Shown here: one piece after another, positions 1-64,000 of the stretch
How the letters are laid out: every line of letters starts with the position of its first letter
Numbering within the stretch: position 1 is the stretch's first letter
Source of the DNA: Eunapius fragilis
Taxonomy: Eukaryota; Porifera; Demospongiae; Spongillida; Spongillidae
Assembly: GCA_963681505.1 (NCBI GenBank)
Contig: OY811976.1
Span: 1,081,715-1,145,714 of the forward strand
Direction: 5' to 3'
Length of the DNA stretch: 64,000 nucleotides
Position numbers and translations under genes: made by a program
Notes under the pieces: model-generated
Told to the model about the DNA's origin: nothing
What the model saw: only the letters and a program-made list of their open reading frames with translations
Database searches by the model: none

Positions 1-296
1 ACCCTCTGAAGGAGTGACTGAAAGCTGTGATGCTGCATGAGGGGAGGAGGTGAGCCTTGTCAGCAACAGAGGATATGTCCAGAAGAACTTTGAAGAGATG
101 ATCGTCCAGCTTTGAGGAAAGGCTCTTTTGGGTGATGGGAGTCAACAGAAGTACCTCTGAGGTAATTGCCTCTGATAATGGTACAGAACAAATGAATTGC
201 TGAGGCAAGGTGGTGTTGAGACTGGGAACCAAAACCCGAGCTACAAAGAGAGGTAATGTATGCTGCAGGGGAGTGTTGTGTGAGGGAACGCAGACC
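1..296 (-). other. possible coding remnant, unassigned
   Basis: The minus strand reads open for about 98 codons from near 296 to the window edge. The amino-acid mix is ordinary (for example SLSSKLDDHLFKVLLDISSV), unlike the repeat-driven frames next to it. The frame is closed upstream by a stop inside the 21-bp repeat. I recognise no family and see no certain start or splice site. It could be the 3' part of a gene or transposon continuing off the left edge, or chance. Confidence 0.2.
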
Positions 297-425
297 CAGA
301 CCACCTCTACTCAGGCCCAGACCACCTCTACTCAGGCCCAGACCACCTCTACTCAGGCCCAGACCACCTCTACTCAGGCCCAGACCACCTCTACTCAGGC
401 CCAGACCACCTCTACTCAGGCTCAG
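294..425. repeat. 21-bp minisatellite, six copies
   Basis: Six near-perfect head-to-tail copies of a 21-bp unit containing CCACCTCTACTCAGGCCCAG. The period is a multiple of three, so some frames stay open by default. I do not regard those frames as genes. Confidence 0.95.
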
Positions 426-585
426 CCTAGCCTGGTGCCAGGCACGATCAGATGTGTCCACAGCAGTACATTGTGCAGCAAAGCACCTACACACATCCTC
501 ATCAAATACCAGAAAGGCCAAAGGAGGTGTGGTGCAAGCCAGATGGACAGAAACCTCCACAGACATGAAGGACTGGGTGATCATG

Positions 586-735
586 TGTAGGGTGAGGGAT
601 GTGACCTGGTGACCATGTGTAGGTGAGGGGTGTGACCTGGTGATCATGTGTAGGGTGAGGGGGGTGAGGGGTGTGACCTGGTGACCATGTGTAGGATAGG
701 ATGTGACCTGGTGACCATGTGTAGGGAGAGTGTTG
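586..735. repeat. short array of the 32-bp satellite
   Basis: About five degenerate units of GTGACCTGGTGACCATGTGT followed by a G-rich stretch. This is the same satellite that forms the 3.4-kb array at 35040-38440, so the family is dispersed in this genome. Confidence 0.9.
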
Positions 736-1409
736 CCCAGGCAACTCCCAGTCTGGGGGTATGGAAGGGAATTATCACTTCATACACCAGGACCCTAGAT
801 TAAATTCACATATATCTCCAGATGCAATCTAATACTATAATTTCCATCGTACGTACGTACGTCCGTACGTACGTCCGCACGTACGTCCGCGTAACTCATT
901 TATATACTCGGTCTAGCGCCTATTGGTTGCTAGGTATGTACGCATACCTAGCCACCAATAGGAACGACCACCTCCCACACAAAAGGCGGTCGCAATGACA
1001 GCTGGTTTCCACTTCACATTAATATCAAATTTTTTTCAATTCAAAGTGGGGCAGGAACTGCATAAGTGCCGAAAGAATAAATGCAACGCTATTGTGGTTC
1101 ACTCTCAAGTCTCATCGTACATGCAGGCTGTAGTTACTATCTGAAATTGCGCGGGCATGTTATAGAGGTTGCGTAGTAGCGGTATGTTAGAACAGATGAT
1201 AGATTATATATGCAACATTTGGTAAAACAGCCGGTAAAAAAAGAGGAGCTAGGAGGTAGACCAACTGTTCATCTGGCAAATGAATAGCGAGACGAATAAC
1301 ACCCGTGATTTTTCACGGGGACATGCTAGTAAACAATAATACACATGTGAGCAGTAACTAAATGTAAAAAGATATGTCAAAATGTATGTCAGCAGAGCGA
1401 CATAACAAG
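736..1409. other. non-coding stretch: ACGT-rich simple repeat and hairpin
   Basis: No convincing gene. Bases 849-893 are an (ACGT)n-like simple repeat with CpG-containing variants. Bases 919-962 form a 20-bp stem with one mismatch and a TACG loop; one arm carries ATTGG and the other CCAAT. This stretch must hold the 3' UTR of the minus-strand receptor, which stops at 1410. I found no canonical AATAAA on the minus strand here. Confidence 0.6.
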
Positions 1410-1480
1410 TTAGTTATTGATATAATCGTATTCATCTGTATTTGGCTCATTACGTTCAATTAATCCAGTAAGTTGAACCA
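1410..1480 (-). CDS. receptor terminal exon (exon 13), tyrosine-containing tail
   Basis: After a good acceptor (CTCTCTCTCCTAG) the phase-1 frame encodes a 23-residue tail ending DEYDYINN before TAA at 1410-1412. Two tyrosines in an acidic context, with YINN matching the pY-x-N pattern bound by GRB2-type SH2 domains, suggest a phosphorylation site; that role is inference. The exon sits directly beside the first 26-bp array. Decayed copies of the same exon lie next to the other two 26-bp arrays. Confidence 0.7.
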
Positions 1481-4400
1481 CTAGGAGAGAGAGAAAATGT
1501 ATGGTACAATGGAGGGAACACCAAACATGGTACAATGGAGGGAACACCAAACATGGTACAATGGAGGGAACACCAAACATGGTACAATGGAGGGAACACC
1601 AAACATGGTACAATGGAGGGAACACCAAACATGGTACAATGGAGGGAACCAAACATGGTACAATGGAGGGAACACCAAACATGGTACAATGGAGGGAACA
1701 CTAAACATGGTACAATGGAGGGAACACCAAACATGGTACAATGGAGGGAACACCAAACATGGTACAATGGAGGGAACACCAAACATGGTACAATGGAGGG
1801 AACACCAAACATGGTACAATGGAGGAAACACATAACATGGTACAATGGAGGGAACACCCTGCTCCATAGGGTACCCCTAACACACTACTCTCCACATTCT
1901 TCCTGTTCCCTAGAATGCTCCAAATAGGGTACACTTTCTATCAGTAGATAACTATTCCTCAATACAAATCATTGTTATCTCATTTCTCGAATCAAACTAC
2001 ACCAAATGGACCTTCCACCTTCATGTTAGTCAGATGAACATTTTAGGTGTCTTATGATCTAGACATTGCACATTGGGACAACATTTAATTATGTAATGAA
2101 CACACAATATAACACCTCTATGTTACCTGGCGAGACTCTCTCCAATAATGAACGATAATCCACCATGGGGTACCTGTTTGAACAGTAAATGATCCTGATT
2201 CCAAATCACAAAGTTGGTACATTAATTATCTGTCTGTTCTATTGAACCCATAGTTGTCATACACACAAAATGCCATATCAAATTACATGTAATTTGCATG
2301 CTTAGCGTACTGAATATGCAAGTAACAATGTTTAAGTCCTGCATGTGATTAAGGGAAACTGTGATCATGGCACCCCCTCCTCCCCATACCTACTATTCAA
2401 CATGGTCTGAGCACCTGTACACATGCTCATGTACCACTTGATGAAATAAACAAAGTCATCTGTACAATTGGTAATGCATCATTTCAGTGATTTTAAGGTA
2501 AATGCACACAGAATTCCATCACATAAAATCCAGCACTGAACAACAAACATACCTTATTTTAGCAATGGCAAGTATTTTCTCTATATGCCTTCCAAAATTG
2601 CATTCAATCATTGCATCACATAGCTTTGTATAAGTAGCTGCACTCTCATATCTCTCAATCCATATCTTAAGAAATGAACTTGAACTTTCTAGTAATGTCT
2701 CAGTTTCACTTGCAATATCATCAAGTTCTTGTGAAGTAAGATTAACCTCCAAGGCTACGGATCGCCATGGAATCATTTCCTTATTTAATATTTCTGCTAT
2801 TATTAGAATGTCATCTTCATCAATCTTATCTGTGAATGAAGGTCAAGATTACTAAGTATAATATCAATCTACTCCCCACTTGTGCCCTGCTCCATAGGGT
2901 ACCCCTAGCACACTACTCCCCACATGTACCCTGCTCCATAGGGTACCCCTAACACACTACTCCCCACATGTACCCTGCTCCATAGGGTACCCCTAACACA
3001 CTACTCCCCACATGTACCCTGCTCCATAGGGTACCCCTAACACACTACTCCCCACATGTACCCTGCTCCATAGGGTACCCTTAAGTCTCCACATTCATCC
3101 TGTTCTCTAGAATGCTCTATCAGTAGGCAACTCTTCCTCAATACAAATCATAGTTATCTTATTTCAAACTACAACAAATGGACCTTCCACCTTCATGTTA
3201 CTATGAGTCAGATGAACATTTTAGGTGTCTTATGATCTAGACATTGTAGGCATATTGCACATTGGGACAACAATTAATTTTGTAATGAGCACACAAGATA
3301 ACACCTCTATGTTACCTGGCGAGACTCTCTCCAATAATGAATGATAATCCACCATGTGGTACCTGTTTGAACAGTAAATGATCCTGATTCCAAATCACAA
3401 AGTTGGTATATTAATTATCTGTCTGTTCTATTGAACCCATACGTTAGTTGTCATACACACAATATGCCATATCAAATTAAATGTAATTTGCATGCTTAGC
3501 GTACTGAATATGCAAGTAACAATGTTTAAGTGATGCATGTGATTAAGGGAAACTGTGATCATGGAACCCCTCCTCCCCATACCTACTACTCAACATGGTC
3601 TGAGCACTTGTATACATGCTCATTGTTGAAATGAACAAAGTCATCTGTACAATTGGTAATGTATCATTCTATGAATTATGCAAATGCATACAGAATTCCA
3701 TCACATAAAATCCAGCACTAAACAACAAACATACCATATTTTAGCAATGGCAAGTATTTTCTCTACATGCCTTACAAAATCGCATTTCATCAGTGCATCA
3801 CATAGCTTTGTATAAGTAGCTGCACTCCAATATCTCTCAATCCATATCTTAAAAAATGATTTTGAACTTTCTAATAATGTCTCAGTTTCACTTGCAAGTT
3901 CTTGTGAAGTAAGACCAAACGCACAGGCTACGGATCGCCATGGAATCATTTCCTTATTTAATGCTTCTGTTTTTTGAATGTTAGCTTCATCAATCTTATC
4001 TGTGAATGAAGTTCAAGATTACTGTACCATTATGTTGTGCAGTGTTGTGGAGTTACTCTTCCACCAATAAAAATCATGGCTATCTCATTTCTTGAATCAA
4101 ACTACTACCCACATATACCCTGCTCCATAGGGTACCCCTAACACACTACTCCCCACATGTACCCTGCTCCATAGGGTACCCCTAACGCACTATTCACCAC
4201 ATGTACCCTGCTCCATAGGGTACCCCTAACGCACTACTCACCACATGTACCCTGCTCCATAGGGTACCCCTAACACACTCCTCCCCACATGTACCCTGCT
4301 CCATAGGGTACCTGTAACACACCACTCCCCACCTGTACCCTGCTCCATAGGGTATCTCTAACACACTACTCCCCACATGTACCCTGCTCCATAGGGTACC

Positions 4401-7400
4401 CCTAACACACTACTCCCCACATGTACCCTGCTCCATAGGGTACCCCTAACACACTACTCCCCATAAGTACCCTGCTCCATAGGGTACCCCTAACACACTA
4501 CTCCCCACAAGTACCCTGCTCCATAAGGCACCCCTAACACAATACTCCCCACATGTACCCTGCTCCATAGGGTACCCGTAACACACCACTCCCCACATGT
4601 ACCCTGCTCCATAGGATACCCCTAAAAAAACTACTCCCCACATGTACCCTGTTCCATAGGGTACCCCTAACACACTACTCCCCACATGTACCCTGCTCCA
4701 TAGGGTACCCCTAACACACTACTCCCCATAAGTACCCTGCTCCATAGGGTACCCCTAACACACTACTCCCCACAAGTACCCTGCTCCATAAGGCACCCCT
4801 AACACAATACTCCCCACATGTACCCTGCTCCATAGGGTACCCGTAACACACCACTCCCCACATGTACCCTGCTCCATAGGATACCCCTAACACACTACTC
4901 CCCACATGTACCCTGCTCCATAGGGTATCCCTAAAAAAACTACTCCCCACATGTACCCTGTTCCATAGGGTACCCCTAACACACTACTCCCCACATGTAC
5001 CCTGCTCCATAGGGTACCTCTAACACACTACTCCCCACATGTACCCTGCTCCATACAGTACCCCCAACACACTACTCCCCACATGTACCCTGCTCCATAG
5101 GGTACCTCTAACACACTACTCCCCACATGTACCCTGCTCCATAGGGTACCCCTAACACACTACTCCCCACATGTACCCTGCTCCATAGGGTACCCCTAAC
5201 ACACTACTCCCCACATGTACCCTGCTCCATAGGGTACCCCTAACACACTACTCCCCACATGTACCCTGCTCCATTGGGTACCCCTAACACACTACTCCCC
5301 ACATGTACCCTGCTCCATTGGGTACCCTTAACTCCCCACATTCTTTCTGTTCCCTAGAATGCTCCAAATAGGGTACACTTTCTATCAGTAGATAACTATT
5401 CCTCAATACAAATCATTGTTATCTTATTTCTCGAATCAAACTACAACAAATGGGCCATACCACCTTCATGTTAGTCAGATGAACATTTTAGGTGTCTTAT
5501 GATCTAGACATTGCACATTGGGACAACATTTAATTATGTAATGAACACACAATATAACACCTCTATGTTACCTGGCGAGACTCTCTCCAATAATGAATGA
5601 TAATCCACCTTGGGGTACCTGTTTGAACAGTAAATGATCCTGATTCCAAATCACAAAGTTGGTACATTAATTATCTGTCTGTTCTATTGAACCCATACGT
5701 TAGTTGTCATACACACAATATGCCATATCAAATTAAATGTAATTTGCATGCTTAGCGTACTGAATATGCAAGTAACAATGTTTAAGTGATGCATGTGATT
5801 AAGGGAAACTGTGATCATGGCACCCCCTCCTCCCCATACCTACTACTCAACATGGTCTGAGCATTTGTATACATGCTCATTGTTGATATGAACAAAGTCA
5901 TCTGTACAATTGGTAATACATCATTTCTATGAATTATGCAAATGCATAGAGAATTCCATCACATAAAATCCAGCACTAAACAACAAACATACCTTTCTTT
6001 AGCAATAGCAAGTATTTTCTCTACATGCCTTCCAAAATCGCATTTAATCAGTGCATCACATAGCTTTGTATAAGTAGCTGCACTCCAATATCTCTCAATC
6101 CATATCTTAAGAAATGAACTTGAACTTTCTAGTAATGTCTCAGTTTCACTTGCAAGTTCTTGTGAAGTATGACCAAACTCACAGGCTACGGATCGCCATG
6201 GAATCGCTTCCTTATTTAATGCTTCTGTTTTTTGAATGTTAGCTTCATCAATCTTATCTGTGAATGAAGTTCAAGATTACTGTACCATTATGTTGTGCAG
6301 TGTTGTGGAGTTACTCTTCCACCAATAAAAATCATGGTTATCTCATTTCTTGAATCAAACTACTACCCACATGTACCCTGCTCCATAGGGTACCCCTAAC
6401 ACACTACTCCCCACATGTACCCTGCTACATGTACATAGTGCTCGGAGTACTAATTTATGCAGTAAGTTGAGCCACTAAGTGAGGGAAAACCAAACATGGT
6501 GGAATGGAGGGAACACCAAACATGGTACAATGGAGGGAAAACCAAACACGGTACAATGGAGGGAATACCAAACATGGTACAATGGTGGGAACACCAAACA
6601 TGGTACAATGGAGGGAACACCAAACATGGTACAATGGAGGGAACACCAAACATGGTACAATGGAGGGAACACCAAACATGGTACAATGGAGGGAATACCA
6701 AACATGGTACAATGGAGGGAACACCAAACATGGTACAATGGGGGGAACACCATGTGCACTTTGGAAGTGTTTATGTGTGTGGTGGTGTGTTGGGAGGGTG
6801 CCGATGGGGGAGAGGGGTCACAATGTGGCGGGGGGTGTGGGGGTCACAATGTGGCAGGGGGTGAGTGGGGGGTCAGAATGCTTTACCTCCCACCTTGTTA
6901 GAGTGTGTGGGTTAGGAGTGTATCATGTCATGGTACAAAAGTGAGATGAGTGATGTTAAAGTTTGCTGGTATGTGTTGTGGGGATAGTGTGTATTGATGT
7001 GGTTCAGAGTGTATGCTGGTGCTGGTACATTAGTGTGTGTGTGAGGAGTGTGGTGAGTTGTAATGCAACTCCCACATCTGTCCTCACAACCTTGCACAAT
7101 ACACAACATGTACAGCTGTACATAAGATGTGGTACTCACTGATCTTCCTGTTCTTCTTCTTCCTCCAGCAGTAGAGAACTACTATGGCTCTGCAGAAAAT
7201 GAATAAATCATAATCATACCCACAGTTACTTACAGGGAACAAGATAACCAATCCATTAAGTGAGTAGTACATGTATGGAACACCAAACATGGTACAATGG
7301 AGGGAACACCAAACATGGTACAATGGAGGGAACGCCAAACATGGTACAATGGAGGGAACGCCAAACATGGTACAATGGAGGGAACACCAAACATGGTACA

Positions 7401-10400
7401 ATGGAGGGAACACCAAACATGGTACAATGGAGGGAACACCAAACATGGTACAATGGAGGGAACGCCAAACATGGTACAATGGAGGGAACGCCAAACATGG
7501 TACAATGGAGGGAACACCAAACATGGTACAATGGAGGGAACACCAAACATGGTACAATGGAGGGAACACCAAACATGGTACAATGGAGGGAACGTCAAAC
7601 ATGGTACAATGGAGGGAACGCCAAACATGGTACAATGGAGGGAACACCAAACATGGTACAATGGAGGGAACACCAAACATGGTACAATGGAGGGAACACC
7701 AAACATGGTACAATGGAGGGAACACCAAACATGGTACAATGGAGGGAACACCAAACATGGTACAATGGAGGGAACACCAAACATGGTACAATGGAGGGAA
7801 CACCAAACATGGTACAATGGAGGGAACACCAAACATGGTACAATGGAGGGAACACCAAACATGGTACAATGGAGGGAACACCAAACATGGTACAATGGAG
7901 GGAACACCAAACATGGTACAATGGAGGGAACACCAAACATGGTACAATGGAGGGAACACCAAACATGGTACAATGGAGGGAACACCAAACATGGTACAAT
8001 GGAGGGAACACCAAACATGGTACAATGGAGGGAACACCAAACATGGTACAATGGAGGGAACACCAAACATGGTACAATGGAGGGAACACCAAACATGGTA
8101 CAATGGAGGGAACACCAAACATGGTACAATGGAGGGAACACCAAACATGGTACAATGGAGGGAACACCAAACATGGTACAATGGAGGGAACACCAAACAT
8201 GGTACAATGGAGGGAACACCAAACATGGTACAATGGAGGGAACACCAAACATGGTACAATGGAGGGAACACCAAACATGGTACAATGGAGGGAACACCAA
8301 ACATGGTACAATGGAGGGAACACCAAACATGGTACAATGGTGGGAACACCAAACATGGTACAGTGTGGATAACTACGGAACTTACCCTATGATGACTGCC
8401 ACCAACAAAATAGTTACCCCTGACACCACTGACACCACTGATGCCACCACCACCGCATTAGAAACAATGGATCCTATTTGTGCAACATGTTGTGTGATAT
8501 GAATATGATAGTATGCTAGTCCCCGGGTCATTCCATGTCCTGACACAAATGAATCGGCATGTACCCCTCAGATTTGTGTGCAATTTATCATATTTGCTTG
8601 ACCTAATATGGATGTTACTTTAACGCATTAATTTTTAAAATCTCACGAGCGGTTTACGAATTAACACCGTCATGAATAATTAATTGCTTTCCACTTTGAA
8701 GACTCAAAACTCCCTAATTACAGAACCTTGTATGGCTATTGTTGGCATCAAATTGAAGCTCTCTTAGTGTACAATCCAACTATAATATGTTTCTGTGGGA
8801 GAGGCGAAAGGGTTAAAGAATAAACGTTTATACAGCACGGTTTTCAATATTTAGGTCACTTGCAGGGTGATACTTACGAATTTTGTTTTTGTATATGAAA
8901 ACTGTTCATTGTCCTTACATTTAAAAAAATAATAAAAAGTTTGAGTATCAGCTAGTTCTGGGAACTGCGGAGGGTTAAAGGGCAAGATGCCATTTTTAAT
9001 TTCTTCATAGTTGATTTTATCCCTAATGAGAAGCAAGTGTTTGTTTAGATACGTCTCAAGGGTATTACATAATACTGTCGTCAACTATCACAACAGTAAG
9101 AAAGGGTGGTGGTAATTTTTAAAAATGATTTTTAGTACATCGAATTGCGCATTTATTGGAAACCGTTAAGCCTATTTCATGACTCATAAGTGGTTACAGC
9201 TCAACATTTCTTTTGATTTGAAGTAAAAAGGAACAACGAGGTTTAACTGAACCGGCAGTGGGACCTATTCAACCTGTTCATACGGCGCACCGGGATCCCA
9301 CCCGCGGCACCACTACCCCCCGGGCCCGGTGCTATTAATTGAACTCCCGCGTTCCACTACCGACGGTACCATTAGTTGAACAACCCGCGGTACCACTACC
9401 ACTTGCCGAGCCTCCTGAGCAACTACCAGAGGTCCCAGCTGCCGTAGCTGACGTACCAGTAGCACCCCTTGCCGCCCTACCACATACAGCGCGTCGATAT
9501 ACTGGTACGTCAGCTACGGCAGCTGGGACCTCTGGTAGTTGCTCAGGAGGCTCGGCAAGTGGTAGTGGTACCGCGGGTTGTTCAACTAATGGTACCGAGG
9601 GTAGTGGAACGCGGGAGTTCAATTAATAGCACCGGGCCCGGGGGGTAGTGGTGCCACGGGTGGGATCCTGGTGCGCCGTATGAACAGGTTGAATAGGTCC
9701 CACCGCCGGTTCAGTTAAACCTCGTTGTTCCTTTTTACTTCAAATCAAAAGAAATGTTGAGCTGTAACCACTTACGACAGTACTAACGAGCAGCCCCGGA
9801 TCCAGGATTTGGCTAAGGGGGAAGGGGGTGGGGCGGTTTTACGGAAGGGGCGGCACATTGACAATGAATGCATGCGAAGCATGGGGCGGATACGAAAAGC
9901 GGTGGGGGAGGGGGGGGGTGCTGTCCGTTTTAGGTCGGGAGAAGGGGGTGCTGGGTGCTGTCTGCTTCAGGTCCGATACGTAAAGTACGAAATGTGGGAG
10001 GGGGGGGGGGCTCTTGCCGTACGATGATATATATCTTGGTTTGTGCGCGCATGCGTGATAGTGCGTGGAGAGCGGGGGGGGGGGGGCGGCCCCCCCCCCC
10101 CCCCCAAGCCTATGCTGGATCCGGGGCTGCTAATGAGCACCCTTACCTAAGCAACGATCCCATTAGAAGGCTTAACGGTTTCCAATAAATGCGCAATTCG
10201 ATGTACTAAAAATCATTTTTAAAAATTACCAACACCCTTTCTTACTGTTGTGATAGTTGACGACAGTATTATGTAATACCCTTGAGACGTATCTAAACAA
10301 ACACTTGCTTCTCATTAGGGATAAAATCAACTATGAAGAAATTAAAAATGGCGTCTTGCCCTTTAACCCTCTGCAGTTCCCAGAACTAGCTGATACTCAA

Positions 10401-12680
10401 ACTTTTTATTTATTTATTTTAATGTAAGGACAATGAACAGTTTTCATATACAAAAACAAAATTCATAAGTATCACCCTGCAAGTGACCTAAATATTGAAA
10501 ACCGTGCTGTATAAACGTTTATTCTTTAACCCTTTCGCCTCTCCCACAAAAACATATTATAGTTGGATTGTACACTAAGAGAGCTTCAATTTGATGCCAA
10601 CAATAGCCATACACGTTCTGTAATTAGGGAGTTTTGAGTCTTCAAAGTGGAAAGCAATTAATTATTCATGATGGTGTTAATTCGTAAACCGCTCGTGAGA
10701 TTTTAAAAATTAATGCGTTAAAGTAACATCCATATTAGGTCAAGCAAATATGATAAATTGCACACAAATCTGAGGGGTACATGCCGATTCATTTGTGTCA
10801 GGACATGGAATGACCCCCCCAGGACATATACAGTACTAATCACACTTCCCTTTGATGAGACAGAATACATGTAGGTTCAAATTACATTGTGCAATATACG
10901 CTACAGACTACAATGTGTGTGTGAGTTACTTGTATTTCAGCTTTCCCGTGTGCATTACTGTAGCACCAACAATTGCATACTTTTAGTCAGATTAACTGTA
11001 CATGTACCTCGAACTGTTAGCTTTGCTGGTGGGAGTATGTCCTCATATGATGTAGCACCCACAAACAGAACACTGCAAAGTACTTTAATTCCATTGTTAT
11101 CAGCATCTCCACGTACTGTGAGGTACACGGTGGTGTTGGCCCCTGATGGTATTAGTGAGGACTGGTTGATTCCACGAGATGTCCATGTGGAGGGATCAAC
11201 GTTGACCACCTTAAATATGATGTCATTCACATTGGTAGCACTGCATGAGAATGATGCAGTCTCTCCCAACATGACTGTCTGGTTGAGTGGAGGTGTCACC
11301 CCTGATGCCAAGGGAATTGATCATGTAAATATCACACTTTAGTACAATGTGTGTGGGTGTGTGAGTTACTTGTATTCCAACTTACTGGAGTTGGTGGTCA
11401 CATTGATTGATGCACTTCTGGTGCCCTCATCCCCAGACACTCCATTCCCGGCCACCACAGTGATGATGTAAGTATGGCCTGGGGACAGGGAGGTCACATT
11501 ATATGTGAGCTCAGTGGTGTTTGATGTTCCATTAGATGATCCATTGACCTCATGGTAGGATACAGTGTAGTTCAGAGGTCCACCAATCCCTGGGTCCTCA
11601 GGTGGGTACCAGGTTAGGTCCACATAGGTGTAGCCAACATGAGCAGCTGTCAGATGTTGGGGAGCAGATGGAGGGGCTGTAGGGGGGGGGGGGGGGGACC
11701 ACAGAGGAGTGAGATATGCCCCAAAACTGACAATGCATGATCACTTAATTTAGAGAGAGAGAGAGAGGGGGAGATGTTAGCCTTCAACGGTTAGCCAATT
11801 CATACCTCCACCCCTCCTCCCATGTGAAGTACCCAATCAGAACCTGCAGAAGCAGTTTCCATGCAGCATTAAGTAAAATAACGTGACTCATGTCTGGAGG
11901 GATGACCATGAATCAGATCATTTCTCTCTTTGTTGCTATTGAACGATAACACAATAATGTTCCATGTGTTGGAGGAGAGAGTGGTATTCAGTGGCATATA
12001 GGATATAGGAGTGGAATGTAAAATGCATGGGAACAAGGTGACTAAAATGGAAAATAACACCTAAATGTAAGATGTCATACATACATTCGTGGTGTGGTAA
12101 GTACACCCTGTTCTCATGCATACTTTTTACACCACCATTGCCTCGTAAGTTGGTGGCATATAGGATTGGAACCAATCCTATATGCCAGCACCTTTCTCTT
12201 AGGGAACGTTTGGAGTTAATTGTTGTTAAAACTAACCTTGTACAGACAGGTAGGCTGCTGGCCTTGAGTCAACTCGTGTTCCACCAGCCAGAAATATTAT
12301 GCACATGATTTCCAAGGTGTGGTCATTCTCCGGTTTACCTGGCACATGAAGGTTTACAGTGGTCTGACTACCACTGTATACTGGTGCAGACACTGCCACT
12401 CCCCTATAAGCCACATATGAGATGGGCAGGGAGTTCACCAAATATGCAACAGCTTGCACCTCCGTTACAGTGCAGGTGAACGTTGCTGTGGATCCCAACA
12501 TCACTGATGTATTCACTGGTGTCTGAATAAAGCCTGCCATCACTGTAACATAACAAACCAAAGGGACAGGAACATGCATATTGAATGAACTAATATTCAT
12601 TGTGTATCAAGCTCACCGTTTGTGACCAGATAGAAATGCAGTGGTACAAGAATGCCAAGCTGGAGTCGAAATGAGAGCAT
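1410..12680 (-). CDS. Ig/FN3 transmembrane receptor with three tandem death domains (13 exons)
   Basis: Assembled from 13 minus-strand exons: 12680-12617, 12542-12237, 11676-11386, 11301-11008, 8473-8386, 7189-7140, 6257-5993, 5618-5572, 3999-3735, 3362-3316, 2829-2553, 2173-2127, 1480-1410. Each intron has GT/AG borders, every junction keeps phase, and the sum is 2112 nt (703 codons plus stop). Residues 1-21 are a signal peptide, about 22-123 Ig-like, 124-220 FN3, 221-318 Ig-like, and about 324-352 a membrane helix followed by a basic stop-transfer stretch. Three death domains lie near 365-450, 469-555 and 573-663, followed by a short tail. Death domains are homotypic adaptor-binding folds, so a cell-surface receptor signalling in apoptosis or innate immunity is inferred. 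No ligand can be inferred. Introns are loaded with minisatellites and a palindrome. Exon usage, and whether all three modules are spliced together, is unproven without transcripts. Confidence 0.8.
1499..1857. repeat. 26-bp minisatellite array A
   Basis: About 14 copies of a 26-bp unit containing CCAAACATGGTACAATGGAG, one of them short by 3 bp near 1648. It lies in the intron upstream of the receptor's terminal exon. Long open frames through it on both strands are artefacts of a stop-free 26-mer. Confidence 0.97.
2127..2829 (-). CDS. death-domain module C (exons 11 and 12)
   Basis: Exon 11 (2829-2553, 277 nt) follows the acceptor TTCATTCACAG and ends at the donor GTATGT. It encodes a death domain with the core Trp (IPWRSVA), an LTSQEL turn, FLKIWIERY and TYTKLCDAM. 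Compared with the other two copies it has four extra residues (DDIA) after SQEL. Exon 12 (2173-2127, 47 nt, donor GTAACA) encodes a linker, YPMVDYRSLLERVSP. The phases are 1 in, 2 between and 1 out, so the pair is a symmetric cassette of 324 nt. This is the membrane-distal module. Confidence 0.78.
2874..3079. repeat. 44-bp minisatellite array, short
   Basis: About four to five copies of a 44-bp unit containing CCCTGCTCCATAGGGTACCC, in the intron just upstream of death-domain exon 11. The same unit forms the larger array at 4105-5335 and a short one at 6366-6428. Confidence 0.95.
3316..3999 (-). CDS. death-domain module B (exons 9 and 10)
   Basis: Exon 9 (3999-3735, 265 nt) and exon 10 (3362-3316, 47 nt) repeat the module C layout with the same acceptor, donor and phases. 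The death domain reads IPWRSVACAFGLTSQEL, then SFFKIWIERYWSAATYTKL and LCDALMKCDF. The linker is YHMVDYHSLLERVSP. The total is 312 nt, so adding or dropping the module keeps frame. Flanking intron sequence is also close to modules A and C, showing a genomic duplication rather than exon convergence. Confidence 0.78.
4105..5335. repeat. 44-bp minisatellite array, about 28 copies
   Basis: Head-to-tail 44-bp units containing CCCTGCTCCATAGGGTACCC. A block of about six variant units (near 4430-4700) recurs at about 4695-4960 with the same private variants, showing a higher-order duplication of roughly 265 bp. It lies in the intron between modules A and B. Frames through it are repeat artefacts. Confidence 0.96.
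5572..6257 (-). CDS. death-domain module A (exons 7 and 8), membrane-proximal
   Basis: Exon 7 (6257-5993, 265 nt) and exon 8 (5618-5572, 47 nt). The frame is open throughout and encodes IPWRSVACEFGHTSQEL, SSFLKIWIERYWSAATYTKL and a linker YPKVDYHSLLERVSP. There is no internal ATG at the position where modules B and C read MIPW; here it is AIPW. It therefore cannot start translation there, which supports its use as an internal exon. Its phase-1 acceptor fits the phase-1 end of transmembrane exon 6. Confidence 0.78.
6366..6428. repeat. 44-bp minisatellite, one to two copies
   Basis: A remnant of the CCCTGCTCCATAGGGTACCC unit between death-domain exon 7 and the decayed terminal-exon copy. Confidence 0.85.
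6455..6474 (-). pseudogene. decayed copy of the receptor terminal exon, possible alternative last exon
   Basis: On the minus strand an acceptor (CCCTCACTTAG) is followed by a phase-1 frame encoding VAQLTA and then TAA. This matches the first residues VVQLTG of the true terminal exon at 1480-1410. It lies between transmembrane exon 6 and the first death-domain exon. Splicing exon 6 to it would keep phase and give a receptor without death domains. It may equally be a dead duplicate. Confidence 0.45.
6487..6752. repeat. 26-bp minisatellite array B
   Basis: About ten copies of the CCAAACATGGTACAATGGAG unit, slightly more diverged than array C, directly upstream (minus-strand sense) of the decayed terminal-exon copy. 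Confidence 0.96.
6753..7139. other. intron with G/T-rich unique sequence
   Basis: Intronic sequence between transmembrane exon 6 and array B, rich in GGGGG and GTGTG runs. I see no coding exon in it. Confidence 0.6.
7140..7189 (-). CDS. receptor exon 6: end of membrane helix and stop-transfer
   Basis: A 50-nt exon between acceptor TTTTCTGCAG and donor GTGAGT. Joined in phase 2 to exon 5 it completes the helix (AIVVLYCW) and gives the basic cytoplasmic edge RKKKNRKI. It ends in phase 1, which fits both death-domain exon 7 and the decayed last exon at 6474. Confidence 0.8.
7275..8361. repeat. 26-bp minisatellite array C, about 42 copies
   Basis: A 1.09-kb array of almost identical 26-bp CCAAACATGGTACAATGGAG units. 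Variant units (AACGCC for AACACC) are confined to the first 350 bp, while the rest is essentially homogenised. It fills the intron between the two transmembrane exons. A degenerate trace of the terminal exon is visible at about 7230-7275. Confidence 0.98.
8386..8473 (-). CDS. receptor exon 5: transmembrane segment
   Basis: An 88-nt exon from acceptor AAATAG to donor GTAAGT. It enters in phase 1 and leaves in phase 2. It encodes a short stalk and a Val/Ser/Ile-rich helix (VVVASVVSVVSGVTILLVAV) that continues into exon 6. It is the only strong hydrophobic span in the assembled protein apart from the signal peptide. Confidence 0.8.
8525..10816. mobile_element. 2.3-kb palindromic (foldback) element in a receptor intron
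   Basis: The left arm from 8525 (GGGTCATTCCATGTCC) is the reverse complement of the right arm ending at 10816. Inside, 9190-9461 pairs with about 9501-9778 around a short loop near 9481. Arms are high identity with scattered substitutions and carry no recognisable transposase. The right arm is split by other insertions between about 9782 and 10166. A foldback transposon or an inverted duplication are both possible. Confidence 0.75.
9789..10131. mobile_element. poly-G-bearing repeat with 17-bp terminal inverted repeats
   Basis: It is bounded by AGCAGCCCCGGATCCAG and its reverse complement, with AACG/AATG flanks that could be an imperfect 4-bp target duplication. The interior has long G runs and the recurring phrase GGGTGCTGTCTGCTTCAGGT, found elsewhere in the window. 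It is non-coding. Confidence 0.6.
11008..11301 (-). CDS. receptor exon 4: second Ig-like domain
   Basis: 294 nt, phase 1 at both ends, acceptor TTGGCATCAG and donor GTACAT. It encodes an Ig-like fold with the Cys pair in ASFSCSA and IKVLCSVLF, the entry PPLNQTVMLGETASF, and several Asn-x-Ser/Thr sites. The canonical Ig Trp is not obvious. Its position is between FN3 and the membrane. As a 1-1 exon it could be skipped without frame loss. Confidence 0.8.
11386..11676 (-). CDS. receptor exon 3: fibronectin type III domain
   Basis: 291 nt, phase 1 at both ends, acceptor CCCCTACAG after a C-rich tract and donor GTAAGT. It begins PPSAPQHLTA and has the FN3 landmarks VDLTWYPPEDPG, LNYTVSYHEV, LSPGHTYIITVVAGNGVSG. 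It carries many Asn-x-Ser/Thr sites, as expected of an extracellular module. The paralogue at the right edge has a matching exon beginning PPSAPTDINI. Confidence 0.88.
11681..12236. other. intron between receptor exons 2 and 3, with a decayed foldback MITE
   Basis: It holds a G17 run at 11681-11697 beside the FN3 acceptor. A degenerate inverted repeat at about 11940-12235 carries the phrases TTTTTACACCACCATTGCC and GGCATATAGGAT. The latter phrases are shared with the 291-bp MITE copy at 59195-59487, so it is probably an older relative. Confidence 0.55.
12237..12542 (-). CDS. receptor exon 2: first Ig-like domain
   Basis: 306 nt, phase 1 at both ends, acceptor TTATGTTACAG and donor GTTAGT. 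It encodes FIQTPVNTSVMLGSTATF, the Cys pair in FTCTV and IMCIIF, and ends AAYLSVQ. It is clearly homologous to the Ig exon of the plus-strand paralogue at 62950-63237 (shared YxVNS, a Thr-Val-Asn strand, and YL-x-VQG end). Confidence 0.85.
12617..12680 (-). CDS. receptor exon 1: signal peptide
   Basis: ATG at 12680-12678, 64 coding nt, donor GTGAGC in phase 1. It encodes MLSFRLQLGILVPLHFYLVT, a short basic head and hydrophobic core typical of a secretory signal. The ATG directly follows CACACAG, so a 5' UTR intron may end there. Without transcript data a further upstream exon cannot be excluded. Confidence 0.65.
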
Positions 12681-12689
12681 CTGTGTGGG

Positions 12690-14770
12690 TGGGTGGTGTG
12701 TGCATAAATTATGCTTATCTGATAAGGTTTTCATCTCGCTCTGATGGACACATATACCCATCACCCAAGCCGGAAACACATACAGAGAAATGATTGGAAA
12801 CACATCCATACAAGATCTATACATGTACAGGTGTAAAGCATAACTATCACATTAAGCTAAGTAATAGGGTGCAAAAGTGATTGTGCTATAATTGTGTGGA
12901 GATAACTGGATTGATGTGCTATTTATGATATGTAAACATTAACAAGTGTTGCATTCTGATTTGCCAGACATACATATTGCAGATAATCGTTTCATAGTAA
13001 TAATTGTTATGTCATGTGGGTCCGGTGCAGAGACTAGGGTGGGAAAGTTTCAAACCAGTTGGTTGGATTTGGAGTCCCTAATCTGCAACAGAATTAGGAC
13101 TCCAAAGACATGGCAATTGCAAAGAAAATTCAAAACTATTTTCAACGGAGGTCACCGATTCAATATGTGCGATGGTATGCCATACTGGTGGCTTACGTAT
13201 CAGCAGGTGCACATTTATACATAGGTGTAGTAAGAAAGGAAGGGGGGGTGGGGGGAACCTGAGGAAACTATAACCCCCTCATGTTTTAAGTGTGGGGCTG
13301 AGCCCCCAACTTCTCAGTGTTATTCAGTATGAATACTACATGTACTTATACTGTGTTGACGTGAGTGCTGCCTAAGCTAAAACCAGCTAGTATAAATTAT
13401 AAAGTTCTTCAGAAGGAAGACAGGTGTAGCCTTTTGGGTTGGCCGACTTAAATGGACTAAAGTTGGTATGACTGCAAAAGTTTACGTGCCTATTACCCTG
13501 CATAGGAAGGCTTAGTAAGTTAGTTTATTAGTGGCTTGCCTGCATTGCATATAATCCTGCGGCAGATTGAGGGAGGGAGGGGTGTGGCTGCAGGGGTGGC
13601 ACAAATGGCCAGCTTGATAGGACTTTAGCCTGGTCACTTTCCCCCCAAAGCAGCAAAACAAAGGTCAGAAGAAAAAAATTGACGCATAACAGCTGATGCA
13701 AGCAATTATTTGTACAAGATATTCAATCATGTATAACATCTAAAGATTTGTGTGGTTATATTAGTACCACACTCTTATGTTCTCTGAGAGTATCAAAAAT
13801 GTGGGGAAGCATCAATAGCTTCCACTTAAACAGACAAAGACATCAGGGAGCTATTCACAGCAACTCTTCAATTTTCATGTACTTCACAGTAGCCCAACTT
13901 CTGGGAAGCCATCGAGATTGTTCTTGCTCACAATATGTATGTTTCTGGATATTACAATATTCTAATATCCATGGTATGTCCGAGCCACACAGCCATGGCA
14001 AAGTAATAGAAATAGTTTCTAATTCCTAAGAGAGTCATAAGGTACGGTTACATGACCACAGAAATGTGATTGATTCAGATGCCAGCACATGGAATGTTGC
14101 CTAGAGACTCCAGTATCAGGACCTACGATAGTAGGTCCTATGTAGGATTGGCTCCGTAGGCGTGGTTTTCGATCGAGCGTTAGAAAACAGAATATACGCT
14201 TCGTAGCCACTTGCCAGTCGCTATAAAATCTACCCAAAATACGCAGCATCTATAGTCCAACGCGCGATGTTCGCAACCCTGCCGTTGTCTCCAGACGGTA
14301 TAGTCGATCCCTCGAATCCGCCATATTTTTTCTCCTTCTCCTTCTTCTCCTTCTTCCTTTCGTCAAACATAACTCAAGTTAGGAAAAGCGGGGGAAAATG
14401 ATATTTGCACCAAAATGTAGCGCTCGATGCGAAGTTTCATCCTATGTGAATATTGAAACTATATAGTTTATATCAGTTTCGATATAAATAATAAAGAGTG
14501 TGCGTGGGTGTATTTTTGCCGATTTATAAAAAATGAAGTATACTTGCGGATGGGCAGTTGGATAAGGATCGTAACTAAATGCTTGGACCCATATGTTGTC
14601 GGGCTTTCGTCTATGCAAATTGCTATTGGAACTTTGATGAATTGCCCAGGACCCGTTTACTAAGCACGTGATCTTGCACGTGTTTGTTTTTATGTTGAAA
14701 CATGCCTTCGCGTGAAAAGAGATCGGTACAATGAGAGCAAAGCATGAACCTAGTTCGGTGGCAAGCCGGA
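12690..14770. other. no recognisable gene
   Basis: Several short open frames occur (for example 12961-13224 and 13751-14029), but none shows a known motif, good splice signals or a plausible start. A small hairpin is centred near 14132 (GGACCTACGATAGTAGGTCC). A TC-rich tract is at 14330-14360. Part of this stretch should contain the promoter of the minus-strand receptor. Confidence 0.5.
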
Positions 14771-15330
14771 GAACGTTACCAGGCGAACTCTGAGCAGAAG
14801 CGAGCCGACGAACGACAACGGGATCTTGAGTGAATCGGGTCGGGAAAAGGGCAAGGTACAGACCCTCGTCATCCTATTTTTAATTGTATCTTCCCATCTA
14901 GAAACATGTATTCTTACTGAAGCTATGATGATGACCCATGCGAGACGCTCGTCAAGCGCGGTACGAAAAAGATCCTGAAACGAAGCGAGCAAAGAAATAG
15001 AAGATCGGGTTAAGACTTAAAGGGCAAGGTACAGACCCTCGTCATCCTATTTTAATTTGTATTTTCAAACTGTATCTCTGATGATGACCCATGCGAGACG
15101 CTGGACGGGTGCGGTACAAAAAAGACCCTGAGACGAAGCGAGCGAGAAAAGGCGACGCAGATCGAAGCGAGACGCAGAAAGAACCTGGTGGTACCAAAAA
15201 GGCCCTGAATCCAAGCGGGTTGGTGAGCACAAACGCTACCTTGATCATGCTGAAACAAGAAGAGCAGTTTAAAAGGCTAAATAGTCTGGGTCTGATCTTA
15301 ACACTGCCTCCCAAGTGCTGGACAATAAGA
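14771..15330 (+). pseudogene. remnant of a basic YxxDPExKR-repeat protein
   Basis: Three places in shifting frames encode the same Arg/Lys-rich motif: ERYQANSEQKRADERQRD (from 14771), RDARQARYEKDPETKRAKK (from about 14941) and RVRYKKDPETKRARK (from about 15106). A fourth, frame-shifted trace follows near 15170. The DNA between is a direct repeat, since AAGGGCAAGGTACAGACCCT occurs at about 14848 and 15020. Such repeats resemble coiled basic segments of uncharacterised invertebrate proteins. That comparison is from memory, and stops and frameshifts make this copy non-functional. Confidence 0.4.
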
Positions 15331-15517
15331 AGTCAAGATTAAACGGTGAGTTTATGTGTATACTGTAACAAGTACTGTGGTGATTACTGAGCATTCTGAT
15401 GTGAAACTTTAATGTAATGAAAAGTTAGGTTAATTTTTACTCACGTTTTATCTCTTTGAACCAAGAGATGTAAAAGGCAGGTGTATGTTGCTTGAAAAGA
15501 CACTAAATAGCAATAAA

Positions 15518-15858
15518 ACGTACGAGAAAAGGTTGTTGAAGATTTTAAAGAACCACATGAATGGTTGGTGGACCACAAAGTATGCACTAGAATGTTAGCA
15601 ATCCCTGTTGACACTAATGGCTGGTGTGTTGTGGGTAATGAAATAAAGGATAAAAGTAAGGGTGAAAGTAATGACCGTCCCAAAAAGTGGCTTTGCACCT
15701 GTCACTTGAATGATGAAGAGGTAGATATAATTATAATAACAAAGTTACTTTTCACAAAGCCTGTAGCGGACATTAGAGTAGGACTAGGTGACCTTGGTAA
15801 TTGTTGCCACATTGATCGTGACCTAAGTGCAGACATTTGTGATGAGAATTGTGTATGA
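15518..15858 (+). CDS. unassigned open frame, about 112 codons
   Basis: An uninterrupted frame after a TAA near 15515, ending with TGA after DENCV at 15858. It contains an ordinary mix with several Cys and His (KKWLCTCHLNDEEVD, LGNCCHIDRDLSADIC). There is no family assignment. The first in-frame ATG is inside (at TRMLAIPVD). It could be an exon or transposon fragment related to the basic-repeat remnant just upstream. Confidence 0.25.
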
Positions 15859-15859
15859 A

Positions 15860-16753
15860 CACCCCTCAATATAATACCACACAATAGCAGTATAACAATG
15901 GTAAGGGTGAGCAGGGGTTTTTAATAAGGGGATGAGGAATACTGGATCTAAACTGGTTTTGAGTCCCGCTCCTGGTATCACATGCCATGCAGGCTAGGGA
16001 TTAGCACTTCATGCCTGCCTCAGCATGCTGATGCTTTGCTCCCAGATGTTACATTAACACCTGCAACTGTTGACACAACACTTCAGCTCTAGCTGGCTTC
16101 TGACAATGTATGTCACACTTCATAACATGCTACAAGGTAGCGGAATAAGATGGCATAGCACTGTAATTCCAAACATAGATGTGTTCAAGATTTTTTTAAG
16201 GGAAGGTTATGTGCAAAAGGTTATATGTGAAACTGTGTAATGCTTAGTATACATATAATTAGCATGTCAGCTTGCTTGGGGCATAGCGATGCTAGCGTAT
16301 ATGTGCATAAACCTTCCACAACCTATATATAAATTAAAATTTGTGTGTCCATATGCTGATTGATTGTCAAGAGATGGGGTACTTGAGTTGAATTAGCGAT
16401 TGTAGCATATGAACTGTTATGTCAAACTTAATCATGTATGCTATGCGTATGGTACAGGATCTAATTGGGTGTAGTTATGTGTAGCTAACTTTTGCATTTT
16501 GGTGGAAGGTATCAAGCCTATACCTTATGTCAACTCTGATTCACAAGTTGTTATGTATAATCCACATGTGAGAAAACAAAGTATGAACTCATTACTCAGT
16601 GACAATTGGAATAATGATAATTTTCATCACCCAAAAAAGTAAGAGGACTTTATCAGCATTGCAATGCAACCATAGTTAGCACGTCCATTTGAAGCCTCAC
16701 TTCGGGTTTGATAAGCCAACTATTTTTACTTTCCCACCAATGAGGTGCAGCAG
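15860..16753. other. no recognisable gene
   Basis: AT-rich unique sequence. I see no open frame with a recognisable motif and no strong repeats. Confidence 0.5.
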
Positions 16754-19631
16754 TATATGGGGCAGTGCAAGAGAAAACTGGGCTTATGTGATTTTTAACA
16801 TTTCTTCAATTCATCTTGCAGTATCTTTGCGACCTTTAAAGCTCTGTCCTTCAAACTTACTACATATATTACCGGACCATTTTACTACTGCATTTTGTTG
16901 TCGAATGTTTTTTATTTACTCCCTGGGGGGTCCTCATGATTAAACAACCAGAACAGTTAGATTTCAATGGATCTCGATGAAAGAATGCCTTTTCGCGTTC
17001 AAATTTGCACCACATTTACAACACTGCACCCGCTATTTTTTCCGCCTTTTCGTTTGAGATGTGATGAGCGGTTACAAAACAGCGGCGTTTGAAAGTTGTC
17101 GTTCATTTGTCTTCCGATTGCTCCGCCATTGTGCCGTCATTGCTATTTTAACCCCGTGACTACGAGACACTGCCCATCAAGTGCCCCACCCTCCCTCGAA
17201 TAGATAGCCCAGGCCATCCGGAGGTGGACCTGACATTTTGCAAGTTGCTTGTCACGTGAGCATTACTAGGTTACACGCTGCGTCTCCTTCAGTTGCGTAA
17301 ACGAGTTGGGAGTTTACGGTGGCGCGTGGCGACATGAAAACGTCGAATTGATCGAGCCTACGTGATCCTAAGGCTAAGATAACGTACGTAAGCTCAAACC
17401 CTTTTGCAATCACGTATTGTAGTTGAGCTTGTATGTTTGTTCATTTCTACGAGGGTAATTCGATTTTTTTTTTCTCGGACACAGGCCACACGTGCTGTCG
17501 CTCGTGTATTTGTGACTGAGATATAATCGCTACACGTCATCCTACTTAAACTCGACCGGCGCAACGTTTGTGTTCACTGCAATGTATACATGAAGACGAT
17601 TTGGAATAGTACGTTATCCTAGTAGTTTACACCCATGCCAGTTTAAAATCCGGTATTATGGAGACTGTTGCCTGTGAGCAGCAAAGCGATGACCAATCCG
17701 TTTACACCACTGATGGCATAACATACACTATGCCAGTATTATATGGCCACAATGGTGCTGTTGACAATACTCAGACCCCCAAAATTTATGCCTTCAACAC
17801 ATTGGAAATCTTGTACACACAATTGTCTGTATGATGTGTACATTGACTATGTAGTCCCTCACTACAAGTCACACACAAACTAACTGTGCGCACACACTCC
17901 CACACAAAAATATCACAGTTCTTGGGGTAAGCAGTATGCAGTGTGTCCCTTCATATGGCTTGCTTGCATTCAGACTTCATACCACTCGGGTATACTTGCT
18001 CCTATTAGATGCACTTGTATGTGTTGCCTGTGTCTGCAACTGTGGCTCATTACATTAATAGATGGTCACAACATCTATACAAGCTAAGCATACCTAAGCG
18101 AGTAGAATCACACAGGTATGCACGCCATTCATGATAAAGGCACATCGCTTACATTCACATGCAGGACACTAGACAGACCACAAAACCTTAGCCTGTTGTT
18201 CTATCCCTGTAAAGAGTTAAGGAACCAGTCTCAAAAACTTCTACTGTTGCTGGGAGACATCCAATTCTAAGTCCCATGCCATGCTCATACTGGTATCATA
18301 GCAGATCCCATCCCCAGACAAAATGTCCACAAGCGAAATAAATGTCTCCCTCTTTCATAAAATGTTCTCCTTTTTCCCATCCATTCAAAGAACCTGTGTA
18401 TGCATGTGAGTGTACATGTGCATGCATGCATGTGTGTGTATGTTTGCTTTTGTTTATGTGTGCATGTAATTAAAAATACAATGAGCCAACAGGGAATGGT
18501 GTGTAGTGCTGTGACATTATGTAGTAGTCCAAGTTTGATACAAAGCACCAATCCATTGGCCACTGGTGCTACCAAACTTGATTTCATAGAGCTCTTACAA
18601 CAGTGCTACTTGTACAGGCCACATTAGTTTGGATTTTAGTATCCAGGTCAAGATGTTCTGTTGCATTAGTGAAAGGGGGCTGACTGTGGGCAGGTTGCTG
18701 ACCTCAAGCATACAATGCACTATGAATTTATGTACAAAGGCAACAATAGAATGCTGTATGCTCCAAAGTCACATCTACCCATCCTCATATCAACCACTGA
18801 CAAACACATGGGTACAAGCTTGGCCTGTACAAGTAGCACTGTAGTAGTTTGGCAGCACCAGTGGCTGTTGGATTGGTGTTTTGTATCAAACCACAATTGT
18901 ATGGACTACTACATAATCCAATTTCAGTCAGAACACTACACCTATTGGCTCATTGTATTCTATCAGCTATGCAACAACATTGTGCACTGAAATTGTTCCC
19001 CTGGACAAAATCTGCTAGTAGAATCTGCACATAACTGGCTTACAAATCATGTCCCCCGAGGACACAATACACTAGCAGATTCTGTCCCCCTCCAGCAGAA
19101 ACAGAAAATATCCCCCCCCCCCCACACATACACACTTGCACACACTTCTTTGACTGAACAGGAGGACCCAACACATACAAGTGCATCTAATAGGAGCAAG
19201 TATACCCAAGTGGTATGAAGTCTGAATGCAAGCAAGCCATATGAAGGGACACACTACATACTGCTTACCCCAAGAACTGTGATATTTTCTGTGTGGGAGT
19301 GTGTCTGCACAGTTAGTTTGTGTGTGACTTGTAGTGACGAACTACGCAGTCAATGTACACACATCATACAGACAATTGTGTGTACAAGATTTCCAATGTG
19401 TTGAAGGCATAAATTTTGGGGGTCTGAGTATTGTCAACAGCACCATTGTGGCCATATAATACTGGCATAGTGTATGTTATGCCATCACTGATCAGTGGTG
19501 TAAACGGATTGGTCATCACTTTGCTGCTCACAGGCAACAGTCTCCATAATACCGGATTATAACTGGCATGGGTGTACACTACTAGGGTAACGTACCATTC
19601 CAAATCGTTTTCATGTATACCTTGCACAGAG

Positions 19632-19870
19632 GTGGATACAGGGGTGGGGGGGGGTTGGGGGTTGCAACCCCCCCTTTCATATAAGGTACCTCCCCCTCTT
19701 CTTCTAAGCAGCCCCCCCCCCCCCCCCCCCCCCCCCGCTTTTTGTATCGGGCCTGAAGCGGACAGTACACACGGTGACACCCCCCACACACACACAGTGA
19801 CACCCTGCTTTTGGTATCGTGGGTCTCAACCCCCCCTTTTGGAAAGTTCTGTATCGGCCCCTGCAGTTGC
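19632..19870. mobile_element. poly-C/poly-G repeat inserted in the right palindrome arm
   Basis: Absent from the matching left arm. It contains a C run, TATCGGGCCTGAAGCGGACA (reverse of the recurrent TGTCCGCTTCAGG phrase) and GGTACCTCCCCCTCTTCT, also seen at about 53318. Same family as 9789-10131. Confidence 0.6.
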
Positions 19871-20159
19871 AGTAAACACAAACGCTGCACCGGTCAGTTT
19901 AAGTAGGATGACGTGTAGCGATTATATCTCAGTCACAAATACACTAGCGACAGCACGTGTGGCCTGTGTCCGAGAAAGAAAAAAAAAAAAAAAAACGAAT
20001 CACCCTCGTAGAAATGAAAAAACATACAAGCTCAACTACAATACGTGATTGCAAAAGGGTTTGAGTTATCTTAGCCTTTGGATCACGTAGCTCGATCAAT
20101 TCAAGGCTTTCATGTCGCCACGCGCCACCGTAAACTCCCAACTCGTTTACGCAACTGAT

Positions 20160-20500
20160 GGACACAGGGAAAATCCCAGCCTTGGGTTTTTTGTTTTTTA
20201 ACAAGAAGTCATCCTGGAATTGAGCGTCTAGCATGGGAATATCGCAAAAACCATCCTGGGATTTGGCGTCCAGGGTGGGTATAGCTTAAAAACGATGCTG
20301 GGTTTGTCGAACAAAAACCGTGTTGAGCTCATTTTTATTCATTCCTTCAACATGGTTTTTGTTCGACAAACCCAGTATTGTTTTTAAGCTATACCCACCC
20401 TGGACGCCAAATCCAAGGAAGGTTTTTGCACTAGACGCTCAATTCCAGGATGGCTTTTAAAAACCCAAGGCTGGGATTTTGAAACTTTTTCCTGTGGGAG
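20160..20500. mobile_element. foldback MITE, about 340 bp
   Basis: Nearly its whole length is an inverted repeat centred near 20333. The arms carry AAACCCAGCCTTGGG-type ends and an inner TTTTTGTTCGACAAACCCAG arm. It interrupts the right arm of the giant palindrome inside sequence that is continuous in the left arm (about 17280-17310). Confidence 0.75.
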
Positions 20501-21032
20501 ACGCAGACCGGTGAACCAAGTGATACTCACGTGACAAGCAACTTGCAAAATGTCAGGTCCACCTCCGGATGGCCTGGGCTATCTATTCGAGGGAGGGTGG
20601 GGCACTTGATGGGCAGTGTCTCGTAGTCACGGGGTTAAAATAGCAATGACGGCACAATGGCGGAGCAATCGGAAGACAAATGAACGACAGCTTTCAAACG
20701 CCGCTGTTTTGTAACCGCTCATCACATCTCAAACGAAAAGGCGGAAAAAATAGCGGGTGCAGTGTTGTAAATGTGGTGCAAATTTGAACGCGAAAAGACA
20801 TTCTTTCATCGAGATCCATTGAAATCTAACTGTTCTGGTTGTTTAATCATGAGGACCCCCCAGGGAGTAAATAAAAAACATTCGACAACAAAATGCAGTA
20901 GTAAAATGGTCCGGTAATATATGTAGTAAGTTTGAAGGACAGAGCTTTAAAGGTCGCAAAGATACTGCAAGATGAATTGAAGAAATGTTAAAAATCACAT
21001 AAGCCCAGTTTTCTCTTGCACTGCCCCATATA

Positions 21033-21624
21033 TAAGGTAATCTCCGAATCATTGCTCAGTTGTTCTATTCAAGACCATAATATGGGGTGCGAATATCGTT
21101 TGGTGTACATTTCTTTTACATACAGATATGGATCCTACAATAGAAGATATAGCGGGTATGTACAGCAGCATCGAGGACAAACCCATTCCTCCTGTCCCTG
21201 CTCCACTTGCCACAGCTGACCCATCCTTCTCACTCCTGCTTCAGTTATTTTTATCACTACAGGAGGGGACGACCGGGACGTAAAAGGCGAGGCAGGTTCT
21301 CGTTCAAGAATTGTACATGCTAATTTTTACTAAAAATAAGATGTGTTTTTTGATCAAATAAACATGTGAAAAGGCATTATACGCACGTGCGGTGTCACCA
21401 CATATACCACCACCACACCACGAACAAACCTCGCATAAGCAATCAGACCTGGTGGTACAGCAGCACATCCCCAATGCTCATTGGGAACCACAATTATGTA
21501 ACATTATTGAATGCCGATGAAATCTTAATTATCAATAGTGCTAACTTAATTGGCACAATTATATTACGTTATTGGCTTCAAGACAAACCAATCCCTCTGC
21601 ATGGTAGGGGAAAAAAGCAAGGAA
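21033..21624. other. no recognisable gene
   Basis: Unique sequence with short open frames only. ACCACCACACCACG-type simple sequence occurs near 21400. Confidence 0.5.
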
Positions 21625-21917
21625 ACAAGTAGATAAAAATTTTCTCTTTGAGAAATAGAGTGGGATGTAGGATTGGGATTGGTGGTGTAAAAAGCAAGGA
21701 AACAAGACACATTATGGATTGGTACCAGAATACAACAAGACGGTCCTACATTTAGCTAATTGAAATTCAAAGTGCATGGTTCTTGGCTAAATGTAGGATC
21801 GTCTTGTTGTATTCTGGTACCAATCCATAATGTGTCTTGTTTCCTTGCTTTTTACACCACCAATCCCAATCCTACATCCCACTCTATTTCTCAAAGAGAA
21901 AATTTTTATCTACTTGT
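21625..21917. mobile_element. foldback MITE, copy 1 of a 291-bp family
   Basis: The ends ACAAGTAGATAAAAATTTTC and its complement enclose arms of about 125 bp meeting at a short centre near 21770. It shares GGTGGTGTAAAAAG, GAAACAAG and TTTAGC blocks, and the same length, with the copy at 59195-59487. It is non-coding. Confidence 0.8.
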
Positions 21918-21997
21918 ACCCATAGAGCATTCTCATAGAGTGAATTAACTGCAAAAGGCTAACAAACAGAAATGCATCAACTGCCAGGTGCAAGTAG

Positions 21998-22177
21998 CCC
22001 TGCCATTTACCTGTACAGTACAATGCATTCATAACCAATCATGATTTTTATGAACTTCCTGTGGCAATGATTTTTAATGGTAGTAGAAATCATTGCCACT
22101 GCATGGGGCTTCTGTTGTCATAGAAAGCAGTTCATTAAAATCACAATTGTTAATGAATGCATTGTACATGGCAGGGC
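21998..22177. repeat. 180-bp imperfect hairpin
   Basis: The outer arms GCCCTGCCAT and ATGGCAGGGC, middle arms around ACAATGCATTCAT, and an inner perfect GTGGCAATGATTT stem fold as one long hairpin. It may be a small MITE or a structured transcript. Confidence 0.55.
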
Positions 22178-24404
22178 CACTAGCCACCGTTTCTGTTGGA
22201 ATTTCCCTTCCCAATTAATTAATGTTCAGAGACACCTGACTTTTTGTTTACGCAAGTAGTTCTGCACTAGAATCAGAATTGTAGGCAATATATAAACTGC
22301 ACGAAGACAAATGTCAAAATCGAGATCTGTAATTACTACAGTACTGCACAAAATGGTGGTGCTCTTTGCAGTTCAAGGGTCAATAGAATTCATTGGAAAC
22401 GATTAATGAATGTATCTTCCATTGGCCACTTCCAGTTGGAGTGTTCCACCACCCCTGTGTTTCGTTATTGCCAAGTGTAACGAAGGTGGCTTTTCATAGG
22501 AAATTGTTAAAACAAGAAAGCTTGTATACTGTTAACCCTTTAAACGCCCTGGGAAGCTTTTCTTTTGAGATACTGGTATTTGGATAGAAAGGCTTTCATT
22601 TTTGCATATGTGGCTTGCAGTTAGTAATCCAAGGGCTGAAGCATGTGAGATTAGTTTAAATAAATTGTTCTCTTCAGGCAGGGTTTATCTATCTGCCCGT
22701 ACAGCAACTTCTTCTGTGCAATAGCATAGATTGAGTAATTGCTCCTTCCCCCCTTCCTGCTTCTCGACTGCTTCTGGAATAGGTAGGGTCCACATAGCGG
22801 TAAAATATACGTATATGGGTCTGGAAAATAAGAATGACGCACTTGTTCCGAGCTTCCTTCAATGTTTACATACAAAAATAGCACGTCAATCTAATTTAAT
22901 CGTGCACAATTCGTAGCGCAATCATTTCTGTGTGCAGCATAGGAAGAAGAGAATGAGCTAGCTGTATTTCTTCTCTGAACAATCAGAACTGAGAATGCCA
23001 GAAACACACCAGGCATTCTCAGTTCTGACTGTTGCTGTGGTGCCTAAACAGATAGTTCTCTTCAGACCTAAAGAGAGGTTAATCTTGATAATTATATAAA
23101 TCAAGTTGCCCCCCCCCCCCCCCCCCAAGTAGGAGCCTTATGTAGTCCACATAGCAGCTGTAGTGCTCTGTAGTGCTAGCACGTTCACACCTTAGGAGCT
23201 TAGCAGGCACATGACATGCAATGCACACACCTGGAAGCTGTTGAAAGATCATCTACTGCAGCTACATCTATTAGATCTATAGATGTTGTCTACAGATAGG
23301 GCCTGTGAACCACATGGCATAGTAAACATTAGCAGCTGGCTTTATTTCAAGATAGGGAAACTACTGCACTTATACACATACTAAGACTTTGCACAAACAT
23401 CACAACCAGCACAGCTACTGGATTGATTTGCAGTCAGTATCCAGTTGGCAATCTGACCAAAATGTCTTTTCCTTCATGCATGGTCATTATTGCCTCCATT
23501 TTATTTTTTGTGGCATAGGTCGGAGCATGCAAAACAATCTCCTCAATACACGTTTCTCGTTTGCACATTTCCATACTTTAATTCAGCTAATCAGCAACTA
23601 AGAATAACGTGCATGAGAGTCATTACATATATCTCTTTGATCGCCAAGGGCATATAATTATACATGCATTCTTAAACGATCATAACTTTCTACCTGTGTG
23701 CTGTGAGTTGTGTTCATTATAAAGATCACTTATAGATATTACATGCACATTGTAAGTAAATTTATCACAAAACTTCATGTGTGCAAATGCTTGCTGCTCT
23801 TGTAACCTTATAAGTACATACGACATGCTTGGTTACTACAACCGTGACGGTTGTGTCTTTTCAAGAACCCATTATTCAGACGACTTCACTAATGCATCAT
23901 TCCAGTACTACAAGATCAGTGTAGTACACCAAGTCTAAAATGTCAGCCAGTTCACTCCTCCGGCCTTTTGCCAGTTCAAAGTACGTATGGGTTTTTACAA
24001 CCATACATGCTAGGATTACAATGGACACACTTATACCCCCACATGGGTTGAAACATGTTTATGACTTCAGCATCTTCATGGTTACATGCATGTCAGTATA
24101 AAAAATTATATATAATACATGTATATTATATTATTGCACTGATTTGCATGTATATGGTTCAAAGCAATTTGAGTGTGTGTATTTGCACGCATACATTAAC
24201 TTGCATGCATGGTGTCCAAAGAGTTAAACACGTGACAATCGTTACGTCATGAGGACTCATATATTTTGACTCTTATGTCACTGATGTCTCGGGTTGCTCA
24301 TGTTGTGATGTTTGTGTTAAGTCTTGTACGTGTATTGATTGTTAATGTAATAGTTTCCCCATCTGCTTAAAATAAAGCATTTACAACTGTATATAAATGC
24401 TGTA
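22178..24404. other. no recognisable gene; hairpin and poly-C tract
   Basis: It contains a perfect 16-bp stem with a 12-nt loop at 22984-23027 and a C19-type run near 23108-23126. Short open frames only, without motifs. Confidence 0.5.
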
Positions 24405-24715
24405 TCATGGGCACCCCCAGCTTTTCTGGGAGGGGGGGGGGGGGGGGGGGGGGGCCAGGATAAGGCAAGGGGGCACCATTTGACAGCCGCAAATACATTG
24501 GGGGGGAGGGGGGGGGTGCTGTCCACTTTCGGCCGATTCAATCAATGAGGTGTCCGCGCTTTCGGCAGATTCAACCAGTGGGCGGTGGGTGCTGTCCGCT
24601 TTCAGCCAGTGGGAGGTGCGCAGGTATGTAAACTTTTATTACAAGGGGGGGGGGGGGGGGTGCCATTCAGTCCCGAAGGGGGGGGGCCATGGCCCCCCCT
24701 GGGTCGCCCATGTGT
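24405..24715. mobile_element. poly-G-bearing interspersed repeat
   Basis: It has three long G runs and the phrases GGTGCTGTCCACTTTCGGCC and GGTGCTGTCCGCTTTCAGCC, diverged from the family consensus seen at about 9940 and 53560. Confidence 0.6.
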
Positions 24716-25334
24716 ATGAATGCTCCTTTGTGCTTATGTGTCAAAGGTTCATCTGGCTTATGTGTTCTCCCATCTGGGTCCCCGTCATGCATCTAAATTA
24801 GTTGATGATAACAGTTTGCCCAAAAGGGGTCAGGTGAAAACCTGGTGACAGGGTGACCGGTGTGCCCATCAGGCCAAGCCTGGGACCAAGGTAGCGCTGG
24901 CTTGCCCTTGGGTGTGACCAGACATATGACACGGTCATGGGTTTAATGTGGTTGGTCAGGGTAGAAGCTGAAGGGTGCCGCCTGCCATCAATGTGTGGCA
25001 GGAAAATCAGTGTACAGATACAAGCAATACATGTGGAGTGGTGGGTGGGTCAGCAAAAAGTTCAGGTCATCAATAGGCTGGCTATGAGACCAAATGGATG
25101 CTTTCCCAAGAAAACCATTTATATATAGCAATACAATACCTGGAACCAGAAAAGGTCAGTCTAGTTTGAGAATAGGTTGTTTAGAGGGGGAAGATGCAGA
25201 CAGCTTGACCTACTAACCTTTGACAAAGCCTCCTTTTAACACACTATAAGCTTTCCCATGCCCGATCTAAGCTGGGGGAGGATTAAGTGCGTCGCCCTTC
25301 ATCAAAACATTAAACATTGTTAACAAAACCCTAA
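24716..25334. other. no recognisable gene
   Basis: Unique sequence. Short frames such as 24937-25128 have no motif and begin at weak starts. Confidence 0.5.
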
Positions 25335-27551
25335 TAATAAATATATGGGACGGTGTCCAGCAAAATCACCCTTCTGGAGTTTTAATTTTATCACTATAAA
25401 AATTGTACGTTACGCAAAGCAACATATCTTCACAACGGTTTTATATTTTCTTTTCAAATTTCGTACACTTGTTCACACATCAGTTCTCTCTGTGCAAACC
25501 GATTTTGGTGCTCTAGATATTTTCCATGCCATGGTTACAAAGGTCTCTAACCCAATGGGTTAAGATTCCACATTTCTCCAGATACGAGTGACGATAACAT
25601 GTCAAATTTGGAGTGTACATAGAAGGGTCCTGTAGCTACTGATTTCTGCAGATCGTTACGTTTTTTCTTATCCGTTACGGAGATATGGAGTTTCAAAGTA
25701 ATTCGACATTTCGCGCCACTCACCCTATTCCAATATGCCATTATGTAATGGTCACGCCCTTTAAATTTGAAGTTAGGTATTAAATGAACTCCGCTTTGAT
25801 CGTTCTATACGTGGTGTATAAGCGATATCGTACCTCGTACGCTATGTTTCAACATAAAACAGTATCGTACGTTCACATGTATCGCTTATGATGGATGCTG
25901 TGAATATTCATGGTAGTTTATATTGTGCACCCTTTTTCTATATCTGCTCAGTTTGTGGCATGTACATGTAAGCATGCACGTACCATGCCTTCTAATCATG
26001 GGGCCACCTTCTTCACCCTCTACACCCTCTACACTAGTCTGGGGACCAGATGACTTGCTTGCGACAGTCAGTTTTCTCTTACACAGACTGCAGTACCTTT
26101 ACTTAGTATGGCATATCTCTCTAGACCATTCATATTCACTGCCTTTCTTTCTATCTTACCTCCTCCTCCTTCTCCTCATCTCCTTCCACCTCTTTCTATC
26201 TTCCTTCATCCACCCATCCTCCTCCCCTCTCTTCCTCTCCTCCTCCTCTCCTCCTCCTCCCCTCCTCTTCCTCCTACTTTTACTCCCTCTCATTTTCCCT
26301 CCTACCTTCCTTCCTATTACACCTAACACCCCTCCTCCTCCTTTCTTTTGATTGCATCCACACCTCACCCTCCTCCTCATCCTCCTACTTCTACCTTCCT
26401 ACCTGTTGCATCCTCCCCTCCTCCTTTCATTTTTCCCGTTGCATCCACCCCCACCTTCTACTCCCCTCCTCTACCTCCTTCTCCTCCTCCCCCTCCTCCT
26501 CTTCCTATCTTCCTTCATCCACCCATCCTCCTCCTCCCCTCCTCTCCCCTCCTTCTCCTCCTCCCTTCTCCTCACCTCCCCTTCTCCTCCTCTTACTCCC
26601 TCTCATTTTCCCTCCTACCTTCCTTCCTATTACACCTACCCCTCCCCCTCCTTTCGTTTGATTGCATCCAAACCTCCCCTCCTCCTCCTCATCCTCCTAC
26701 TTCTATCTTCCTACCCGTTGCATCCTTCCCTCCTCCCCCTCCTCCTTCCATTCTTCTTCCCGTTGCATCCACTCCCCACCTTCTCTTCCCTCTCCTCTAC
26801 CTCCTTCTCCTCCTCTTCCTATCGTTTGTCATCCACCCATCCTCCTCCTCCCCTCCTCCTCTCCTCCTCCTCTCCTTCCCTCCACCTCCCTCCCTCCCCT
26901 CCTCCTATCTTCATCCACCCATCCTCCTCCCCTCCTCCTCCTCTCCGTCTCCCCTCCTCCTCCCTCCACCTCCTCTCCTCCTCCCTCCTCCTCCCCTCCT
27001 TCCTCCTTCACTCCACCTCCTCCCTCCTCCCCTCCTCCTCCCTCCTCCTCCCCTCCTCCTCCCTCCTCCTTTCCTCCTCCTCCCCTCCTCCTCCCTCCTC
27101 CTCCCCTCCCCACTTCTACCTTACCACCAGTTGCATCCTCCCCCCTCCTTCCATTCTTTCCATTGCATCCACCCCCTACCTTCTCCTTCCCCTCCTCTAC
27201 CTCCTTCCCTCTTCTCCCTCCTCCTCCTCCTATCTTCCTTTATCCACCCATCCTCCTCTCCTCCTCCTCCTCCTCCTCTTACTCCCTCTCATTTTACCTC
27301 CTACCTCCTTCTTCTCCTCCTATCTTCCTTCATCTACACACCCTCCTCCTCCCCTCTCCCTCCTCCTCTTACTCCCTCTCATTTCCCTCCTACCTTCCTT
27401 CCTATTACACCTACCCCTCCCCCTCCTCCTTTCATTTGATTTCATCTACACCTCCCCTCCACTTCCTTCTCATCCTCCTGTCTTCTCCTCCTCTTCCTCT
27501 ACCTCCTTTTCCTCCTCTCCCTCCTCTTCCTATCTTCCTGCATCCACCCAT

Positions 27552-27751
27552 NNNNNNNNNNNNNNNNNNNNNNNNNNNNNNNNNNNNNNNNNNNNNNNNN
27601 NNNNNNNNNNNNNNNNNNNNNNNNNNNNNNNNNNNNNNNNNNNNNNNNNNNNNNNNNNNNNNNNNNNNNNNNNNNNNNNNNNNNNNNNNNNNNNNNNNNN
27701 NNNNNNNNNNNNNNNNNNNNNNNNNNNNNNNNNNNNNNNNNNNNNNNNNNN
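27552..27751. other. assembly gap, 200 N
   Basis: Exactly 200 unknown bases, a placeholder size. By symmetry they replace sequence equivalent to about 29798-29997 or more, so the real length is unknown. Confidence 0.99.
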
Positions 27752-28013
27752 ACCATGTACCATTCTACCATGCTTGCTTGTCTATGTAAACCACTGGCCA
27801 CCCACAATCTGTGCTGACAATGGATAATAATATTCATGAAAGGCTTATACCAACATACATTCCCTTGTGTAGAGCTCTAGAGTTCAGACAGGCTCTGTAT
27901 TATAATAACCTTTTCTAGTTGCATGTAGTTTGCACATCCCAAAAAATACATTCCGCTGACTCCTATGTGAAAACATATATATCGAGATGAACACTTCCTT
28001 TGAAACAAAGTGG
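27752..28013. other. unique spacer after the gap
   Basis: About 260 bp of ordinary AT-rich sequence with no mirror partner in the other arm and no gene. Confidence 0.6.
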
Positions 28014-31000
28014 TTAATATAAAATACCCTCCCTACCCAAGAAGGTGGAAGGGAAGGAGGAGAAGGAGGAGGAGGAGGTAGAGGAGAGGGGAGGAGGTAG
28101 AGGAGGGGGAGAAGGTAGAGGAGGGGGAGAAGGAGGAGGTAGAGGAGGGGGAGGAGTTAGAGGAGGGGGAGAAGGGGGAGGTAGAGGGGGGAGGTGGGGA
28201 GGTAGAGGATAGGGAGGTAGAAGATGGGGAGGTAGAGGATGGGGAGGAGGAACACGAGGAGGTGAAAGAGGGAGAGCGGTGGATGCAACTGGAAGAATGG
28301 AAGAAGGAAGACGGGGAGGAGGGGAGGATGCAACGGGTAAGAAGGTAGAAGTAGAAGGATGAGGAGGAGGAGGGGAGGTGTAGATGAAATCAAAAGAAAG
28401 GAGGAGGGGGAGGGGTAGGTGTAATAGGAAGGAAGGTAGGAGGGAAATGAGAGGGAGTAAGAGGAGGAGGAGAGGGAGGAGAGGAGGAGGGGAGGAGGAT
28501 GGGTGGATGAAGGAAGATAGGAGGAGGAGGGGGAGGGGAGGAGGAGAGGAGGAGGAGGAGGATGGGTGGATGCAGGAAGATAGGAAGAGGAGGGAGAGGA
28601 GGAAAAGGAGGTAGAGGAAGAGGAGGAGAAGGTGGGGGTGGATGCAACGGGAAGAATGGAAGGAGGAGGAGGGGAGGATGCAATAGGTAGGAGGGTAGAC
28701 ATAGGAGGAGGAGGAGGGGGAGGTGTAGATGAAATCAAAAGAAAGGAGGAGGGGAAGGGGTAGGTGTAATAGGAAGGAAGGTAGGAGGGAAATGAGAGAG
28801 AGTAAGAGGAGGAGGAGAGGGAGGAGAGGAGGAAGAGGGAAGAAGGATGGGTGGATAAGAGGAGGAGGGGAGGAGAAAGAGAGGAGGAGGATGGGTGGAT
28901 GAAGGAAGATAGGAAGAGGAGGAGGGAGAAGAGGGATGGAGGTAGAGGAGGGGAAGGAGAAGGTAGGGGGTGGATGCAACGGAAAGAATGGAAGGAGGAG
29001 GGGAGGATGCAACCGGTGGGAAGGTAGAAGTAGGGTAGGGGAGGAGGAGGGGAGGAGGAGGAGAGGAGGAGGAGAGGCGGAGGGGAGGGGGAGGGTGGAG
29101 GAGGGAGGAGGGGAGGAGGAGGGGAGGAGGAGGGAGGAGGGGAGGAGGAGGGAGGAGGGGAGGAGCGGAGGAGGAGGGAGGAGGTGGGGCAGAGGAGGGA
29201 GGAGGGGAGGAGGAGGGAGGAGAAAAGGTGGTTGGAGGAGGAGGGGAGACGGAGAGGAGGAGGAGGGGAGACGGAGAGGAGGAGGAGGGGAGACAGAGAG
29301 GAGGAGGAGGGGAGGAGGATGGGTGGATGAAGATAGGAAGAGGAGGGGGAGGGGAGGGAGATGGAGGGGAGGAGAGGAGGAGAGGAGGAGGGGAGGAGAG
29401 GAGGAGGGGAGGAGAGGAGGAGGGGAGGAGAGGAGGATGGGTGGATGGAGGGGGAGGAGGGGAGGATGCAGCAGGTAGGAAGGTAGAAGTAGGAGGATGA
29501 GGAGGAGGAGGGGGATCGAGGAGGGAGGAGGAGGAGAGGAGGAGGAGGGGAGGAGGGGAGGAGGAGGGGAGGAGGAGGGAGGAGGAGGGGTGGAGGAGGA
29601 GTGGAGGAGAGGAGGAGGAGAGGCTGAGGGGAGGAGGAGAGGAGGAGGAGAGGCAGAGGGGAGGGGGAGGGGGAGGAGGAGGAGGGAGGAGGAGGGGAGG
29701 AGGAAGAGGGGTAGGTGTAATAGGAAGGAAGGTAGGAGGGAAATGAGAGGGAGTAAGAGGAGGAGGAGGAGGAGAGGAGAAGGAGAGGTGGAGGAGGGGA
29801 GGAGGAGGGGAGGAGGATGGGTGGATGAAGGAAGGTAGGAGGAGGAGGGGGAGGAGAGGAGAGGAGGAGGAGGAGGATGGGTGGATGCAGGAAGATAGGA
29901 AGAGGAGGGAGAGGAGGAAAAGGAGGTAGAGGAAGAGGAGGAGAAGACATAGGAGGATGAGAAGGAGGTGGAGGGGAGGTGTAGATGAAATCAAAAGAAA
30001 GGAGGAGGGGGAGGGGTAGGTGTAATAGGAAGGAAGGTAGGAGGGAAATGAGAGGGAGTAAGTGGAGGAGGGAGAGAGGAGGAGGAGGGTGTGTAGATGA
30101 AGGAAGATAGGAGGAGAAGAAGGAGGTAGGAGGTAAAATGAGAGGGAGTAAGAGGAGGAGGAGGAGGAGGAGGAGGAGAGGAGGATGGGTGGATAAAGGA
30201 AGATAGGAGGAGGAGGAGGGAGAAGAGGGAAGGAGGTAGAGGAGGGGAAGGAGAAGGTAGGGGATGGATGCAATGGAAAGAATGGAAGGAGGGGGGAGGA
30301 TGCAACTGGTGGTAAGGTAGAAGTAGGGAGGGGAGGAGGAGGGAGGAGGAGGGGAGGAGGAAGGGAGGAGGAGGAAAGGAGGAGGGAGGAGGAGGGGAGG
30401 AGGAGGGAGGAGGAGGGGAGAAGGAGGGAGGAGGAGGAAAGGAGGAGGGAGGAGGAGGGGAGGAGGAGGTAGGAGGAGGGGAGGAGGAGGGAGGAGGTGG
30501 GGCGAAGGAGGAAGGAGGGGAGGAGGAGGGAGGTGGAGGGGAGGAGGAGGGAGGTGGAGGGGAGGAGGAGGGAGGAGGAGAGGAGGTGGAGGGAGGAGGA
30601 GGGGAGACGGAGAGGAGGAGGAGGGGAGGAGGATGGGTGGATGAAGATAGGAGGAGGGGAGGTGGAGGGAAGGAGAGGAGGAGGAGAGGAGGAGGGGAGG
30701 AGGAGGATGGGTGGATGACAAACGATAGGAAGAGGAGGAGAAGGAGGTAGAGGAGAGGGAAGAGAAGGTGGGGAGTGGATGCAACGGGAAGAAGAATGGA
30801 AGGAGGAGGGGGAGGAGGGAAGGATGCAACGGGTAGGAAGATAGAAGTAGGAGGATGAGGAGGAGGAGGGGAGGTTTGGATGCAATCAAACGAAAGGAGG
30901 GGGGAGGGGTAGGTGTAATAGGAAGGAAGGTAGGAGGGAAAATGAGAGGGAGTAAGAGGAGGAGAAGGGGAGGTGAGGAGAAGGGAGGAGGAGAAGGAGG

Positions 31001-32214
31001 GGAGAGGAGGGGAGGAGGAGGATGGGTGGATGAAGGAAGATAGGAAGAGGAGGAGGGGGAGGAGGAGAAGGAGGTAGAGGAGGGGAGTAGAAGGTGGGGG
31101 TGGATGCAACGGGAAAAATGAAAGGAGGAGGGGAGGATGCAACAGGTAGGAAGGTAGAAGTAGGAGGATGAGGAGGAGGGTGAGGTGTGGATGCAATCAA
31201 AAGAAAGGAGGAGGAGGGGTGTTAGGTGTAATAGGAAGGAAGGTAGGAGGGAAAATGAGAGGGAGTAAAAGTAGGAGGAAGAGGAGGGGAGGAGGAGGAG
31301 AGGAGGAGGAGAGGAAGAGAGGGGAGGAGGATGGGTGGATGAAGGAAGATAGAAAGAGGTGGAAGGAGATGAGGAGAAGGAGGAGGAGGTAAGATAGAAA
31401 GAAAGGCAGTGAATATGAATGGTCTAGAGAGATATGCCATACTAAGTAAAGGTACTGCAGTCTGTGTAAGAGAAAACTGACTGTCGCAAGCAAGTCATCT
31501 GGTCCCCAGACTAGTGTAGAGGGTGTAGAGGGTGAAGAAGGTGGCCCCATGATTAGAAGGCATGGTACGTGCATGCTTACATGTACATGCCACAAACTGA
31601 GCAGATATAGAAAAAGGGTGCACAATATAAACTACCATGAATATTCACAGCATCCATCATAAGCGATACATGTGAACGTACGATACTGTTTTATGTTGAA
31701 ACATAGCGTACGAGGTACGATATCGCTTATACACCACGTATAGAACGATCAAAGCGGAGTTCATTTAATACCTAACTTCAAATTTAAAGGGCGTGACCAT
31801 TACATAATGGCATATTGGAATAGGGTGAGTGGCGCGAAATGTCGAATTACTTTGAAACTCCATATCTCCGTAACGGATAAGAAAAAACGTAACGATCTGC
31901 AGAAATCAGTAGCTACAGGACCCTTCTATGTACACTCCAAATTTGACATGTTATCGTCACTCGTATCTGGAGAAATGTGGAATCTTAACCCATTGGGTTA
32001 GAGACCTTTGTAACCATGGCATGGAAAATATCTAGAGCACCAAAATCGGTTTGCACAGAGAGAACTGATGTGTGAACAAGTGTACGAAATTTGAAAAGAA
32101 AATATAAAACCGTTGTGAAGATATGTTGCTTTGCGTAACGTACAATTTTTATAGTGATAAAATTAAAACTCCAGAAGGGTGATTTTGCTGGACACCGTCC
32201 CATATATATTATGT

Positions 32215-33319
32215 GTCATATGATGGATACCAAGTTGTCATGCAACTACATGTCAGCTGCCAACTGCTAAGCCCTATGGTCACAGCCTTATCTATAGGCA
32301 ATCAACAGATGCAGCTGCATTATGTATAGTCACTGGGACATCTGTAGATCATTGGTGGCATGCAACCAGCTGCAGCTGCTTATGCAATGAGTATGTAGAC
32401 ACTGGGACTCCATGAGCCATGCCTTGCTTACAAGCTAGTACCCTGCCTGACAATCGAAGAGGAGAGCACATCCAGTCTCTTTCTCTTCCTCCGAAGCAGC
32501 ACGGGCGACAAGCATATCGTGTATTTTTATCATGATCTTGACTTTATTTGTGTGTGCACGCACATGTATCTTTTTGGCATTTATCTTGCAACGATACGCG
32601 TAGTAATATCGTTACTAGATACTATAGATACGGGTATTGCATAGTGACGTCACGTTATAAGCTTAACACGGATACCTCGAGTGTATCGTATTTGTGGAGG
32701 TTTCCATTGGTGTGTATTGCTTTTGATAGTCGAAAGTCGTATTTAGCTTTTTGATCTCACTTGTTATCTTGTTCTTTGTGTCTGATTATAACTCTTTCGC
32801 CACCACATGTAAGTTATGGTACTTTGGGGTTATTAGTACCAATACACCGTTGGTACGACGCAACAAAAGAGTTGATTGTGGTACTGTCTCACACACGCTA
32901 CACGTGTCGTAGGCCTGTTTTGAAGCTTAAAATTACAACGCTTCGCCCGTATGTTTCAGTTTTAGCGTAACTACGAGGCGGTTTTGTGGGGGTTTTAAAA
33001 CTCATATTTTGTCTTGTTTGGCCATATGTGCTGTGTGTCGTGAAGTGGTTGGATGGCTGGAAAGAAGTTCCGTCTTGGCAGAATGCCAAGACGAACGAAA
33101 TGCTCACTGACTCAACAGCCACGTTCATCAAGACAGCGGCGAGCAGGACGACCTAATAAACGACTTTTTCCACCTCATTCAAAGCTTTCTTCAATCGAAA
33201 AGGCGTTCCCTGGAGCAAGGGATCTTTCAGTATAGCTTTTAACGCCGCTCTCACTATTTCTGCCATAAATGTTTATTACGTGACCGTATTTCACGGACGT
33301 TGCCAATCCATATCTATGG
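32215..33319. other. no recognisable gene
   Basis: It includes a 60-codon Arg/Lys-rich frame at 33053-33235 starting with ATG (MAGKKFRLGRMPRRTK). With no homology I can name and no splice context, I treat it as unproven. Confidence 0.4.
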
Positions 33320-33639
33320 TAAGGGGGCTTGTCCAAACTATGTTTGGAAAAATTAGCGTCATTGTGACGTTAACATATTAACCCCCCCCCCCCCCCCCCC
33401 CCCCCTTCTTAGCGTCATAGCGTTTTTGTTGGATTAGTAGCATGAAACATTACTCAATGTGCAGTGTAGTCTGAATAGACGTAATTGCTGCAACTGGAGT
33501 CAACGCTGCAGCTAACTAGATGTTCCGTATTATAAAACAATACTTGCGGACAAAAAAAATTTTCTTAACGTCACAGCCTCCCCCCCTAACGTCACAATGA
33601 CGCTAATTTTTCCAAATATAGTTTGGACAAGCCCCCTTA
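33320..33639. mobile_element. 320-bp MITE with about 50-bp terminal inverted repeats
   Basis: It begins TAAGGGGGCTTGTCCAAACT and ends with the reverse complement. The repeats continue through GGAAAAATTAGCGTCATTG. The interior carries a C24-type run and several TAGCGTCA/TAACGTCA motifs. TA or TAA/TTA at both borders suggests a 2-3 bp target site. It is non-coding. Confidence 0.8.
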
Positions 33640-34820
33640 GATTGCCGTACTATTTTTGGACACAAGCATTAAACGATATCGTAACATCATATTAGTCTCT
33701 GGGGCGAGGCTAGTGCAGTAACAACACTACTCTCTACGGCTCCTTGGCTTTATCTATACCACCGCCCTTCCTTCTAAAACATAGCATTTCCGGCAGCCGT
33801 GCTAGTATAAGTACCTTTATTAATCTTCCTTTCTTTTTTCTTCCTTTTTGTTCCTTTTCCTTTCTTTTCTTCTTTCTTTTCTTTAAATTTTCTTTTCCTT
33901 TTTTTTTTTTTTTCTGTTCCGCCGTTTTATCTCGTCGCAGGGGCCTAGCCTTCAACCCTTCATAAGTTAACGTTGACACTCCGCCTCGCCCAAAAGGGAT
34001 GTTTGCGGCCGTAAAACTCATAATTTTATATATCCGTACACGGGTAGGTTTATAATTAGAACATACGGTACCTGTCTAAATATGTTTCAAATCAAAATGT
34101 ATACTTATGATATTGCAGTCCTCCTGCACAAAGGCAGGAGGTAAGACCGTCAAAGGCATGCCAAAAATAGAATTGATGAACCACTTTTGTCCCTAATTTT
34201 CTGTCTTGATGAAAAACCCAACTGTATCTTATTATGAATAATCAATGCTTCTTGGGGCCATTGCATGCACATGTGTATATGAACATAAGTTACAAGAATG
34301 GACTACAACACCAAACAACTGCTGCTGCACTGCAGAATATACACAAGGAGAGCATTTGTGATCTGTAAATTGCTTTTCCAATGCTTAAGTGCACCCTGAA
34401 CATTTCTGCCATTGCTATCATCACTCAATGCTGAGAGTTATCAGTTTCAGGGCAGGAGTACCATTTGTATGGGAAGTACAAGGGTGTAGGGTACATAACA
34501 TATGCTTTTATGCAACATCATCAATATACAAAATCATATCACAGGTGTGTGAGCAATGCAAGAGGTCATGTCAGGAAGCATACAGTTAGCAGAGGTCGTC
34601 AATCAGGCTTCACACCTTTTGAAGATGCCCCTCCTCCAATCTTCTCACGTGAGCCATACCCACCACTGGCAAGCCAAGACAGTGTCAGTGTCCTGAGGAG
34701 TGTGGTGTGTTCAAACAGTCTGACACAGCCACCTGAACTGCCATGTTGTAAGCTGGCCCATACCAGATGTTGTACCAGATGTGGTAAGCTGGCTCGTACC
34801 AGATGCGGTGTGGAGTGGGT
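33640..34820. other. no recognisable gene; CT-rich tract
   Basis: 33820-33915 is a TTCTTTT-type pyrimidine tract. An open frame from 34465 to 34890 on the plus strand has no recognisable domain and runs into a poly-G repeat. It also contains short local duplications (ACCAGATG TTG/CGG). Confidence 0.4.
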
Positions 34821-34829
34821 TAGCAGCAT

Positions 34830-34990
34830 CAGGGGCGGACGTACAAAAGGGGCGTGGCAGTTAAAGAGGGGGGGGGGGGGTGGTAAATAATTTGATGATA
34901 ACTATCAATGCAGATTGCCTAATTTCCAGCTATGAATAATATTATCAAGGGCGGGGGGGGGGGGGGGGGGGGGGTTAAACCCCCAAACCC
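34830..34990. mobile_element. poly-G repeat fragments
   Basis: Two G runs (about 34867 and 34952), GGGGCGGACGTACAAAAGGG, and a GGGGGTTAAACCCCC fold. It is related in style to the other poly-G inserts and adjoins the 32-bp satellite. Confidence 0.5.
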
Positions 34991-35039
34991 CAGGTGTTCT
35001 TGCTGCTCAAAGGACAGCTCTTTGATAAACACTGAAATG

Positions 35040-38000
35040 AGGAAGGATACTACCTGGTAACCATGTGTAAGGAGAGGGGTGTGACCTGGTGACCATGTGT
35101 AGCGCGAGGGTGTGACAAGTGACCGTGTGTAGGGTGAGGGGTGTGACCAAGTGACCACGTGTAGAGTGAGGGGTGTGACCTGGTGACCGTGTGTAGGGTG
35201 AGGGATGTGACCTGGTGATCATGTGTAGGATGATGGATGTGACCTTATGACCATGGGTAGGGTGAGGGATGTGACCTGGTGACCATGTGTAGGGTGATGG
35301 ATGTGACCATATGACCATGTGTAGGGTGAGGGATGTGACCTGGTGACCATGCGTAGGGTGAGGGGAGTGACCTGGAGAGTGAGGGATGTGCCCTGGAGAC
35401 CAAGTGTAGGGTGATGGGTGTGACCTGGTAACTATGCGAAAGGAGAGAGGTGTGACCGGGTGACCATGTGTCGGGAAAGGGATCTGACCTGGTGACCATG
35501 TGTAGGGTGAGGGATGTGACCTGGTGACCATGTGTAGGGTGAGGGATGTGACATGGTGACCATGTGTAGGGTGATGGATATGACCTTATGACCATGTGTA
35601 GGGAGAGGGGTGTGACCTGGTGACCATGTGTAGGGTGAGGGATGTGACCTGGTGACCATGTGTCGGGTGAGGGATCTGATCTGGTGATCATGTGTGAGGT
35701 GAAGGATGTGACCTGGTAACCATGTGTAGGTGAGGAATGTGACCTGGTGACCATGAGTAGAGTGAGGGATGTGACCTGGTGACCATGTGTAGGGTGAGGG
35801 TGTGACCTGGTAACTATGTGTAAGGAGAGGGGTGTGACCTGGTGTCATGTGTAGGGTGAGGGGTGTGACCTTGTAACTATGTGTAAAAAGAGAGGTGTGA
35901 CCTCGTGACCATGTGTCGGGTGAGGGATCTGACATGGTGACCATGCGAAGGGTGAGGGATGTGACCTGGTAACAATGTATAGGTGAGGGATGTGACCTGG
36001 TGACCATGAGTAGGGTGAAAGATGTGACCTGGTGACCATGAGTAGGGTGAGGGGTGTGACCTGGTGACCATGTGTAGGGTGAGGGATGTGACCTGGTGAC
36101 CATTTGCAAGGTGAGGGTGTGACCTAGTGATTAGGTGTAGGGTGAGGGATGTGACCTGGTGACCATGTGCAGGGTGAGGGATGTGACCAAGTGACCATGT
36201 GTAGGGTGAGGGGTGTGACCTGGTGACCATGTGTAGAGTGAGGGGAGTGACCTAGTAACTTTGCGTAAGGAGAGGGGTGTGACCGGGTGACCATGTGTAG
36301 GGTGAGGGTGTGACCTGGTGACCATGTGCAGGGTGAGGGATGTGACCTGGTGACCATTTGTAGGGTGAGGGATGTGACCTGGTGACCAGGTGTAGGGTGA
36401 GGGATGTGACCTGGTGACCATGCGTAAGGTGAGGAAGTGACCTGGTGACCATGTGTAAGGTGAGGGATGTGATCTGGTAACCATGTGAAGGTGAGGGATG
36501 TGACCTAGTGGCCATTTGTAGGGTGAGGGATGTGACCTGGTGACCATTTGTAGGGTGAGGGATGTGACCTGGTGACCATGTGTAGGGTGAGGGGTGTGAC
36601 CTGGTGACCATGTGCAGGGTGAGGGATGTGACCTGGTGACCATGTGTAGGGTGAGGGGTGTGACCTGGTGACCATGTGCAGGGTGAGGGATGTGACCTGC
36701 TGACCATGTGTAGGGTGAGGGATGTGACCTGGTGACCATGAGTAGGGTGAGGGATATGACCTGGTGACCATGTGTAGGGTGAGGGATGTGACCTGGTAAC
36801 CACGTGTAGGTGAGGGATGTGACCTGGTGACCATGTGCAGGGTGAGGGGTGTGACCTGGTGACCATGTGCAGGGTGAGGGATGTGACCTGCTGACCATGT
36901 GTAGGGTGAGGGATGTGACCTGGTGACCATGAGTAGGGTGAGGGATATGACCTGGTGACCATGTGTAGGGTGAGGGATGTGACCTGGTAACCACGTGTAG
37001 GTGAGGGATGTGACCTGGTGACCATGAGTAGGGTGAGGGATATGACCTGGTGACCATGTGTAGGGTGAGGGATGTGACCAAGTGACCATGTGTAGAGTGA
37101 GGGGTGTGACCTGGTGACCGTGTGTAGGGTGAGGGATATGATCTGGTGACCATTTGTAGGGTGAGAGATGTGACTTGGTGACCATGTGCAGGTGAGGGAT
37201 GTGACCTGGTGATCATTTGTAGGGTGAGGGATGTTACCTGGTGACCATGTGTAGGGTGAGGGGTGTGACCTGGTGATCATGTGTAGGGTGAGGGATATGA
37301 CCTGGTGATCATTTGTAGGGTGAGGGATGTGACCTGGTGACCATGTGCAGGGTGAGGGATGTGACCTGGTGATCATTTGTAGGGTGAGGGATGTTACCTG
37401 GTGACCATGTGTAGGGTGAGGGGTGTGACTTGGTGACCATGGCAGGGTGAGGGATGTGACCTGGTGACCATGAGTAGGGTGAGGGATATGACCTGGTGAC
37501 CATGTGTAGGGTGAGGGATGTGACCAAGTGACCATGTGTAGAGTGAGGGGTGTGACCTGGTGACCGTGTGTAGGGTGAGGGATATGATCTGGTGACCATT
37601 TGTAGGGTGAGAGATGTGACTTGGTGACCATGTGCAGGTGAGGGATGTGACCTGGTGATCATTTGTAGGGTGAGGGATGTTACCTGGTGACCATGTGTAG
37701 GGTGAGGGGTGTGACCTGGTGATCATGTGTAGGGTGAGGGATATGACCTGGTGATCATTTGTAGGGTGAGGGATGTGACCTGGTGACCATGTGCAGGGTG
37801 AGGGATGTGACCTGGTGATCATTTGTAGGGTGAGGGATGTTACCTGGTGACCATGTGTAGGGTGAGGGGTGTGACTTGGTGACCATGGCAGGGTGAGGGA
37901 TGTGACCTGGTGACCATTTGTAGGGTGAGGGATGTGACCTGGTGACCATGTGTAGGGTGAAGGATGTGACCTGGTGATCATTTGTAGGGTGAGGGATGTT

Positions 38001-38440
38001 ACCTGGTGACCATGTGTAGGGTGAGGGGTGTGACCGGGTGACCATGTGTAGGGTGAGATGTGTGACCTGGTGACCATTTGTAGGGTGAGGGATGTGACCT
38101 GGTGACCATGTGTAGGGTGAGGGATGTGACCTGGTGATCATTTGTAGGGTGAGGGATGTTACCTGGTGACCATGTGTAGGGTGAGGGGTGTGACCGGGTG
38201 ACCATGCGTAGGGTGAGATGTGTGACCTGGTGACCATGTATAGGGTGAGGGGTGTGACTTGGTGACCATGGCAGGGTGAGGGGTGTGACCTGCTGACCAT
38301 GTGCAGGGTGAGGGATGTGGCCTGATGACCATGTGTAGGGTGATGGCTGTGACCTGGTGACCATGTGTAGGGTGAGATGTGTGACCTGGTGACCATGTGT
38401 AGGATGAGGGATGTGACCTGGTGACCATTTGTAGGGCACA
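35040..38440. repeat. 32-bp satellite array, about 106 copies
   Basis: A 3.4-kb head-to-tail array of a 32-bp unit containing GTGACCTGGTGACCATGTGT. Shared variants reveal higher-order repeats: a block at about 37020-37220 recurs at about 37460-37665, and one at about 36680-36830 recurs at about 36870-37010. Long minus-strand frames rich in SPYTWSPGHIPHPTHGHQ are artefacts. The array ends directly at the gypsy element. Confidence 0.97.
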
Positions 38441-41345
38441 GTGGTTTAAGATGTAGACATCGGTGGGGTTGTGCACTCTTATTGGGGGAAATAGCCGCAC
38501 GGTGTGTATGTTCTGGAGGTTGTATTTGGCAGTTGTGATTATTCAGTTCCTTTGTGTAGCGACACTTGTAATATAGTGTCAGAAGTGGCTTCTCTCTAAC
38601 TGTTAAAAGGGCGGAAAGAAATGGAGAAATATTTAGTTCCAGACCAAGTGGGCGAGGGAGAAATAACGGATCAGTGGCTACGTTTCAAGAAGGAATTCGC
38701 ACTATTCTTGACGGCACTGGGAAAGGATAAGGCAGAGTCCGCGGTGAAGTTGGCCATGTTTTTGCAGGTAGTGGGTCCACGAATTAATGACATGTATGAA
38801 GCGTTGACATTCACGGAGGGAGAAGACAAGGGATTTGATGGAGTCATGACAAAGCTGGACTCACTTTGCGCTCGAAGAACCAGTAAGCACGTACTCAGAG
38901 ATAAGTTCTTTCAGCTGAAACAGGCAGGTCGTTCAGTAGATAAGTTTGTGTCCGAACTGCGTAAACAAGTCAAGGATTGTGACTTTGGGAACCTGAAAGA
39001 AGATTTGATGTTGCATGTATTGATCAGGGGCATTGATAGTGAGCGCATGAGAAGAAGACTGTTCGAGACAGACAAATTGGATTTAGCAAAAGCCATTCAG
39101 ATGTGTCAAACTATGGAGGCGACGACGGCGGATCTACAGAGCTGGGATAGGGAGACCAAAGAACTACCAGAACAGGTAGCAGCTTTAAAGGCTCTGAACA
39201 CCAAGAAGGGGATGAGGTTGCCATGGTTAGGAAAAGGGGTGAACCTAGGAAGGGTGTGTCAGTTCTCGGTAAGGAGTCTAGGGCCGAAAGCATCGAATCA
39301 CATCGGAGCCAGAAGGAGGAGCAGGAATGTTGGAAGTGCGGAAGGTGTCATCGTCTGAGGCAATGTCCAGCGTTTGGGCAAAAGTGTCTCAAGTGCAATG
39401 GTTTTAATCATTTTGCAAGAAAGTTTAAGGTGAGAAGCAGACCAACCCAGTTGATGCAAGAGTTGGAACCGGTGGAACTACTGACTACAGGTCAAGGTGG
39501 AGAAAAAGGGCAAAAAATTGCTAGTGAGGCTTTGGTGTGAGGCAGGGGGCAAATGCCTAGAGTTGACCTTCCAACTGGATACCGCTGCCTCTTGCAATGC
39601 ACTGTCACTTCCAGACTATGTGCAGTTAGGCAGCCCAAAGTCAAGAGACAGCGGGATACTATTGTCCATGTATCATCGGTCAGTAAAGCGATCGCCGGGT
39701 CAGTGTCTAGTAGTGGTGAAAGACAGGGAAGGCAAGAGTAGGCAGCTGGTGTTCGAGGTGTTGAAGACAAGACATCACACCTTACTATCCTTAGACACCT
39801 GTTTACAGTTGGAGCTAATCTCATATACAGTAGGTCGGAGAGAGTGAATCTGGTGGCTGAGCACAGTATACTAACATTGGGGACAGTTCTGTTAGAATTT
39901 GGAGATGTTTTCAGTGGAGTAGGGTGCCTACCAGGAGAGTATCATATAGACCTAGATCTGGCTGTTCCATCAATGCTTAACAGACCAAGGAAGATACCTC
40001 ATACCATGTGGGCAGCTGTGGAGGGCAAACTCAAGAGTTCTAGAGGAGAATGGAATTATTGCCACTGTGGACCAGCCCACGGAGTGGATTAGCAACATCA
40101 CCACAGTATGGAAACATAAGAAGTCTGTTCGTGTTTGTTTGGACCCTCGGGATCTGAATAAAGCAATCCGACGGAACCACTTTCATCTGCCTACCGTAGA
40201 CGATGTACTACCCCAGTTGAAGGGAGCAAGAGTGGTCAGTCTACTTGATGCCAAGGATGGCTTCCTGCAAGTAAAGTTGAGTGAGAGCAGTAGCTTTTTG
40301 ACAGCCTTTTGGGGTGCAGGGCGCAAGCATAGATTATAGAGTAAACAATCACGTGATACATTCAGAGCGCGCGGACTATCCGAGGTAGTGGTATTCACAC
40401 CTCAAGAGGTGTCGCAAGGGGAGGATTTCTTCGACTCGATCACAGAGATATCTCAACAGCTTTGCGTAGGTAACTGCCTAATTTATGTCGGGACTATTAA
40501 TCGATTCTCCGATGAATAGTGATTGTGTGTTTGTTTTTTTTCCCCCAAAAAACCTATAAGGTTTTTTTTCTTCGTGGTTTTAATCCAAAACTTACCATGA
40601 TTTTTCTTTGTGGGGTAACAGCTGGGTAGTTAAAGATTCTTTGGCTAGTAACTCATAGCGAAAAATAGTTTTAAGATGTGACGGGTGCATTGCGCCGATT
40701 AATTGGGTTTCAACTAGCGATCTAGTGGTAATTTCATGAGATTAGATACCATGCTTTTGTGGGGGAGTTTCATTGTAGTGCTCGTACCATAGTATTTTTT
40801 ATGAGTAGTACTAAAGTTGTAAAGTCTCGCTATGTGGTTTTTTTCTTCAGATCGTGCTTTTAATCTGAGTTATGAATTTTTCAAGATATGGATAGAACAG
40901 TGTACAGGATCGGAGCTACGAAAAAGACTCTACAAAAAGCTAAACCGTACCTCTTCGAAAACATATCTGATTCCGTTAAATTTTTTGCTCTTATGTGTTT
41001 TGTTCTTATGTGCTTTGACAATATGATTTGTTTAAATGCATGAAATAATAAAGTCACTGACTGTAAGGCCTGCTTTGACAGTACCAGCACTTACATGGTT
41101 TCTGTGGTTTTGCCCGTGAGATAAGGTGTTAACTGCTAGTGTTTCCAATCCCCTACTCGTGGCGCAAGTATCGCTGGCTCAGAATTCTATTTGGCATCTC
41201 ATCCGCTCCAGAAGAGTTTCAGCGAAGGCTTCAGGATGCGCTACACGGGCTGGAAGGTGTAGCAGTTGTCGCAGATGATAGTATAATTCAGCATAATATT
41301 CGCGCGCGAAAAAATTTATTGTACACATTCCACAGATTGTACATG
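38441..41345 (+). pseudogene. Ty3/gypsy-type retrotransposon, decayed and truncated
   Basis: Gag starts at ATG 38621 (WLRFKKEFALFLTALGK, then LRDKFFQLKQAGRSVDKFV) and runs to about 39220. There the frame shifts into a zinc-knuckle segment (CWKCGRCHRLRQC, then a second knuckle whose last Cys is Phe). Another shift leads to a retropepsin with the LDTAAS active site (about 39575), then to the reverse transcriptase N-terminus (FSGVGCLPGEYHIDLDL, KSVRVCLDPRDLNKAIRRNH, SLLDAKDGFLQVKL). RT resumes at about 41150 (RKYRWLRILFGISSAPEEF) and stops after VVADD. RNase H, integrase and the 3' LTR are missing. At least four frameshifts make it dead. The 5' side, with TGTCAGAAGTGGC as a possible primer-binding region, abuts the satellite array. 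Confidence 0.85.
40340..41052 (+). CDS. possible two-exon death-domain-like gene end inserted in the gypsy RT
   Basis: An open segment 40340-40469 (GLSEVVVFTPQEVSQGEDFF, ITEISQQLCV) ends at a GTAACT donor in phase 1. A TTTTTTTCTTCAG acceptor leads into 40851-41026, which continues in frame (LSYEFFKIWIEQ, GSELRKRLYKKLNR) and ends with a hydrophobic C-terminus (LNFLLLCVLFLCALTI). AATAAA follows at 41047. FFKIWIE resembles the receptor's death domains. A death-domain fragment with a membrane tail is inferred. The upstream exons are not visible and the segment is flanked by the two RT halves, so it may be a captured or retro-inserted 3' end. Confidence 0.4.
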
Positions 41346-42050
41346 TAGGGGGCCGGGATTAGAAACGGAGGCAATCATAACCAATAAATGCGTGCCACTC
41401 CGTTACATTCTGGTTTCCCATATCCAGAAATGCGCGGTCAAAGCAATTGTTGCGGTTTGTACATTCGCGTATACTTCCGGATAACTCCCATAGAAAATGA
41501 ACGGCGTTTTATAAACTTGATTGCTATTTAATAACGTAATAGGGTACAACTTTTGTGGCTATCAATATTGTTTCAGATACGTACGATCTTGATTTAGCTG
41601 AACAAAAAACAACAGCTTTGTATTGAAAATTGTTGTAGTTTTTGTGAAAACAGCACTTTCCATAGAGATGTATGGAAAATCAACTTTTTCGCACCTAATT
41701 AATGTATTCTGCAGCTCATAATTCTTACACCAGTTTAGATTCTGATTTTGTGGGCCCCCAGAATAAGAGATCATGCAGTTCTATTATTTTTAGAGATATT
41801 TAAAAAAATTTACCTAGTATAGATTTCGGCCATTTGAATTTTAAATTGTTTTGGGTCACAAGGAGTAGGATACAATTAGCGCCATCTTATTAAATGTTTT
41901 TAATGTAGCTTCCATGGATACAGATACGTGGCTAAATGTAAATTAATTAATTAACTGGAACGTTGGCTTATTGAATAGGTTATTTGTCTAGTGCAAATGA
42001 TGTCATGGGGCCTGTTCAGCGCTGGCTGTACCAAGGACTACAACATTAGT
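41346..42050. other. no recognisable gene
   Basis: AT-rich unique sequence after the gypsy fragment. No motif seen. Confidence 0.5.
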
Positions 42051-42109
42051 CGTTGACTGTACCATGTGAGAGTATACGTGTATTCATCCACTTCTTGTGT
42101 GCGCGCGAG

Positions 42110-42460
42110 ATCTGGAGTTCGTGCGTGTGTTTGTATGTGAGATTGCGTGTGTCTACATGTAGGCCTATGTGTGTGAGTGCGTGTGTGTGTGTGTGTGCGC
42201 GCGCGCTCACACACACATACACGCACACGACTCAAACTATGCATGCAGAGGGAAAAAGAGGAAGGATTCATAGCCATTCGCACAACGCCCTTGAGCGCGC
42301 GCGTTCGTGTGATTGTAACACGTGTGTATGTGTGTGTGTGTGTGTATGTGTGTGCGCGCGCGCGCGTATATGAATCTATGTATTTATGTATGTATATGTG
42401 TATGTATCGACGATCTCTTTACATCAGTATGTCTGAGTACGTATATGTATGTGCTTGTGT
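42110..42460. repeat. GT/GC-rich microsatellite region
   Basis: Imperfect (GT)n and (GC)n runs with alternating purine-pyrimidine stretches (GCGCGCGCGC near 42354), a pattern prone to Z-DNA. Open frames here are repeat artefacts. Confidence 0.85.
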
Positions 42461-43139
42461 ATAAAATTTTGATTTCAAATTGAACTCATGGGATATAAAG
42501 CCGTCCCGTATGTGTAGATATCATCTGAATGGAGAGAAAATGCATCCAACGAAAGTGGGAGAATACAGTTTAAGGTGATAAATAAATTTAACTCCTTCAA
42601 CAATTCAGGAGCCCTTTGCTTCTGGCAGGTGAATGCCACGAATTCAATAGTGAAAAACTAATTGTTTGTTGAAAACCAGAACACTATAAGGTGCGTGCAT
42701 GTGTGTGTGTATCTGTGTGTATGTGTCGTGTGTGTATGTGTGTGTCGTGTGTGTATGTATGTGTCGTGTGTGTATGTGTGTGTGTGTGTGTGTGGGGGGA
42801 TATATAGGCCTCAAGTCATTGTGTCTAAATTCATATCCAATCTAATAGGTTTCTATTCATCATTTTATGGGCATCCCTGATACAAATTTTTTGGGGGGCT
42901 AATTTTACAGTCCATGTATACATATATGCCACTTTCCGTGAAAGTGAAGAGCGATTTACATGCAGACCTACATGTAGATCATGTAGATATAATTCTAACT
43001 TGTATATGGTTAACTATAATCTATTTGGAACGCCCTCTCTCTTTTTAGATGAATGCTGCATGAATAATTAAACATAGGCCTGCCAGCCTATTACTGTATA
43101 GGATGGATGGCATATATTTATGTGTGATGCTATGTTCAT
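42461..43139. other. non-coding, with (GT)n at 42690-42795
   Basis: It contains GTGTGTATGTGTCGTGTGTG-type imperfect repeats. No gene seen. Confidence 0.5.
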
Positions 43140-43166
43140 CCTCCTCCCCTCTTCACACACACACAC

Positions 43167-43240
<74 letters not shown>

Positions 43241-43344
43241 AACCCCCCTCCCCCCTCCCAAGCTCTTTTGATGCCCAGACATGGAGGTTGGCCTGGTAAA
43301 TTGTGGGTAGATTAGCAGTGCCTGGTTAGCTGTTATATGCCAAA

Positions 43345-43409
<65 letters not shown>

Positions 43410-43560
43410 TAGGTACTGTTATTTTATTTGACCTGTCTGGTTGCAAGCTTGTGTTGAACTGTGTACACTGTGGGTAGATTGATCTAGATAGCCTTGCCCC
43501 TATAAGCTATTCCTTATGCCATATCCAGTACCTTGCCACGGGTGTTTCGGAGTGGACATT
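43140..43560. repeat. compound (CA)n satellite, proximal copies
   Basis: Two (CA)n tracts (about 43156-43236 and 43346-43404) separated and followed by a diverged copy of a unit containing AAGCTCTTTTGATGCCC, GTGGGTAGATT and AGCAGTGCCTGGTTAGC. The same unit recurs at 46920-47205 and 51392-52440. Confidence 0.85.
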
Positions 43561-43995
43561 TACGGATATTTAGATGTCCAATTGCCCATTTACGTAAAAA
43601 TGATTTTGCTAGCTCATTAACGCACTAACATATTCAAGGCCGGTTTCTGCTACGACCCAGTATCACTACGCCTCTCCATTGATAACTCCATGCATAGTAA
43701 TAGTCTAAGCACAAACCCAAATCAACTGCTCACATGTTTATCGCATTTCAACATACGGCGCAACGTTTCTAGTAATCACGTGCTCCTTAATTCGTTACGA
43801 GTGCATCTTTTGGTGGACTATTTGTGAGGCTCTCGAACTTCCAGGTGAGTTGTGACGATAAAATACAGAATCTAGGGGCATTGTAAAACAATCCAAGCTG
43901 TGTCACGTCTCGAGACGCGACGTCTAAGGCATATAAAATCGCTGTTGAAATCAATGAATAATTATCAACATCTTGATTTTTATACATGCTTTGCG
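43561..43995. other. no recognisable gene
   Basis: Unique sequence just upstream of the RAG1-N-like coding region. It may include its 5' region, but no promoter element is clear. Confidence 0.4.
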
Positions 43996-44882
43996 ATGGA
44001 GTTCCATTGCAGTCTGCTTACAAAACATTGCAGGGTGTGCGGTGGGAGATTGGTGTGGCAAATAAATCAAAAAGACTCCCAATCTTACAAAAAAGAGCTT
44101 AAACTAGCATTTGGTATTGATATGATCATTGATCATGTCACCTTCATTCTGCACAAACCATGTATGGAGAGGGTGTTAAGAGGCAGAAAAAGCTCGTACC
44201 ATTCAGATGGTCATGCCCTACAAGTGGAAAGTCCACATGTGTGAAGTGAGTGAAGAGCAAATTATAACTGAATTTAATTACATGATCACATTTAGGTTTG
44301 CCAGCATGTTGAGGTGCTTGTGAAAAGTGGCATGAAGAAAAAATGTGACAAAACATACAGCCAAACATCAAGTGAATCACTACAGTCATTAGTTGCACAT
44401 ATTGAAATTGCACCAACAATTTCAAATGACTATCTGAAGTGTCCACTCGGCCATTGTGCAGACCAGTAGAGCTGCCATGCCGAAGTCATGTCTGTGCAGG
44501 ATGTATCATAACATGCCTGACATTGTCAGCAAAGAACACATGTCCCTGTTGTTATGACAACTCACCTTTAACTGCTTCCAGCATAAATGCAGCTCCTGAC
44601 GTGTTCTTGTCCCTCCTAAGTGATGTACTGCTTCTGTGCGACTCCTGTAAAACAGATCAAACATTTCAGCAGGAGAGTACCTCTCACATGTTTGCAACAC
44701 TTTATCTCCTCCATATGAAATGGATACTGAGGTACAAGTCGGCATCTGTAATTAAAAGAATGCTGTCTGAAAGCCCAGAGCCAAATGTTTTGCCGATTCC
44801 AACTAGAGTAAATCCAATTAAAAAGTTTGAAGTCTTCAGGAACTGTCAGAACAAACCACAATTGAAGCACAGTAAGCAGTAA
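43996..44882 (+). pseudogene. RAG1 N-terminus-like (N-RAG type) coding region with frameshifts
   Basis: From ATG 43996 the frame has HCRVCGGRL, then ELKLAFGIDMIIDHV and HKPCMERVLRG. This is the spacing of the zinc region that precedes the RING in RAG1. After a frame change, KWKVHMCE joins across a short intron (donor GTGAGT, acceptor TTTAG) to VCQHVEVL, restoring a W-x2-H-x-C-x2-C arrangement. A C3HC4 RING follows (YLKCPL, PVELPCRSHVCAGC, NTCPCC) and then a FLSLLSDVLLLCDSCKTD segment. The end resembles the conserved C-terminus of N-RAG proteins (ASVIKRMLSESPEPN, LPIPT). At least three frameshifts indicate a pseudogene or sequence errors. No RAG1 catalytic core is present. N-RAG proteins of invertebrates are known from a transposon context. 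Assignment is by motif order only. Confidence 0.5.
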
Positions 44883-45716
44883 GTTGCAAACTATTGAAAA
44901 GATCACCAAAGAAGGCCTTAAATTGCATGATGGTCCGTTTGTGAAAAGTCATTATGTACCACTTCAGAACATTGGGGTGGAGCCCCAGCAATACTTTGGT
45001 TGCAACCCCATTCACAAGACTTGAAGGTCAGACAATTGTACTGAAACGATACTTTATTAAGATCAAACTACCGTGTACTATTTCCTTGATTACAAGTTGC
45101 GCCTTCTATTCAGGACACAACTGTACCTGCATTTAAAAATTTACCGGTACTTTAAATTGCTACAGTTGTGTAGTAGTGTTTGCGCACGTTTCGCTCTACT
45201 CGTGCTCCGATTGGCTCTTGACTCGGGTCTGTACATCCAACTGTACCAAGTCAAAAGTAGCAGTTAAAATTTTTAATGCGGGTACAATTGTGTAGCCACA
45301 GCTTGTAATCAAGGAAATACGGTAATGGTTATCATTATATAGCTACTAACCTGAAAGTCTTGTGGTTGTCTATAAAAAATGTGGCCCAGCCAAATCCTGT
45401 TCTCCTCATGGTTGCAGACAAATCTGAAGGGACATTTGCTAGACTTGGAGCATGCCACTCCATCTATGACCAATGTTTTGTAACAGATGGGAAATGTTGA
45501 GAGTTAGGTAATAGCAACATGACGTCACAGTGGATGAGTATTATTTTTCACATGAAGCTATAGTTCCCTTTATGAACCAATTTCCCCAATGAACCAAAAT
45601 GCACCTATTAGAGGAGCACACAGTTGAGTGGGTGAGAGGATACAACTTTTTGGATTTGGCATGCTGGGTGAGCAAGGTGCTGAATTGATTCACCCATCGT
45701 TTCAATGCACTTTGTG

Positions 45717-45719
<3 letters not shown>
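44883..45719. other. no recognisable gene
   Basis: It holds a complementary pair: TGTACTATTTCCTTGATTAC at about 45073 and TTGTAATCAAGGAAATAC at about 45304 form an inverted repeat around about 220 bp. No assignable coding sequence. Confidence 0.45.
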
Positions 45720-45784
<65 letters not shown>

Positions 45785-45806
45785 CACACACACACACACA
45801 TACACG
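45720..45806. repeat. (CA)n microsatellite
   Basis: About 43 dinucleotide units with a few TACA and CGCA interruptions. Confidence 0.97.
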
Positions 45807-45875
45807 CAGTATTCACCTTTCAGACATAATAGCATTAAATAGGTTGCCATGAGACCAGGATGGACAAAATATACT

Positions 45876-46187
45876 TAGCAATTCAAATCTAGCCTATGAA
45901 CACCCTTACATGCAGTTCAATCAGAAACAAAGAAAAGAGGCTACGGTGCATCGTTAAAGATCACTTCATAAGTATTGCTCCTGACTAAATCCATGCTCAG
46001 CCACCCACAAAGACAGCAAAACGTACGCCATTAGCAATTCAAATCTAGCCTATGAACACCCTTACATGCAGTTCAATCAGAAACAAAGAAAAGAGGCTAC
46101 GGTGCATCGTTAAAGATCACTTCATAAGTATTGCTCCTGACTAAATCCATGCTCAGCCACCCACAAAGACAGCAAAACGTACGCCAA
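45876..46187. repeat. 156-bp perfect tandem duplication
   Basis: The block beginning TTAGCAATTCAAATCTAGCC is repeated once, offset by 156 bp, with no differences that I can see. It is either a very recent duplication or an assembly error. Confidence 0.9.
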
Positions 46188-46690
46188 AACACACTGCTGC
46201 TTCATAGTAGTGGATTTATATTCACGTACACAAAACACAACACGCGCGTTCCCTATTCCACTTGACGATGTTTGCACGTTACTTTTGGAGCATATAAGTC
46301 GCGTCTCAGAAAAAGAGTAACATAAAACGAAAGCTCTATCTATGTACAATACCTTTGTAAAAGTCGTTTCTCAACTGGAAGTTCGCACGTCCCGGACTAA
46401 CTAGTTTTGAAAATCTACCTCCGCGTAAGTAGGCCGCTTTTGAACGACACTTCTCCAGACCGAAACCATCTTTGATGCCCAAACATACCTCATTCAGTAG
46501 AGCACGGGTTCATCTTCAACAATACTTCGTCTAGAGGGTCATCACGTGTTCTTTTCAGTAACTGTACAACGAATTCCAACGGGTACAAATCATTACAACC
46601 GTTGCTAGGTGAGGTAATTGCCATTTCAAAATTTTGGGGCGTAGGACTTTTTGTCCATCAATTCAATGGATCGTAACACCCGTGCTTGCA
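46188..46690. other. no recognisable gene
   Basis: Unique sequence with short frames only. Confidence 0.45.
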
Positions 46691-46919
46691 AATAGACAAC
46701 TTCACGATCTGATTATTTCGTACTCCGGATGTGATGTCACCTAGTCACTACGAAGAAGTCCGTTGTTGTCTCTTTGTTGTCTCTAGCTTTTACTGGGCCT
46801 CATATAGTTACATCGTTGTGGGGCCCAATAAAAGCTAGAGACAACAACGGACTTCTTCGTAGTGTCTAGGTGACATCACATCCGGAGTACAAAATAATCA
46901 GATCGTGAAGTTGTCTATT
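46691..46919. mobile_element. 229-bp foldback MITE
   Basis: Arms of about 100 bp beginning AATAGACAACTTCACGATC are almost perfect reverse complements. The centre is near 46805. The right flank (GAACCCACACTGACTTTG) is the compound-satellite unit that elsewhere reads GCTTGCAAATAGAACCCACA, so the element split a satellite unit. Confidence 0.8.
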
Positions 46920-47139
46920 GAACCCACACTGACTTTGTGATTTAACACGCACACACATGCACACACGCATGTGCACACACACAGGTACTGTTATTTAACA
47001 AGCTCTTTTGATGCCCATACATGGGGTTGACCTGTGGGTAGATGATCTAGATAGCAGTGCCTGGTTAGCTTTTCCTAGCCATATCCAGTAAGCTTGCAAA
47101 TAGAACCCACACTGACTTTGTGATTTAACACGCACACGC

Positions 47140-47202
<63 letters not shown>

Positions 47203-47205
47203 GGT
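46920..47205. repeat. compound (CA)n satellite copies left of the transposon
   Basis: One full unit (GGTACTGTTATTTAACAAGC through GACTTTGTGATTTAACACGC) between two CA tracts. It ends at 47205 with AGGT, the target site of the transposon. Confidence 0.9.
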
Positions 47206-50200
47206 GGGTAATTCTATACCCCTTCAACTCATTTATTGACACATATGTTTCATAGTCCATAATATCCTATGGGACTTGTTTACTTCATTACTCTGTACAC
47301 TTATATTAATAATTAGCCCTCAAGGTTAATTCCGTTTATTGGCTACAAGGTGTGAATAATTTAACCACAAATGTATACATTGCAATCCCTCTTTGTAGCC
47401 ATTATAGCTGCACTGATGATTTTAAATACACACACACAACCCTGTAAGGGCCATATTGCGATACCATGACCTTGACTAGTGCATGCTCAGTGATAAAAAA
47501 ACACAAAAAAGTAGCATTATTATGCCGCTCCTATAGAAATGACCACTTTTAAAGCTTTTATTCATTGAAAATAGGAAAGAGCAGGTTGTATTCTACTGTT
47601 ATATGTAGCTTCTACAGCGGGACGAAACTGGGTTCCATTGAAATGCCATATAGAAAAGAGAGAGTCTTATAGGATGTTTGTCCTGTATGATTGAATTCAC
47701 GAGCCATGAATGTGCTTATCAACACTTCGGTGAGCCTATCATAACTGTTCTCCAAACTACCACGCTAATACATACAAATCATATCTTATATACTATTTTT
47801 GCTGGGAATGAGTCATAACATCAGCTTTTTTGCTGGGAATGTGTCATAACATCAGCTTACTGACCAATCCAACACCATCTTAGCACAGCCTAACAATACT
47901 AATCAAGTGTTCTATCTTTTTCTGCAGGGCAGCACCTAAATTATTCATCCCACTTGCACAATCATATCCTTTGCACTGATTTACATAAAGCAAGTTATTA
48001 GGTATAACATATCATTTTAATTAAGAGCGTTTGTTAACACGCTTTTTTGTTTCTTCACTGCTATTTGAGTATTCTTTAACTAAAACAAAACAGTTTGAAA
48101 TGGGCTTGATACAATGCAATTTCTGCGTCCCAGGAATCCGTTTGGACAACAAAAGTCTTGCTTCCAATAGTTTTGCCTCCTCTTCGTGATCTTTATTAGT
48201 AACATATCCAAAAGACATGCCTTCGATTTCTTTTATTGCAAATTCGTACAGCTGCTTTGAATTCAATATTTGATTTTCCATGGCACGTTGTAAGCTGGCT
48301 TTAGTGGCAAGTCGTTTTAGTGTACCTGCACATCCATCTGCTGCACTTTTGCCGTGTGAAGTTGCAAAAAAATGCCATTCTGCAGGTACACCAAAATCTT
48401 CCATGTGATGGCATAAGTTGATGAAGTTCTTCCTATTTTTATATTGGGCTGCACATCCATCTGACACATAAATTATTTTACTAGGTTTCTTTCCAAAGGT
48501 GTCAGTTAAGAACTGTATAAGGTTTTTCTGAAACAAGTGCACAGCTATTGTATCGTGTTTTGTACACTCGGATATCATGATATAACACTTGTGTTGCAAA
48601 TTTCCTTGTTCATCACGATAATAGGCAAGAAAAGGATGGATGGTTGCCTGCAGCTTATTCCAATGAAAGGATTGGGTAGCATCCTGACAAACACAACTGT
48701 AATTTTCAGAGAAGTCTGTTATGACTAAAAATTCATTAGGCCCTAGTCTCTCCTTTGCATCAGTTACAAAGTTAGATTGTTGCTTGGCTATTAGATCGTG
48801 GCGTTTAAGTGTCTTAAGTGTTTTCATAAAGCATGGCAGAAATTCATCCACTGGTTGTATGACAGTTTCCATTGTCGAACGATCAGTGGATGTCCATTGT
48901 TTGTATTCCACTGTATCAACCATATTGGAATCCATGATACCCTGTAGTTTAAGGTGTAATGGTTCTGTTCCTGGACACTGCTTGCATTTACCTAAATAGC
49001 ACTGAATTCTTGGTGGGTTGCACATGATGGCAGCTAAACAATGTCGATAATGTGAGATGGCTCCTTCAGAGAGTGTAGCTATTTTGCTACCATAAAACAT
49101 GAGCTTTGCGTTTTGGTGCAGTGAACAAACACAAACTGAATGTGTGCCACTGGAACCTGCTAAGACACATTCTCTAGGCCTTAGCATGGCAAAGGTAGAA
49201 AAGCCAATTTTTATACCTGGGTTAAGTGTCTTAAATTGCTCATATAATTCCTTCAGATTGCAGAGTAGCAACCGTTTTTGGCAATGTTCTCGTTTACCCT
49301 CTGCAGTCATAACTGATACATAGTCCTTTCTTCCAGGCATAACTCGGCTTATGTTGTCACTATGATAAAAAGCTTTAACAAGGTTCTCAGTTGCTGCAGG
49401 AAGGCACCTGCCGTGTTTTAGATTGGGTGTAGAAAGTATACCCTTTTCTGCTACAAGCTTTTTTGCACACCTGGCCATGTAGTTAGATACTCCAAATTCT
49501 TGCATTATCTTACAAAGTGACCAACTGTTAGGCAAGACAGTCAGAATTTGTATTTTTTCACTCCTGTTAGTAGTAGTTTTGAATTTCTCCTTAAGTTGCG
49601 CTATGATCTCACTATCTGCATCACCATCAGGATCATGGCTTACTCCTAGCTTTTCAGAGAGTACTTCTACAACTTTTCTGAGTTTCTTCTGACCATATGA
49701 ACTTCCTTTCCTTTGCATCTGGCGCTTGGATAAAGGTGACACCCCAAACGAAGCAAGTCCTACATTCATTTGAATGAATTCATCTTCAACTTTACTACTG
49801 GCACTGCAATCAGTACTTTCATCCTCAGAGATAGCATCAGTTACTTCATACAATGCAGCTTCATTTAGATCAGTTACACATGGACTGTTTTCACTTTGAG
49901 CCATCAGATCAACACTTTCTTCAGCTACTTCAGAGCCTATTCCATCTTCACCATGGCCTTCATCAGGCAGCTCAACGTCAGTTCTGTCTTCAGCTTTAGC
50001 TGTTAATTGATCTTGGTCCACGTGACTCACTCCACTTGTGTCTGCCAAATTTGAGTTTTCACTGCTACTCTGAGGTACCATGTCTGACAGATCCAAAACA
50101 CTTGATGTCCTATTCTGCATGACATAAAGTTTTCTACGGCACATTGAACAAATCTTTTGTGATGGATTTAACATTAGCTCTGGAAAAGTTTCAACTAATT

Positions 50201-51391
50201 TATTTGATACTGGCCTCAAATCACTTCGAGCGTTGCGAGTTCTCTTCCTCGTGTGACACTTGAGTGGATCACAACAGCGTTGAAACGATGACATTTGTAT
50301 AACTAAAGCGATGACTGGCAAAAAAAAATCGAAGAAGCGCTAGCGTAACGAAACTTGCAAACATAGACAAAGTGTTGTGAATGGCAGGTGAACTTATAAC
50401 TATATTTCGCGCGGGCATGCATCCGCGCGGTACAATGGAGAGGGTCTTAATAACAAAGAGGTCTTTCGTAGCATAGACAAAGAGATTGCCGGTCTTTTTG
50501 TAGCGCAGAGCCTCTCTTTGTTAGAATGTTTCAAAATGGCCTAATCCCACGCAACCATTTGTAAGCCGCCGCTTACGATAGCTGAAATTAAGTATACGGT
50601 GGATATGTTATTAACATGTATGATACCACATTTTTACACACATTGCGCCCTACGGTACACTCCCGACTATCGTGTTCGGCAGAAGGTTAGGTATCAAGCC
50701 TATACCGGTATCGAGTGGCCTATACCTGGATTTGTACCATATGTGGGCTATTATCACATATAGCCTCACACAAGTTACAAATCCAGGAATAGGCGACCTT
50801 CCGCCAAACGCGAAGGTCGGGAGACGTTCAACTGTACTTGTGATAGCAAAGTTATGATAGGCTCACCAAAGTGTTGATAAGCACATTCATGGCTCGTGAA
50901 TTCAATCATACAGGACAAACATCCTATAAGACTCTCTCTTTTCTATATGGCATTTCAATGGAACCCAGTTTCGTCCCGCTGTAGAAGCTACATATAACAG
51001 TAGAATACAACCTGCTCTTTCCTATTTTCAATGAATAAAAGCTTTAAAAGTGGTCATTTCTATAGGAGCGGCATAATAATGCTACTTTTTTGTGTTTTTT
51101 TATCACTGAGCATGCACTAGTCAAGGTCATGGTATCGCAATATGGCCCTTACAGGGTTGTGTGTGTGTATTTAAAATCATCAGTGCAGCTATAATGGCTA
51201 CAAAGAGGGATTGCAATGTATACATTTGTGGTTAAATTATTCACACCTTGTAGCCAATAAACGGAATTAACCTTGAGGGCTAATTATTAATATAAGTGTA
51301 CAGAGTAATGAAGTAAACAAGTTCCATAGGATATTATGGACTATGAGACATATGTGTCAATAAATCGAGTTGAAGGGGTATAGAATTACCC
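47206..51391 (-). mobile_element. intact 4.19-kb DNA transposon, Sola-like by target site
   Basis: Terminal inverted repeats of about 540 bp (47206-47745 and 50851-51391) begin GGGTAATTCTATACCCC on both sides. They are flanked by AGGT at 47202-47205 and 51392-51395. Neighbouring satellite units read CACAGGTACT without interruption, so the empty site and the 4-bp duplication are visible directly. One long gene fills the interior. A 4-bp duplication with a long inverted repeat fits the Sola superfamily; the superfamily call is tentative. Confidence 0.88.
48021..50294 (-). CDS. transposase, 757 aa, DDD/E type
   Basis: I take ATG 50294 as the start, because the open frame extends nine codons further upstream only to a TTG. 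N-terminal Cys residues C7, C8, C13, C49 and C52 (RCCDPLKCH, KICSMCRRKL) suggest a zinc-binding module. An acidic Ser-rich linker follows (about 70-190). The C-terminal half has three acidic motifs: VITDFSENYS (D527), IIYVSDGCAAQY (D612) and SHGKSAADGCAG (D653), likely the metal-binding triad of an RNase H-fold transposase. Between them, HWNKLQATIHPFLAYY is a conserved-looking block. There are no internal stops or frameshifts, so the copy may be recently active. Similar proteins occur as uncharacterised genes in cnidarians and insects, to my memory. Confidence 0.8.
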   Translation of the reverse strand: MSSFQRCCDPLKCHTRKRTRNARSDLRPVSNKLVETFPELMLNPSQKICSMCRRKLYVMQNRTSSVLDLSDMVPQSSSENSNLADTSGVSHVDQDQLTAKAEDRTDVELPDEGHGEDGIGSEVAEESVDLMAQSENSPCVTDLNEAALYEVTDAISEDESTDCSASSKVEDEFIQMNVGLASFGVSPLSKRQMQRKGSSYGQKKLRKVVEVLSEKLGVSHDPDGDADSEIIAQLKEKFKTTTNRSEKIQILTVLPNSWSLCKIMQEFGVSNYMARCAKKLVAEKGILSTPNLKHGRCLPAATENLVKAFYHSDNISRVMPGRKDYVSVMTAEGKREHCQKRLLLCNLKELYEQFKTLNPGIKIGFSTFAMLRPRECVLAGSSGTHSVCVCSLHQNAKLMFYGSKIATLSEGAISHYRHCLAAIMCNPPRIQCYLGKCKQCPGTEPLHLKLQGIMDSNMVDTVEYKQWTSTDRSTMETVIQPVDEFLPCFMKTLKTLKRHDLIAKQQSNFVTDAKERLGPNEFLVITDFSENYSCVCQDATQSFHWNKLQATIHPFLAYYRDEQGNLQHKCYIMISECTKHDTIAVHLFQKNLIQFLTDTFGKKPSKIIYVSDGCAAQYKNRKNFINLCHHMEDFGVPAEWHFFATSHGKSAADGCAGTLKRLATKASLQRAMENQILNSKQLYEFAIKEIEGMSFGYVTNKDHEEEAKLLEARLLLSKRIPGTQKLHCIKPISNCFVLVKEYSNSSEETKKRVNKRS

Positions 51392-52560
<1,169 letters not shown>

Positions 52561-53129
52561 ATTTCTGATATAAATTCTACACAGAGGATTTGATGGGGTT
52601 AACCTTTAGTTCCTGCATCTATGGAATTGGTAGTAGGCAGCAGTGTGATATATCATCTGCTATATGATTGTACAGAGTTAATTGGTTTTTATTTGTTTCT
52701 TAGATGTTGGTTTTGGTCTTACCTCTTCCACCGTAACATCCACCAAGCTACGAATGGTACATTGCGTTGGTACACCATCAACTGTTTGATTCACTGGTCT
52801 CTTTTAAATAGGATGAAATGAAATCCATTTCAAGAAGATGGCAATCCTTTCCTGACACTACTCTAACTGGATGATAATGACATGATGCTATGCAGTAGTC
52901 GTCGTTGATTATTACTTGTGGACTTTTGTGTATCAGTTGGTGCATTTGGAAGTGAAATGAGTATAAAATGTTTGATATCTACATCTATCCCTATTTCTGA
53001 TGTGGGGCGGTGCACTGTATACAGTTGATAAACAATTGAGGGAGTAGAGACATTATGATTTCGGGCTGAGGAGCAAATGTTATGCGCACGCACATAGTTG
53101 TTTGCGGAGACATAGCATACCCCACCATC
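52561..53129. other. no recognisable gene
   Basis: Unique sequence with short frames only. Confidence 0.45.
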
Positions 53130-53890
53130 AATGGCGTATCCAGGATTTCAGCGAAGGGGGTGCTACAGGTCAGACTCAATATGGAAAGGTGGGGGGGGGG
53201 GGGGGGGGGGGGGCTTTAACCCCCAAGATTTTTGCACTTCAAATTTCTGAAGTCGTTATAATCAATTTTAAAGCGCTCGCTATTCAATAGATCATAGAGT
53301 TGCCCTTTCATGTAAGGTACCTCCCCCTCTTCTGCTAAGCAACTCCCCCTCCCCCCGCCTTTCGTATTGTGCCTGAAGTGTACACCTCCCCCCACCCCCA
53401 CTGTCGTATCGCGGGACTAAACCCCCAACCATAATTAGCCCCCCACCCCCCGCTTGCCGTATCCCGGGTCTAAATCCCCAACCATAATTAGCCCCCTTCC
53501 CCCACCCTTAAAACTTGTCTACGCCCTTGGGGGGTGGAGGGGGGGGGGGGGGGGGGGAGTGCTGTCCGCTTCAGGTCCGATACAAAAAGTGGGGGCCCTT
53601 TGTTTGGCACACAGCAAATACGTTATCGTTAATAATTAACGGTTACAGGTATATATAGCCGAAGCTAACGTATCCCAGAGAGGGTGCTCCGGGTGCTTCA
53701 CCCTCCTCGGCCAAAATCGTAACCGGTAATAACGATAACGTATTTAAATAGAGTAGGCCCTATGCCAAACAATTAAAGGGCCCCCACTTTTCGTATTGGG
53801 TCTGAAACGGACAGCAACTCCCCACCACCACCCCCAATCATCGTACCTGGCCTGACCTGAATCACCCCCCTCGCTGACGCCGGCTACTGC
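53130..53890. mobile_element. cluster of poly-G repeats with a foldback core
   Basis: Poly-G runs at about 53190 and 53529, the phrase GTGCTGTCCGCTTCAGGTCC at about 53561, and its mirrored relative GGGTCTGAAACGGACAGC at about 53799. The two enclose an inverted repeat (GTGGGGGCCC, TTTGTTTGGCA and AATACGTTATCGTTA arms) centred near 53690. Several family members appear nested here. Confidence 0.65.
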
Positions 53891-54397
53891 CGTAGTGTGC
53901 AGGTATTAGTGTCGTGGTCCATTTGAGATAATAAAGTGATGTCTTACTTCGCGCTTGCCTACCAGGGTTAGTATTTCAATATTCCACTAAACATCGAAAG
54001 CCAGCCGGCCATCAGTCTGATCGAGGTTATTTATATTATTGGTGAGAGGATTATAATTGCTCATAAACATTGTTAATTCGATTAATAGTTAGTTAATCGA
54101 CCCCCCCTCCCCCCCCCTAAAAATTACGTCAACTATGTAGTAATTAAAAAACATATCTTGATTTTAACTTCATAATCCATAAAAATCTGACACTCAAATT
54201 TTTACAGTGGAAAGAAAAAAAATTCCGCTATATGTTAAAATGTTATAGAATTCAATTTGGAATTTTTTAATGAATGTCCTCCAATGTATGGGGCATTTCT
54301 GGATATGCCAGGCTATTGTGGTTTTGCGGATTTAAATGGCTAGTGTGTTTCGTCGCAGATTTGCATTGTACGTTACATGCGCCGGCTTAGTTTCTTT
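53891..54397. other. no recognisable gene
   Basis: AT-rich. An ATG at 54336 begins a short frame (MASVFRRRFALYVT) that runs into the assembly gap. It could be the start of a gene but cannot be evaluated. Confidence 0.35.
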
Positions 54398-54597
54398 NNN
54401 NNNNNNNNNNNNNNNNNNNNNNNNNNNNNNNNNNNNNNNNNNNNNNNNNNNNNNNNNNNNNNNNNNNNNNNNNNNNNNNNNNNNNNNNNNNNNNNNNNNN
54501 NNNNNNNNNNNNNNNNNNNNNNNNNNNNNNNNNNNNNNNNNNNNNNNNNNNNNNNNNNNNNNNNNNNNNNNNNNNNNNNNNNNNNNNNNNNNNNNNN
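54398..54597. other. assembly gap, 200 N
   Basis: Exactly 200 unknown bases, the same placeholder size as the gap at 27552. Confidence 0.99.
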
Positions 54598-55361
54598 GAT
54601 CGACGGTTGACACACTTTCTCGTTCTAAATTTACGGCGGCTTGCAATACCGGAATGTGTTCAATTTGTGGTACCGCGCGCTCAACGTGTGTACTACACGA
54701 CCAATTCCCTCCAGTCCGGAACCAGTCCTGCATAGCCTGTAACAGCCCTGATTGTCCTGTACCAGTACTGGTATAGGAGTACGGCCCCTGTACCGATCGT
54801 GTTATTCAGGGTTGTAATTCTGACCGTATTGAATACTTAGAAAATTATACGCACTAATCAAATGTTAATTAGAAAACCCTTGTATTTATCCCGAAAAACA
54901 GGCCTGTTCCGATGCTGTTTGCGTTTAAGTTTACTTAGTGCGCTGGTTGAACTATACATTCTTATGTAAAATGGACCCAGGTTTTAGTGTCACGTTGGCG
55001 TTCATGAAACCACTCGAGATTTAGGCACCTTCCATATAGCTACGTGAATAAACCGGTGAAGTCTGAAAGAGAACCAATCGTGGGTACACAGCTTAGTGTA
55101 TCTGATGATGGTCTACCCAGAGATAATATATTATCTCTGGTCTACCAGACTGGTATTTCAACTTCAGAATGTTACTGTGTTCTTGGTCAAACCTATAGTC
55201 TGGGAAGTCGACTGATGCATCTATATAACCCATCAGCAAGTGCCACTGCTGATATGTAATTATTCATTTTAGCATTATAGGCTACATTTCACCATTTCTG
55301 TTTATTTATTTTGCAAAGCTCATGCCATCTTCTTCCACCTCACATTGCCAACATTCCTTCA
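54598..55361. other. no recognisable gene; 24-bp perfect palindrome
   Basis: 55117-55140 is an uninterrupted palindrome (CCAGAGATAATA and its complement). A short open frame of about 71 codons around it has no known motif. Confidence 0.45.
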
Positions 55362-55578
55362 TGCCATGTAATAAATCGAAATGCGTCCACTAGCCAGCTA
55401 ACTGCCTCGCTACAGTACTATCAGCTCAAAAAATGACGATACAACGTGTTCAATCACGTGCGTACATACATCATTGGGCGGGAAAATTACACAAATGATT
55501 ACATAATCCTAACTCAGTTCCTAACACTCCCCCCGTTGATCACTATAAGTGGTCAACCGGATAGATGATGATAAATGA

Positions 55579-55930
55579 CTAGGAGTCATCAAGTTCCATG
55601 AGACAGGCATTAATCCGATCTCGTGCTTCAGTTGCTGCTTGTCGTTTAGGGCGTTGTCTTGGTGTACTCTCAACTTGCTGCTCTTCACTTATCTGTTCTT
55701 CTTGATTGGGCTGAATTTCACATCGTAGCTCTAAAGGGTACAGTAACTGTACTGGGCGCCTGAGAGTTGTGGTCCCACCATTCTTTGTAGGGACCTTCAA
55801 TACAGCTCCTCGTGTATTGCCATCCCGCCCAATGATCAGCTCTTGTACTCTAGCAAGCTTCCAGAAGCTTCTTGGCAGATCATCATCATGAAGCAGCACA
55901 ATATTTCCGATCTCGATCGCTGGGACTGCC
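55579..55930 (-). pseudogene. BEL/Pao pol C-terminal domain (post-integrase, DUF5641-like)
   Basis: It encodes IEIGNIVLLHDDDLPRSFWK, LARVQELIIGRDGNTRGAVL and TLRRPVQLLYPLE, the block that follows integrase in BEL/Pao polyproteins. It lies in a different frame from the protease and is joined to it at about 55930, marking the deletion junction. Confidence 0.8.
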
Positions 55931-56639
55931 TCTTCACCACGACTATATCGGTAGCACTGTCCATCGGGGCTTTGCCATCAGAGGTGTCTGCCAATTCCAG
56001 ATGTGAAAGATGTTTGTACCTTTCAGTACACAAGGAGATAGGTTGGATAGATAGTGGTTCACATATGTAAGGAACTGTGAATAAGGTCAGCTCTAGATCT
56101 GGTCCACTATTGACTTTTACTCCAACACGAACAACTTCACAAGGCTGTGATGCACTTCTTCTGTTGCCAAAGGCAGCAATGGCGAGTTGACACTCGTCTT
56201 CTGGTTCCAAACAAAGTGCTTCCTTGACCCGACTTGCCATGTATGAGCGCTGACTTCCACTGTCAAGAATCAATCGTACTTGCAACAATGCTTGTGGGTT
56301 GTTCAGGTTGTAGATGTTGGTTAGGGCAGTTTGCAACAGCACAGGTTCATTTGCTTCAGTCAACAGACCAATCGCTGGAAAGGTAGGTGCACCTGGGTTG
56401 AGTCCAGGTTTAGTGGTGCTGGCAGTTGGCACTTCAGGTTGTACTGGTTTCTGATGGGCAGTGGTACTGAGGCTGACTGGATCTTTAGAGGTAGAGTTCT
56501 CAGATGGCTTCATTGTACAGATGCTGCTATGATGCCTGCCCTTGCACTTTTGACACTTGGCTGTACTCCGACAACTGTGACTTACATGTCCTTTCCTCAA
56601 ACAAGTGTAGCATTGTCCAGCTCTCTTCAGGATTTCTTT
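55836..56639 (-). pseudogene. BEL/Pao zinc knuckles and aspartic protease
   Basis: It continues in one frame with CYTCLRKGHVSHSC and CQKCKGRHHSSIC, a Ser/Thr/Pro-rich linker, and a protease with the active site RLILDSGSQRSYM (A17-like). The frame reads on past the deletion point into the last pol segment in the wrong phase, so the fusion is not productive. Reverse transcriptase, RNase H and the integrase core are absent. Confidence 0.85.
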
Positions 56640-57672
56640 GCGTTCACCAACGTTTGTAACGGACTTGCAGTTGTTTGATGAGTGTGGCTGTTGGCAGTAA
56701 CAGCAGGTAGGGACGTTTGTGGAGAATCATTCATCAGTGCTACTGCTGTTGGAGGCGTTCTCTCCATGGTTCGCTGGTGACTTGTCCCCACACGTTCCCT
56801 GGCCACAGTCTCACGTTCCATTTCAGTAAGGCATCCAAGCTCCACTCGTCTTCAGATATCTCACGACTTGCAATCAAACGTATATCTGCTGGTAGTTTAC
56901 TGAGCAACACCGGAAGAAGTAGACTACCGTAGGTTTCAGAGTTAACTCCAAGTGCTTTAAGGCCACGAACATGTGATTCGACGTGGTCATGCAGGTGGCG
57001 TAGTGCCTTAACCGATGTTGATACCACTGGATCAAGGTTGAGTAAGATGTCCATATGCTTGCTGATTATTTGTTGTTTACTGCCAAATCTCCTTTTCAGA
57101 ATTTCAACGGCTTCCTGATAGTTGGCTGTTGTTATAGTTAGGCCTGAAATGGCATCTTTTGCTGTATGTTCTAGGAGCGACTTTAGGTAATTGAACTTGT
57201 CAATATCACTTAGCTCTTCGTTGCCGTGTATGGCGGACTCGAATGAATCCCAGAAACTCGGCCACTTCGTTATGTCCCCGTCGAACGACCGTAACGTTAA
57301 CTTCGGGAGTCTTGCTCTCGAGCTCGGCCCGCTCGCTCCTCCAATATGCTCGTCCATTCGCCTCGCGGCGGTAGGCGGAGCAACGGGATTAATTAGTTTC
57401 TCAATTGAGATCATGGCGGCGTACATTGCTTCTTTGTACTCGTCAGCTTGTTTTATCTCATCTGCTATAGCTGCCTCATCGTCTGTCCTGTCGATTATCT
57501 CGTTGTCTAAGATCTTGAGGTTCTCCAGCTTCTCCGTGAGAGTCATTTTTAGTAGCGTCAGCTTCGATACGTCTTGGCCCGCCGATGCTTCCTCTACCTG
57601 TCGTAAGGTCTTCTTTGCTGCAGCCCTATGGCCTGCTCGTATCCTCTTCTTCTTTGTTAGCTCTTCAGCCAT
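56640..57672 (-). pseudogene. BEL/Pao gag, frameshifted
   Basis: From ATG 57672 (MAEELTKKKRIRAGHR) the frame has the conserved gag block LPKLTLRSFDGDITKWPSFW, then LLEHTAKDAISGL and EILKRRFGSKQQIISKH, typical of the DUF1759-type gag domain. Near 56835 the frame shifts, and again near 56700, where a third frame starts the zinc-knuckle region (TCCYCQQPHSSNNC). Confidence 0.85.
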
Positions 57673-57937
57673 CGCCTTTAACCAGTTCAATACAACTAGT
57701 TATCGAAATTAGTACTCGCTAGGGCACTTAGACTTGACTAGTTAGAACACCAATGAGTTTCCAGGGTTTCGGCACCATGTAATAAATCGAAATGCGTCCA
57801 CTAGCCAGCTAACTGCCTCGCTACAGTACTATCAGCTCAAAAAATGACGATACAACGTGTTCAATCACGTGCGTACATACATCATTGGGCGGGAAAATTA
57901 CACAAATGATTACATAATCCTAACTCAGTTCCTAACA

Positions 57938-58870
57938 TGCCACAAGGGCTAGCTGAAATATTTGGCAGGCTAAACGTCAGCAAAGACAATTTAGTATTAT
58001 AAAGTGATGTATATATGTGTACTTATTTGTATTGCTGTTATACAATAATTCAGTATTATTATGAGACATGCATACTGTACACAAATATGAAACAATATGA
58101 AACAAAAACCCAGAGCATGCTGTATCCCCATACCTTTTTTGTGCTGTTCAGTTGTAGTGATGCATGATGCTAAGTGAAGTAATCCCTTACCTGGCTGAGT
58201 GGAGTAGCTTTAATTTGTACTCAACCTGCGTGTAAACTAGTTAAAATGCATCAGATACTGATACTCTTTTATATATGATAGTGTTTTGTGACCAGGTACA
58301 GAGTATTTTGCACGCAGGTACAACATACATATACACTGACCTATGCAGGAAGTGCATGGTCTGTCCTGGTGCACAGGCCAGGAGTCTGATGATGGGCAGC
58401 TTATCAATGTAGGTAATTTTGTTTGGCTTAAGCAACAGAGGACAACTTTGAGTGATGTGATGTTTGTATCTATAAGTACCCAGCTTATGTTCTGCCCTCT
58501 AGTTGGATGTAGGACTGCTAGTGGCATGTTTTAAGACCAGCGGCGATCCATTTTGCAAGTCACTTTGTATTATCCAGCTAATGGACGCGGTCACACAAGG
58601 CCAAGCAGAGCCACAATTGAATGGATTTCTCTGTTCTTTATTCATAACAACAAATGTTCTGAGATTTGTTGTCTCTATAGAAGTCTCACATTCAGTTTGA
58701 TAAGTGCATCAGTGTGGACAGTCTTGTGGGTTTTCACATCAAACTATCACCACCACAATTGAACGTGAACCAGTCAGTCAGAATAAGTGCATTTACCATC
58801 ATGATTGGAAGATAAGTGCTTTGCATATAATGTGTATTGTCATGGTGACCTTTTGTTGTATTAGCTTAAT
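57938..58870. other. no recognisable gene
   Basis: AT-rich unique sequence with short frames only. Confidence 0.45.
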
Positions 58871-58874
58871 GTAT

Positions 58875-59110
58875 TAATCCCAGTGAAAAATTCTTACGTA
58901 TCTTGGCCAAGATTGCAAGATTTATCCAAGATGCAACCCAAGATACCAAGGTGTAACTCAGGATAGCCAAGATGCCAAGCCGCAACCCAAGATGGCAAGA
59001 TACAAACCAAGATGAGTAGGCCAAGATGGCAAGATATAATCAAGTAGCCAAGATGTCAAGATGCAATCTATGATGTCAAGATGTTAAATATATAATAAGA
59101 TAGCTCAGTA
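58875..59110. repeat. degenerate CCAAGATG-type repeat
   Basis: About 15 imperfect copies of CCAAGATG(G/C)CAAGAT(A/G)-like words with irregular spacing. Confidence 0.75.
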
Positions 59111-59194
59111 TTGTATCCATTTTAATTAACATCATATGTAAATATAGCAAGATGTGCATAAATTATTGTTAGGTATATGCTAATGATAGATAAT

Positions 59195-59487
59195 ACAAGT
59201 AAATAAAAAACATCCTCTATGAGAAAGTTGGGGGCATATAGGATTTGAAGGCAATGGTGGTGTAAAAAGGAAGGAAACAAGGGTCTAATAATAAGGGAAA
59301 ATGGAATAGTCCTATATTTAGCACATGAACAACATACTATATCCTACAGATAGAAATGTGCTAAATATAGGACTATTCCATTTTCCCTTATTATTAGACC
59401 CTTGTTTCCTTCCTTTTTACACCACCATTGCCTTCAAATCCTATATGCCACCAACTTTCTCATAGAGAATGTTTTTTATTTACTTGT
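59195..59487. mobile_element. foldback MITE, copy 2 of the 291-bp family
   Basis: The ends ACAAGTAAATAAAAAACATC and its complement enclose arms of about 120 bp that are nearly perfect. It has the same length and internal order (GGTGGTGTAAAAAG, GGAAACAAG, CTATATTTAGC) as the copy at 21625-21917. Most of the arm sequence otherwise differs. Confidence 0.82.
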
Positions 59488-60424
59488 TTCATTGATGAGC
59501 CGTATAGCATGTTAAGTAATCCATCGTGATATGAGAGGGAGGTTGTAAAGGTACGACATACCTTTGAGTGACCTAAACTCTTTTCGCCGAGCGAGATGCA
59601 CGTTCAGGACTATGGCAATATCGCTGCCTTTTTTCAGGATCTGCTGGATACCTTGCACGTCGAGAGGTCCGTTCCTTTTCAGGATCTGAGGGGGCTTTAA
59701 GGGGCGGCCGAAATAGATTGTCGCCCCAGCGCGATCGAACCCACGAACGCATTTTGTACTGGGCCAGATCCAGACAGCACCGTCTTCCTCCCCCCCCCCC
59801 CCCCCCCCTCCCCTCCCTCCCTCCCTACTAATCGCATCTCGATACCTTGCGCGTCGAGAGGTCCGTTTCTTTTCAGGCTCTGCTCGATAGTTTTCATGTT
59901 GAGAGGGCCGCTTCTTTTCAGGCTCTGCTTTGTAGTTCCGCTCGGGCTGAATCTAATATGTCGTCTCGAGTTTTGAGGTACTATGCTCGTCGTTTGGCCT
60001 TCTTCTTTTCCTGACGTGAAGGCATTTTGAAAAAAAAAAAAAAAAAAAACAACTTCACTAAGTTACAAAGAGCGTCAAACTTACAACGATCGAATAACAA
60101 GAATGATTATAGTACGTGCACGTTATTAAAAATACATAACCGCCACAGTTAATTACCACTATGTGTAGTGCCCAGACCGTACACATTTGATTACATGATG
60201 TATACTGCTAGTACTTCGTATCAAGAGCGAAGTAGGACCTATCCGAGTCGTGTCAGTGCAGTAAGCTTAACTATACGTGATTTGCTAATACAACCACCGA
60301 TATATGTCATGTAGCCTCGAGACGTTTTGACCACAGAAGCGAAAATGCCAACGAATTCTGATGAAGCCATTGGTGTAATTTTCATTTCTTAAAAGTGTTC
60401 CTATCCCGAGTTATGCGTGGTCAA
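59488..60424. other. no recognisable gene; poly-C repeat
   Basis: Near 59785-59806 is a C run with TGTACTGGGCCAGATCCAGA, a diverged poly-G family fragment. TTTTCAGG(A/C)TCTG(C) is repeated five times between 59632 and 59928, with TGC/CGTCGAGAGGTCCGTT repeated twice. Confidence 0.5.
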
Positions 60425-60531
60425 GAAGAAGAAGAAGAAGAGGAGGAGGAGGAGGAGGAGGAGGAGGAGAAGGAGGAGGAGGAGGAGGAGGAGGAGGAGG
60501 AGGAGGAGGAGGAGGAGGAGGAGGAGGATTA
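60425..60531. repeat. (AGG)n/(AAG)n trinucleotide microsatellite
   Basis: About 35 purine trinucleotides, a perfect polypurine run, in AT-rich surroundings. Confidence 0.97.
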
Positions 60532-62655
60532 AAAATCAATTTGGATGTAAGAGATTAGGTTAACATACTTTGTTGCTTTTCTTTTTGCATGTACGTCTAT
60601 AATACTCTCGATGCACACTGCAAAGGCGGACAAAAGAGCGAAGTTCACCCGCGCCGTCAAGTGACAGCCGCCCTCAACATATAGTAGGAATATTGCAAAT
60701 TTTTTAAATACCTTCAATCGCCGATATAATAAAACAGCTGTGAAGAGCGCATTAAACCATGCTTAATGATACCAAAAACATAACTTTTAATATGCTTTTA
60801 GATTAAGAAAGACATAGCGACCTAAAGCGTTTAAAAAGCATGAATTTTTTGGTCTGTGATTTCATTATAACGTGCTTCCGTAAGTATGTTCTCATAAATC
60901 ACATCTAACTTTCGCTACCTATAAGATTTCATGATGAAATTTTCCGTACATGCAGATGAACTGATGCCCATTCAGACTATTGTGTTGACCGTCCACTATT
61001 TAAACAATGTAGTACTTTTTGGTTACGTATCTTTAATAGCAATAAAAACATGAAATCTGTGCAGATGGCTATAAGTACAAACATATACTCGAACGGCTTA
61101 TTTGTTAATGGAACTCAACAGGCACATGCAGTCTACACCAGCAGGCACAGATGAACGATAGAAATATCAACCCAAAGATTCAAGAAAATCAACCACTCAC
61201 TATTGACTCTACTCGACCTAGTACTTTGTATATATGGAACACGACAGGCACAGGGAACACAGGCACGGATGAACGATAGGAACGCTTTATCAAATGCAAC
61301 TCAACTCAAATCGGATGGCTAAATGACTAAAACAAGCATGCAATATATATATACTGCACGTGACATAATACAAAACAATACAACAATAATGAATAAAGCT
61401 GCTCAGACTGATCCACGACCTATAGCCTTCGCAGCGCAGCCTTTGTCCACCATAACAATGTAACAATGTTAGTCGTCCTTTTTCCTTCCATTAATGAAGT
61501 CGCATTCAGCCCTATTAGTAATCCTTCCAAGTCCCAAGCCTTCGCTGAGTAGCCTTTGGCTTTGTCCACAATGTAAGACATCCTTCGTGACTGAGAGCTG
61601 TCGAATTTCACTTCCTGGACAAGCTAATCAGTAGGTTCTATTCTTTACACTCTGAAAAACAAAATAAACTTAATGATCAACACGCGCGCATACTTTTAAC
61701 GATAAAAAATCACCTTCGGATCGTCAGATTTTCTTAAAACACAAGTTACTACATCACAATGAATTTCCCAACACCTTCTAAGACGTCAGCTGTTCCAATC
61801 AAGGTGATTTTGTGCTAAAGTTAGACCATTTTACGCATAATTAATTCTAACTTCCGGCCGGCCTGCATAAACACAGAGATGTTATTCAAATGCCTGTAAC
61901 AGCAGGGATCCTGTTTATTATTACAGCATCAGGACTAGATATGTTCTTTACGCCTGTTCTGGTCTATCTCTGCTTTTACAATTTACCGAGTTCGTCCTGT
62001 GGTAAGCCGGCATTTAAATTTACATGTAGCGCTTTAGAAATATCAAGCCCCTACATGTCAAACGGTGCGCATTAAAACTTTGGACTGTACCATTCATACT
62101 GGGCATTCATTGGTGATATTTTAAGCTCCAATGCGTTTGCTAGTTGGTGAAATAGTTAGAGACCACGCGTAAAGCGGTACCTATTTAAAAAGGGATGCGG
62201 TAGCTGTATCTACAACGCAGGTACGTTGCTGCACTCAATTCTGACCTAACGTGTTCGTCTAACACACGCAAGTTCATGGTAAAGTGCAACATATAGCCGA
62301 CGAATTTAGCACTAGTTGATTATCAGTTTCTTTGGAACGTGAGATTTATAAGCGTAATGATTGATAATGTGCACGTATATTATACTTCGATGACAGAGAG
62401 CTTCATATGTAACATTTCTCTGAAAGGCTATTTCATCAAACCCATTTTGCTTGGATCAATACATAGTTGGGTGCGTTGGGTACGAAATTAATCCTATCCC
62501 GAGTGCTGTTATGGCAGTGCTAGGATTTTAAAGTGCATAAATAAAAAGTTAATAACATAGACTTGAATGAAGTGCTAATCAATGTTCATTTTCAGTCTAA
62601 CAAATGAGTTACACATTATTATTTTCATGTCATTACTTTATGGAAGAGGTGTGTG
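60532..62655. other. no recognisable gene
   Basis: AT-rich unique sequence. Short frames (for example 61420-61611 minus and 61890-62075 plus) show no motif. The last part should include the promoter of the downstream receptor. Confidence 0.45.
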
Positions 62656-62663
62656 TATATAAG
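62656..62663 (+). promoter_or_regulatory. possible TATA box of the plus-strand receptor
   Basis: TATATAAG about 206 bp upstream of the signal-peptide ATG at 62862. It is plausible but unproven. Confidence 0.3.
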
Positions 62664-62861
62664 TGTAAAGTAACTGTGCATGGTGTAGTAAAAAAGGAGT
62701 AAACAAGAACACATCACAACATCGGATGGCACGGCATTAGGAGGCGCCAGTTGTGAGATTCAACAACAACAGAAAAGCAATTGTGTTTGTAGTCTGTTTG
62801 CATGTATTTGGCAGCCTGAAAAAAGTAAAATAATCTATTCAGATTGGTATCATTGTGGTAC

Positions 62862-63862
62862 ATGGCTTGGTATTCGTTTTTCCCTGCACTCATGTGTTTC
62901 ACATACAGTATGTGCATGTTTCCCATAACGATGGTCCTTTACTATATAGCACTATCTCTAACTCCAATCAACACAACAGTATGTTTGGGGTCAACCACAC
63001 AGTTCATGTGTTCTACTGCTAATGCCACCATTATCACCTATATGGTGAACTCCAAGGCCATTCCTCCTCTGCCTCCATATGTCAACATATCAACTCCAAT
63101 ATTCATAGGAAATATGATCACAGCTGTCAACATGACTATTTTCAGTGCATCAGATAATGATACCCTTATCACATGTCATGCCTTTCTGCTGAACGGACAA
63201 CAACTGAATAGTTCAGCAACCTATCTCAGGGTACAAGGTCAGTTGTTTTGAGTAATTGGTTACCTTATTACATTCTATATCATCAGGCCCTCCATCTGCT
63301 CCCACTGATATCAACATTACTACATACAATGCTACTGCCACCAAACTGGTCTGGGGACTACCCTCTGGTACCCAGTCCTCATCCCTCCTCTCCTATGCTG
63401 TGGTGATCAGGAATGGAAGTGGAGCACCAGTGTATAATGAGACAGTGAGGAAGCCACAGGTGACCATCTCCTCCCCAGACCCATGTGACCATTATGAGGC
63501 AACTGTTACCCCAATGTGTGGAAGTACAAGAGGTGTTCAGACCAGCCCAGTGAAGATGGGAGGTAATATATCCAATATATTAATATATGCTGGACAAATA
63601 AGATTAAAAAATTTGAAGCCCTTAGAATATTCAATTGGGAAAAGATGTATCATTATCTGTAAAATAATTTTTACCCAAGTGATTAATCAATTTAGAAGAT
63701 AGACACAATGAATAACTTTATTTTGAAATCTCAATTTCTTATAATGTGTTGTCTTGACCACCTTCAGATCCCCCCTCCCCCATATCACATGACCAAGTCC
63801 ACACCTCTCTTGTGTATCCTCTGTCTCCACGTGATGATGTGACTGTGAACATCAGTCTGCTG
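62862..63862 (+). CDS. paralogous Ig/FN3 receptor, 5' end (partial)
   Basis: Four exons fit in phase: 62862-62907, 62950-63237, 63287-63562 and 63768-63862. Exon 1 starts at ATG 62862 and encodes a signal peptide (MAWYSFFPALMCFTY). Its 42-bp intron is also open, so retention is possible. Exon 2 is an Ig-like domain (TQFMCSTANATII, LITCHAFLL). Exon 3 is FN3 (PPSAPTDINITTYNATATKL, VWGLPSG). Exon 4 (SHDQVHTSLVYPLSPRDDVT) ends in phase 0 at GTGAGT. The order and phases copy the minus-strand receptor at 12680. Like it, the protein is probably a surface receptor, but the membrane and cytoplasmic parts lie beyond the window. Confidence 0.82.
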
Positions 63863-64000
63863 GTGAGTGATACAAGAAAGAGGATATCAATGAGAGTTAG
63901 TTAGTACGCACATCACACATTATGTGTTATTCACTGCAATTGTATCACACACACATCTAAGCTATGATTGCATTAGGTTATACATTATGAAATGTGTCTG

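Follow-up and report, generated by a model that had tools for sequence, protein, structure and literature searches.

A gene of the sponge Eunapius fragilis encodes a predicted receptor with a signal peptide, an Ig-FN3-Ig ectodomain, one transmembrane (TM) helix, three cassettes each consisting of a death domain and a linker, and a short tail. The gene, referred to here as gene C, occupies positions 1410-12680 of the window (the whole stretch of 64,000 nucleotides analysed, C6:1081715-1145714, where C6 denotes contig OY811976.1). It would belong to a group of three or more such genes, whose cassettes number two, three and five. We consider it rather probable that gene C is a real gene encoding a sponge type I membrane receptor, in which clustering of the ectodomain would lead to the recruitment of death-domain adaptors. 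The domains, in-frame joins, paralogs and cassette symmetry on which this reading is built are taken from the sequence.

Gene structure and domain content

Rebuilding of the exons on the minus strand, from 12680 to 1410, gave 13 exons (Table 1), with GT-AG sites at 12 of 12 introns and the frame kept across 12 of 12 joins. The thirteen consistently spliced exons of the initial annotation were recovered at the same outer coordinates; its 703-codon frame was corrected, as the rebuilt model encodes 717 residues plus a stop (15 more than the earlier figure), or 725 residues when an alternative TM acceptor is used. Ectodomain exons join one another in phase 1, and the TM/juxtamembrane and death-domain/linker joins are in phase 2. 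The least certain parts of the model are the splicing of the TM exon and exon 13, a counterpart of which was sought in the paralog regions and not found.

Table 1. Exons of gene C, repeats within its introns, and paralogous genes (window positions, except for genes A and B).
Feature	Position	Strand	Description	Evidence or remark
Exon 1	12617..12680	minus	Start codon and putative signal peptide MLSFRLQLGILVPLHFYLVTN	Hydropathy
Exon 2	12237..12542	minus	Ig-like domain 1 (Ig1)	Pfam below cut-off; homology between Ig exons; all-beta low-confidence model
Exon 3	11386..11676	minus	Fibronectin type III domain	fn3 E 2.3e-12
Exon 4	11008..11301	minus	Ig-like domain 2 (Ig2)	34% identity to Ig1, 73% to gene B; Pfam below cut-off
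Exon 5	8386..8515	minus	TM exon	88% to gene B; alternative in-frame acceptor gives start at 8539
Exon 6	7140..7189	minus	Last part of TM segment, with basic juxtamembrane stretch GAIVVLYCWRKKKNRKI	Gene B has a homologous exon
Exon 7	5993..6257	minus	Death domain 1 (DD1)	Pfam Death E 1.9e-5, 25.1 bits
Exon 8	5572..5618	minus	Linker 1 (L1), with VDYHSL	
Exon 9	3735..3999	minus	Death domain 2 (DD2 of gene C)	Pfam Death E 7e-5, 23.3 bits
Exon 10	3316..3362	minus	Linker 2, with VDYHSL	
Exon 11	2553..2829	minus	Death domain 3 (DD3), most canonical of the three	Pfam Death E 3.8e-9, 37 bits
Exon 12	2127..2173	minus	Linker 3, with VDYRSL	
Exon 13	1410..1480	minus	Terminal exon and stop; protein tail ...TDEYDYINN	
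Foldback (long inverted repeat) element	8525..10816		In intron before TM exon	CCCC flanks 8521-8524 and 10817-10820
26-bp tandem array	7277..8362		About 42 copies, between TM and juxtamembrane exons	Also 6481-6752 and 1501-1858
44-bp tandem array	4101..5332		28 copies, between death-domain cassettes	Also 2869-3084
Gene A	C6:510488-493405	minus	Ig-FN3-own TM exon-five death-domain/linker pairs	Open throughout assembled exons
Gene B	C6:280997-289351	plus	Signal peptide-Ig-FN3-Ig-TM-juxtamembrane-two pairs	Open throughout assembled exons

The Pfam Death profile (PF00531, curated cut-off 22.6 bits) matched the whole gene C protein in three stretches (E 2.7e-19), and each death-domain exon exceeded the cut-off on its own, DD2 only barely, in agreement with the three tandem death domains initially proposed. 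Of the Ig-FN3-Ig ectodomain that had been described, the FN3 domain was well matched (47.4 bits against a cut-off of 25), but both Ig domains fell below theirs, the best Ig score in the whole protein being that of Ig_3 (E 0.0022, 18.9 of the 30 bits needed). An AlphaFold model with all-beta structure (pLDDT 58.5) and the homology between the Ig exons agree with an Ig fold and fall short of proof. Hydropathy analysis gave one strong hydrophobic segment (residues 328-373), located after the ectodomain, and one weaker segment (residues 8-27) that would fit a signal peptide.

For the six-helix death fold, structure modelling, a kind of check suggested in the initial annotation, gave a mixed outcome: death folds occupied the top rows of the structure search, but five helices were modelled with a pLDDT of 48.6 and no row was significant. 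Ten Pfam families were listed for the gene C protein up to E 10, with the HMMER filters removing most matches above ~0.1; TNFR_c6, TSP1, ZU5, UPA, TIR and the NLRD traits NACHT and LRR were absent among these ten.

Paralogous genes on the same contig

A search of the genome with the cassette as query gave at least 17 matches (68 of 68 candidates scored), the ten closest of which all lie on C6 in three clusters; the remaining seven of the matches listed are more remote, with 32-38% identity and E values of 1.3e-7 or higher. Pfam Death matches in the 219-Mb genome (24 contigs) number at least 150, with 150 of 380 candidates scored. A 28,504-base contig of this genome (C24) contains a COX1 frame in which TGA is a sense codon, and an open frame resembling atp9 by eye; a mitochondrial atp9 is characteristic of sponges. 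In two paralogous genes, A and B, the parts in common with gene C come in the same order and with the same splice phases, and GT-AG sites are present at all assembled joins of the three genes. The FN3 domain of gene C is 95% identical in amino acid sequence to that of gene B and 91% to that of gene A, and all ten death-domain copies in the three genes are open, with gaps only in multiples of three. The matching order and phases in two paralogous genes suggest that the receptor architecture is beyond chance. In gene A, a different TM exon is joined to the cassettes in the same phase, so a single-locus artefact is an unlikely source of the join between TM and death domains.

Five stretches of gene A match Pfam Death (E 9.1e-52). 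Pfam gives nothing for the Ig exon of gene A, which is 42% identical to Ig2 of gene C (tblastn), and no signal-peptide exon was assigned. The death domains of gene B are 30-36 nt shorter than DD3 and have no Pfam Death match. The C-termini of both genes are incomplete here, as further in-frame exons downstream are possible by eye. One exon of gene B (C6:290127-290402) is in frame after the second cassette and helical-looking by eye, with a partial copy at 285452-285634. A CARD-like C-terminal domain, considered for this exon by eye, was rejected, no Pfam or PDB match being obtained up to E 10; a C-terminal domain common to genes B and C was likewise rejected, since the best tblastn match in the gene C region (E 1.8) is at chance level.

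The cassette array

Each cassette consists of a death-domain exon and a 47-nt linker exon, giving totals of 312, 312 and 324 nt in gene C; the two cassettes of gene B are shortened. Because the cassette length is a multiple of three, cassettes could be gained or skipped in frame: the frame of gene C stays open on loss of pair 1, of pairs 1 and 2, or of all three, and does not on loss of DD1 or L1 alone.

The three death domains of gene C are 91-95% identical in DNA and are recent, unequal duplicates, so that three distinct adaptor sites are not required. When the ten units are placed in an unrooted tree, A1-A5 form one group and B1-B2 another, with 100% support each; C-DD1 and C-DD2 split off with 100% support, and C-DD3 lies on the A/B side. 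This grouping indicates that arrays A and B were expanded or homogenised inside their own genes, and that the close sister units of gene C are limited to DD1 and DD2. Two adjacent units of gene A are identical across 2698 bases, owing either to duplication in the very recent past or to the assembly. The 26-bp and 44-bp tandem arrays between the exons of gene C could have served as sites for unequal crossing-over.

Repeats were also observed elsewhere in the window. A second long foldback (16754-21032) has 519-nt arms that are 99% complementary and 3.2 kb apart. Very long pyrimidine- or purine-rich arrays with extreme GC skew (26146-31402) flank a 200-N gap (27552-27751). Retroelement pieces at 38600-40339 (plus) and 55836-57699 (minus) include gag-like and reverse-transcriptase-like parts, both below the cut-off, and DUF1759 (141.5 bits), which we take to be typical of BEL/Pao elements. 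A 772-residue stop-to-stop open frame at 48021-50339 (minus), with no Pfam match above the cut-off, is perhaps a transposon protein.

Ectodomain relatives and homologue searches

The ectodomain query matched at least 88 exons in the genome (109 of 358 candidates scored). C6 carries 65 of these 88, and 62 of the 65 start between 0.2 and 3.5 Mb, including five matches of gene C, four of gene B and two of gene A. This dense cluster of Ig-/FN3-like exons is a candidate immune or allorecognition complex, as judged from exon content. A relative at C6:892 kb keeps the FN3 and juxtamembrane exons, and no death domain was seen in ~9 kb downstream; none was seen downstream of a relative at C6:333 kb. 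Both were read by eye in a filtered open-frame list, and the outcome agrees with the cassette search of the genome. The start of another Ig/FN3-like receptor gene lies at the window edge (62949-63702, plus strand, continuing to ~C6:1147 kb), with a near copy, a tandem duplicate, at C6:1158-1162 kb. Its first exon is ~39% identical to Ig1 and has no Pfam Ig match, and its fn3 match is below the cut-off (E 0.0026); TM-like exons were seen there by eye, and no close death domain was found. Given the relatives read without a death domain and the gene at the window edge, related ectodomains may carry different tails.

Among proteins from beyond the genome, the full gene C protein matched one fn3 protein, which looks bacterial (E 1.2e-4; 8000 best word-sharing candidates), and its tail matched none up to E 10 (7999 candidates). 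A single death-domain exon gave nine protein matches among 13 candidates, of which two are the window's own and three equal exons of gene A or B. The other four, P0003-P0006, are 78-88% identical to the death-domain query over 79% of its length and equal none of the ten exons found in the genome. These proteins may derive from another haplotype, unplaced contigs or a sister species, and their difference from the ten exons of this one genome is a hint of allelic polymorphism.

Divergence of the death-domain exon

The ratio dN/dS of the death-domain exon was computed for 8 of the 10 copies (28 pairs). C-DD3 against C-DD1 and C-DD2 gave 6.4 and 6.6, with one synonymous change each (Fisher p ~0.02, uncorrected), and these were the only two pairs with p below 0.05; of the other 26 pairs, one was without a synonymous change and the rest gave values from 0 to 1.9, and values between genes were ~0.7-1.9. 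Identity was lower in the exon than in the cassette intron for 31 of 31 between-gene pairs and for 5 of 14 within-gene pairs. Fisher tests of exon against intron, for ten chosen pairs, gave p 0.0002-0.0015 for three between-gene pairs with gene B, and 0.25 and 0.08 for C-DD3 against gene A. Within gene C the values were 0.02 (DD1/DD2), 0.04 (DD2/DD3) and 0.11 (DD1/DD3), and within genes B and A they were 0.56 (B1/B2) and 0.03 (A1/A5), the last in the opposite direction.

The constraint on the death-domain exon is unlike that on FN3. Relaxed constraint, diversification or gene conversion of the intron may each account for the exon/intron pattern. Positive selection on the death domain was considered and is not claimed, as the pair tests are mixed and intron gene conversion could give the same pattern.

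Relation to known systems

The architecture, described as unfamiliar in the initial annotation, proved to have no prior report in the literature searched, which left out most subscription journals and in which no Ig/FN3 receptor with tandem death domains was encountered. Gene C appears to be a variant of the death-domain receptor kind, among many Ig/FN3-like exons on one sponge chromosome. The UNC5 netrin receptors have the order Ig-Ig-TSP1-TSP1-TM-ZU5-UPA-death domain. Like the predicted protein of gene C, they are single-pass proteins with an Ig ectodomain and a cytoplasmic death domain, and the weak fold matches include the death domain of UNC5H2; they differ in having TSP1, ZU5, UPA and one death domain, whereas gene C has FN3 and three death domains, with none of those other domains matched. 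The death receptors of the TNF receptor superfamily (Fas, TNFR1, p75NTR) share with gene C the type I membrane topology and a cytoplasmic death domain, and gene C differs from them in its Ig/FN3-like ectodomain, the lack of a match to the cysteine-rich TNFR repeat, and its tandem death domains.

In sponges, the available text of two papers describes DD2 of Geodia cydonium as a protein with two death domains, with a cited title giving raised expression in allograft rejection (PMC5793068, PMC9798719). Compared by description, this protein and gene C are both from sponges and have multiple death domains, and neither a TM nor an Ig/FN3 ectodomain is mentioned for Geodia DD2 in that text. Sponge Ig-TIR receptors and a Dysidea avara 'gene containing Ig domains and a CARD domain' are likewise described in the text available of PMC6208332 and PMC12909245, the Dysidea gene being listed in the former among genes changing upon microbial patterns. 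These combine Ig domains with a signalling domain, as gene C is predicted to do, but the domain is TIR or CARD instead of death domains in tandem. The allorecognition receptors or candidates FcoR of Botryllus and Alr of Hydractinia belong to the Ig superfamily, lie in a gene complex and have ITIM-like tail motifs (PMC12065747, PMC11999971). By description, the gene C family would resemble them in all three respects; the term 'death domain' occurs zero times in the main text of the two papers.

Alternative readings

According to one alternative, which we think unlikely, the array is mainly an alternative-splicing device producing zero to three cassettes and a TM-skipped, secreted Ig-FN3-Ig decoy, with the full form being minor. 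The phase-symmetric pairs that can be skipped in frame argue for it, as does the TM exon, the skipping of which gives a clean 320-residue product that ends after Ig2 and has no TM. Only 9 nt of intron separate the foldback element from the TM exon, and the corresponding place in gene B has no such element; the element could reduce the membrane form and, given the 320-residue skip product, this allele may yield an anchor-less form. However, every cassette has intact-looking splice sites, and the foldback element itself contains another in-frame acceptor for the TM exon, the use of which adds eight residues. It is distinctly unlikely, in our judgement, that gene C is a young, decaying duplicate, with an architecture arising from unequal crossing-over in the arrays and no selected function. 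dN/dS near 1 between genes, the lower identity of exon than intron in every between-gene pair, the transposable element at a splice acceptor, the repeat-filled introns and the shortened death domains of gene B would all be expected of such a gene, but ten open death-domain copies having gaps only in multiples of three, 91-95% identity of FN3 between genes in protein, and GT-AG sites kept at all assembled joins of the three genes count against decay.

A very unlikely reading is that the tail is inhibitory or scaffolding, the tyrosine motifs of the linkers providing the signal and the death domains acting as dimerising or cytoskeletal spacers. Each linker fits the ITIM-like pattern [VILS]xYxx[LVI], derived from the ITIM consensus, and the gene C linkers read VDY[HR]SL; the solved chains closest by sequence to the gene C death domains are ankyrin death domains, a weak match (E 0.014). 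ITIM and hemITAM motifs are also described on Botryllus and Hydractinia allorecognition candidates in the available text of PMC12065747. However, the pattern is short and, since the linkers are recent duplicates, the three matches are not independent; the motif is a weak one.

Proposed mechanism and implications

Death-domain signalling proceeds by the seeding of helical assemblies, such as the DISC, Myddosome and PIDDosome with their adaptors, and to our knowledge the familiar death receptors have one death domain each. For the death-domain receptor that we favour, we infer expression, clustering, adaptor recruitment and a role in immunity or allorecognition. A ligand or a neighbouring cell would cluster the ectodomain, and the close-packed tandem death domains, together with a cytosolic adaptor, would nucleate a helical assembly of death domains, with an output presumably of the caspase or NF-kB type. 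The number of cassettes would set how few receptors suffice for seeding, more copies giving a lower threshold. Cassettes could be gained by unequal crossing-over in the arrays and skipped by splicing, with the frame kept. The graded clustering of adaptors put forward earlier is plausible, as the cassettes are phase-symmetric and number two, three and five across genes, but the death domains possibly do not form three different adaptor sites. Domain content, the many related ectodomain exons and the sponge precedents make an innate-immune or cell-death receptor a candidate role.

A wider proposal, which we regard as unlikely, is that the receptor forms part of a complex, located on a single chromosome, by which the sponge tells self from non-self. 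Related Ig-FN3 ectodomains would carry differing tails, cassette number and sequence would vary between genes and perhaps haplotypes, and a countable, recombining array would set contact-triggered death. Knock-down with dsRNA has reportedly been achieved in sponges (PMC3146823). Receptors in which the death domain is present twice, three times and five times would offer a natural series for relating valency to firing threshold, and together they may constitute a family of candidate receptors acting in sponge cell death or allorecognition.
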